64,000 nt of DNA from Sipunculus nudus (lineage: Eukaryota > Annelida > Sipuncula > Golfingiida > Sipunculidae). Shown piece after piece: positions 1 through 64,000 of this stretch (position 1 is its first letter; every line of letters begins with the position of its first letter). The stretch is taken from NCBI GenBank assembly GCA_026874595.1, contig CM049312.1, positions 76,354,929-76,418,928 on the forward strand. The letters are read 5' to 3'. A program made the position numbers and the translations under genes. Under the pieces are notes generated by a model that was not told the DNA's origin, searched no databases, and was given only the letters and a program-made list of their open reading frames with translations.

Positions 1-675
1 TTTCACTTTGACGTACCATGCATCATCTTTTAATTTAGCATAGTTCATGGCTGGTTGCACTAGGTATATAGAAGACTGATTATTGACCGCATCGGGACAG
101 CATAATTTTTTGTTAAAGGATAGTCTTCACAACGCATTCAACATAACAAAGTGCAAACTGTCGCAAACTAGTTAAGGCTCCCCGGGATGGACGCGGATCA
201 CAGTGCACGAACTTTAGTCTTTGATGGTGGTCTTGTCAAATGAAAAGCTGTTTGAAAGATAAGATTTTTTTTCTGATTGACCGGCCAATCTTAATAAAAT
301 ACTGATTGTGATATCTGCACATTTATAGAAATAAACAACAATCTCGACTTTGTATTCACATGTAACATGACGATGGTTTACCAAATTACGCTTGTCCTCG
401 GGCTGTCTTCTTTGACCAAAACAGGTCATAGGAGGTCACGATCGCGGAGCGCCATCTCCCGGCAAATATATGAACAAAAATATAGAACTCGCAATGACTG
501 TCCGCTTTGGAGGGTCGTAATATGTACTGGATACGCAGGCAGGAGGGGAAATGTTGTCCGCTTTACTGAGTTTACGTTAAACATAATATAGAGGCAAATT
601 TTGAAGGGACTGAGATTTAGTATCCGCATTAGTGAGTTGTCCACCTTACTGAGTTGTCCGCAAGTAGGAGTATTA

Positions 676-678
<3 letters not shown>

Positions 679-741
<63 letters not shown>
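679..741. repeat. (TA)n microsatellite
   Basis: About 31 uninterrupted TA units. Open frames across it are simple-repeat artefacts. Confidence 0.95.
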
Positions 742-745
<4 letters not shown>

Positions 746-1874
746 TATTGTCCGTGTGACACATTTCAAATATATTACAATTAAGGTTACGGTTTAAAAA
801 AATAAGGTATTATGTTTAACGTTTCAAGTATAGGTTTATTCTAAGTCAGGTTTAGTTATATAATATTTTATAGTAAACTCAGAAATTGAACCAAAGTCTA
901 TAATTCTAATAGTTAATATTTTCAATTTTCAATACATAAATATTATTCTCTGAATTTCAGGGGGATGGATGGTTTCATTGATAAACCCCCATCCCCCTGT
1001 ATTGATGCCCCTGATTGTCGTAACCGATAATTGAATTGAATCGCTCGCTCGGAACCCTTTTTGTCGTTGTCAGAATCCGGAGAACAATTGATTTCTTGGT
1101 GTGGCCTAATAATAAAAACAACAGTTTGCCTTGTCCCATTACACGTATACTGTATGATTCTCAGTTATTATAATATTTTCTCTACACGTCCGTTTAAGAC
1201 CCTTCTTTTCACAAAATCATCTCTTCCTTGTATCATCCGTTTTACTAATTGACAAAAACATAATACAAATATACGTATAAACATATTTATTGAAGGAAGT
1301 AACAAATTAAATATCCCAAAAGTTACCCTAGAATGATATAGCAATGATTATTATATAATATTGAATAATTATGAATTAATGCCAACTGGAACACGTTCAC
1401 ATAAAACCATTCAATGCTTCATCTCAATATCACCTACCTCAGTGACGTTAATCAGAGTCGAGAAACCGCATTTGTGGGCAAGCAACCTTTATACGATTAA
1501 ATATAAACTTTTAAAAATATATAAATTTCCATCACAGCAGTAGTTATTATGCTTATCATGCACTGTATTGAAAATACATCAATATTACACAAATATAATA
1601 TTGCCCCGCCATTCCTTACACCTAAAAACCTTTAGGTATTTCAGAGAGTTCTCTGATGTAATCCCTTTATAACATGTGGCTCTTCGTTTCAACCCTCTTT
1701 ACTTGATAGAAGTACACCTATTAGCAAATGATACAAACACCTAATCTGTCTAAGAGTCAACATCTATAAATGATGCTTGTGAGTCTTATGGGCCGAAATT
1801 TTGTATAAATGAACATTTTAATTCAATATTCGCGAAATCCAAAGTGCATGAAGCCACTGCATATAACTGCCCCG

Positions 1875-1880
1875 TTTATT
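1875..1880 (-). promoter_or_regulatory. possible polyadenylation signal of SDR paralogue 1
   Basis: AATAAA on the minus strand, 12 nt after the stop codon. Its position would give a very short 3' UTR, so a more distal signal could be used instead. Confidence 0.4.
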
Positions 1881-1892
1881 AACAAATTTGAC

Positions 1893-7113
<5,221 letters not shown>

Positions 7114-10100
7114 TATCTGAAATATCAACATTTTTGTTTGGTCGTAACATTTTCATGCCATATATATATGCTTGACAAGCGTGCGGAGGCCTCTGGTCAG
7201 TTAGCCGGGACTGTGCTTATCTTTATTACCGGCACTAATTACTGCAAGTGTTTGCACTAATTACTGCAAACACTTCCCCCTGTACTCTTACCCCTGAACT
7301 ATTATACAAATCGTAAAATTTTGTTTAGGTCTGTGTCACTGCCCCAGATTAAGTCAGTGCCATCCTATACGGGTAAAATTCGTGATATCAAGAATATGTC
7401 ATGATATATGAAATTGCCGCTTGTTATTTCAGTCAACTTTACCTTGCTAGGGCTTATAACTATTTAACCCATGTTGTTATCTTGTGTTATTTTATACTAA
7501 ATATTAAACATGTCTATCTAATTTGAATATATTCAAAAGCTGGTTTTAAAAATATTTTCGTTTCATGACGTAGCACAATAATACAAACCGATAAAAGATT
7601 GCATTGCTTGGCAGTCACCGCTTCTTATTTATAATTATTACGCTCTGCTGGTTGTCATGTAAGCGTGCGTGTCTCCGTGTATATCCCAGTGAAAGCCAGC
7701 TAAAAGCATTGACATTCACTGAAATCGTTTGCGGTAAATACGGCACCTTGTGAAAAAATCCACCCTTGTTTTAATATTCATATTACGTGCTGTTGGATGG
7801 CTTATAGCGCTGTATAATACATAAAAGCTAATTCGGATCTTGTTCGCAAACGCTGTTAATCAACATCGGGATTCGATGATTTTTTTTTTACATTTTAAAA
7901 CTATATTAAAGTCTGGATATAGTTTTAAAGTATTAAGATATCAGTCACTTAAAAAATTAACAATAAAGATATCTTATTTTATGCTTAATATGCCTATTCA
8001 ATATTCGGTAATCTATAGGTTTCGTCATTCTGGGATGATATTGGTCTACTAATATGTGTTGCTGCTAGTTATTTCGTGCCTACAGTGTTCACGTATGATT
8101 GTGAGAGGGAATACATTGGCACTACGAATGTTTACTCAGTGATCAGGGTAATCGTTGCTAATCAGTCACTTCACACCAGACGCGTGTCCAAGCGCGGTGG
8201 CCCATGACCTAATAACCGATGACCAGCCACTCAGAACAGTAAGCTCCGCCTACTTCTGTTTGACAGTTCTTGAGATGCAATTTCATGTTAATATATCGTC
8301 GTTTTCACCATGACAAACTATTCAATTTTCAATTTTGTTTATATAAACCAATTCAGATCAGAATATATAATGAAAATATACGACCATCACTTGCGCTGAT
8401 ATTCCTGTTTCCCGTTGAAAACGAAATTACTCTTCGAAAAAGTTTTTGGGCATTTTCTCAAAAATAAAAAAAAAACAATTTAACAGACTGCACGGTCTTC
8501 GGGGCGATATTTCTCTAAAACCGCAAAATGTAGAGTTTTCAAATTTTACATACAGGTATGTTGACATGTAATCTAATATGCGTTTTTCTCGATATCTGTT
8601 ATGGTTTAGCAGTTATACACCATTTAAAAAAAAAACAAATATGCATTGTTTGCATCATAATATTTATTAAATTGAAAATTCAATAGTAAGAAAAGATTTA
8701 AAACACAAAATAAAAAAAGGCTTGAAATATTTTGTGTACTTCCAGGTGATACTATTTTTACATACATATTGTTTGCAAAATGTGAGATATATCGCTTTAA
8801 AATATAAAATAAATTATTTACAGTTTTAAATCTTCAAAGCAAAATCTGAGACAATGTTCATATATATCTCATTTAACAGAGGATATTCTAATGATTCCAA
8901 ATATAAAATGTATATATCTTTGTGGAGAAAAGTTATTTTAATATGAATTCTCAAGCTAAATTATACCAAGGTTGTTTGACGATCATTAGACCTTAAGCCA
9001 TTAAAACACTTATTCAGTTAACATCTTTATATAGTTCGTTTATATATATATAGGTACCGTCGTGAGGGACATTCGAGGTTACGTGATACCTCGAGAAGAT
9101 AGTCCTTGTCACTTGCTGAGGAGTCAAGCCACGCAAAGATCTATTCTTCCTTTATTTTAACAACCACATAATCACTGGTGAGCTTTTCCAAACAACAAGA
9201 TCAGTAAAATAAAGGTTCAATTTCACGACAAACAATATAGGACATACCCCAATGGAAACTCCACTATACAAACACCATACCCTCAATACCTTTTGGAGTT
9301 CATTAACTCAACGAGTGCATCTATTTGCGCTATATGACCAAATATCAATCCCCAAGCAATTAAAAGATCATTTTCTTTTTCTGAAAGTTAAGACAATGCA
9401 CAGTGCCCTGAAAACGGAAAAACAGCGAGGGATCCATTATGACTGAAATTCCGTACTTTCCTTGACCTCTTTCTTTTGTTCAGCTTGGATGAAAGGGTTT
9501 TATTACATGCATCGAAATCTTTGATACAGTGTACTCAGCCGTGTTCCACCTCCGTTTCCCCCGCATTCGTTTCCGGAAAAACCACTCTATACCACTTGAT
9601 GTAATTTTCTTAAACTTTGTGTAATTTTACATGTAAGCTTGTGTCTTATCGAATCGGTGTGACCTCGCGTGGCTTCCGTCCGTGTATCCCAATCTCTTGA
9701 ATGGTGTCACGTATTGTGCCAACACTTGCATGCCAATATGTCCAAGATCTCTAGGGCAAGGCATTCTCCAGGGTGGAAGCTTTGTTTTTAGTTGTACGAT
9801 ATTTACCTCATTTTAAGTTGCGTAGACTAGCAGTAGGGACATGAGGATTTGCCTGCTCCTGTGTGAAGGAACAGATTGGTAAATGCAATTTCAAGTCAGC
9901 TTATTTTTGTCTTCATGGTGAATTTATTAACTTTTTCTATCACAAAAGTGAAGTTAAGCGAGTTCGACTTGAGTAAATACAACCTGCAACTTGTGTAACT
10001 CATTCATGTAGGATTTAGGCTCGAGGGGTCTCACCACATTCTAGCAGGTATGCATGGACCTATTGAACTGAACTGATTGTGTAAGTGACATGAAAAATAC

Positions 10101-10255
10101 TCCTGGTGTTATATAGAAAAGCAACCAATATGATTTTGAGTCTTACATAAGTGGCAGCTTGGATGGCAATCCTAATATCTGATGGCGATTGCCACTGTTT
10201 GTTATAATCTCTGATTAACTCTTCCAATCATAAACATGCAGAGCTCCAAGGAAAG
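7114..10255. other. intergenic region upstream of SDR paralogue 1
   Basis: AT-rich with only short featureless ORFs. It should hold the promoter and possibly a non-coding first exon of SDR paralogue 1, because an acceptor-like TTTCAG ends 3 nt before its ATG. No promoter element could be assigned with confidence. Confidence 0.4.
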
Positions 10256-10284
10256 AAGCTAACTTTGAATATTGTGAAAGCTGA

Positions 10285-10666
10285 AATTATAAGGGAGTCA
10301 ACTACAAATACAGGAAATACTTGCCATTTCTTGAACCACCAGACAGTGAAGCATTCTTATCCAGTATGTATAGTAATCTAAACTGCAAAACTTTTAAATC
10401 GCAATATGGTGATATAGTTTTGTACGTCATTTTAAATGGTCTAAAATTAAATCTACATGTATTCGATGAGGACGAACATGGATCAGGATCATTCAGGAAG
10501 ACACAATCTAACACCCTATGGATATCAGGCAAGGGATACAATAATGCTCCATCGTGATGGTGAACATTACAATGCCTTGATCCCGGTAGAACAGTACTTA
10601 GCTAATCGAGATCCAAAGTGCCCTGTTAACATGGCATTCTGCAGGATTTCTGTCAAGTCCAGGTAA
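10285..10666 (+). pseudogene. OTU-like cysteine protease domain remnant, probably of retroelement origin
   Basis: Two overlapping frames carry the C-terminal half of an OTU-type fold. The first frame (to 10557) has a YGDIVLYVILNGLKLNLHVF segment, like the OTU W/Y-GD...L-N-L...V-F strand. The second frame (10508-10666) has DTIMLHRDGEHYNALIPV, whose His-Tyr-Asn matches the OTU catalytic His strand. The frames must be linked by a frameshift near 10490-10520. The catalytic Cys helix is not seen. It lies about 0.9 kb upstream of the LINE endonuclease on the same strand, so it may be part of that element's polyprotein. Confidence 0.55.
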
Positions 10667-10669
10667 ATC

Positions 10670-11149
10670 GTGGGAAAAATAACGAATTATGTCGCTATTG
10701 TGGACATGATAACCAGGGTTTATTATACTGATAGTGTTGATCTAGAGCGGAAAGAGAAACAACAAAGAAGAATTCATCGGCGTACCGAATTACTTGAAAT
10801 ACCTGCAGCCAATTTGCAGCGGAGAGTGAGGAAGAGACTGTTTCATGAAAGACTTTGGAACCCTAAAACTTCAAAATCAGATGACTCTTATGCATATTCA
10901 AATTTAATATATTGTGGTAATTCTGATAAATGTAACATTGAATTAGCTCATGAATGCTCAACTGTTGAGTATGATGTGTTGTTAAACAAGAAAAAAGTTA
11001 ATTATATGTCAATGAAAATCTATTGGTCAAAATGTAGTTCAAAACCCAAATCACGTGGCATTAATTTTGGTAACCTTGTTCATATTCATTTCAATGATCT
11101 TCTTGTGAATCAAGTCAGTCATCAAAGTTCAGATAGTCCTCATAATTAA
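10670..11149 (+). CDS. unrecognised 159-aa ORF, possible retroelement linker region
   Basis: The longest uninterrupted frame between the OTU-like segment and the endonuclease remnant. It is basic at the N-terminal third (KEKQQRRIHRR) and Ser/Asn-rich at the end. No domain was recognised. The order OTU-like, this ORF, endonuclease, RT on one strand suggests an internal part of a decayed polyprotein, not a host gene. The listed GTG/ATG start is arbitrary. Confidence 0.35.
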   Translation: MGKITNYVAIVDMITRVYYTDSVDLERKEKQQRRIHRRTELLEIPAANLQRRVRKRLFHERLWNPKTSKSDDSYAYSNLIYCGNSDKCNIELAHECSTVEYDVLLNKKKVNYMSMKIYWSKCSSKPKSRGINFGNLVHIHFNDLLVNQVSHQSSDSPHN

Positions 11150-11380
11150 AATCCTAATGATACTCATGAACACCTGGCAAACTCACAATACAATGATCCG
11201 AACAATCTTCTGACTTGTACAGCGAGTTGATTGGTTCAAAACAGGGGAAATAATCGAAAATGCTTTGCAAAATGTCAAAATAAAAAGTATTCTACAATAT
11301 GGGAGGGAGAAATGAGTGATAAGATGGTTACTTTTAAATATCCTAGGAAAGAGATTAGACGATACATCTGTTAGGCTGTT

Positions 11381-11760
11381 TTGAATAATGATATTATTGC
11401 TGATAAAAATATTGAGGTCATTATAAGCACACATGGGGTCTTGGGAACTTCTAAACATTTTTCTGCCTCTAATGGAACATTACGTACTATACAATGTAGA
11501 AAGACCACTAGTGGCAACCGTCCTTTTTGTGTGGTTAATGGTGCATCAGTAAAAAATAAATGTGCCGTTTTGGAGACTTAAATTCTTGATAAGAACCTTG
11601 ATATATTTTTTATTGCTGAGACATGGCTAAAGGAGTCTAATCATGTTGTATGCCGTGATCTAACACCAACAGGATACAACTTTCATCATGTACTAGGATG
11701 TGATGGTAGAGGGTATGCTGGAGTAGCTTTTATTGTGAAAAAATTGGGTTTCTTCGAATA
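11381..11760 (+). pseudogene. LINE AP-endonuclease N-terminal remnant
   Basis: The frame has SVKNKCAVLET, an in-frame stop (11579-11581), then ILDKNLDIFFIAETWLKES, the classic opening of CR1/L2-type LINE endonucleases with the ET of the metal-binding site. It then degenerates and stops after GYAGVAF. Later endonuclease motifs are not readable. It is the 5' coding part of the same decayed LINE as the RT at 12150-13080. Confidence 0.75.
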
Positions 11761-11919
11761 AATGCTTAATCTTCCTAAGTTCACAGCAGTTTACACACTG
11801 TACACTGATATTGATCATTCAGGAGGGTTATAATAATCCTCTGATGCTGACATTTAAGAGCGCTTATGAGCAGAATTTAAGTGATTAGTAGCGGTGGTCA
11901 CTGGCGGTGTCATTGCAGG

Positions 11920-13475
11920 TGTTTAGCTGCTGAATATGTCAAGAACCATAGACCAGTCCACAATTTATCATTTGTTTCTAAGGGTGTAGAAAGAGTTGTA
12001 GCACAACAACTCTTTTCCTACACTTAAATCAATAATCTGGAGGAGCCAATGCAATCGACTTACCGTATAGGCACTTCTACTGAAACAACTCTGTTGCGTG
12101 ATCAAAACGATATTCTGAGAAATAATGACAGACAACATGTCAAAGTCTTGATCCTGCTTGTCAGCTGCTTTTGATACAATTTATTACCAGGTTCTTGTAT
12201 CAAGGTTGTCAGATATGTATGGCATCAAAGATTTAGCTCTAGCCTGGATTAAGGCGTACCTCAGTGACAGAACACAGTCAGTTGTCATTGGCAAAAGTGT
12301 TTCGGATGGATCAGTTTTAAGATATGGTGTACCTCAAGTTTCCGTTCTAGGGACTATTTTTCTCACTAAGTATACTAAACCCCTTGGTAACCTCATACGA
12401 GGACATGGCTTAGATTATGTTCTGTATGCAGATGATACACAGTTTTACACATCATGCTCACCTGGTGATTTGGACTATAACTTTAGAAAAATTAGAAAAA
12501 TGCGTGAACATTCAACATTGGAAAATTCAAAACAAGCTTAAACTCAATGGTGACAAAACTGAGATGATTATTATTGGTTCAGCTAAGCAGTTACAGAAAG
12601 CTGTTAATCCCTGCATTCCTATTGGTACCTGTGCCATAAAACTAACCCTGAAAGTTCGAAATGTTGGAGTTATTTTTGATGATCATATTATAACAAAAGT
12701 CAGTTCAATATGTAAGAGTGCTTATCTCAATCTGTATAACGTTTTGCGGATCCGCAAATATCTTTCTATGTCAAATGCTGCATATTAAGCACAGAGTTCG
12801 ATTTTGTCGAGGTTAGATGTTTGTAATTCTCTAATAATGGAGTACCAAAAAATCTCAGATGTTAAGACTGCAAAGAATTCAAAATCAGAAGGCTCGCATT
12901 GTATCGTGATGTCCATACGTGATTATATATCACCCGTCCTGTTCGAGTTGCACTGGTTACCTGTAGAATTTCGTATTAGATTTAAAATATTGCTGCTTAC
13001 ATTTAAGGCTCTCAATGAGAAAGCAGCTCTTCATGTCACAGAATTTACATTTTACACCTCGTGCATTGAGATCAAGTAATTAGTGCATGTGTCTTTGTGA
13101 ACCTAGGAGTATATTATCTACATATTGGGAAAGAGCATTCAGTTCTTGTGCTCCAGGCTTTGGAACAGTTTGCCAGACTATATAAAGAAATCAGATTCTA
13201 TTGATATATTTATAGGTGCACTGAAGACAAACTTTGTTTTGCAAGCCCATGATACTTTTTTTATGTAAATGGTATATTATATGCTTTTTATAGTTTATTA
13301 TTATGACAATTTATATATCTTAACACTGGCATTATGTTTTAAATACATACTAAATATTGTCTTTTATTTTAAATGTGATTGCTATTTATATATTATATTG
13401 TTATGCCCTTGAGCTTGAGTCATGTATTCTGGATATGTGCGCATTATAAGAATAAATTAATATTATTATTATTGC
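11920..13475 (+). pseudogene. CR1/L2-like LINE reverse transcriptase and 3' end, decayed
   Basis: RT motifs in order: SAAFDTIYYQVLVSRL (motif A), AWIKAYLSDRTQSVVIG, GVPQVSVLG (normally PQGSVLG) and VLYADDTQFY with YADD at 12425-12436. A frameshift near 12500 moves the thumb region to another frame (GDKTEMIIIG), and a further frame at 12804-13079 has ISPVLFELHWLPVEFRIRFK, the usual C-terminal stretch of these elements. The end ATTATAAGAATAAATTAATATT followed by ATT repeats (to about 13475) is a CR1/L2-type 3' tail. Several frameshifts make it inactive. Confidence 0.85.
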
Positions 13476-13559
13476 TTTGTCGTACACAGGCTTCGTGGCC
13501 CCACCTAACTACTGGTTTTGCGTCGCATTCGTATCTTAGTCGATTTTTTTAATGGAAAT

Positions 13560-13945
13560 CACACATATTTCAGGAACTGTTTGACATAGCAGCCTAAAGT
13601 TGGACTGAAATTTAGCATATCCAAATGATCTTGGAAAACTTTTATTCATATGCAAGATTGATGGCGCCACCGGCAATAATTTTGTCTCGTTCCAACTGTG
13701 TATCTGTTTTGGGAATAAATATCACAGATATGTCAAGGGAGGTTTGATGTAGGGCTAAACATTTTGAATATACATAGATCTAGGATACACCTTACGCAAT
13801 ACAGGTGGTGTCATCTTCATTGTTTCGCGCGAAGCCCTTGCATATCCATATCTCAAGGGCAGTTTCATGTATTGGCCTGAATGCTGCATGTTAATAAATC
13901 TTTGATAGCTTTATCTTGTACAAAATACTAATGGCGCCACTGACA
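13560..13945. repeat. degenerate three-unit tandem repeat
   Basis: Three diverged units of about 120-160 bp each. They share a start like TCAAGGGAGGTTTGATGTA and an end like AATGGCGCCACTG, seen at about 13655 and 13927 and as GGTGGTGTCATC near 13806. Confidence 0.5.
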
Positions 13946-14530
13946 AAACTTTTCATTTGGCACCCGCCTGGTGCGAATATTTTATCGGCATCATGCATCC
14001 GTGTTACAAATATACATTGAACAGGACTTGTGACGCCACCCTATAGCATCTCAATAGATAAAGATAACAACACAAATCCTATTTAAAAAGGTAGTACTTA
14101 TTCTTACGATTTCCACGATCCTTTTGTTTTTTAATGTAGCAGTTGCCGATACATCCCATATGCCGCGTACATGTGGGTTTAGTCTACATGTGAATATGTT
14201 AAGTTCAAAACAATAACATGGCTACTTGCTGATAAAGACTGCAGAGTCTAACTTCTATTAAAGCAGATTTTTTATACATGCTTTTTACAGAAGAACGTCT
14301 GCTTGTGTTCAGCACAACTACGTGAATGCATAATTAAGTAGGTCTTCAAACTCACGTGTTTGTGTGACTAACGTCACCACGTGTAGTGACAACATTCACA
14401 CCAAACACGACAATGCATTAGCGCCTTCGATCACCATTAAACAACATCAATATTATAATTTAGCATGGCATCAGCACAGATTTAGGATTAAGAATCCCAA
14501 AAATTGTCTTGTAACTTAATTTCTCACATT

Positions 14531-14698
14531 GTAGGAACAAGTGATTAACCAATTCAGTGTTGGTTTATTTACTTAAATCACCTGTACAAAATTCATTTTC
14601 TGTCGCTGAACAGCGTAGGAACAAGTGATGAACCAAGTCAGTGTTGGTACATTTACTTTAATCAGCTGCATACAATTCATTTTCTGTCGTTGAAGAGT
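14531..14698. repeat. tandem duplication, two units of 84 bp
   Basis: GTAGGAACAAGTGAT begins at 14531 and again at 14615. Both units end with AATTCATTTTCTGTCG and TTGAA-like sequence. Differences between units are scattered. Confidence 0.75.
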
Positions 14699-17600
14699 TA
14701 TAGATTTGGTCAGCTGACATATTTGATGCTTTTGTAAATTCCTTCATTTTGCTAAAGCATATAGATGGGTATAAAGCTCCCCGTACACTAAAGTACCTGT
14801 TCAAGTCATTTTTTCCATTCATAATTATACTTAACAAATAAGTCTCATATTGTTTATTTGCTAGGAGTCATTTGAACAACATGTCTTATTATGGATTAGT
14901 AACATGACACGATGTTCATAAAAGGTTGTACAACTGAGGAATTGTTTTTGTTTCAAGGGAGTTTCCGATATGACTGGCTCTCTCATTCTCACTTATTGTC
15001 CGTCCAGTGATTAAGACCAAAATTGGGTGTTTCTCATTCAAACATATAAACCACACCCATAAATAATAACATATAACTAACTTGTTTCAAGGATAGGTCC
15101 ACGGCAGACATTCTCTGCGGATCGGGAATGAAGGTGGTTAATAATCGTTGACAAATTATAATGAATTCTTCAGGTTTTCAAGTTTCATGTGCTGGGAATA
15201 ATAATCAATTCTGACCAGTATCGCACGGGGGTCCTTCTACACCGTAGTGAAACGACTGATCCACTTGACTGTGAACTTTACCCACAGTTACACAGACTTA
15301 CCTTTTCTTGGGGAGCAACTGAACAATGCAGGCTGAAGTCCCACCAAACCTTGGTAACAGAATGGTAGCTAAAGTGTTCTCCGACAAAAATAACATCCTA
15401 TTCTATACATATAAAACACAGAAGGTAGTGAATGTTCCGTTTAGTTACACGTTCGTTTTTATAAGTAGTCATTTGTCTAAGTGGCATAATTGCACACTCC
15501 CAGAGGCCAAGCTAACAGCTGTTTTATGAGCTCTCTGTAAATGTTCTGCGTGAATTGCCCATGTTATACCTGCGTTAATTCAAGGCGTCCTTCAGCGTAT
15601 GCTTATGTGTTCATAAATGTTTGGAACTCGCAACGGGGGCGATTTTTTAGCATATAGTGCGCGTATCCAGAATATTTTCTGCCAGGATAATGCATTTTAC
15701 TGATTGACATAAACATTATAAGAATATACGTATAAACAAATATTTTGGAGGAAATATCCCCCCAAAAAATACAATATAATAATCAAGTAATGATGGATAA
15801 TAATAACTTATACGACCTATTAAATGTTCAATATAACACGTTTTCCAGCCTTTCCGGAAGCACTCATTTCAGTCATTTGAGTCACCAATAGTTAATAAGT
15901 ATTGTGTGGTAATATCACACCTCTGTGTTAATGTCACACATGATTTTTTTTTGTCAGAATTATCTTCGTAATAATCTGGTGCAAAATCCTCGGCCATTAT
16001 GTTAACTGAAGGAAACCGGGTTGAATGTTGTCTATATTCTCTGGGTTTTTGTTGTTGGTTTGCTGGCAACGTAGCACCATTCAGTTTTTTTTTCATTAGG
16101 CCCTGGATGACTTTCACAGGGACGTCCTGTTCTGTGTTTCGAGTACACTGAATGCTTGAATAACTTCTTTATTGGCATCATATATTTGCTGCTCGAGCCC
16201 GACCTGAGTTCTTAAAGTAAGACATTACAAAGGGACAAACAAAAAGGACTTTTTCCTCTATTGACACGACAAAATAAATGGGTGGTCAGCGATGACCACA
16301 ATTGAATGCTTCGGCCTCTGTCGAGATTAGACACGAACGACGGCACAGTAAATGGAATGATGCGTGTGTTTGTGTCACTGACCCGCAAATTATAATTAAC
16401 ACTGTTAATATACACATATATAGTGTCCTTTTATTGAAAATATACTACATTTAATGTATCTTGATAAAGAGATATTCGAGGGGTAAACGTTTGGCACTTC
16501 TCGCTGGCGACCCTGTGTAGCTATGGGAGTGGATTGCAGTTGCCCGTCTATGGTTTGTGCTTTTCTCCGGGGTCTCCGGTTTCACCCACCTCTATAGACT
16601 AGCGAACGCCATCATCCGAGCCATAGAGAGTGCATCGTATTAATTTTTATAACTTTTTTTTGTACAATCCATGTAAACAAATAAGTTAACATATATATAT
16701 TATTTATGCATCGTGTGATTCAAACATACATTTCTTTACAATGTAATTAATAATAAAGAAAGTGACTATGTGATCGTATATTAGTAAAAGAATAATGTTC
16801 ATTTGAAGAAGCTAATCGTGTATATATTAGTATGGATATACAGGTATACTTTATGACTTCCGAAAACTAGAAACTGTTGAAAGAATTGACATATATTTGG
16901 ACATTTATAAGAAGTGTTCAGTTTTAAACATTCAAAAAGATTATTAAAAAATGTCATACTAATGACATTGAGTACCTTCCCCTTCTATAAAATGTATTTG
17001 AATTATGATTTCAAGTGGTGTCACATAATAAATCAGATATGAAGAAACCAGAATATCTCCAGAAATATTGTTTTCGATATATTAATTTTAACAATATATG
17101 CCTTTTGACACATTTCAGTAATGTAATATATACATAAAGTTGTATTATATAAAGTTTTGATATATAGTTATGCCAATGTTTATCTGATTATTTTAAAGAA
17201 GACACTCATTTGGAAATGCCATATTTTGTTTAAAGTTGACACATCATAATGTGAATCAAACACCAGGATTTAAATTTGTGCTGGCGAGGTATATGGATAT
17301 ATAAATCAATATAGATATCAGTCGATGCCGGAGGAGATATACGATTATAATTGGCAAGAATAAATACGATTATTGATACCTATATCTTAAATCGACATGA
17401 TTATCGAATGCTCCGAGAGAGAGAATTCATATATAAATGAGTGTTGGCTTCATAAAATGGTATTGCATAACAAACAATTATTTAGATAATTTTAACATGT
17501 TATGAAAGGATAACATGGCCATTGTGAGTCTCTCTCACAATGACATTTTTAAATAATTAAGTAAATAGAGTTGTGATGACCATGTAGCATGTCCCTTGTG

Positions 17601-20600
17601 AAATATAACATTAGACAGAAAATTACGGGAATATGTTATGTTATATATCACAGCATCCTTACATCCTAAAATGTTTTTTTCTCTTGCAGCAAAACCTAAC
17701 AAAAACATGAGTTGGACAACCCCTTCACCTTAAAATAATACCGCAAATTAGAGCTACATTATTAGAGCATACATTAATTATTAATATCCATTTGCGTTAA
17801 GCTTATTAAAAAGTACCAAGTTGCCGATACATTAAAAAAATTCAAACGCTGTGGATATATATGTGACCTATTCACAGTTCACGCAGCACCTACTGATAGG
17901 CTCACAGCCTATCCTATATGAACTTAGAATCAATGTCTTTCACAGCTGATGTCTCGTGGATTCATCCAGCAATAGGTAGCAGAATATGTCTCCACACAAC
18001 GATTTTCAGAACCTCTAAAGTTTCGTGTGTAAATAATGTTTTTGGCCTGTAACTGGACGCGCTCACAACAGGTATAAGTCGCCGGATTACCAGTTCGTCG
18101 GTAATTGAGATATTCACACTGTAGCCCGTTATAGAGGCATCAGCGTGGCCCTACTCATACACTGACCGTTTAACGGTGACAGACATCGTCTCTCAGCTGT
18201 ATAGACTATGATGAGCGCAGACCTGCCTCCAGACTGCAGACAATCGTCAGACTGCACCAAACCGGCGCGCTGACCATGCAATTTTAGCGATTTCCTTCTC
18301 AACCACTGCAAATATGTGCTTGCTGACGTTACAAATCCCTGACTTTCTTCTGGCAATTATACTATCATATTAAACATTAATTGAGATCACCACATGGACT
18401 TCACATTCATATAAATAAGAAACCATTCATCATATTCATCCCTTAAACAACCGGCTTTATAATTACATTATAATCTTCATAACATTGTATTATGCCGACC
18501 GTCAATAATTACATGAATATTAAGATGGGCACGCCTCCATAAATCAATGCTGAGAAAAGTAAACTAAGCAGGTGTTTGATCTTTATAGTCTCCAATAAAT
18601 TACGTTGCTATAGACCACAGAGACGGTTACTAGACAGAGACGGCTCCCACGGAAATAAACTGTACTGAAATTAACATCAAAGGAGGCACGTGTGCGCTCT
18701 CACCTGAGTTCTCACGCTAACATCTAAACATGTTACTCCATATTAATGTACAATAAATTATAAAAACAATCATCTGGTTATACTCACTACTGGAACATGC
18801 AATACAACAACTAAGTCACATTCTGCTGGTGACAATTACACAGTTTAGTATTGGGCAGCTTATTACACCGATGCATGTTTGGCATCTGAGATTATAACCT
18901 AAGGTTATATTCAAATTTGTTTAAATGATTTTCATAATTTCCCAACGCTCATTAAAATTAACATTTATTTGTGGATACCTGAATAACCGAGTCGCTTATT
19001 CACAGCGACCTGGGTCTGTATATGGGCACATATATTTGATAGGGGTATTAAAATAAATAAATGACTAAGCTTGATTAAGCTAAATTTTGTGGAGATGGCA
19101 CCTTGTCAGATTAGCACAGGTATTGACCTAATCCATGATTATCCCTTTAAAGGGAACATTACTGTGAACCAACCAGAACAAAGGCATCCTCCGTTAATCT
19201 TTTTTGTCATTCACTATAAACAAATTTTTCAGTGGATTACTTTGTCAGAACAATATTTAACACAAACCATATATTTTTATGTAAAACATTTAACCAGAAA
19301 CTTTTTCAAAAAAGGATTCTGTTAATGTTTGTAATAATACATCAATGCATTATTCTTTGTGCATTCTCACATTCTAAACATTCTAAAAGTTTACGCATTA
19401 ACTGCTTCATAAGAAATTTTGTAAAGCGGATATTTATATAATTAGTCATACTTGCATATGCATTGTAAAACAACATTACCTGGATCAATGTAAGGTTGGA
19501 TTTTTAACATATATTTCTTTCGAAATTGTCACTTTTTTGTGGACCTGCACTGGTTCATAACATGAAAGACCCTAAAGACTGAAAGATAAATATGAGGTTA
19601 TAATACTCTAGAAATAGTGTTCCCCCTGTTCCCTTTCAATAGAATGCTTGTACTTGATCTTGCTGTTTATTATGGCTTATCCCCCACACACTGAATCATA
19701 AATATTTTCTTACAATTCTAACATCATTTTAACGATTATATAATATAATATAAGTAATATGAAGACCCAAATAAGCGGCATGCCAGACAGGACAGGAAAA
19801 TGAATATTTTAAGGACAAATTGAAGAGTAGGATGACGACCGGTGGATGAAAAATATTAAACACAGAAAACTGAATCCATCGTGTTCGACTAAGAAATGAT
19901 ATCAAACAGTAAAATTAGAAATGTGACAAGGTCACACTTTCTAAATCAATTTTTCTGTTGGAGAGCTAATCTGGATTGAGCGAATTATATTTTAATTTAG
20001 TTTCATGGTTTATTAAAATCAATGGTTGAGAATAATGATCGTTTCTAACAACAAAAAGCTACTTATGCGTGTAACAGTCAGCGTGTTTCGAAAGCAGTTT
20101 CTCAGACTAGATATCAATCCCAGTAGCTCTAGTTATTGTCTGATAAACATGTATCAGCAAATGCAGGAAAATATTGCTTTAAATACGTGCAAAAAAATTA
20201 ATACATTTAGAAAGATTACCATAAATGTGATATCTGCAGTGTATATACAGTAATTAACATTAGAAAAAATTGGGTATATGCATGTAATAAATTATTAGTT
20301 TGAACGAATGTTTAAATTTTGCTCTTGCCATATACCCAACAGGCACCAAACCGGCAAAGCTGCCTGTCCAGTGGTGGCAAGGCCTGTAATGTTCATGATA
20401 ATGTTTAAATGTTTAGATAACGTTAATGATGAGCAGCACCGATGATTAGCTCGGTGTGCAATGAAGGGATAATGTGTATCCCGCAAATGATGATGCCATT
20501 GGATCAGCTGTTACGTCTAAAGTATTGGTCGCTTACTGTGCATTTTCTTCAAGCCAACATGGAGAAGAATAAAATGCTGGTTACACTGCATCTCCATTGC

Positions 20601-21587
20601 ACACCGATGAAATCGTTGATGCGGCTTCATCAAAATATTTTGTTTTCAGGCTTATATCAAATAAACATTAAACCGTTTACTCTTTCAAAAACCACATCAT
20701 ACATAAAAGCCTGGTAAAAAATAGAAATTGCTTATTTTTTTAAAGAAGCAAGTGTTGAATACCGTATTCTGATATGGTGTATGGAATTAACTGGAGTATA
20801 AGTGAATCTATCATTTCTAACATTGTCGTACTTGTACTTATTTATAGTGACATCACGAACAAGCAGTTACTTTAAAGCGGCATAGATATACCCAATTCAG
20901 TATATCTGATTATTTTGATTTTACTAAATTTGGTGGATATTGCTGTTAAACACTTGATTATTTTGATCGCATGTCACACTGAAAGTCATGCGGGAGCAAC
21001 GTAAATTCTTACACAGCAGCTGTGGAATTTCATCATAAGTATTTTAATCTACAATAGCGAAACACGCTATACTTCCAGCTTGCAATTTCTTCTATTATTT
21101 CAAAATAATAATATCCTACAATTACGTTTACACCAAAAGCACAAATTTCGAAAAAACAGTTTCACATGTGTTTTGGTTATTTCCTACGTCACTAGTTATA
21201 CGTGACAGATATTTTTTCTATTGGACTCGAGATTAACCAGGCCTGATTTCTTAAATCCTGGCCTCCGACTCCGACTACAAGTCCGTGTCTAAGAAACTGG
21301 AGTCCAAGTCAGACCCTGATACAGTTGATTCGTGTCCGAACTGGAGTCCTACATCACTGTTCGCAAACCTCCGAGCACAGAAACGATGTATATACACTTA
21401 CTTCACCAGATCTTGACAGCATGTATACATTTATGTATGTATTGTATATATTATAAAAAAGATGAACAGACGTGAATGTTGTTGCATAACATGAATAAAT
21501 TTGGTCATTCATGCTGTCTCCTGCTTTGCTCGATTAAAATAAAATGGAGGCTTGTAGACGAAACTACCTATTTAAGGCCAAAAAAAT

Positions 21588-21843
21588 AAGGTATGGTTCT
21601 CAGGCACTTTTATTCAGAAATCAGTGCGGGTGGGCGGTATTTTATTTTTTACCTTTTTTTAAAGTCGCGATAAAAATGTCATATGATCAGGGAAAAGCAT
21701 GAAAATAACAAATTTCTTTCCTAAACTGGTAAAAGCACTACAAAAATTGTATTATTTATCTTCTTGAAAGATAAAAATCAAAATAAAAATTTTTGATGCG
21801 GGGGGTTAAAATTGACGCGGGCGGTGCCTGAGAACCATACCTT
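21588..21843. mobile_element. MITE with 20-bp perfect terminal inverted repeats
   Basis: AAGGTATGGTTCTCAGGCAC at 21588-21607 is the exact reverse complement of 21824-21843. The 256-bp body has no ORF and is AT-rich apart from GCGGG-rich subterminal stretches near both ends. The flanks are AT-rich, so a target-site duplication is ambiguous. The superfamily is not assigned. Confidence 0.8.
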
Positions 21844-23467
21844 TTATTCATTTTTTGGTCTAATAAGAAACATTTTAACTTTCGGTTCGACATATACTCC
21901 GGACATATTATCGCTTGAGACATTTGTTAAATTATGTATCAATTCTTCTGTAAAAATTAATACAGTTTGAGAGCATAATTGTAAAATCGGGGCTGCCATT
22001 TTGCGTAAACACTTAAACCCGGATGTCACATATAAGGCACGATGATCAAAATGCACGTGTACGACGCATGAAGAAAAACAAACCAGTTTTCATAGAACGT
22101 CATATGTATGTAAAACTGATAAAATTTAAAATCATGTAAAACGCATGTAAAGGGACACTTTTACAAGGAAACGAACACAAGAATGTATCAATTTAATATG
22201 AAACGTGATATATACCTCCTTAGAAGTATACATACATACATACACACTAGACACCCTCCGCAGGCCCCAACGCGCCCCTCGTGCTGCGGGGTCCACAATT
22301 CGCCCCGCACCGCCCCGAGGGCTTGATTTTGTAAGTCGGGGTGGACCAAAAAAATCTCGGCGGGTCGGGGCGGGGCGGGTGCGGTTTAAAAGCTTGGTTA
22401 TGCGGTTTCTTGATATATAAGTACAGGTTTATGCGGGCCGAAAACCTGGTTTTATTACATTTGCTTAGATATAAAGCACTCCAGGTCTGTTTATATTCCT
22501 TCGATTAATCAATTTTCTTAATTACTATATTGCACTATTGAAATATAAATTCCCCAAGTTTTTTTAATGTATGTGTATTATATAATACACACACACATAT
22601 ATATATATTGTAATTGGCGTTTGAAAACATGAATGGAATATATTTCTACAAAATAAAACACTTTTACCTATTCTTGCATAAAACCAATCCGTGACTTAAG
22701 ATGATATTACAGAGAGTTATATATTTGTAGTTTATTTGAGGAATGAGACTTACTTATGCATAGTATCTGATTTTAATATTCATAAATGTAATTTCATACA
22801 TATACTTTTTAAATAAACTTTTTTACAACAATTAACATACAAAAGACCATCAAAATAACAAAACACATATAAAACGGTATACAGAAACAAACAGACAAAA
22901 TCCTAGACATAAGATGACATAAAACATACTAAACTGACTTAGTAATTTGTGCCTTATTCCTTTTTCCTATCAGGTAAGGAAAAGCGATCCAACATTTTCA
23001 CCCATTTTATAATAATATTAGACGCGCGTGCTTTCTTTTGTGCCCGTACATTCAACCTTTTTCCATATATTTCAGAAAAGTAAAAAATCAATTAAACTCT
23101 GATTTTCTATCAGACAATTTCATTAATTAACTTTATTTATTAAACAGAATGGTGCTGGATAAAAGACTGCTGGTAACTGAACAAAAAATAAAATTATATG
23201 GAAATGTACTTCAGAAGGATACACCTGCAAAATATATTTCAAATCGATCGTCCATTAAATCTTAGTAAAACAATACCGATGGCATTAATTTATCCCGAGG
23301 GGGCATTGAAAAGTACGTAAATTAAAATGTATTCCTCGTAGCTGCTCTACATTCAGTACGAGATTACATCTTTAAATCTTCAATCTGCAATGTATATAAA
23401 AAATCACAGTGTACATACTTCTAATCATTCTGAGCAATACAGTTCAATGTCCATACCTGATCCCTAA
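21844..23467. other. intergenic region with a GC-rich patch
   Basis: No gene was recognised. A strikingly GC-rich patch at about 22255-22390 (GGGGCGGGGCGGGTGCGG and its C-rich counterpart upstream) stands out in AT-rich surroundings and looks like the terminus of a dispersed repeat. A short TA/CA simple repeat lies at 22572-22608. Confidence 0.45.
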
Positions 23468-26373
23468 TGTCCCTTTCACACATTCACGTTTGATCGTACG
23501 TTTGGCCGCGTTTCGCAACATTCTCGGAGAACGTGGGTGGTCGTGGAGGTTGGAAATGGTCGCCGCCGACGTACGCTCATTGTTCGTCCATTGTACGTTG
23601 TCATTACGACCAGTACGTTCGACTTACGACTGGATCGCGAAATAAAACGTGCGATCCCCGTACGCTTTTAGTACGTCCACAACGCCCCCTGTACGATATT
23701 CTTACGTTGTTAATACGCTTACTGCGACCATTTTACGCTGTATCACGTCAACCTTACGATCGATTTACGTGTGTACTACGTATTTCGCGATCTTAGGACG
23801 CTCAGTGAGCGTTGTTTGCGTCTTTTGTACGACTCGAGTACCAAGTATATATAAACAACGGTTGTTTTGAGTAGCTTTCATTTCCAGTCTGACTTCCGAT
23901 GAGTCGATTTGATTGTTGCAAAAGAAAGCGCCTTGGCTGTTTTGGCGGAGGAGATGCGGAACAATGGGAAAACGGCGCGAGAGATGGATGAGGCCTTGGC
24001 TGCAAACCAGAATTCTCTTCGGCCAGTACGAGCAGCTGATGATGGAGTTGGAGATGGCTGACAATGCCAGCTTCAAGAACTTTCTTCGCCTCGAACCGCA
24101 AATGTTCTATGAACTGCTGGAAAGAGTTGGTCTTCGCATTCAACGTCAAGACATCTTCTGGAGGAAAGCACTGCCTCGAGGCTTTGCATGAAGCTAGCCT
24201 GCACCTTCAGGTTCTTGGCCACTGGCTGCACATACAAGTCTCTGATGTACAACTTCCGAGTGGCGCACAACACCCTTGCTCGGTTCATATCGGAGGCAAT
24301 TATTTCGGAATATGCTGATGAAGTCCTCGCCATACCTACCACCATCCAGGGTTGGCTGGACATTGCTGAACTTTTCTCCAGAAGATGTAATTTTCACTAC
24401 TATCTTGGAGCTATAGACGGCAAACATATCGCAATCTGGTGTCCTTCGAGATGCAGATCAACATATTACAATTATAAGTGCGTCAATTCCATTGTTTTGA
24501 TGGCCCTTGATGATGCAGACTAATATTCATTTGGGTTGATGTTGGTGCCAATGAATCATGTTCGGACAGTCAGATATTCGGGACCTGCGAACTCAAGACT
24601 ACAACAGAGGATGGTACTATTTTTTTCCCTTCACCCACACCACTACCAGGAGATAACTAGGATCTACCCGATTTTATTATCGGAGATGATGCTTTCCTTT
24701 TGAGGCCCTGGGATTATGAAACCCTACTGTCGAAATCTCACAGATGAAGAGCGGATATTTAATTACAGGCTTTTAAGAGCCAGAAGAACGGTTGAGAACG
24801 CCTTTGGAATATTAATGCAACGATTTGCCTGTTTGTTGACTACTCTGAAACTGTCTCCAAGGAATGTGGAAAGCGTGACTCTGGCTTGTGTTTGCCTGCA
24901 CAATATAATGCGGAGACGCTATCCTGCTATGCAAAATGCTCTCTTACGCAGCGAGGACCTGCAGGGTATACCTGGTGCCTGACGTCAAGGACAAAACTTA
25001 AATGTGAACTTTCAACCAGGCCGTGGCAACAGTGCAACAAATGTAGCAAAAAATGTGAGGGATTATTTATCAAGGTATTACTCGCATCCTGTAAGAGCTG
25101 TGCCATGGCAGGCTGCAAGTGTTTTCCCAGAACGATAACATTTTTAAAGCTACATTTCAGTGCATAACAAGAGACACTAAGCAATAATAATTGTTAGTAT
25201 GTTGAAACGTGGTTTTGTAAAATTGCAATGTATGCAAAAAATTGGAAGTTGTTTAAAATGTTTATAATTTTGTGATATATTATTATTAAAAGTTGATTGT
25301 GCATTTGCCTTTTCAATAGAAATTATTACTTTAATATATGCCTTGTCCCATAGTCTAAAAATGTAGTCTGAAAAAGGTAAATATAAAATATAAAAATTAC
25401 ACATTTATTTCTACATACACCCAATAGTTCAACAGTTAGTACAGGATTAGAATACCTTATTGGTAAAATAGAAAATAATACATTTGCTACCGCCCTTATA
25501 ATACGAAATGTAATTTCTCACAGTTATTTGATATACACATGCCAATTAATCTTAGTTATTCATGTTCCCCATGTTATGCTTACATCCTTAATGTTATTTT
25601 AAATGAGAGGGTCTTGCCTATATCTGGCAACTGTCACACCAGTTAAGAGTGTTATACAGTGTGTAACCATCTGATAAAAAAAAGAAAGAAAGAAAATAGT
25701 ATATTAATATTTATTATTTTAAACTATTTATTATTTTATTTTATTTATTTTAAACTACAATAAACTATAAAATTTCTGGGTATTGTGGAATAAGGAATTG
25801 GGACCAAGTTTATGATTCATTTTGTTACGCTTCGATATTTGGACTTAACTTTTTATTGAAATACAAAATTAGATTTATTAAAAAAATGACGCACTGAGAA
25901 CGTCGAGATGACGTGGTAAGAACGTGCTGAAAACGTACAACAGACGCCATGGACGTTCACAGAACGTGAAGAGAACCTAATTGGGACTCCTTGGACGTAA
26001 AGAGGACGTATGCAAAACGCCAAGGACGCGCTTATGACGTAATAAGAGCGCACAATGAACGTAGTATGGACGTACAATTGACTCAGTCAAGAAATGATGG
26101 CGACCACCCGCGTTCTATGTACGTCCTTCGTACGTCCTTTGTACGTCAACTACGTTTTTTGTATGTTGCATACGTAATGAAGTACGTTTCGGCACGTTTG
26201 CCGCGATCGACCGCGCTCAAGTTTTACAGGAAAACTTTGTCGTAGAGGGTTGGCGATCATGGTGACTCTGCGACGACTTCTGGAGACCATTGTACGTTCA
26301 ACACCGCGACCACCACGTTTCCCGAGAACGTGGTGGTCGTAGTGGCTAGAACGTGTATGTGTGAAAGGGGTTT
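23468..26373 (+). mobile_element. PIF/Harbinger DNA transposon, complete but decayed, TSD TAA
   Basis: The left end (from 23468) and right end (to 26373) share inverted CCCTTTCACACAT and CACGTT, followed by imperfect longer inverted segments containing GAGAACGTGG and GTGGTCG. Flanking TAA at 23465-23467 and 26374-26376 is the expected 3-bp TWA target duplication. The 2,906-bp element carries a HARBI1-like transposase pseudogene. Both subterminal regions (about 23490-23800 and 25890-26340) are dense in ACGT/GTACG motifs, probably transposase-binding repeats. No second (Myb/SANT) ORF was recognised. The right end lies 82 bp beyond the stop codon of SDR paralogue 2. Confidence 0.88.
23964..25138 (+). 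pseudogene. HARBI1-like DDE transposase pseudogene
   Basis: The frame starting at 23964 has RRERWMRPWL, FGQYEQLMMEL, FKNFLRL and WRKALPRG, the usual PIF/Harbinger N-terminus. It shifts frame near 24180 into FRFLATG, YNFRVAHNTL and LGAIDGKHIAIWCP (first catalytic Asp), then shifts again at 24520. The second Asp is in FIIGDDAF (about 24670-24695) and the third acid in RTVENAFGIL (24787-24816). The C-terminus continues past a TGA at 24980-24982 to RDYLSRYYSH and ends at TAA 25136-25138. All three DDE residues survive, but at least three frameshifts and two internal stops make it non-functional. Confidence 0.88.
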
Positions 26374-26377
26374 TAAT
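26372..26377 (-). promoter_or_regulatory. ATTAAA polyadenylation-like hexamer at the transposon junction
   Basis: On the minus strand, ATTAAA spans the end of the Harbinger element and its TAA duplication, 78 nt after the stop of SDR paralogue 2. No AATAAA or ATTAAA occurs between stop and element. Further AATAAA copies on this strand lie inside the transposon (25852-25857 and 25874-25879). Confidence 0.4.
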
Positions 26378-26455
26378 CAGCTTTGAATGTGTAAATGTAC
26401 GGATAATAGGATATATACAAAGTTACTGATCTGAGAGCCACTATCTTGATCTTCA

Positions 26456-26685
26456 TCAATGTGTTTGTTTTAGTGACGCCGGCAAAGGGTCATTCCTAGT
26501 GACAATGATGTCACCTAGCCATTCCGGCATCCACTGTATCGGCAGGAACAACAGTTTGGCGTCCCAACCAACCACGTACCTGGCGCGGGGGTGGCGAGCG
26601 AGCAGAGCGTGGGCGTAGGCGTCAATCACCAGTTCCAACTTGTCGCTTGCGATTCCATCTATCTCTGTCAGTCCTTTCGTCAGGG
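26456..26685 (-). CDS. SDR paralogue 2, coding exon 4 with stop
   Basis: 230 bp after a CTTGCAG acceptor, ending at TGA (26456-26458). It shares AYAHALLARHPRARYVVG with paralogue 1. The first dozen residues (LTKGLTEIDGIA) are unlike those of paralogue 1, and it is one codon longer. Confidence 0.88.
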
Positions 26686-29600
26686 CTGCAAGAAGAGAGA
26701 AGTTGTGTCTAATTATCCATCATATTTTATATTTAAAAAGTATAATTATTTCCTAACTAATTAGTATTATATAACTCCAAAACTAGGGAGTTAGGGAGTT
26801 CATTAAAATATCAATATTTTCTGACGTCACACGGGAAGACAACACTTTCGACAATTATATTCTGCTGCTGTGGTTTAAAAAGACTTATTTTCAAGAACTG
26901 TCCTTTGGTCAATGTAATAGTCATAAGTGACAAATGTGCAGCCAATATTCAACGTCATAACCGATGGAGGCTTCTTCTGAAGGTAAACTTCTACATAAAT
27001 TCACTTCTCTCAGGTATTGATTTCAAACAGGATAATTGTATTTCATAATTAAGTTTTAATTTTATACCATTAGAAGTGAAACTGATCTTCGATAAACATA
27101 TTTTTCCAAAAAGGGTATCCACGCTGAACCTGAGAAAAATACCAATATGGCATCAGGAATTTTATCATTTTTACCATTTTGTTATATTTACTGCTGTCTA
27201 AAGGCTATCTTACAAACAAAGTTCCCCATCAATTGAATAATGTTTTTGAAGTAATAACAAGGAATAAAGTAACGAAAATGGTTTATGATTTTCAGAACTA
27301 TCTTTTAGTGTAAAATAAGTAAAAACAATATTGTTATTGTAGACCTCCTTGTGGCCATATCTGTGTCCAGGTTGCCTGTTCCCTTCAATCTTCAATAACG
27401 CGAGTAACAGACAGGTCCATCGCCTGTTGGTGTCACTGTCTATTAAGTTTTGATAAAGGTAACCATCCTGTAGGATTGGAATGTTGTTATTATGCCTTCT
27501 GGATTCCAGGTTTTATATGAGCGAGGTTAGGAATAATCCTTAAGTCATAATCTGTCATAGACAGAGTAGATTTCTATGGTTCGATCGATATTTAACATTT
27601 TCCAGATTTTATCCTTCATTTTGGTAAATGACGTGCTTACCAAATCCGACGTAAGACCCATCGCTTGTTATGATTACCCCGACACTAATTAAATGTAACC
27701 TCTGGATCTGCTTGTAACAATACAGGGGATTTAGGTAATAGGGGGTCCAACCAAGGAGGACTAATGTAAAACCTCAAAAAAGATCACAAGGTCCGGAAAA
27801 TAAGGGAGCGGGGGGGGGGGGGTGCAGGCCACAAAATAATGTCTGAAACCCTTGAAAAAGCATGGAGCCCGGACCCCCTGGACCCCTCCCCTGGATCTGC
27901 TTGTAATAATATGACGTCATATATTTGCTCTACCTTCATTGACAAATTCCGTGCCGTACTCCTCCTGGATATGAACTGGTGCCCGCTGGTACACCCTCCA
28001 CAGTGCCCGCTTGATGTCGTCTTTGTTGATTATGTTTGTCTTGAAGAAACCAGGCTCAACAAGAGAAGCCTTCACTCCGAACGGCCGCATGTGTCGTCTG
28101 CCAAAAGTAGTCAAACAGTTAAAAACTACATTGAAGAACATATTTCATAATAATGGATTTGGAGCAATGTCTACTCGTCTATTAAGGTTTTACTTTTTAT
28201 CATTTTTTGGTAAGACAATCATAATTTAAAAGAAACTAGAAATCTTAAGACCATAACGGACGGAGAAACGTTTCAGAATTATAGTCATTAAAAAAATGAG
28301 ACAAATACCAGGGCTCGAGATTAGCGCGGAGCCACCAAAATTGATGGCAGTTTGAAGGTCCAGCATCAATTGGACGGCATTGATAGGTAAAGGGCTTGGT
28401 CAAGATTCCCTTTTGCGGGAAAATGCATTTCGAGCCCTACCTGAGAGTGTCCGTGAAAGCTTCCACACCATATTTGGACACGCTGTAGGGGGCGCTAGTT
28501 GGAAGGCTGAACCGTCCCATGATGCTCGACATGTTGACTACGCGGCCTCGTTCTCGTTTGACCAACGGGAGGAATGTGATTGTGACGTCAATCAGGCCGA
28601 TGAGGTTGACGGAGTTCAGCTCATGATAATCGCTGATGTCGAGCCAGTCTATTGGACCGCCTTGAGTTGCGATGCCTGCATTGTTCAGGACTCCCCACAA
28701 ACCTGATGAACAGATTTTTAAAATGTACACAAAGAAAAGACTGAAATAATACTTACTTTTGCAATATATTTTACATAATAAATTGCAATTAAATCAATGT
28801 TTATTTTTTATTTTTTCAACATTACAATCCAACCAATGATGGTTATGATTATTAGTCTTATGCACCAACGTATGCATTAAAAGCTACTGGTTGGTTCTTG
28901 GTATCAAAATATCCTAAGAACGACGCCATTTTAACTGTCTACAAGATTTTAATCTGATATTGTGGCTTTGGAAATTCGTTCACTTTTGTATCAAATATTC
29001 TGTGATAATGTTATAGTTTGAGGGGACAATGGCCAAATTTGTGACGGAATAAAGTATGATTTATTTAAAAAGACAATTTATACCTCCGGAGAGGGTTTTG
29101 CGGGGGTTGGTTTGTTTGTTTGTCTGTTAGCAACATTACTACAAAATTCAAAATAGCTCGGCAATGAGACAAGGAAATATTTTTTTTTCAATTTTGGGGA
29201 TGATCCGGATCACCATCAGGATTTTTTAAAAGGTTAATTGTTGTATTTCTGACAATGCTATATGGGGGTCATGAGCTGCCTTGGCGGAGATCTGCGCTCT
29301 CTGAGTGCTTTTCTCTTTATGAAGATATTCGTTTCATGCATTAGAGCGCTTTTCATTGTAACATCGTGAAACATCATGACATTTACTACATAAGGTATTT
29401 TATAAGAAAATTCAGTGAAAGTTTGAATGATCAGTGCTAATGATATATAATAGCTGTTGTAAGGCGATGTATTATAAAATTGAAAATCTATCGAAAAACT
29501 AGATGAGTGACCCCTTCCCCACACTCCCACAACTGGGCGATATTTGGAGAATCGGCTATTGGGTATAATAGGTCAAGGGAATTGGGAATTAGGTCAAGGT

Positions 29601-30521
29601 AAAATATAACTAATATCATGCATGCCCATAGGTCAGTTTTTGAAAGAGAGCTATATTTGAGATAAAACAAACGTGCAATCAATGGCTCTCACTCTTTGGG
29701 CACCTCAGAAAGTCCACCGACAAAAACATTTTGACCCATTTATTGATAAGGAGACAAAATTCATTAACCCCTATAATCCTCCCCTCCCATATAAGCCTCG
29801 CCTCCATGCTATTGGAGGCTTAACGAGACAATCACAACTCATGCATTTTCATAATTAACGGTCATTCTAATAACGATTCTATACTGAATATATATAAAAA
29901 ATCACGTCCATATTGAAAAATAACACCAGCATCATAGTTTTCAGCTAATAGGCAATTTCACAAGACTGACAAGAATGTAATTTAGGCATAAATAAAGTTC
30001 ACGACAGTCCCAAAAAATAATTTCAAATGTTAATATTTGCAATGAACATAATATAATATTTCGATTTTCATACAGACATAAACGAATAAAATAATTTACT
30101 TTCGCTTGTAAAATCTCAAAAAGGATGACTTGAAATCTTATAAAAATGACGTCACCAAATATAACGTCACCCAACATGAATCGAATCTCTCACCTCTTTC
30201 AGCAGGCAGTTTCTTTTTAATGAACTCATATGCATCAGTGACGCTTTTGTGATCCGTGACGTCCAAACGAAACGTCACCACTCGAGATGACGTCACATCT
30301 TTAAGATCCGCTTCTCCTTTCTCTGTCAGGCAACCAGAGAACACGTGACATCCCAGAGAGTCAAGTCGTTTTGTTATTAGGTTACCAAACCCTATGTCAC
30401 AGCCTGTCACCAGAATGTACTTGTCGTATAAAGCCCCGACTCTCGGTAATCTGTAAAGGTAGTCGAGGAGTTTGTAGACCACATACACACCGATCACTGA
30501 GAGGATAAAACACCAAGCCAT
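26456..30521 (-). CDS. SDR paralogue 2, retinol dehydrogenase / 17-beta-HSD6-like, 4 coding exons
   Basis: Exons 30194-30521, 28441-28702, 27934-28097 and 26456-26685 join to 984 nt, 327 residues plus stop, with GT-AG introns in phases 1, 2, 1. Motifs: hydrophobic N-terminal helix (1-20), TGCDIGFG (39-46), LNNAG (115-119), catalytic Ser in NMSS (168/169), YSVSK with Tyr182 and Lys186, and EPG in exon 3. It is an SDR9C-like, probably ER-anchored dehydrogenase of retinol or hydroxysteroids; the substrate is inferred from family only. Exon lengths 1-3 equal those of paralogue 1, about 20 kb downstream in the same orientation. The ATG lies in a good context (ACCATGG) directly after a TTTCAG motif, consistent with an acceptor of a 5' UTR intron. 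Confidence 0.9.
27702..27911. repeat. short insertion flanked by 21-bp near-perfect direct repeats
   Basis: CTGGATCTGCTTGTAACAAT at 27702 recurs at 27891 with one change. The 168 bp between begins CAGGGGATTTAGG, contains a G run (27811-27821) and ends GGACCCCTCC. The G/C-rich ends resemble repeats starting CAGGGGCGGATCCAGG, one end of which is at 31280. It lies in intron 3 of SDR paralogue 2, 22 bp from the splice donor. Confidence 0.55.
27934..28097 (-). CDS. SDR paralogue 2, coding exon 3
   Basis: 164 bp between a TTGGCAG acceptor and a GTAGAG donor. It encodes RRHMRPFGVKASLVEPG and EEYGTEFVNE. Confidence 0.88.
28441..28702 (-). CDS. SDR paralogue 2, coding exon 2
   Basis: 262 bp between a TCATCAG acceptor and a GTAGGG donor. 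It encodes LNNAG, NMSSIMGR and YSVSKYGVEAF. Confidence 0.9.
30194..30521 (-). CDS. SDR paralogue 2, coding exon 1
   Basis: 328 bp, ends in phase 1 at a GTGAGA donor. It encodes the membrane helix, TGCDIGFG and the segment through FIKKKLPAER. Nearly every residue matches exon 1 of paralogue 1. Confidence 0.9.
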
Positions 30522-31505
30522 GGTCTGAAATGAAAAAGACTGTTCAGTTATGTAACAAGTTGTGCATTTAATATGATCCGAAATTCTCTCTGACCATGAA
30601 AAATGAACTGAGTTTTGGGCGGAGAAACTTTTTTGATACTGGGTTTTAGTGGATAAAGCCTTATCCAGGGATTCAGTATATAATGTTACAATGCAATCAT
30701 ATACGTATATATAGAAGAAACTCCAAACATTTAATATAAATGTTCAACTATAATAGATACACGTTTTCCCTTTCAACTGTCCATGCTTTACAAATGGCTA
30801 TATTCCCCTTTCTGGATGGGATATATTATTCACGGGGGCTTCATCTTTGCGATAATCTCCATTTCGCGAAAATCGCGAATTTGAAACCTTTGTAAATATA
30901 AAGCCAACCACAGGGAAATAGAATAATTTTGTGGCGGATCCAGAGCGGGGCGCCCGCGGGGCGCCCGCTTTGAGCTCTAACACCATTCATTCTATCTATT
31001 TATTTTTCCATTTATTATTTATGGTTTAGATGAGTTATATGATTTAGACCCCCTCCCATAACCTCCCCAATGTACTTGTCATTCATTTAAAAATTAATAC
31101 ATTTTTTTTTAACCTGAAATATATTACGTAATGTTGAGCCCACCCGTCATGATACTTTAAATCGTGAGTAGGAAAGATGGGGCAACTTAATAACTGCACT
31201 GTCTGCAGTGATTGTACACGGCAGGTTTATCTAACATGATTTATTTCCTGTGTCTGTTACTTATACTGTATAGCTTTTTCAGGGGCGGATCCAGGATTTA
31301 GGAAAAGGAGGTGTTAAAATTTCACGATTTTCATATTTTCAGTGTTTTGAGATGGTTCCAATTTTACGATATCACAATAAAAAAAATTATACACAGAGTA
31401 TAGCCATTATTATGTTAAGTGTAGGATATAAAATTGATGCATTCCCCGAAAAAAAAAATTGTTACAGGTGCTCTTTTTATTGTGTGGCACGGGCGTAACT
31501 CGTGT
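30522..31505. other. upstream region of SDR paralogue 2
   Basis: It probably includes the promoter and a possible non-coding exon of SDR paralogue 2. It holds a GC-rich patch with a short direct repeat CGGGGCGCCCGC (30946-30969) and a repeat terminus CAGGGGCGGATCCAGG (31280-31295). No ORF of interest. Confidence 0.4.
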
Positions 31506-31870
31506 TGTGACACCCTCGCCGGGCCGTTTGTTACATTCGCAGTTTATTCCGTACTGGTTGAACTCTCGTTCAGTTTACTTTCTGGATTGTTACAAGAGCT
31601 TTAGACTGGACTGTCATTCTCAGAGAGTATACATTTAAAGAACTTATCGTTGAGACGGTGGTGGTATCCAGGTACAGTGCACTTTGTTTATTTTACAGTG
31701 TGATTGTATTAATTTGTTGTTGTACCGTTGTTTTAGTCTATAATTCTATTGATTTAGTGTATTGTAATGTTAGGGTTTTTTTTAAAGAATAAATTATGGT
31801 TATTTTTTAACAAAAAACCACTGACTTCTTTATTCATTCCCCTAGACATTTCACGCTGCCTAGTGTTACA
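31506..31870. mobile_element. possible solo LTR
   Basis: It begins TGTGACAC and ends GTGTTACA, a near-perfect 8-bp inverted pair of the TG...CA type, over 365 bp. It contains AATAAA near 31791 and is non-coding. No matching 5-bp target duplication is evident (CGTGT versus GAATC), and no second LTR was found nearby. Confidence 0.4.
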
Positions 31871-32575
31871 GAATCTGTTTTTTTTTTTATCTACATTACA
31901 AAATTTTGTGTTCATCTCGCATACGTGATCTGTTTATACTAGGTTCCGTAACATAAAATAGACTTTAAAATGTTTCTGTCTCACCTCCCCGAACCCCAAA
32001 CACGCATTCTATAAAATATCGTTGCATACTGCAACCCGCCAACTCCTCCCCCCCCCCCCCCCCACCACCACACACACCACCACCACCACCACCACAGTCC
32101 CACCGCGCACTGTCCCACTTTGGATCCGGCACCGTCCTCTAAGATTCTGTGCACAATCCCCGCGATCACACTGCATGTCTGTATTACAAATATATCATGT
32201 TATCTACACATAGGGACTACCTGCTGCGGAACAATTCAGATTCGTACTCTTTTTGATAGCAATCCCTTTCAATAGTACCATACCAACACAACCTACCTTT
32301 TATCAAGGCGATCGCGAAATATGTACGTTGACACAGAATGACTCGACCTAGCGAGTGTGATATTTATCAGCAGTCTATACGTAACACGTTCAAGGCCGCA
32401 AACCGTCTGTGCACACAGCCAAACTACACCGAGTCAGACTCACGAGATAAGGAACGACCTCTTGCGGAAGGGTGTACGGATGCAGTTTACACACTGATCA
32501 ATGCAGACAGCGGGACCTACCTGGTAACTTATGTTCTATCATGGGAGCATATTATCACTTGGCTAAAGTGAATTT
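31871..32575. other. simple-repeat-bearing intergenic stretch
   Basis: It contains a C homopolymer run (32049-32063) followed by a CAC/CCA-rich stretch to about 32095. ORFs over it are low-complexity artefacts. No gene was recognised. Confidence 0.5.
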
Positions 32576-35350
32576 AAGAAAAGATAAGATAACATTTATT
32601 AGCCTTCAGTTCGAGGAATTTGCTGTTGACTTGCAATTCATTACATTAAAATAAATAAATACTTAAAAATAATACATAGAAATAACACATAACGTATTGA
32701 TTATGCATGTTAAAATAAGCATATAAAATTGATAGTTAAAACAGATAAATCTGCAGGTGAATTATTTAATTCAAAACATTAAATATCTAGAGGGTTACGA
32801 GTTTAAATGATTAACACTGTATGGCACAAGAAATTATTTAAAACGAGTTGTCCTCCAGAATGTTGCAATTAAGCTTTTACCTGAAGGTAAGTACTAAGTT
32901 ATTCTACAGCTTCTCTTCCTGGTATTATTTAACTGTTTCTTTAACTTATCAGATATCTTTGTAAACCAGCACTCCAGTGCATAAGTTAGGACACTGGAAA
33001 TTACTTAATTATAAAACATAGTAATTATGGTTTAGTCAGTATTTAGCTTTCTTATATAATATATATAGGTAATATAATCTTTTGTTTGCTTTCGTGGATT
33101 GATTCAAAACATTATCTTTCCATTTCAGATATCTGTCAATAATACATCTTAAGTATTTATAATTTTCTACAATATCTACATCTTCGTTTCCGATAGCGAC
33201 TTAGGTAATTACAGAGTTTAATCTCCTGAAATCAAAGACTTTTTCTTTAGTCTTCTTTACATTTAATTAAAGGTAGTGTTCATCACACCAACCAGTCACA
33301 TATTGAATGGTTTTCCCGTAGAGCGATTCATCATTCTTGTGTATCGGGCCTAGAATGACAGTGTCGTCTGCATATTTGATAATTTACGATTTGAAAGGCT
33401 CACAGACAAATTATTTGTATATAGGATAAAAAGAACGGCTGACAGAACACAGCCTTGTGGAGCACCAGTATTTATGATTATATCTGAAGAACTTTCTTTG
33501 CTTGTTCTAACAAGTTGTCTTCTATCCGAGAGAAAATATAGAATCCATAGACAGTAGGAAGGAGGAGTGTTATACCCACAGAGCTGATTGGTCATGAAAT
33601 GCGGCTGTATTGTATTGAAGGCTGAAGAATAATCAATTAAAAGTGATCTGGCATAATTTCTGGAGTACCTGTCTATAACAGTTGATAAATATAATGAGTT
33701 AATGTGGCAATTGCATCACTTGTGCATAATGTTAGATTAATATGCAAACTGATATTGATCTAGAATTGTTTTAACAATTGGAAGTAAATTGTTGAGAACT
33801 ATTCGCTCCAAAGATTTTGCAAGAATAGACGTAATTTCAACAGGCCTGAGATCGTTCATCATTTTAGGAGAGTTATTTTTGGCGACTGGAATTATTTCTG
33901 CGGTCTTCCATAATTTTGGTAGTTTACTTAAGGAAAAGACAGGTGATAAATGTGATGTCTGATAAAGGACAAACTATTTCTACAGGTTTTAATTATTCTA
34001 CTACTGATTATGTCGGGTCCGCAAGTTTTCTTTACATTAATCTTACTTTTACATCTTTTTTTTACATCAGTTAGATCAGGATGCCATCATCGCATGATTC
34101 TAAATTTGCTCTCAGACTGCTCGTAATGTCATCGTTTTCTTTTGAGAAATCACTTTCATCAAAACGTGCATAGAATGTAACTGATTTGTCAGCATAGCCA
34201 TTTTCAGCTGGCACTGAGCATTCTTTTCTGCTTTAGTTATACCAGTTAATTCCTTAAGACCCTTTTCGGGCATCTTTTGATTGCTGGCTATGGAACAGTT
34301 TTTCTATTTTTTTGTATTTCTCAATGGTAGAATCAGGTTCTTTTAGTAAGTTATATCTGTTATCGTAATTGCTTGTGAAAGCCTGGTGCTTACATAGGAT
34401 AAGTTTCCGTAGATCAATATTGTTCCAATGCTTAATATTCGGGTAAATCTTAATGGTTTTAGTAGGTACCAGCATGTCTTCACAAAAAGATATACAACTA
34501 GTCACAGTTTCAGTAAGTTCAGTAAGTCTGTTAGATAAAAACATGCTTGCAGGGCCTCATAGGCTTCCTTTGAGTTCACTTTAATATTAATGTCACATGG
34601 TTTCAGCATTTGAAATTTACGTCTGTAAGTAGGTTGCATATAGATCATATTATGGTCACTATTTTTCAGTGGAGGACCTTGAACACGTTTATAAGCAGAT
34701 TTAATATTACAGTAAAATAAGTCCAGTTTCTGGTAACCCCTTGTGTTACAGTTCTCGTACTGCGTGTATTTTGGTAGTGGTTAAGATCACAGTGGTTCAT
34801 ATCTCTGAGTACAATAAGCAGAGCTTGTGGTTTCTCTTCTTCTAGTTGGGCAACAATATCCTGTTTCTTTTTTATGCAATGTCTTTATCAACACTGGGGG
34901 AATATAGACGACTGTTAGATATATATTGGTAAACTCTCTAGGTAGGTATGAAGGACGTGGGCTCACTGATAGGGCTTCAAGGTTTGGTGAACATATACTA
35001 GATTTGGCGGTTATATTCTGACACCATCTGTTATTAACATAATGAGCTACACCACCGCCTCTTGATTTATTAAAGTCCTGGATTCTGTCTTGTCTTAATA
35101 GGGTAAAATTAGGAATGTTCATGAATGTGTCAGATATGTTTTGGTTCAGCCACTTTTCCGTCAATGCAATGCAACAAGCCTCTCGATATTGACAAAGTAA
35201 TCGGCAGTTTGCACAGAGTTCGTCAATCTTTGAGCTGAGTGAACGGACGTTAGCAAATGTTAATGTGGGCACAAACGGTTTAGTACTGCATCTTCTTCTT
35301 AACCTGTTTCTTACCCCACCTCTCCTGACACGATACACATCAAACGGCAA
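32576..35350 (-). pseudogene. Rex1/Babar-like LINE endonuclease and reverse transcriptase, decayed
   Basis: The N-terminal 187-aa frame (34787-35350) is an AP-endonuclease of this LINE group: NVRSLSSKIDEL, ALTEKWLNQNISD (ET changed to EK), SRGGGVAHYVNN, PREFTNIYLTVVYIPP. RT pieces follow in broken frames: LRPVEITSILAKSLERIV (about 33800-33860), LLIDYSSAFNT (about 33615-33650), NTGAPQGCVLSAVLF and, after a frameshift, KYADDTVILG (33349-33378). A thumb-like NYKYLRCIIDRYLKW follows at about 33120-33180. The element ends with AATAAATGTTATCTTATC near 32576. Frameshifts make it inactive. Confidence 0.82.
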
Positions 35351-37733
35351 AATATATGTGGGGCACGATGCAACATTATCTTTCCATGCAGCCGACCTTT
35401 GCTTTAACAGCAGTTTGTTTCATTAACAGTTTATACTAATGTATGCAGCATCTGTTTATGGTAGTAAATGATACAGTACAATCTGCATTTGTCGTTAGAT
35501 TCGTATCTGCACATAATGCAACTGTAAACAAGGCCAGTGTATAAGAATATATATTGGGTGATCCAGAAAAACTGTTCCGAACCTAATTTTATAAAACTGC
35601 ATACAACTTGTTGGTATGTGAAAAGATGTGTATAATTTTAATATTTCTGTAATATTTTCTTGGTCCAGGATTCAAAAATCCTGATTTATGACAAGAATAA
35701 ATTCGCATAGCTAGTGAAATTTGTTAAATCTAATGCTGGTACTGTTTGATGTCCCCGCCGTATTTTCTTTTATTTGTACTCTACTGATTAAAAGTTGGGA
35801 AGTAAAATCTCATGAATTCTGAAAAAAATTAGGTTTCAAGTACAGCAGTGTACTTTAAACACTTTATAGACAAGCCTCTCCCACAGGGTATTTTTCACTT
35901 GCTAGATATGTAGGTAGACACAAGAAAGATTGTTGTCAGTAGTTAGATATAGTAAGCAGCCGTGTTCTGTGATCGGTCATATGTAATACCCATATATAAG
36001 GTAATTAAGTGATCTATCATGTACAAATGTAACAGCCAATCAAACGCCTTCCTACTTGTCCTAAGAGTAATTATCCAATGACCCGCGGGTAAAAGGTCAC
36101 GTGGGTCCATCTGAATTTACCCGTGATTAAACATTAGTCAGTGCGGTCAGTTCAACCCTGACCGGCCAACAGACATCATTCACATTGATTTTCCACCACC
36201 TCCTCTCCTCCTCCCAGCTTAAAATTTAGAGTAAAATTGCACAAATTTGGTGGATATACCCCCTTTTTGTCCCCACCTTCAGGGAATGTTACATATTGTA
36301 ACAGGCATTGTTTTAAGCATTAAATATATATCACTTTGTCATGTGTAAGCTCTAGATCTGTATTGTGAAATGTGTTATTTATTTGTACTAAGTTATGTTT
36401 TAATGTCATCCCGGGGTGGCGCCATATCACATTGTACACTAGTTTCCTGCTTATTCAAGAATCGGGCTGGTATTGAACATCAATCATGGACTTTAAAATG
36501 GACTCTTTCATAGCCCGAGTTACATAATTAGTTAATATAGTTAGATGGCGTCACCCCCATTTATTGTGTCATTAATAAATGATAAATCGGCTGCCAGGTT
36601 TTTGTTTCCCTGTGTGAGAGGCTGTGTGTATAAAATAATTTCACGGGTCGAGCGCCCAGCAGTTTTGCATTTCCGACCCAAAACGGCAAATTTTGACCGG
36701 TTACACAGATATTTAATGGTGTTGTATACGACAGACTGATATATAGGCAGATATAAAGGATGAATTATATGCATATTTTAAGACAGGAAAGCTATTTTCA
36801 AAGCAAGTAACAGGGCTTTGCATACCTCGCTAACAACCAGGGCAGTGCGACGTGGCACTCTGCATGGGTGCACTTCATAAGTTCGTACCCTGCAACTTCG
36901 TCCCGATACAACATCGTATCATGTATTTGTTTATGTTTGTAAGACTTAAACAAATAATCTTACATATATTTAGAGGCTAAAAAAAAGCAAATGCTAAATC
37001 AAACATTCATAAAAGGCACAAGAGTGACATCTGCTTGATTCAGGGATTAGGGGTACGAAATGTCTTGAATTTGTACTGTGAATTCCGGGCTAACTTGGAG
37101 GAAATTCGGTTGTTTTCCGTTGTAATCTGTAAGAACCTCTTTCATAAAAACGCAGCCGACAAAAAAGTGTGGTGTCTAAGAATCCTTAATGTGTCACTGT
37201 GTGGAGGGTGACTGGACTCATTGTTTCAATGCGTATTGTGCTTGATATATCATAAACATTTACCTCATACAGACCAAACAGACTCATTAATTAGGGCCTT
37301 GACAAAGTCCATTTTCTGAGAAACCGAACGTTGCCGACTTTGACACTTGGCGTTTTCAGCTCTCTGCTGCAGCTTGTCCTCCATAAGTCATAGTAGCCGC
37401 GTTCATACAAAAAGTCTCAAATAGTGGTTGCCATATATCCAATACATTCTTAAAGGTAGGGGATTATGTATCACGCACATTATTAACGGAAGGCCTCATA
37501 AAAATTATGAAACTGTGACGCAAACATTTCTGGTCTATTGTGATCATCCGTGAACACGCGTTGATATATGCACTGCGCTTGTTTCGTCTACTACCCGTTA
37601 CAAATTAGGGATATAATACAATGGTTTGCGGCCGACCCACCGCTACGGCTAACCAGGAAGTGTTTACTCTGAACTTAGTGGTTGCATAATTGAGGTTCAG
37701 TTCGCCCGTTGGGACGCAAAAAGGTGGTCGTAA
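34911..37733. repeat. long direct repeat, copy 1 (LINE 5' half plus upstream region)
   Basis: From AGATATATATTGG at about 34912 this runs nearly base for base with 61193-64000 in the same orientation, with scattered substitutions and small indels. It contains the start of the LINE endonuclease (minus strand) and about 2.4 kb upstream of it. That upstream part is non-coding by eye and may be the long 5' region of the LINE. A 266-bp stretch inside (36028-36293) begins TGTAACA and ends TGTTACA. Confidence 0.85.
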
Positions 37734-37866
37734 AACGGGAAAGGTGCCTGCAATTCCGAGGTGTAAATATATGATACAAAGAGCATAAAAATCGGGACCA
37801 TGAAAAAGTGGTCGTAATTCCGAGGTGGTTGCTATACTGAGGTGGTCGTTAGGTTAGGTTTACTGT

Positions 37867-37880
37867 ACACACACACTCTC

Positions 37881-37929
<49 letters not shown>
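37867..37929. repeat. compound CA/TC microsatellite
   Basis: CA units, then TC units with one interruption, then CA units. Confidence 0.95.
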
Positions 37930-38273
37930 AGCGTATATGTGTACAAGTGAGGACCTCGCTTTCACTCTATACCCTCCGAGGACGAACAATTCTGCTAGAG
38001 TTAGCAAGAAGAGCCCTTGAGATCCTAAACACTAAGGGTACGCATATTTCCTCGCACACTTTTTTTTTTAAGAAAAAGGCTGGTAGACATGAGAACGATG
38101 TGTTGACTCAGCGCATAACTTGCGAGGACAACCTGCGAGGACTTTCAGTTTATGTCATGTCTTCGTGTCATAGAGAGAACCTACAAATCAGCATATCAAG
38201 CACGCTTGTGTTAAACATAATTATTTATAACAGGATTACAAAGGTAGCCAATCAGGCTAATGTACATGCTTTC

Positions 38274-38276
<3 letters not shown>

Positions 38277-38324
<48 letters not shown>
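38277..38324. repeat. (TA)n microsatellite
   Basis: About 24 TA units. Confidence 0.95.
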
Positions 38325-38328
<4 letters not shown>

Positions 38329-39137
38329 TATAAACAACATTATATATGACATCATGGTACAAGTAAAAGTACACAAAGTACGTGAAGATATAATATGTTT
38401 AGATAAATGTTGTAATTCTATGTAAATTCATAATCTTCACCAAAATGAACCAAGACACAAGCAATATGATTAGAAAGCAATCAATGGATCTTATAATGAT
38501 GTAATATGCTCTCTCGATACAATAAGTGCAAAGCAAAAAAATTCAAACGATAAACATATATTAACATATATTTACACTGGATGGGAAGATTAATTATTTT
38601 TATCATGTGAAAGGTTTTGTGTCTATTATAAACTTTAGAACCAAGCTGCTCACAGTTTTTCTTGACAGATCAGAGGGTTTACCTATCATGTAGATAAGAA
38701 AATATATAAAATATTTTATTATTATTTGTTTACTCTTAACTCCTGATAATATAAGGTTCTAATTCTAACTTCTCACGATCTAAATAAAATCTGATACCGC
38801 TAAACCGGTTGGTTAACCAGTTTATACATATTATCGAGCACCCGGCTTACACACACACACTTTTCTAACCACCTTGCAAAGCTCTCTATAGATGGCGCTG
38901 TCACATACACACAAAACAAATTTCAAGCAAATCGTTCTTTCTGAGGACTTGCAAGAAACTTCCCCAGCATAGTTTTCCCGGCTTTTTAAGTGCTTTAACA
39001 ATATTTTAACAGCTTTTCGTTTGCGAAGACCAACGTGGAAGTCCTCACAAGAAGAAAAAGTCCACGTGCGTTTGTTGTGCAGTCAATAACGTGTCATCTT
39101 AAGTACGGTTATACAAACACACACACATACACACAAA

Positions 39138-39140
<3 letters not shown>

Positions 39141-39186
<46 letters not shown>
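39141..39186. repeat. (TA)n microsatellite abutting an inverted-repeat element
   Basis: About 23 TA units, immediately followed by the ACTAGCTGATAAACC terminus of the element at 39187. Confidence 0.95.
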
Positions 39187-39188
<2 letters not shown>

Positions 39189-39891
39189 TAGCTGATAAAC
39201 CTCCGTTTTATCGGGTTCGGGGGGGGGGATGCATTATATGAGACGAAGAATGTGGGCTCATTTTATTTTCTAAAATTTTGAACAAAATATAAATTTTCAG
39301 TTGGACCCTGTTTCAATCAGATATGTACACATATTTTTGTCCCCCGTTTCCCCGAATAGGGGACATTGATTTGGGTTTGTGTTTGTCCGTCCGAGCGGTT
39401 TTCGTTTCTGTGGGGTTTTCGTTTCCGTGCGATGACTTTCCTAAATATTATTCGATTTCACTCAAATTTTGGTCAGTGATTGCTCTCAGGCATTCCTTGG
39501 TTGGGATTGGTTTTGGAGTGTCTGTCTGGAAATGCATTATCACCAGCTGTAAAAAAAACATTTTTTTTCTTTTGTTTCATTTACAACAAAAAAATGTAAC
39601 ATTATGAAACAAGGCCTACAGGCCTAATACGAACTGTGCAAAGTTTAGGAGTATGAATGGAGGTTAATTTTTAAAATTTAATATTGATCCTCTTAAGTCC
39701 AGCATATCTACCTTAGTCATTATGATTTCAGCAAAATGGACGTTTCGAACCTGCAAGTTAACACTAGGACATTTTAAAACTAGAATATGGTTAGTCGACA
39801 AGCAAATATAGGAGCGTGGTGGCGTGATGGTTGGTGCGCTAGACTAGGTTATGCTTAAACTTCTAACCAAGGTCTTTACAACGAGGGTGCG

Positions 39892-39946
<55 letters not shown>

Positions 39947-41147
39947 TCTCTGGCTGGTACTGGCAAACGTAGAACGAATAACCTTCTAGTGCTTGTTATT
40001 GCTGTTCGGGTTGTATGCTCCCCAGGGAGCCGAGAAAAGCGCAAAGAACAGACCCGAAAGATCAGAAAGGCAACCTGTAAAGTTGGCACGTATCTTTACA
40101 TTAAAATAAAGTGGAGTCTTTCTGTTAAAAGCATCTGTCTTATTCTTTCATGAAGAAATTAGAATAAGACCGTAAATAAAGGCTGGTTTTACATTTTGAT
40201 TGTATCGTATTTCATATGTAAGCTGTATTACATATTAACAATTAAAAAAGAATATCTCATATATGAGTAAATATTTTTGGTGTCATGGAAAATAAAAATA
40301 CCTGATTATCTACGGGTTAAAATTTGTTGTAGGCATAGAGTACATTGCAGAGAATGATTACAGATCGTCATTTCACTTTTATTGTAAATAAATGAACTCT
40401 GTCGCTTGAAGTCAGAGTTGGCCTCAGTCGTCAGAATTTTGACCTTCAATTTAAAATAACGAGTACAGATTTAATATACGAAAACTTGGAAACATAAACG
40501 AAATCTTGGACAATACAATGGAGTGTGTAAGCCTACTTCTGTCACAATGGCAGGTTTTGTAAAAGCAAGAGGAGAACGTTTCTATAGAAGTTTATGATAT
40601 CTCATTGAAATAAATCTGAAACGGTGCCCTTGCTGCTATCGTACCAACCTCCAGCGCAGGTTTAAGGTTTATTGCGTATAAGAACAATCCCTGATGACAA
40701 TGAAGGCTATAGCATGTCAAAATTGACGTGACATTTGACCCAGTCACTGACCTACTTGCTAGTCAGTACATGCAGCCTTTAAAGGCTTACCTCTAACAAT
40801 AGTAATAGGCCTATATGTAACAAGTTAAAGGCCTTCGGAAATCTTAATGCCCCCGCGTCCCATTCCGGTTCTAAAATTTAAGCATCATCACTGACCGTGT
40901 ATGCAAGGTAGGCCTATAAACATACCGATGTATGAATTTCTTGCCACAGGCACATCGCCATAAAAAAACTGTAAAAATATTCGTGCATATCTTATTGAGA
41001 CAGTATCCAACTGTATGCATATTGAATCTATATTTTATTTTTACCTTTAGAATTAAAAAAAAATGAGCAAACATTCCTCATCTCATTTAAAACATCCCCC
41101 AAACCCAATCAAAAGCCCGGTTGCCGGGTTTATCAGCTAGTATAATG
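39187..41147. mobile_element. inverted-repeat-bounded non-autonomous element
   Basis: The left end ACTAGCTGATAAACC is mirrored at the right end (about 41131-41147), where the reverse complement reads ACTAGCTGATAAACCCGG. Similarity continues inward to a G-rich stretch on both sides. The left flank is a TA microsatellite and the right flank starts TATAA, as expected for insertion into TA-rich DNA. Internal ORFs (for example 39323-39607) show no recognised domain. It contains a TC microsatellite and a tRNA-A-box-like stretch near 39810-39840. Confidence 0.65.
39896..39944. repeat. (TC)n microsatellite
   Basis: About 24 TC units inside the inverted-repeat-bounded element. Confidence 0.95.
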
Positions 41148-41689
41148 GAAAGTCATGTTTAAATGTGTAAAAAATGCAAAGTTAATCCAAACAGTGGGAG
41201 TGTGACAATCCACAATCTAATCTAAACAGTAAAGGGTTATACAGTACTTGGCTTAATTGGTTTAATGTACCACGTACTAGCAACCGTGTCCAAGGTGGGC
41301 GGAGCTAATTCGTCAGTGTCGTCACATTAATTATAACAGTATGGTGAATCTATTTTAGGAGTACCCTAAAGACTTAAAACATGAAACATGCTGGAGAAAT
41401 ACCATTTAAATGTATGATTTGACATATGGTTGCAGGTTCCTTAAAAACAAACGTATATCAAACGTTAATTTAATTCGGTACAAAAAAATCCGGGCATTGT
41501 CATCTCTTCTTCTTTATTATATATATTTACATATTATACACTTTTACGGATTTGATGAACCCTGTTCGGTGTGAGGCCGAAGCTATCTAGTCTGTACGTT
41601 GAAGCGGTACTAAAGAATGGACTGACAAACAAGTGACCCACGGGTCATGACGCTCAGCTTACAAGTATGAGATAATGGTACGTATGATG

Positions 41690-42260
41690 CAATCTTACTC
41701 AGCAGGAAATACTTTTGTGAGTTTTGTGACAATACTCCTCACCAACAAGTCAGTCAAAGTTTATGCTTATGAATATGATACAATATACCTCAGTTAAAAT
41801 AGCTTTCCATCAAATAGATGCAATATGATATATTCCTCAATTGTCAAGTCATTTACAATTGATGGCAATGATAGAATATAACTAAGTTATATATAAGTAT
41901 ATAATAACAAACTCTTTACAATATAACACAGCTGGAACTCGTCATAGTATAACTCAGCTGAAACTCTGTTTTCAACAAATGCATGTGCTATAATATGGCT
42001 CAACTGACAAGTCATTAACTACTGATGGTCATGATACCATACACATAACTCAGCCCAAACTCTTTTTCAAGAAATACATGGGCTATAATATAGCAAACTG
42101 ACAATTTACTGGCAGCTGATGGTTATAATATAATATAACTCGGCTGAAGAGTCTGTTATCCACAATTACATGAGATAGAATATTGCTGAGGTACAGAACT
42201 GACAATTCCTCTTTACGACAAAAACATGTGATAAAAGTATTGCTCAGCTTTATATGTTAT
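41690..42260. repeat. degenerate tandem repeat array
   Basis: Diverged units carry GACAAGTCATTAACTACTGA-like, TGATGGTCATGATA-like and AACTCAGCTGAAACTCT-like motifs, for example at about 41843, 42005 and 42100. Spacing is about 90-165 bp. No coding potential. Confidence 0.55.
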
Positions 42261-43479
42261 ATAATACTATTAAACTGAAAAGTCAAATGCAGCTAGTAAA
42301 TGAAATATTACATTGTTCATTTGTATTTACTGTATTCTCAACAAGCCACATAAGCTGTGCGAAAAGAAAAAAATGCACCAAATACAGATTCAAATTTTCT
42401 GAAGATAAGACATGCAAGGTAAACAAAAATTCTATGAAAATAATACATTCAAATGCTGACATCTTAAAAAAATCATTGCAGATAACACATGCATCAGTGA
42501 CATGTTCAGGTACCAAAGTCTCTATATAAGCAGTCTCAGTGCTTGGCACTTATTGTCTCTGTTGCTGAAACAGAAATCTCTCCTTGATATTTATAGAGAG
42601 AACATGCCCATCAGATTACTGGAACACCAATTCTTCTCCATCTCACGCAGAGGTTGGACACCTTCTGTCACCCATCATTCAGAAAGTATCAGTTCGCAGC
42701 TCAGCACATCCCACTTCTGACACCATGCCATAACCTTGTTACCGTGGTTCGTAGTACATGAATAAGGTACAGCAGTGCTGAGTTACATTATACATACTTT
42801 TTTTTATTTTAGTTCTGGGTTTTAAACAAATTACTAGTATAATGTACACCAAAAGTACAGAAGCAATAGGTAAAGGTGGCCGACATCGTGGCTGGAATGG
42901 CTTTGTTTAAACATAAATGTGATATACAGGTATAAAAACGGTAGAGCCAATTAAAAAAGTGAGATAAGGTGCCTATCAATTATAGTTTCATTTATATTTA
43001 TATTTAGTAGTAAAGGTACAATATAAAAACAATAATGTGAATTGAGAAATACCCTGGGTAGCTTATCCCTAAGCTGAATTTCCATAAACAGCCTTCTCAT
43101 ATTGATATGCACATCTCTAGTCTATATCAATCTAAGGGAAACGAGGTACAATAAATTTAAATATATAAACATGACAACATTTAAACACCAGCATATTATT
43201 TCATACAATAAATAATACTGGTATTCTAAGAAAGTAAGATTAAAATAAAAAACCACGTACCATGAATCCAGTACTTCTTGACAGGGAAGAGCATCAACAC
43301 CGGAATGAAGACACAACTGATCCATGCTGAACTCGCCCATAAGATGCCTAGCTGGTAACCACAAGGTGTAGAAACATCACCATGAAAGCTCCAACTGCTT
43401 CTCGACACAACAATTTATAGATGCCCGGCTGGCGGCAAAATTCGTCTACCCATGAGCCTGGGTTAACAGAAGGGGAGGA
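42261..43479. other. intergenic region before the Gypsy element
   Basis: Only short ORFs on both strands without recognised domains. The 5' LTR of the adjoining Gypsy element should lie here if it were complete, but no LTR boundary could be recognised. Confidence 0.4.
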
Positions 43480-43484
43480 ATTAT

Positions 43485-44107
43485 GAATTAGCGATGGAAA
43501 CACTTGAAGGACATTTCGGACCTTGTAAACAATCTGTAGTTGTCGCCAGGTATAAGTTCCACCAACGTAATCAATTGCCAACAGAAACAATAGAAGACTA
43601 TTTGATAGTGTTACGTTAAATGGTAGTGCCATGTGACTTTCCTGTAGATGTAAAAGAAGAAATTATTAGGGACCGTGTTATTCAAGGAGCTAGTGACAAA
43701 TGGCTCCAAGAACGTATGTTGACAGAGAAAGAATTTTTAAAAGTTTTTTAAAGAACTTGATGGCTGTAGCTCGCCACTTACAGCAAACTGCAAAAGATTG
43801 AGAAGTGATTCAAACAAGAAACATAAACACAGATGGTGTACAATACGTACAATCAAATGTAAGTGGAGCCAGTGGCTCGTATGTATCTCATGTACAACAG
43901 GCACTTAGTCACAGAGGTTTGCATTCAGAGAAAAACTGTTTTCGTTGTGGTTTATCCAAGCATTTAGCCAGTGACCCTGCAGGTAAAGCTCGTCAAGCCA
44001 GTTGCTTTAGGTGTAATAAGAAAGTATATTTTGAATCTCAGTGTCACAAAAACCGTAGAGGAACAGGGCATCACCAGAGAAATCAGGACAGAACGGTACT
44101 ATGGTAA
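43485..44107 (+). pseudogene. Gypsy-type gag remnant with zinc knuckles
   Basis: The frame around 43490-43800 reads as capsid: YKFHQRNQLPTETIEDYL, then after a stop DVKEEIIRDRVIQGASDKWL and a RMLTEKE helix. The next frame (43805-44107) has two knuckle-like motifs, CFRCGLSKHLASDPA and CFRCNKKVYFESQC. The first lacks the final Cys and the second has Tyr-Phe where Gly-His is usual. Stops and frameshifts interrupt it. It is the N-terminal part of the element continuing to 47.7 kb. Confidence 0.8.
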
Positions 44108-44363
44108 CCTAAGATCTTAGCGTTATCCAGGGCCAGGACGATACCAAGACACCAGGGGACGAGGGCCAGGGAATAACTATGACAACCCCCGTCAGCGCGT
44201 TACCAAGAAACCAGGCGTCAGGGCGTTATCAAGGCGACAGTGAACCAGCGCAGTATCAAGACTTCAAGGGGCCACGGAGGTTGAGACAAATAACTGAAGA
44301 ATGGGTCAATACAGACAGTGAGGAAGAAACAAATACAAATGTATTTCAAAATGTGCAGGTTTT

Positions 44364-45211
44364 GTGGACCTCACTATTGATGAACTATTCTTTAAATTGC
44401 TGGTAGACACAATGAGTCCAAGGACTCTCCTTACAGAAAGTGGCTTTGTGAAATATTTTGAAGGGTATACATTGTTACCACCTAAGGTAAAATTGAGGTC
44501 CTTTTCAATGAATGAAAATAATGTACTGGACTGTTTTGAAGCAAATGTGTGTTACAAAGGTTTATCTCATGTAATGTACATACATGTTGAAACCGGAATT
44601 TCTTGGGTTGGCATGAACTTGGGTAATGCATTGGGTGTCAATCACTACAGGCTAATCACCCCCAGTAGTACTAGAGAGATTGATTTACCACTTGAACTCC
44701 AGGAGTTTGGTGAGCTGTTTACACCAAAATTAGGATGTGCTAAAGGGCTTTGTACACCAGGTAAGAGTCAAGGATGATGTTGTACAAGTACAGACTAAAT
44801 TAAGGCCCCTACCATCCTCAATTCGTGAGTCTGTGTCTCAGGAATTGAGAAGATTAGAAACAGAGGGAATTAATGAGAGGGTAGATACAACTACATGGAT
44901 CTCTCCCTTAGCTGAAGCCCGGAAAAAAGTCTGGAAATATCAGGTTATGAGTTGATTTGAGGGAGGTAAATAAGGCCATAATTCCCAGTAAATTCCCACT
45001 TCCATTTGTTGATGAAGTGTTAGGGGAGCTGCGTTGGGGCTTAACTTTTTGCCAAGTAAGATTTGGCGGCAGCGTATCTTCAGGAGCCCCTGCACGAGAG
45101 CAGTCGAGACTTGACGGCTTTCATCACACGAGGGAGTGTTTCGTTTTACCAGGGTTTGTTTCGGGCTTACGTCAGCACCAACAGCCTTCCGACAAATGAG
45201 GAGTTTTATCC
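44364..45211 (+). pseudogene. Gypsy-type protease and RT N-terminal half, decayed
   Basis: Protease-like LLVDTMSPRTLL (44400 region; retropepsin DTG changed to DTM) is followed by FGELFTPKLGCAKG and, in a second frame, RPLPSSIRESVSQELRRLE and WISPLAEARKK (RT palm entry). After a stop, DLREVNKAIIPSKFPLPFVDE follows. The motif containing the first RT Asp has lost its frame (FCQVRFGG where F-S-K-I-D-L is usual). The fragment is cut at 45211 by an inserted transposon and resumes at 46944. Confidence 0.82.
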
Positions 45212-45271
45212 TTAAGGGGTGTTTCCATGTGCACGTATATGCGTGAAAAATCGCTCATATGATTTTGTAAC

Positions 45272-46837
45272 TACCGTAGATCCGCGTTTTGCCGCCGCGG
45301 CCATAAAATAAGACTTACAGCCGAAAATCCCGACTAATATTTATCGACAAGGGATGCGGCTATAAAACGCAGGTTAGGCTGAATTCAAACATGTACAAGA
45401 GACTCGACGGCCCGCCGAGGGCCAATGGTCGATAATAGGCTGAGGAAGAAGTGAATACTGGGAACGTATATTTAATGATACTGCATATTTGTATATTAAT
45501 TTTATTGATTATTAATTTTATAAAATGTAAAATTGATATTTTAAACATGCTTATATGTATTATAAAACTTTTCTGAGTCAGTCATAAACCACGGCAATTT
45601 TCACGCAATGATTGATTAAAGATCGATATTCACTCGCCAAATTATGCATTCTATCCAGACTAACGGTTGTTCCTATATTTGAGTATGGCTGCAATATCGG
45701 TAAAACATTATTTTAAGATATTTCTTGAACATATCATTTCTTTTAAAATAAACTGTAAAACAAAAGATAACCAAAGACAATACGTTCTTCGGCAATTAAA
45801 CCTGCGTTCACGTTCAGATACTTCTTCGTTCATCAAATTGTCAATAGATGGCGCTCAAAGGTCATAACCTCACCAGCTAGTTCCGTAATCTTTAAATATG
45901 GCACGTTTTGCTAGCAGACGGTTCGGGCACCAGTGTGCATATATTATGATCAGCAGGACCCTGGGTGTACGCGTAAAGGCTCGAAGCGGGATTCGCTTAT
46001 TAAAAGGTTTTGTCAAGGTTGTTAATTGACCGACGTTGTATAGAGTGTAAATAAAAGCCATCATAAAGAGCACCGTTGGCTTTGATGTCCCATTGCAGTT
46101 TAATTAGACAGGGTAAAGGCGCAAGGTACACCAAGGCCCGCAAGTTCCGTAATCATTTTCTGTTGCATCATTTGCCGGTTGACGGTTCGGACACCATTTT
46201 GCATATATTATGATCAGCACAACCCGAGGTGTTCTGGAAATATGATCACCGACGCGGGTGTCGTTTATTGAAATGTTTTGTTGTTAAATGACCGACGATG
46301 TATAATGTCTAAATAATGTTTAAATTACAGTCGTCCCATACAATGCTTTGATGTTCCATTGAACTTTAATAAGTCAAGTTTAAGGCGCAAGATTCTCCGG
46401 CATTCAGTGATGTGTCAAATTAATTTCGTGGCCCTACTAGGATTCGTCTTGGATGAGTCGTCATAAACCGAACAAATTGTCATCTATTCTAATCAGGTAG
46501 ATCAGGCGGTTTAACAAATTAATAAAATTAATTAATAAGCAAAGCCAAGCAACATACACAGTTGCAACTGTTTCCCAAAACTGTTATGCCTGACCACATA
46601 TCAGCATACCGCAGCATATCTAGGGCAGCCTAGCGTTTAAGAAATGAACCTTTTTTCGTTGTGTTCCCAAAACTTCCCATACCCCACCCGGCAATGGAAC
46701 GTGGTGAGAATGTGGTGCGGCCATTAAGTAAGGTTTTGGGAATTTTTTACTCCAGTGAAGGAGCCTTCCAGATATTTACGAACATGGGGTGCGGCCATTA
46801 GACGACGTGCGGCGGCAAAACGCGGATCTACGGTAGG
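45272..46837. mobile_element. inner inverted-repeat element nested in the 45215-46940 transposon
   Basis: CTACCGTAGATCCGCGTTTT and the following GCCGCCGC near 45272 are perfectly mirrored by GCGGCGGC plus AAAACGCGGATCTACGGTAG ending at about 46837. Both ends also carry a further GCGGC(T/C)AT(A/T)A-type motif inward. No target duplication is obvious. It could be a separate MITE or the subterminal part of the outer element. Confidence 0.6.
45879..46410. repeat. two-unit tandem repeat, period about 264 bp
   Basis: AGTTCCGTAATC begins at 45879 and 46143. Both units then carry GACGGTTCGG, GCATATATTATGATCAGCA, TGACCGACG and GGCGCAAG-like segments in the same order. It lies inside the nested transposon. 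Confidence 0.75.
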
Positions 46838-46943
46838 TTGTTTTCATGTGTCCGTCAGCGTATATGCGTATGTGCGTATATGTGTAAAAATAGCCACAGG
46901 AGCGATTTTCACGCAATAACGTGCACATGGGAACATTCCTTTA

Positions 46944-47730
46944 TTTGGATAAAAGAGTACAGTGTTACCTTAATGATCTGATTATTTATTGGAACACCAA
47001 GGGAAGAATATCAGTGCAACCTAGAAGCCGTTCTTGGCAAACTGCGTCGGGCAGTCTCAAGCTCAATGAAAAATGTCAGTTTAATATGAAGTCTATATCT
47101 GGGTCATCTGGTTACAACTGAAGGTATAAAACCGTTACCGTCACCGGCTATAGTAGTCCTAGGAGCACCAGCCCCTAATGATAGAGACACACTTCTTTCT
47201 TTTCTTGGACTGGTGGGATATTATTCCAAGTTCTGTCCTGATTATGCCACCATGGTATAACCAAAGCGTGCATGATTGAGGGGGATGAACCGTTTCAGTG
47301 GACTGAAGAGGCACAGGTCAGTTTGATAGGGTGAACCCATAATTGGTAAAAGTATGACCTTAGCCCTGTTTGATCCAGACAATGATACAGTAGTTACAAC
47401 GGATGCTAGTGGTTATGGTATTTCAGGGGTACTCAGTCAGTTTAAAGATTGGCAGGAATTCATAGTTGCAAGTGCATCCAGAACCGTGTCAGAACAGGAG
47501 CGTAAGTACTCTGTTGGGGAACGAGGGGCATTAGCACGTGTGTGGGCATGTGAACACTGGTTAATTATTTGTGGGGACGACGGGTCACACTTCGTACTGA
47601 CCATCGTGCATAGACAACATAGTTAACCAGTAAAGGAAAGGGTAGACAACCGATGAGAATAGCAAAGTGAAATGCTTGGCTGTTATGGTTTAACTACACC
47701 ATTTAGTATCGTCCATGAAGTTCTCGGTAA
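46944..47730 (+). pseudogene. Gypsy-type RT C-terminal part and RNase H, decayed
   Basis: It resumes after the nested transposon with RVQCYLNDLIIY (YLDD box changed to YLND, about 46948-46986), then LKLNEKCQF and, in a new frame, LLSFLGLVGYYSKFCPDYA. The RNase H domain is at 47354-47626: VVTTDASGYGISGVLSQ, SRTVSEQERKYSVGERGAL, VWACEHW. Beyond the stop, remnants of GRQPMRIARW and a FNYTI-like strand follow to about 47730. No integrase was recognised. Confidence 0.83.
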
Positions 47731-48933
47731 CTGAATTGTGTGAAAAAATATCCTGAATAGTTGTGAAGATTTGTTATGCAGTGTTGCTTATTGGCCACCT
47801 GGGTTAGGGACAAAAAAAGAAAATATATAAAAATGTTATAATTGTGCAGATTTGTATGAGGTTGCTTTCAAGGCCCAATGTATTGAGGACAGTTGGAAAC
47901 ACCTACACCTGAACATGTTTGTAATTGTGGTATATTCCTAAAATTAAAAAAAGTAATTGGATGTTATTTTGTGTAAGAGAAAAATAAAGCTGGACAGTGG
48001 AAAATGAGGGACACTAATATTTGTGCATATAAGGGTATGGTGTATATTGAACAAAGGAAAACTGTGAAAATGATGGACACGTATTGTTCGTTGGAAAAAA
48101 ATATAAACATACTGAAAATTTTTACATAGATTTGGAAAAATAGGGAGGATAAACGAGGCGCGTTGGCTAGGGAAAAAAAGAATTTCCAAGATAAAGGTAT
48201 AATTGTATATAGATCATTTGAAACAGTGAAAGAGGAAGATAGAATGATGGATAAAGATTAAAGATCGACCTAATTAAGAAATGCGATCTATGAGACTGGA
48301 ATAAGTTAATTTATAAAACATCGAGTAATGTTTTAAACGTGTACTCAGAGAGAATAGTGAAATTGAACAATAGTGAAACCGATTATTTTAAATCTTTGTG
48401 ATGTCAAGTGCATTTTGTTTTAGAATATTTATGGATTTTATGTGGATGTGAATTTAAATATTATTAGTATTGTCAAGAAACAGTATATAGAATAAAATGC
48501 ATTGAGAAAGCTGATTTTATAGCCTGACTTTGATATAAGTACTGTTTACATACTTGCAAAGATGGTAAAATTTTAATAGGGTTTAATATAGTGTTATAAT
48601 GGCCACATGGACCTTTATTGGACTGAGTATACTATTTTGATTATTAGGCTTGCGATTTTGGATAATTATAAAGTTTTGTAATAGTTGATTAATCAGTTCT
48701 TAAGAAGTGAGAGGGATATGTGTCGTGTCTTAAAGTGTAATATCTATAAATTTATGTTAGTGGAAATTACTTAGGTCCAGGTTACTGTAATGTTGAGACA
48801 TCTGGCAAATTGTTAAGGTACTAAATGGAGTGAAAAAGTGTCTGAAAAAGTGGCCATATTGTCTCCTCCGGTAACATGGGTCTGGTAGTCTCCTCCTTTA
48901 AATCTGCTTCCATCCTGGGAAAGAATACTATAA
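47731..48933. other. AT-rich region between two Gypsy fragments, possible LTR/leader
   Basis: No ORF of interest. It lies between the RNase H end of one Gypsy fragment and a gag start of another on the same strand, so it may hold 3' LTR or 5' leader sequence. LTR termini could not be defined. The stretch AATGGCGACGAGGACG at 48934 immediately starts the second gag. Confidence 0.4.
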
Positions 48934-49240
48934 ATGGCGACGAGGACGTTTGCAGTGGGCCAAACACCAGCTTTTCTTGAACCTCCTCGTGATTTTGTCT
49001 GTGAGTGGAGGCAATGGAAGAAAATATTTGAGAACTTTATGGTCGCGTCAGATGCCTTAACTTTCGAACCCACGCGGAAGAAAGCCATCTTGCTTCATAG
49101 TATAAGAACAGACGGACAACGTATCTAATAATCCCTAAGGACACCAACAGTTCTCAAAGGTGAGAAAAGTGAAACTGAAACTATAAAACATGATGTTTAT
49201 GAATTAGCGTTGGAAACACCTATAGGAAAGAATACAATAT
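48934..49240 (+). pseudogene. second Gypsy-type gag N-terminal fragment
   Basis: A 64-aa frame with FLEPPRDFVCEWRQWKKIFE and KKAILLHSIRTDGQRI, a typical Gypsy (Mag-like) gag N-terminus. At 49200 it continues in another frame with YELALETPIG, matching YELAMETLEG at the start of the first gag (43485), so the two fragments are of one family and overlap only briefly. It is broken after that. Short basic frames to 49621 may be further debris. Confidence 0.72.
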
Positions 49241-50912
49241 ATTGACACATGATGAACATTACGTGAAACGAAAGAAAATACGTTTATTTTACTTAGGAAA
49301 TACCATCCAGAAGTTATCTCTTCTTATTCTTCTCCAAATCCGCAAGAATCTACAGCGTCCCGGCGAGATTTCGTGCAGCGAGACCATCATCAAGATATTT
49401 ACCTTATAAGGAATACCGTTAGGAATCCGGGAAATCTGACCGTAAATAAACCCCGAAAATATCACTGCGCTTGGCATTTGACTGACGATATGAAAAAATG
49501 TCATACTGCTACATCTGGAAAGAACAAACTAGTGCTGAGGATACATACTGAAGGAAATGTAATCCACGGTCCGGCTTTGCGTGGCATCCGAAGCATAGGC
49601 TGCCCGAATGACAACGCGTAAAAGTAGTCCCTATATACTAATTAACACTGCCGACAAAAGCGATGGCGAAAATCCAAGTAATTTAAAAATATATATAATA
49701 TGGATAAATGATAAATATGGCCGGAAGGAATGATTAAAATTTGTAGAAACCTCAGTCGAAATATCCCAAGTGGATCTACCAATTCCACGCATGGATGACG
49801 CGCTAGTTAAACCAGGCTGCAAGGGGGTCTCGCATAATCATTCCACCGATCGGCCAAACAACACAATTCCGAATTGTATTAACCTACAGTGAGATAAGGT
49901 GCGTGTTGATCAATTAATTATTTCGCTCATCGCTAGCGCCGGTGAAAGCGAAATACATGAATTATCTGTTCGTTCCGAAATAATTAAGGTTCATTTACCG
50001 GCCGGTACTGATAGGGCTATAGAGCCAAGCTCCGAGCAAGACAAATTTAACAAATTTTTTCAATAATATTTTTATCATGTGACAGTTGAGGGTAAATTTT
50101 ACCTCCTGCACATTCTGGTCTTTGGTCCATGACTGCCGAGGTCGTCTTATGTGCATGAAGGCCCTCGTAAAAAAAGTATGAATTCTTGCGACGTGTTGTT
50201 TAGTATATAGCAAGGGGCAAGGGAAAAGGCTGATTATCACATGTGGAACCCCGATGACGGTTTTTGTGCATGCGCAGTGGAGAACTTAAAAGTGTGATAA
50301 ATTGACAACTAATCAGTTTCCGAGATCTCTCTTCCTTCTGTATATGAAAGAAAACACTATTAGGTATACATGAGATACTTAAAATGCATGTGCGGTGCTA
50401 TATTAATGCTATATGGTTCTTCAACCATGTAAGGTCATATACAGAAAAGGAATGCTCTTGCGCCGAAATTGGTATCACTCAGAATTTACAGAAGACGATA
50501 AAAGCGGTCTTTACCAATCGGCAATTGCGGTCCGCTATGCGTTGCACCCTACTTAAAAACGACTTTGTGGTTAATATCTCCATTAAGTGTCATGAGAGTT
50601 ATTAGAACTATATAGCCATGGATCAAAGAACAATCGCAGAATTTTTATTTTTAGTCAATTAAATCTGAGGATGGATCTTAATGCAAAGTCAGGCACTGGC
50701 AAAAATATGCGCTCTTCGAGTGTCCTGGTATAAAATATATATCCATTTGAAGTGTAATTGAGTCCAGTCAAAATTATTGTGATTTATATTAATTATGATT
50801 GAACGCATAATTAGATAACTGCATATACCGTTGACGGATCACATCTGAAGATTGGAAAGGCATGAAAACATGCACGTGTTAATGCGAAACTGAACATTTT
50901 CATAAATAATCA

Positions 50913-50915
<3 letters not shown>

Positions 50916-50969
<54 letters not shown>
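50916..50969. repeat. (TA)n microsatellite
   Basis: About 26 TA units. Confidence 0.95.
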
Positions 50970-50971
<2 letters not shown>

Positions 50972-51072
50972 CACTGTCCATGACCATCAGTGTAGTGTTT
51001 TTTTAGTAGTTATATTGATAATAGGGAATTGCCTCACCTGCAAGGAAACTATTTATTAACTGAACATGCTGA

Positions 51073-51139
<67 letters not shown>

Positions 51140-51150
51140 AAGAGAGAGAG
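51073..51150. repeat. compound (TA)n(GA)n microsatellite
   Basis: TA units to 51099 then GA units with a few AAAG interruptions. Confidence 0.95.
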
Positions 51151-51360
51151 GATTATCCTACAATTAAGGATATAACAAACACATAAACAAAGTATCTCAT
51201 TGCACATTCAATGACGATCGAATATTTGATATGTTGTAAATTTTTTTTTTTATGGAGGTTTTTTCTATTTTTAATGCTGACTTATCTAAGTGTGTACATC
51301 TGCAGAGTTTCCATTTCGGTTTGGGACTACTTGACAGGGCGGTAGCACTCGCTTCCTATC

Positions 51361-51652
51361 ATTTTTATTTTGTATCCTGGTGTCACCCAGGCCCGGTGTC
51401 TACCGCACCTGCGGGTCCTTGATGTGTAATCATCCCCATCGCTGAGTCAAAACACCGAGGAACCCCCCCAAAAAAAGACGCACTCGTATGTGGGTGACAC
51501 ACGGCTGTGGGGCACATCCTTCCCATTAAGCCTGCAGAGCGCTCACCCTGGGTGGGGGCCGACCGTGAAAAACCTCACCGCCTCGGCTGAGATTCGAACG
51601 AACGATCTCCCGGCTTTGAGTCCCGCGCTCTACCCCTGAGCCACAGAGGCAT
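51361..51652 (-). mobile_element. tRNA-derived SINE, copy 2
   Basis: On the minus strand the head reads GTGGCTCAGGGGTAGAGC (A box) and GTTCGAATCTC (B box), then CACCCAGGGTGAGCGCTCTG, GACCCGCAGGTGCGG and a tail ACACCAGGATACAAAATA. It is better preserved than copy 1 at 5741-6010, with the same body and tail. A C-run expansion lies mid-body near 51465. Confidence 0.82.
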
Positions 51653-51839
51653 GTTGTAAATGTAGCTTTTAGTATTATTATTGTCTCCTTGTACATGGCA
51701 GTAAGTTGCTAGGAGTTCTGCATAGATCGAAAACTGCAATTATGTACCCAACATACCAATTTACTGTAAACAACTGACTGATTAATGACATATTTGTAAT
51801 TATAAACACATAAATTTTGAATATGATAAAAATTCGCAA

Positions 51840-52440
51840 GACAAAATTTCTCAAATTAGTCACAGAGGCACCGCTGGTGTCTCGAACCTGTCCCGGACTA
51901 TCCCGAAGTCGATTTCTGCGAATCAGGAAGTGCGAGAACTGCGAGATACCTTTGTGAGGGGTTCGCAACCTATGCAACTACATTGCGAATATTTCGAGAT
52001 AACAATGAGAATCTGACATTCTGGGCGCGAATTGTCGTGCGAATATTTCACAAATGTTGTGCGAATGTCCTGTAAACATCGCAAAAAATTCGCGCGACGG
52101 GTACACGAATTCCAGCCGGATTTTGGGCCAAACACTCGTGCGATGTACGCAAACGTATCGTAAGTTAACATTGTCGTTAAATCGCGCATTTTCTCCAAAT
52201 TGTCGTGTCTCTAACTGCTCTAACTAGTCGCAAGCTGTCCATGCCCAGTAAGATACAGCCCAAAGCCATATACTCATTAAATACGTGAACACTGACACAC
52301 GCTCGTGGAGGCGGGCGTGGCTTCAGTGACAGGGAACAGTCATCAGATGTATTTCGCTCATTCTCTACAAGAGCAATAGAGGTTTTCCATTTAACCGCGG
52401 TCCGCTTGGGCGTCAAGACGGACCTAACAGTCCTTTGGAC
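51840..52440. other. unclassified region rich in TGCGAAT/TTCGCA motifs
   Basis: From 51880 to 52190 the sequence repeatedly uses short variants of GCGAAT, TTCGCA and GCGAGA in both orientations, reminiscent of transposon subterminal repeats. Short minus-strand ORFs (to 52416) have no recognised domain. Termini not found. Confidence 0.35.
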
Positions 52441-52639
52441 TTGTGCCCCTGGTTGGGCTTAAAGTATACTGCAATTGGACTATTCAATGTTTACATGATT
52501 TTGCATGTTTTTGTTGTTTCTTTTGCATTTATGTAAGATTTATCATTCATTTATATGATACCCCTGGCTCGACATTCAGATGCTTGGATAAATATTAATG
52601 CCAGTGAGAACTTATTTGATTTGGTTACTAATCGTGTAC

Positions 52640-53694
52640 CTTTAGCTTCAGTGAAACCTAGTCTTGTTTTAGGTTACCAAATTATCTGATTCACGGTTTT
52701 GGTTCGGGTGCTTGTATTGAGGCTTTAAATGATGAAGCTTCAGGACAATGGAATACCCGAGTCGCCTACATGCCTTCAAACTACAGGGAGCTTCTTGCCA
52801 TTGGACTGGCTCTGAGGTCATTTGGACCCGAACTCCAGGGGAAATCTGTTCAAATCTTGCATATGTCAACCTTTTGTACAGTCCAAGTCAGGAATTAGGG
52901 GACTTAGTTCAAAAAGTTTGGCTAGAAGCTCATGCATGTGACTAAATCTAAAGGCCAAATACCTCGCTGGAAAACAGAACCGCCGGGTTGATTTGTTGAG
53001 CTGAAATTTGTCCCCATACGAATGGAAACTAAACATACATTTATTCCGTTTTCTGGACTTAATGTTGGAGCCTCACACCATCGACCGGTATGCTTCAATG
53101 AAGACAGCGCAACTACCCCGTTACAACAGTCTGTATCACGACCCCCTCTCGTCCTGTATAGATGCATTGGCTCACAATTGGATGGGCGAAAACAGTTTTG
53201 TCAATCCGTCGTTTTGCCTCATTCCAGAGGTTCTAAATCTAATCGCATCTCAAAAGGTGGAGGCAGACCTGATAGCCTCTTGCTGGCTAGCACAACCTTG
53301 GTTTCATCAGATAGTGCAAATATGTCATCGGTCCCACCGATCCAGATTCCTAACAACCGGCAGTCAATTTGGCATTTTGACATTTGTCCAGAGCCACTAA
53401 GAAGTGGAGACTATTTTTACCTAACCAAATGACAACAAATCACGTAATCGTGATCAGCACAAATTTTGTTACGGAGATTAAAAACAATCAGCGTAAAATG
53501 TCTAGGGGAATGAAAAAAGAAGTTAGTGTTTTTTTGTTCATAAATAATTATAGTTTATTCTTAGAATAATCCTAACATTAAAATACACTAAATCAATACA
53601 ATTACACAATATAACAATAAAATGTACATCATCAGAGTTTCCGGATCCTTGGCTTTGATTTCTGGATACCACCACTGCCACAGCCCAACCAGAG
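52640..53694 (+). pseudogene. DIRS/Ngaro-like RNase H region, decayed
   Basis: The frame near 52725-52870 reads DEASGQWNTRVAYM, NYRELLAIGLALRSFG and LQGKSVQIL, the RNase H of DIRS-type retroelements. After frameshifts come KAKYLAGKQNRRVDLLS, YEWKLNIHLFRFLDLM, PHTIDRYASMKTAQLPRYNS, DALAHNWMGENSFVNPSF and QKVEADLIASCWLAQPWF, which is the segment following RNase H in such elements. Stops separate the pieces. The preceding RT domain is not recognised. The 3' part repeats at 53705-54473. Confidence 0.78.
52928..53694. repeat. tandem duplication, unit 1 (about 767 bp)
   Basis: It begins GCTCATGCATGTGACTAAAT and ends AGCCCAACCAGAG. It is nearly identical to 53705-54473 at an offset of 777-779 bp, with 10 bp between units. 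It covers the DIRS/Ngaro RNase H tail plus about 300 bp of non-coding sequence. Confidence 0.92.
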
Positions 53695-53704
53695 TCCCAA
53701 CCAA

Positions 53705-54473
53705 GCTCATACATGGGACTAAATCTATAGGCCAAATACCTCGCTGGAAAACAGAACCGCCACGTTGATTTGTTGAGCAGAAATTTTTCCCCATACGAAT
53801 GGAAACTAAACATACATTTATTCCGTTTTCTGGACTTAATGTTGGAGCCTCACACCATCGACCGGTATGCTTCAATGAAGACAGCGCAACTACCCCGTTA
53901 CAACAGTCTGTATCACGACCCCCTCTCGTCCGGTATAGATGCATTGGCTCACAATTTGATGGGCGAAAACAGTTTTGTCAATCCGTCGTTTTGCCTCATT
54001 CCAGGGTTCCAGAAATCTAATCGCATCTCAAAAGGTGGAGGCAGACCTGATAGCATCTTGCTGGCCAGCACAACCTTGGTTTCATCAGATAGTGCAATTA
54101 TGTCATCAGTCCCACCGATCCAGATTCCAAACAACCCGCAGTCAATTTGGCATTTTGACATTTTATCCAGAGCCACTAAGAAGTGGAGACTATTGTTACC
54201 TAACCAAATGACAACAAATCACCTAATCGTGATCAGCACAAATTTTGTTACGGAGATTAAAAAAAATCAGCGTAAAATGTCTAGGGGAATGAATAAAGAA
54301 GTCAGTGGATTTTTGTTCATAAATAATTAAAGTTTATTCTTAGAATAATCCTAACATTAAAATACACTAAATCAATACAATTACACAATATAACAATAAA
54401 ATGTACATCATCAGAGTGTCCGGATCCTAGGCGTTGATTTCTGGATACCACCACTGCCACAGCCCAACCAGAG
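53705..54473. repeat. tandem duplication, unit 2 (about 769 bp)
   Basis: Second copy of the unit at 52928-53694. The plus-strand frame 53770-54330 is a fragment of the same element region; minus-strand frames across both units are shadows. Substitutions and a few single-base indels distinguish the units. Confidence 0.92.
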
Positions 54474-54959
54474 GCCTTTAACACCAATAATCCACGCAAA
54501 TAGTAATAATCAAAAGGCAAACTGAAGACAGTCCGTATTACATCTGTATTAAGTCCGTTGAATATCTGACATCATGTACCACTGCAATTATCGGACAAGG
54601 TCCCAAAATGATGAGGAAGTAACAATGTTATTGCTCGCTGGTATTTTCCTTTCTGCCGGCTCTAAACACAGCCCCTAATTCATAGCTTCTCACCCGAAAA
54701 TTGTAGAAATGGAAAATTCCAAAGAACAATACACACGCACATGAACAGACCCGAAACATTTAGAACAAAAAAGAACGCTGTGTCTCTACGCTTCAGACCC
54801 CACACGAGAGCCAGCGCCCAACAAGCGAGGTTCCCATAGCAACGAACTATGCCTGCGCTACACGAATCAGAATGTCAACAGACACATGTAACACTGCTGC
54901 GCACAATAAAACAGATACCTGTAACACTATACACGTGGAGAATTTCTGACGGTTAATTC
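54474..54959. other. non-coding segment between duplication and recombinase fragment
   Basis: No ORF or recognised repeat. Base composition is less AT-rich than the surroundings. Confidence 0.4.
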
Positions 54960-55202
54960 TTGGTGCTCAGGGTTGGAGTGATAGAGCACAACAACAATTT
55001 CCATGTAACTGGGCTTGGTAAAATTCTTGAGCAATTAATTAACATGGCAGGTTTAGGGGGTAGGAGTTTTACTGCAAAATGTTTTAGACCTTCTGGAGCA
55101 AAGACTGCCGTTGAGGCTAATTTTAACCCAGACTCCGTTCGGAAAGTTGGCAGGTGGAAATCCCAGGAGGTGTTTGAGCAGCATTATGTGCATTCTCAGT
55201 AG
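54960..55202 (+). pseudogene. tyrosine recombinase C-terminal fragment (DIRS/Ngaro-like)
   Basis: An 80-aa frame with SFTAKCFRPSGAKTAVEA, where the Arg stands in the recombinase R-x-x-x-A motif, then VRKVGRWKS and the nucleophile region EQHYVHSQ ending in the conserved Tyr context. N-terminal recombinase regions are absent. It follows the RNase H remnants on the same strand, in the order of DIRS-superfamily elements, so it is probably part of the same element. Confidence 0.72.
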
Positions 55203-55273
55203 GCCAATAACTTCACAGATTAGGTGTTTCGAAGGTAATTATGTTTTAGCATATCTTTTCTCTCTTAATTAGG

Positions 55274-55557
55274 TATATTTGCTTCAGTGTTTTGTTGTTA
55301 AGGCGTGATATACATTAGTCTGTAACCCGAACCAATATTAAATGACAGGTCCCTGTCACTGGGTGGTGACATCTATATGTCGCCACCCAAACTATTCTCC
55401 ACTTGGTGTCGGTTGAGTGATAATTTTATTGATGGTGGATTATTATTGAGAATGAGAACAAATTTGCCATAAGCTATGCTGTGGTGGATGGTACCAAGTT
55501 CGGAAGAATAAAGGCATATTTACTTCAGTTGTTTGTTGTTTAGGTGTGATAAAAATT
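55274..55557. repeat. pair of about 43-bp direct repeats flanking a 28-bp hairpin
   Basis: TATTTGCTTCAGTGTTTTGT and its continuation through GGCGTGATA begin near 55275. A close variant begins near 55515. Between them, 55361-55388 forms a 12-bp-stem hairpin (GGGTGGTGACAT / ATGTCGCCACCC, loop CTAT). Such repeats downstream of the recombinase match the split direct repeats of Ngaro-type elements. Confidence 0.6.
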
Positions 55558-55850
55558 TGTTAAAATCGCGAATACTTAACTATTAACATTCTTTTTTCAA
55601 GAAAGAATCTTACCCACATTTCACCAGTATATTTGTATGTAAAAATCCGTTTCTTGTAACGATTAATTGATCTTTATATGTGTAAGCTGCTGTTTTTTTT
55701 TGTATTCCAAATTAACCTTAATTTGGATATATCCGTACTTCTTTTTTTTGTGATGTGCGTGTATATACAAGTGTGTTTTATATGTACACATTAAATTGTA
55801 TTTCAAGGATTTTTTTCCTGGTCTATGTATTTTTAATTATAAAATGTTGG
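55558..55850. other. AT-rich spacer before the L1-like element
   Basis: No ORF. The 5' boundary of the L1-like element is placed near 55850, where a GC-richer leader (GGCTCTTCCGGTTCCGG) begins. No target duplication was found. Confidence 0.35.
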
Positions 55851-55971
55851 CTCTTCCGGTTCCGGTATGGGAGGCGTGTAGACTGTGGTGTGCAGAGCGC
55901 TCGGGGAAAAGTGAAATATTAAGAGCCTTTGACACTTGAAAGACCTTTCATACACAAATATTGAGTTAGAA

Positions 55972-56868
55972 ATGCCACCACGACGGAATAAGCCAAGCGT
56001 GAAAGAAACTGAACCAGAGACAAGTTTAGAAAAGTACTTAACAAGAGAGAGAGGTGATATGGAGGACAGTCAGAGAGGTCAGGATATATTACCTGGTGCC
56101 CAGGGAGTGACGACCCACGTCGAGGCACAGATAAAAATGTTGGAGGTTACTCTGATGAAAGCAATTGAGGCTACAAAAGTAAGTCTATTACAAGAACTGA
56201 CCACAGAAATAAATAACATTAAAGATAAAACAAATACCCAGTCAACAGATATATCTGATTTGAAACAAAGTGTTCAATTCTCACAGGAGAGTTCAGATAA
56301 GCAAGGCAAAGATGTGGATTGGTTAAAACAGGAAAACACAGAGCTTAAAAGAGATATTGAGTGTTTAAAGACAGATAAGAGAAATTTGGAGAAGAGAGTA
56401 GATGATTTGGAGGAGAAAATTTGGAAAAAAATAAATGAAATGGAACGTTATAGTAGAGAATATAATATTCGGGTGATAGGTCCAGTGGAACATGACGGCG
56501 AAGACTGTGTCAATTTGGTGGCGCAGGTGCTCGTGAACAATAGTTTGGTTCCACAAAAGTCTGTCAATGACGCTGAAAAGCTCATTGAACATGCCCATAG
56601 AACGGGTCCGAAAACTGGCAGTGGAAACAGGCAGATTATTGCACGAATGTATTGCAGGCCGGTGAGGAACGCGATAGTGAAAGAGGCTAAGAAGAAGCTC
56701 GCAGGTGCGTCAAGTGCGGTAAAGGTGTTTGAAGACCTCACCTTTGAAGACTATAAGCTAAAGAAAAGAGCGAAGAAACAGTTGACGGCGGCCTACCATG
56801 ACAAAAAGAAAGGACGGTTTTGGAGGGGAAAGCTTATTATTGAGGGACAGACAGTTCCGATTGAATAA
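55972..56868 (+). CDS. L1-like ORF1 protein, coiled-coil RNA-binding chaperone
   Basis: 298 residues from the first ATG (an in-frame TTG lies 36 nt upstream). A charged N-terminus is followed by a long coiled coil (about residues 45-150, heptad-like LKRDIECLKTD, LEKRVDDLEEKI), then the RRM-like core with ERYSREYNIRVIG, AHRTG and RQIIARMYCRPVRNAIV, and a basic C-terminal domain ending LIIEGQTVPIE. The layout is that of L1 ORF1p (Transposase_22 family), which forms trimers, binds its own RNA and acts as a nucleic-acid chaperone in the ribonucleoprotein. No disabling change is seen. Confidence 0.9.
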   Translation: MPPRRNKPSVKETEPETSLEKYLTRERGDMEDSQRGQDILPGAQGVTTHVEAQIKMLEVTLMKAIEATKVSLLQELTTEINNIKDKTNTQSTDISDLKQSVQFSQESSDKQGKDVDWLKQENTELKRDIECLKTDKRNLEKRVDDLEEKIWKKINEMERYSREYNIRVIGPVEHDGEDCVNLVAQVLVNNSLVPQKSVNDAEKLIEHAHRTGPKTGSGNRQIIARMYCRPVRNAIVKEAKKKLAGASSAVKVFEDLTFEDYKLKKRAKKQLTAAYHDKKKGRFWRGKLIIEGQTVPIE

Positions 56869-57203
56869 AATTTGGACGTGTGTACTCAATTAATGAACTC
56901 AAATGGTGGATATCAAATGGTATGGTGGATATGGCTGTAAAATGTTGAAAGCAGGATTTGTAAGTTTAATTTTAACATTTTTCTTAAATATTATCCCATA
57001 TTAAATTAGAAAAATGAAAACAGATCTGTTTTTTTTTTTTGTGTATGGGTAAAAGGGATATATTGTTGGTTTAAACGAGGCTTAGTTAATACGGAGCGTT
57101 GAAGTAACACACAACAGGTAAGAACAAGGGAAGTAACAGGTATAGGTGTTTTGTTTATCTGTGTGATGAGTAAGATTATCTGTATTACTTTTGCATTGTC
57201 GAA

Positions 57204-60200
57204 ATGAATACTATTAAGCTTTTCAGTTTTAATGTTAGAGGATTGGCTGCGCCATTGAAAAGAAGAGAGATATTTTATTGGCTTAATCAAAGTGAGCACA
57301 GTGTTATTTTATTGCAAGAAACACATAGTAGTCCTAATGATTGCAACATGTGGAAGGCTGAGTGGGGAGGCAGAATTTATTTTTCTCACGGCACTAGAAA
57401 TTCTAAGGGAGTGTGTATTCTAATTAAAAATAATTTTGAATACCTGGTACATCGGTGTCATACAGATAAGAACGGTAGATACATAATACTTGATGTAGAA
57501 TCGGATGACTGCAGAATAACGTTAGCAAATATATATGGCCCGAATACGGATGATCCTGATTTTTTCTTAGAGTTAAGACATAAAATTGAAGTTGTTTCAA
57601 GTGATAAATGCGTAATAGGGGGAGCTTTTAATGTAGTGATGAATAATGATATGGATAGAATAGGGGGAGGAAATTATAATGCAAAGGCACAACGTGTGCT
57701 TTTGGATTGGTGTTGCGATTGGGGACTTGTTGATATATGGCGTAAAATGAACCCTGCAACGAAACAGTTTACTTGGCAAAGACAAAATCCTTTCAGAATG
57801 GGGTCTCGTTTAGATTATATAATGGTTTCAGAGTGTTTAGTCCAAAATGTTAGGAATGTTGAAATAGTGACAGGATATAAAAGTGACCATGACGCAGTAA
57901 AATTAGAATTACAGGTTGCAGATTATAAGCGAGGAAAGGGCTTTTGGAAATTAAATGTCTCTTTAATGGAAGATGAGGGATATATAAATCTTATTCAAGA
58001 AACAATAGAACGAACAGAGAAAGAAAACCAAAATGCTTCAGCGGACGTTGTTTGGGAAATGATTAAGTGTAATTGTAGAGGTGTTACAATTAGGTTCAGT
58101 AGTGAAAAGAAAAGAAAACAAGTTAAAGAATTAGAGGTCCTTGAAAAAAGATTAAATGAATTGCAACATACGGAAACGGAAAAGAAAGATGCGGAAAATT
58201 TAATCGAATCTGAGGATAGACAGTCAAATATTTGTAAAATAAAAAGGGAGTTAGGTAAACTGATTGAGAATAAAACTAAAGGAGCAATGACAAGGAGTAA
58301 GGTAAGGTGGCTGGAAGAGGGTGATAAACCAACAAAATATTTTCTTAATTTAGAAAAACGAAATTTTAATAAAAAATGTATACATATGTTGAAGGAGAGT
58401 AATGGAAACATTATTAAAAATCCAAAGGACATATTGAAAACACTAAGCAAATTCTATATGAGTCTATATACATCTGAAGGGGCGAAAAAGAGTTCTATGG
58501 ATTTTTTCAGTAGTATAAAATTGAAGAAAGCTTTAAATGCATGTGAAAAAAGAGATTTAGAAGGGCAGATTACGGAGAGTGAAATTTACAATGTGCCCAA
58601 ATCGTTTAAGAGAAATAAATCGCCTGGGACAGATGGTTTTTCAGCGGAGTTTTATCTAAAATTTTGGCCTCACTTGAAGGAAACATATTTGAAGATGATT
58701 AAAGAGTCTCTTGAAATAGGGAGGCTACCTTTGTCTACAAGACAAGGCATAATTACGGTAATCCCGAAAATTGGGAAAGACAAGCTCTATGTAAAGAACT
58801 GGCGACCTATATCGCTGCTTAACATAGATTACAAAATTATCGCAAAAACAATAGCGAATAGGTTGAAAAAATACCTCGCAAATCTAATTGACAGTGATCA
58901 AACAGGTTTTATGCCGAACAGATTTATAGGGGAAGGAATAAATAAATTAATGATAATATTAGATTTATTAAAGGAAAAAAGAGAAAAAGCTTTTTTTGTT
59001 TCAATAGATTTTGAAAAAGCATATGATTTTTTAGAACATTCATTTATATGGAAAACGTTAGAATCTTTCAATTTTGGTCCTAAAATGTTAAAATGGATAA
59101 AAATGATGTATAAAGACATAACTTCTTGTGTGATAAATCGGGGAAATTTCTCAGAATTTTTTAAAATATCAAGAGGTGTTCGACAGGGATGTCCCTTATC
59201 CCCATACTTGTTTATCCTCTGCGCAGAAACTTTGGCACAAAAAATAAGAGATTCCGGAGATGTTAGAGGTTTTAAATTAATAGAAAGGGATATAACATTA
59301 GTGCAATATGCCGACGACACCACGTTAATTTTATCAAATGTGGAATCAGTCAAATCTGTTTTAGATATATTTTCTGATTTTCAAAAATGTTCAGGCCTGA
59401 GGATAAATAAGGAAAAGACTGAGGTCTTGTCCGTAAATTGTAACATATATGAAAAGGAGAGAATTCAAGAACTGGGATTGAAAACCATAAATGGTCCTCT
59501 AAAGATGTTAGGAATAAAACTATTTGAAAAAATAGAAGAGACTATTAAAATAAATTATGAATCTGTAATGCTTAAAATAAAAGAGGCTATAATGAAATGG
59601 ACGAGGAGAAATATGACCTTGAAAGGGAAGATAGTTATTTTAAAATCAGATATTATATCACAGTTGACATACTTAATGTCCGTCATTCCAAGTCCAAGCG
59701 AAAGTTACATAAAAGAATTGAATAAGATTTTATACTCGTTTATATGGAATAACGGTCCTGAGCAAATAAAGAGGAGAATTTTAATAGCTCCCATAGTGAA
59801 GGGAGGTCTGGCAATGACCGATATCTCGACTTTGAATGAGTCACTTAAGACATCCTGGGTGAAACGTTTAATTGTTAAGGAAAGAAATGATAAATGGAGA
59901 CAACTTGTTCAAGAATTATTTAAGATAAATGTAGAATATTTATTTCGATGTAATATTAAAAAAGAACATTGTCGCTTAGTAATGAAGGTTGACAATATCT
60001 TTTGGACAAATGTGTTACAAAGTTGGACTGACTTAAATTTTAAGGAACCAATGTCTAAATTTGAATTTGCGGAGCAAAATATATGGTTTAACTCCTGTAT
60101 AAAGATGAGTAGAGAACGTGGTCTTATTAATTTGATGTATAGTAGAGGTATTAGACAAGTTAAAGATCTGATCCAGGAGGGTTCAGATAACTATGAAGTT

Positions 60201-60974
60201 TTAACATTTCAAAGGTTTAAGTTCAAGTATACGGTGGGTATTGATTATTTAACATATCACAGAATTGCAAGTGCCATTTCAATGAGAATGAAACTACTGT
60301 GTGTAAGATCCGAGGTACAAGAGGAAGAAAGTAAAGGTGTCTCTTTACAAATATTGAGGAATCTGAGGAAAGCAACTAGATACATTTATGATATTCTAAT
60401 TCAAAGACAATATGAAACTCCTGAACGAGTGTGTAAAAAATGGGCACTTGATGTAAACGAAGTATCAGTAGAAAGGGTCCTGAATGCATTTAGCGAATTA
60501 TACAGGAATACTATCGATACAAAAATAAGAATGTTTCAGTATAGAATTTTACACAGGTGTTTAAAATTGAATCCGCTTTTGGAAAAAATGGGAATAAAAA
60601 GTAATGATAAATGTACATTTTGCAAGACAGAAAAAGAGACAATCTATCACATTATGTGGGAATGCACACATGTAGACAAATTATGGAAGGATATCACAAA
60701 ATATTGTTTAGAAAAAGGATGTAAAATAGTACCTTTATCACTGAGTAATGTTATATTTAATGATGCCTCAGCAGTTTTAGAAAATTCTATAGTACTGGTA
60801 ATAAAAAGATATATCTATGTGTGTAGATGCAAAGAGGAGTTGCCGGTTGTACAAAGGGCAATAGAATTCATTAAACATGTGCATGTTTTTGAGAAAATAG
60901 TCTCTAAAAATAGAGGAAAATTGGAAGAGCATAAAAAGAAATGGATGCAATTTGGAGAGTTTTTAGAGAATTAA
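57204..60974 (+). CDS. L1/Tx1-like ORF2 protein: endonuclease, reverse transcriptase, C-terminal zinc knuckle
   Basis: 1256 residues, uninterrupted. AP-type endonuclease, residues 1-240: SFNVRGL, QETHS (Glu39), NIYGPN (Tyr111), SRLDYI (Asp204) and SDHDAVKLEL (His229). The expected GGDFN is GGAFN, with Ala141 replacing the catalytic Asp. RT, about residues 465-760: KSPGTDGFSAEFY, NWRPISLLN, FVSIDFEKAYD (Asp602), GVRQGCPLSPYLF and QYADDTTLIL (Asp704, Asp705) all intact. A C-terminal CTFCKTEKETIYHIMWEC motif is the L1/Tx1 Cys-His knuckle. It would copy the element's RNA at nicked chromosomal DNA in the nucleus. With an Ala at residue 141, nicking activity is doubtful. Confidence 0.93.
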   Translation: MNTIKLFSFNVRGLAAPLKRREIFYWLNQSEHSVILLQETHSSPNDCNMWKAEWGGRIYFSHGTRNSKGVCILIKNNFEYLVHRCHTDKNGRYIILDVESDDCRITLANIYGPNTDDPDFFLELRHKIEVVSSDKCVIGGAFNVVMNNDMDRIGGGNYNAKAQRVLLDWCCDWGLVDIWRKMNPATKQFTWQRQNPFRMGSRLDYIMVSECLVQNVRNVEIVTGYKSDHDAVKLELQVADYKRGKGFWKLNVSLMEDEGYINLIQETIERTEKENQNASADVVWEMIKCNCRGVTIRFSSEKKRKQVKELEVLEKRLNELQHTETEKKDAENLIESEDRQSNICKIKRELGKLIENKTKGAMTRSKVRWLEEGDKPTKYFLNLEKRNFNKKCIHMLKESNGNIIKNPKDILKTLSKFYMSLYTSEGAKKSSMDFFSSIKLKKALNACEKRDLEGQITESEIYNVPKSFKRNKSPGTDGFSAEFYLKFWPHLKETYLKMIKESLEIGRLPLSTRQGIITVIPKIGKDKLYVKNWRPISLLNIDYKIIAKTIANRLKKYLANLIDSDQTGFMPNRFIGEGINKLMIILDLLKEKREKAFFVSIDFEKAYDFLEHSFIWKTLESFNFGPKMLKWIKMMYKDITSCVINRGNFSEFFKISRGVRQGCPLSPYLFILCAETLAQKIRDSGDVRGFKLIERDITLVQYADDTTLILSNVESVKSVLDIFSDFQKCSGLRINKEKTEVLSVNCNIYEKERIQELGLKTINGPLKMLGIKLFEKIEETIKINYESVMLKIKEAIMKWTRRNMTLKGKIVILKSDIISQLTYLMSVIPSPSESYIKELNKILYSFIWNNGPEQIKRRILIAPIVKGGLAMTDISTLNESLKTSWVKRLIVKERNDKWRQLVQELFKINVEYLFRCNIKKEHCRLVMKVDNIFWTNVLQSWTDLNFKEPMSKFEFAEQNIWFNSCIKMSRERGLINLMYSRGIRQVKDLIQEGSDNYEVLTFQRFKFKYTVGIDYLTYHRIASAISMRMKLLCVRSEVQEEESKGVSLQILRNLRKATRYIYDILIQRQYETPERVCKKWALDVNEVSVERVLNAFSELYRNTIDTKIRMFQYRILHRCLKLNPLLEKMGIKSNDKCTFCKTEKETIYHIMWECTHVDKLWKDITKYCLEKGCKIVPLSLSNVIFNDASAVLENSIVLVIKRYIYVCRCKEELPVVQRAIEFIKHVHVFEKIVSKNRGKLEEHKKKWMQFGEFLEN

Positions 60975-61192
60975 AAAAAATTAGTAAATGAATATTTTTA
61001 TATTTTTTTTTTTTTTCAGATATCACGAAATGAAAGTTTTTATGTAAAATCTTGGTAAAAATCACACGGTGTTATTGAATGTGAATCTGTAACATTGTTT
61101 TGTGTTGTAATGTCTGTATTGTTTTGTTTTGTAATGTCTGTATTGATTTGTTCTGTAATAAAAAAAAAATAAAAAAAAAATAAAAAAAAAAA

Positions 61193-61640
61193 GATATATA
61201 TTGGTAAACTCTCTAGGTAGGTATGAAGGACGTGGGCTCACTGATAGGGCTTCAAGGTCTGGTGAACATATACTAGATTTGGCGGTTATATTCTGACACC
61301 ATCTGTTATTAACATAATGAGCTACACCACCGCCTCTTGATTTATTAAAGTCCTAGATTCTGTCTTGTCTTAATAGGGTAAAATTAGGAATGTTCAAGAA
61401 TGTTTCAGATATGTTTTGGTTCAGCCATTTTTCCGTAAATGCAATGCAACAAGCCTCTCGATATTGACAAAGAAATCGGCAGTTTGCACGGAGTTCGTCA
61501 ATCTTTGAGCTGAGTGAATGGACGTTACCAAATGTTATTGTGGGCACAAACGGTTTAGTACTGCATCTTCTTCTTAACCTGACTCTTGCCCCACCTCTCC
61601 TGACACGATACACATCAAAAGACAAAAACATGTCGGGCAC
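61193..61640 (-). pseudogene. Rex1-like LINE endonuclease fragment, copy 2
   Basis: Minus-strand frame with VYRVRRGGARVRLRRRC, VHSLSSKIDEL and AFTEKWLNQNISETFLN, matching copy 1 at 34787-35350. A CAG-to-TAG change after QDRI stops the frame near 61353. The fragment breaks off at the L1-like tail, so RT and the 3' end are missing. Confidence 0.82.
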
Positions 61641-64000
61641 GATGCAATATTATCTTTCCATGCAGCCGACCTTTGCTTTAAAAGTAGTTTGTTCCATTAA
61701 CAGTTTATACTAATGTATGCAGCATCTGTTTGGAGTCAATGATAAAGTACAATCTGCATTTGTCGTTAGATACGTATCTGCACATAATGCAACTGTAAAC
61801 AAGGCCAGTGTATAAGAATATATATTGGGTGATCCAGAAAAACCGTTCCGAACCTAATTTTATAAATACTGCATACAACTTGTTGGTATGTGAAAAGATG
61901 TGTATAATTTTAATATTTCTGTAATATTTTCTTAGTCCAGGATTCAAAAATCCTGATTTATGACAAGAATAAATTCGCATAGCTAGTGAAATTTGTAAAA
62001 TCTAATGCTGGGTACTGTTTGATGTCCCCGCCGTATTTTCTTTTATTTGTACTCTACTGATGAAAAGTTGGGAAGTAAAATCTCATGAATTCTGAAAAAA
62101 ATTAGGTTTCAAGTACAGCAGTGTACTTTAAACACTTTATGGACAAGCCTCTCCCACAGGGTATTTTTCACTTGCTAGATATGTAGGTAGACACAAGAAA
62201 GATTGTTGTCAGTAGTTAGATATAGTAAGCAGCCGTGTTCTGTGATCGGTCATATGTAATACCCATATATAAGGTAATTAAGTGATCTATCATGTACAAA
62301 TGTAATAGCCAATCAAACGCCTTCCTACTTGTCCTAAGAGTAATTATCCAATGACCCGTGGGTTAAAGGTCACGTGGGTCCACCTGAATTTACCCGTGAT
62401 TAAACATTAGTCAGTGCGGTCAGTTCAACCCTGACCTGCCAACAGACATCATTCACATTGATTTTCCACCACCTCCTCTCCTCCACCCAGCTTAAAATTT
62501 AGAGTAAAATTACACAAATTTGGTGGATATGCCCCCTTTTTGTCCCCACCTTCAGGGAATGTTACATATTGTAACAGGCATTGTTTTAAGCATTAAATAT
62601 ATATCACTTTGTCATGTGTAAGCTCTAGATCTGTATTGTGAAATGTGTTATTTATTTGTACTAAGTTATGTTTTAATGTCATCCGGGGGTGGCGCCATAC
62701 CACATTTTACACTAGTTTCCTGCTTATTCAAGAATCGGGCTGGTATTGAACATCAATCATGGACTTTAAAATGAACTCTTTCATAGCCCGAGTTACATAA
62801 TTAGTTAATATAGTTAGATGGCGTCACCCCCATTTATTGTGTCATTAATAAATGATAAATTGGCTGCCAGGTTTTTGTTTCCCTGTGTGAGAGGCTGTGT
62901 GTATAAAATAATTTCACGGGTCGAGCGCCCAGCAGTTTTGCATTTCCGACCCAAAACGGCAAATTTTGACCGGTTACACAGATATTTAATGGTGTTGTAT
63001 ACGACAGACTGATATATAAGTAGATATAAAGGATGAATTATATGCATATTTTGAGACAGGAAAAATATTTTCAAAGCAAGTAACAGGGCTTTGCATACCT
63101 CGCTAACAACCAGGGCAGTGCGACGTGGCACTCTGCATGGGTGCACTTCATAAGTTCGTACCCTGCAACTTCGTCCCGATACAACATCGTATCATGTATT
63201 TGTTTATGTTTGTAAGACTTAAACAAATAATCTTACATATATTTAGAGGCTAAAAAAACAAATGCTAAATCAAACATTCATAAAAGGCACCAGAGTGACA
63301 TCTGCTTGGATCAGGGATTAGGGGTACGAAATGTCTTGAATTTGTACTGTGAATTCCGGGCTTACTTGGAGGAAGTTCGGTTGTTTTCCGTGGTAACTGT
63401 AAGAACCTCTTTCATAAACACGCAACCGACAACAAAGTGTAGTGTCTAAGAATCCTTAATGTGTCACTGTGCGGAGGGTGACTGGACTCATTGTTTCAAT
63501 GCGTATTGTGCTTGATATATCATAAACATTTACCTCATACAGACCAAACAGACTCATTAATTAGGGCCTTGACAAAGTCCATTTTCTGAGAAACCGAACG
63601 TTGCCGACTTTGATACTTGGCGTTTTCAGCTCTCTGCTGCAGCTTGTCCTCCATAAGTCATAGTAGCCGCGTTCATACAAAAAATCTCAAATAGTGGTTG
63701 CCATATATCCAATACATTCTTAAAGGTAGGGGATTATGTATCACGCACATTATTAACGGAAGGCCTCATAAAAATTATGAAACTGTGACGCAAACATTTC
63801 TGGTCTATTGTGATCATCCGTGAACACGCGTTGATATATGCACTGCGCTTGTTTCGTCTACTACCCGTTACAAATTAGGGATATAATACAATGGTTTGCG
63901 GCCGACCCACCGCTGCGGCTGACCAGGCAGTATTTACTCTGAACTTAGTGGTTGCATAATTGAGGTTCAGGTCGCCCGTTGGGACGCAAAAAGGTGGTCG
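61193..64000. repeat. long direct repeat, copy 2 (truncated Rex1-like LINE 5' half)
   Basis: Same orientation as 34911-37733 and nearly identical; it runs off the window end. Its left edge coincides with the A-rich tail of the L1-like element. Confidence 0.88.

Follow-up and report, generated by a model that had tools for sequence, protein, structure and literature searches.

A private Asp-to-Ala change in the endonuclease of a young L1 element that lies between two diverged direct repeats in an assembly of Sipunculus nudus

Introduction

Human LINE-1 (8sxt, 1vyb, 7n8s) is the closest described relative of the element reported here. Asp145 of its endonuclease is described as essential and proposed to be the general base, and the D145A substitution serves there to abolish cleavage (PMC8565326). 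Other work has a D145A/H230A double mutant as its dead control (PMC12809410). Changes at catalytic residues also occur naturally, as in a report on human L1 loci in which one of 134 carried a change at D205 (PMC4837594). L1 activity can also rearrange large pieces of DNA: a 22.6 Mb tandem duplication made by an L1 in a tumour has been documented and attributed to a sister-chromatid bridge (PMC7058536). Repeated arms at haplotype-like divergence can also be an assembly product, the false heterotype duplication, described as common in heterozygous assemblies (PMC8081667).

The locus examined here resembles each of these systems in part. With human LINE-1 it shares two open reading frames, the order endonuclease, reverse transcriptase (RT), zinc-binding domain, the YADD motif and an A-rich tail. 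Unlike human LINE-1, it lacks the general-base Asp, the residue replaced by Ala on purpose in the work cited above (PMC8565326), and its first ORF has no Pfam hit over the cutoff. As in the natural human case, a single full-length copy has a changed catalytic residue, at the equivalent of D145 here rather than at D205 (PMC4837594). As in the tumour, a single L1 occupies the exact junction between two direct-repeat arms; however, the tumour case as described involves a short somatic L1 and a 22.6 Mb unit (PMC7058536), whereas the present element is full length and sits in a genome assembly, with a unit of 21–25 kb and arms that predate it. The arm divergence resembles that of a false heterotype duplication, but both edges of the repeat fall at the ends of a mobile element (PMC8081667).

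Results

A full-length L1-clade element with an open ORF2

The window analysed, a 64,000-nucleotide stretch of the S. nudus assembly, contains a full-length element on the forward strand at 55850..61191. Its 5' end was placed at 55850/55851, and four relatives (L032, L033, L034 and L035) start aligning at 55851–55854. ORF1 (55972..56868, +) encodes 298 amino acids counted from the ATG and gave only weak, coiled-coil-type Pfam matches, none over the cutoff. ORF2 (57204..60974, +) matches PF03372 (endonuclease), PF00078 (RT) and PF13966 (zf-RVT), with the AP-type endonuclease domain at 57204..57920 (+, about residues 1–239) and the RT catalytic YADD at 59307..59318 (+, residues 702–705). The 3' UTR carries 2.8 tandem copies of a 24-nt repeat (61094..61159, +), a repeat also seen in the 3' ends of several other copies, and is followed by an A-rich tail at 61157..61191 (+), made of 3.2 copies of (AATAAAAAAAA). 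The best solved relative of ORF2 is human LINE-1 ORF2p (8sxt, E 1.8e-129, residues 4–886). Judged by its AP-type endonuclease, its RT and the long similarity to L1 ORF2, the element is a non-LTR retrotransposon of the L1 clade.

A preliminary description of this DNA had proposed that ORF2 is open over 1256 codons and that GCT, encoding Ala, replaces the codon of a catalytic Asp at 57624..57626 (+). Translation confirmed both: the frame has no internal stop, codon 141 is GCT, and the motif beginning at residue 139 reads GGAFN. The other residues that it had listed as intact (Glu39, Tyr111, Asp204, His229 and the RT YADD) are all present in the translation. Its equation of the site with human L1 Asp145 also held, as phmmer aligns Ala141 to position 145 of the human L1 endonuclease; query residue 106 is paired with chain residue 110 and the alignment is gap-free in between. 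The catalytic endonuclease Asp of the L1 clade (human D145) is thus absent from this copy, and because D145A stops cleavage in human L1, the endonuclease of this copy is expected to be dead.

The change is private to this copy

We searched the host assembly (1.43 Gb, 153 contigs) with the endonuclease and obtained 145 matches, for which residue 141 was read in 30 cut loci and in L041. All ten other family loci that were cut (L002–L011) have Asp at this position, as does L041, the eleventh other family copy, so that Asp is kept in 11 of 11. Asp was also found in 18 of the 19 cut loci from other L1 families of this genome, the exception being L021 with His. When the assembly was scanned for the codon in its family context, the Ala-type pattern occurred at one place, this copy, and the Asp-type at eight. 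Asp141 to Ala is a private point mutation of this copy, a statement we make with near certainty.

The preliminary description had left two options, a very recent dead copy or a family that moves by an endonuclease-independent route, and had proposed alignment with other genomic copies to separate them; in this genome, that alignment shows a private mutation. A family-wide loss of the endonuclease with endonuclease-independent spread is suggested by the Ala of this copy alone, and it is contradicted by the Asp in all 11 other family copies read, by the Asp in 18 of 19 loci from other L1 families (His in L021) and by how the family inserts. We examined 15 other loci (L031–L041 and L047–L050), counted L040 and L041 as one insertion and set aside L034, L037, L039 and L050, whose ends are rearranged. 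Among the ten insertions with readable ends, eight (L032, L033 by eye, L035, L036, L040 = L041, L047, L048 and L049) have target-site duplications of about 10–18 bp. The duplication starts with AA in seven of the eight, and the longest match in the remaining one, L049, starts with TAAAA. The two misses are L038, for which no target duplication was found, and L031, whose target lies within an A-run. Because short target duplications accompany eight of ten of these insertions, we conclude that the family inserts by an ordinary endonuclease nick and target-primed reverse transcription, and we give family-wide endonuclease loss practically no credence.

The L040/L041 pair (G000:C12) is itself of note: one 5'-truncated L1 insertion with the same target duplication occurs at two sites separated by about 71 kb, and over the 8 kb compared, which include the L1, the two agree at 98%. 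The pair represents either another large duplication or a haplotype that was retained.

Compared with the other L1 families listed for this genome, the endonuclease region of the element shows 39–48% identity. One such family (L015–L019), at 46% identity in this region, is represented on four contigs by five loci with 1269-aa open frames and equal scores, and looks recently active. L1 endonuclease matches also recur at even spacing, about 11.8 kb apart at G000:C2:94232953, 94244720 and 94256480, and about 5.0 kb apart at G000:C17:53427727, 53432685 and 53437645, which suggests tandem arrays containing L1 sequences.

The copy is young and its changes look neutral

The 3'-end query is matched over most of its length, at 90% or more, in 19 places, this copy included, and three further stretches are short. 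When eight relatives were aligned with this copy, it showed 14 singletons in the 4,602 columns common to seven sequences. Its private substitutions number 13 over the whole element, and 12 before the tail once L047–L049 are added; the private-site alignments were made without L034, L037 and L039, and L047–L049 enter only the 12-site count. None of the private substitutions seen against the aligned copies falls in ORF1. The element is a young, full-length member of a low-copy L1-clade family.

ORF2 has nine private substitutions, eight replacement and one silent, with Asp141Ala among the eight, and under neutrality eight or more replacements are expected with a probability of 0.42. Since these changes fit an absence of selection, the Asp-to-Ala change is most simply read as decay after insertion. 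With 11 of 11 other copies keeping Asp, a single Ala-type site, 12–14 private substitutions and a neutral replacement-to-silent ratio, the option of a very recent dead copy is supported. All eight other copies that were checked differ from this one by one or more frameshifts in ORF2 (two of them were compared over partial coverage). The intact frame of this copy is therefore a mark of youth or chance rather than of competence. A random non-stop change in ORF2 has a 0.80% chance of altering one of 11 catalytic residues chosen for the calculation. The chance of a catalytic hit is 7% for nine substitutions and about 25% for 36, as would accumulate over four similar copies, and a change of this kind arising by chance is not surprising.

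Giant direct repeats meet exactly at the L1 ends

This copy has a complete A-tail and, instead of a short target duplication, direct repeats of 21–25 kb. Among the 14 direct-repeat families listed for 55000–61500 there is none that pairs both ends of the element, and inspection of its junction sequences also revealed no short duplication. The left arm, R, is 20,933 bp long (34917..55849, +); its right edge is the 5' end of the L1 and its left edge is an uninterrupted site, GACTGTT|AGATATATATTGG. The right arm, R', starts directly after the L1 tail, occupies the remainder of the window (61192..64000, +) and, when traced with 40 kb more of the chromosome, is colinear to 86142 (loci L042–L044). 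R' spans 24,951 bp in total (61192–86142), its final 22 kb lying outside the window; the repeat stops at the point that corresponds to the 5' end of the L1, and past this right edge R' runs on into different sequence. In a self-comparison of the window, 61192 to the window end repeats 34917–37730 at 97.3%. R and R' are colinear apart from segments that only one of the arms contains, and a portion of the right flank was unreadable; in the assembly, both repeat edges coincide exactly with the L1 ends.

The two arms have diverged far more than the element between them. Counting substitutions only, and leaving out indels and pieces found in one arm only, the left and middle blocks differ at 320 of 13,394 positions (2.39%) and the last blocks before the L1 at 199 of 1,971 (10.1%). 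Had the arms arisen together with the L1, the left and middle blocks should show no more than 81.5 differences, a figure derived from twice the private change of the L1 under an assumption of equal rates; 320 were counted. Because the arm differences far exceed what the private change of the L1 allows, we conclude that the arms were already diverged when the L1 joined them. Most simply, two already diverged versions would be the two parental haplotypes.

Several further features lie in or near the left arm. The remains of another dispersed non-LTR element (33389–35419, –), perhaps CR1-like, contain the left site and match 38 further places. A 775-bp direct tandem duplication with 96% identity lies inside the left arm (52926–54476), and a stretch just left of the L1 (54960–55202) resembles by eye the end of a tyrosine-recombinase element, with no Pfam hit. 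Outside the arms, four colinear matches of 71–88% identity between 1900–7123 and 26466–30531 mark an older duplication. Pfam searches of eight window ORFs gave only a short-chain dehydrogenase match (30141–30743), also outside the arms.

ORF2 was also compared with sequences outside the host genome. In viral contigs, two stretches matched the pattern in a search for close relatives and neither encoded one. The protein search of phages gave one distant match, in an unannotated record. The same search of plasmids gave 26 records; in the 20 listed, the matched stretch is annotated as an RT (of a group II intron or another type) or as exonuclease III, or is unannotated.

How one L1 may have come to lie between two diverged arms

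The tumour duplication offers a ready model, but a bridge between sister chromatids would leave identical arms, and so it does not fit arms that differ at 320 positions where at most 81.5 would be expected. We instead propose that a single L1 bridged two homologues. The L1 cDNA would have been initiated on one homologue, at the left site, and its 5' end would have joined a break 21 kb downstream on the other, with the tandem duplication R-L1-R' as the outcome. We put this forward tentatively as the likeliest route, at a little under an even chance. Routes with two insertions, 21 kb apart on two haplotypes and brought together by an exchange or by an assembly join, would give the same picture, and jointly these also come close to an even chance.

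The assembly join supposes that the two haplotypes carry separate L1s in the same orientation, one at the left and one at the right site, and that the assembler crossed from one to the other through the shared L1 sequence. The arm divergence of 2.4–10%, far above the private change of the L1, is as such an origin would have it; false heterotype duplication is frequent in heterozygous assemblies (PMC8081667), and the L040/L041 pair, a family insertion found in duplicate at a distance of about 71 kb, may count for it. By eye, an AA-starting stretch just before the 5' end of the L1 could also be a short target duplication. However, with both edges at the ends of a mobile element, we reason that an assembly origin needs two insertions, which would have to lie in the same orientation within 21 kb and come from a family with 19 places in the genome. 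The left junction also lacks the AA start of seven of the eight other insertions. Nor was a third copy of the left site found among the 40 scored of 114 candidates: one was a full match (the window itself), one the half match of R', and 38 were dispersed-repeat matches ending at or before query position 1016. We regard this artefact as unlikely, though a serious candidate.

Real unequal crossing-over between L1s at both sites on different homologues would leave a hybrid L1 at the junction, with the same topology and arms of allele-like divergence, and LINE-LINE recombination is described as a known process (PMC4344489). It would require two nearby insertions plus a rare exchange, and no mosaic signal was detected in the element, where only four sites, too few for a good test, group this copy with less than a majority of the other copies. 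We consider such an exchange improbable.

The remaining explanation ties the giant repeats to the missing Asp: an RNA that already encoded Ala141 would have inserted independently of its endonuclease, at pre-existing breaks on two homologues, the odd site being a consequence of the dead endonuclease. This copy does combine three oddities (Ala, giant repeats and an AG start). The sole Ala copy is also the sole copy seen with giant repeats, the others having been viewed within the few kb fetched, and its 3' junction site, GTT|AGATAT, starts with AG vs. AA in seven of the eight other insertions and TAAAA in one. An ordinary nick at the 3' junction is not evident, a weak sign since the leading A's may come from the tail. 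Endonuclease-independent L1 insertions lack target duplications and often show 3' truncation or target deletion. This copy, however, is full length with a complete A-tail, and at its site there is a duplication, not a deletion. No other Ala copy turned up in the genome, and hence no visible parent, and Ala belongs to a set of nine private ORF2 changes whose ratio is neutral and which should for the most part have arisen after insertion. We therefore judge insertion from an Ala-encoding RNA to be very improbable.

Discussion

The account that emerges is of a young L1 from a conventionally inserting family, with a private Asp141Ala that most likely arose by decay after insertion, and which joined two pre-diverged arms, most likely by bridging. 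As a whole we consider it probable. Among the points against it, a divergence of 10% at the right end is high for alleles, and arms at allele-like divergence also fit a false heterotype duplication. The stronger statement, that a germline L1 bridged homologous chromosomes, that the arms are two ancestral alleles and that the locus is a base-resolved germline counterpart of the tumour sister-chromatid event, we offer as a possibility that we would at present rather doubt than assert. The literature search turned up no germline L1-bounded duplication with arms older than its element in the texts it reached, which is not a claim that none has been described.

The missing Asp is in itself ordinary decay and gives no ground for endonuclease-independent biology. 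Should the arrangement be an assembly join, it cautions against accepting L1-bounded tandem duplications from heterozygous genomes unless reads support them. If the duplication is real, the locus would be germline, base-resolution evidence of an L1 joining two homologues into a segmental duplication, and the age gap between the arms and the element would be a simple test, usable on other genomes.
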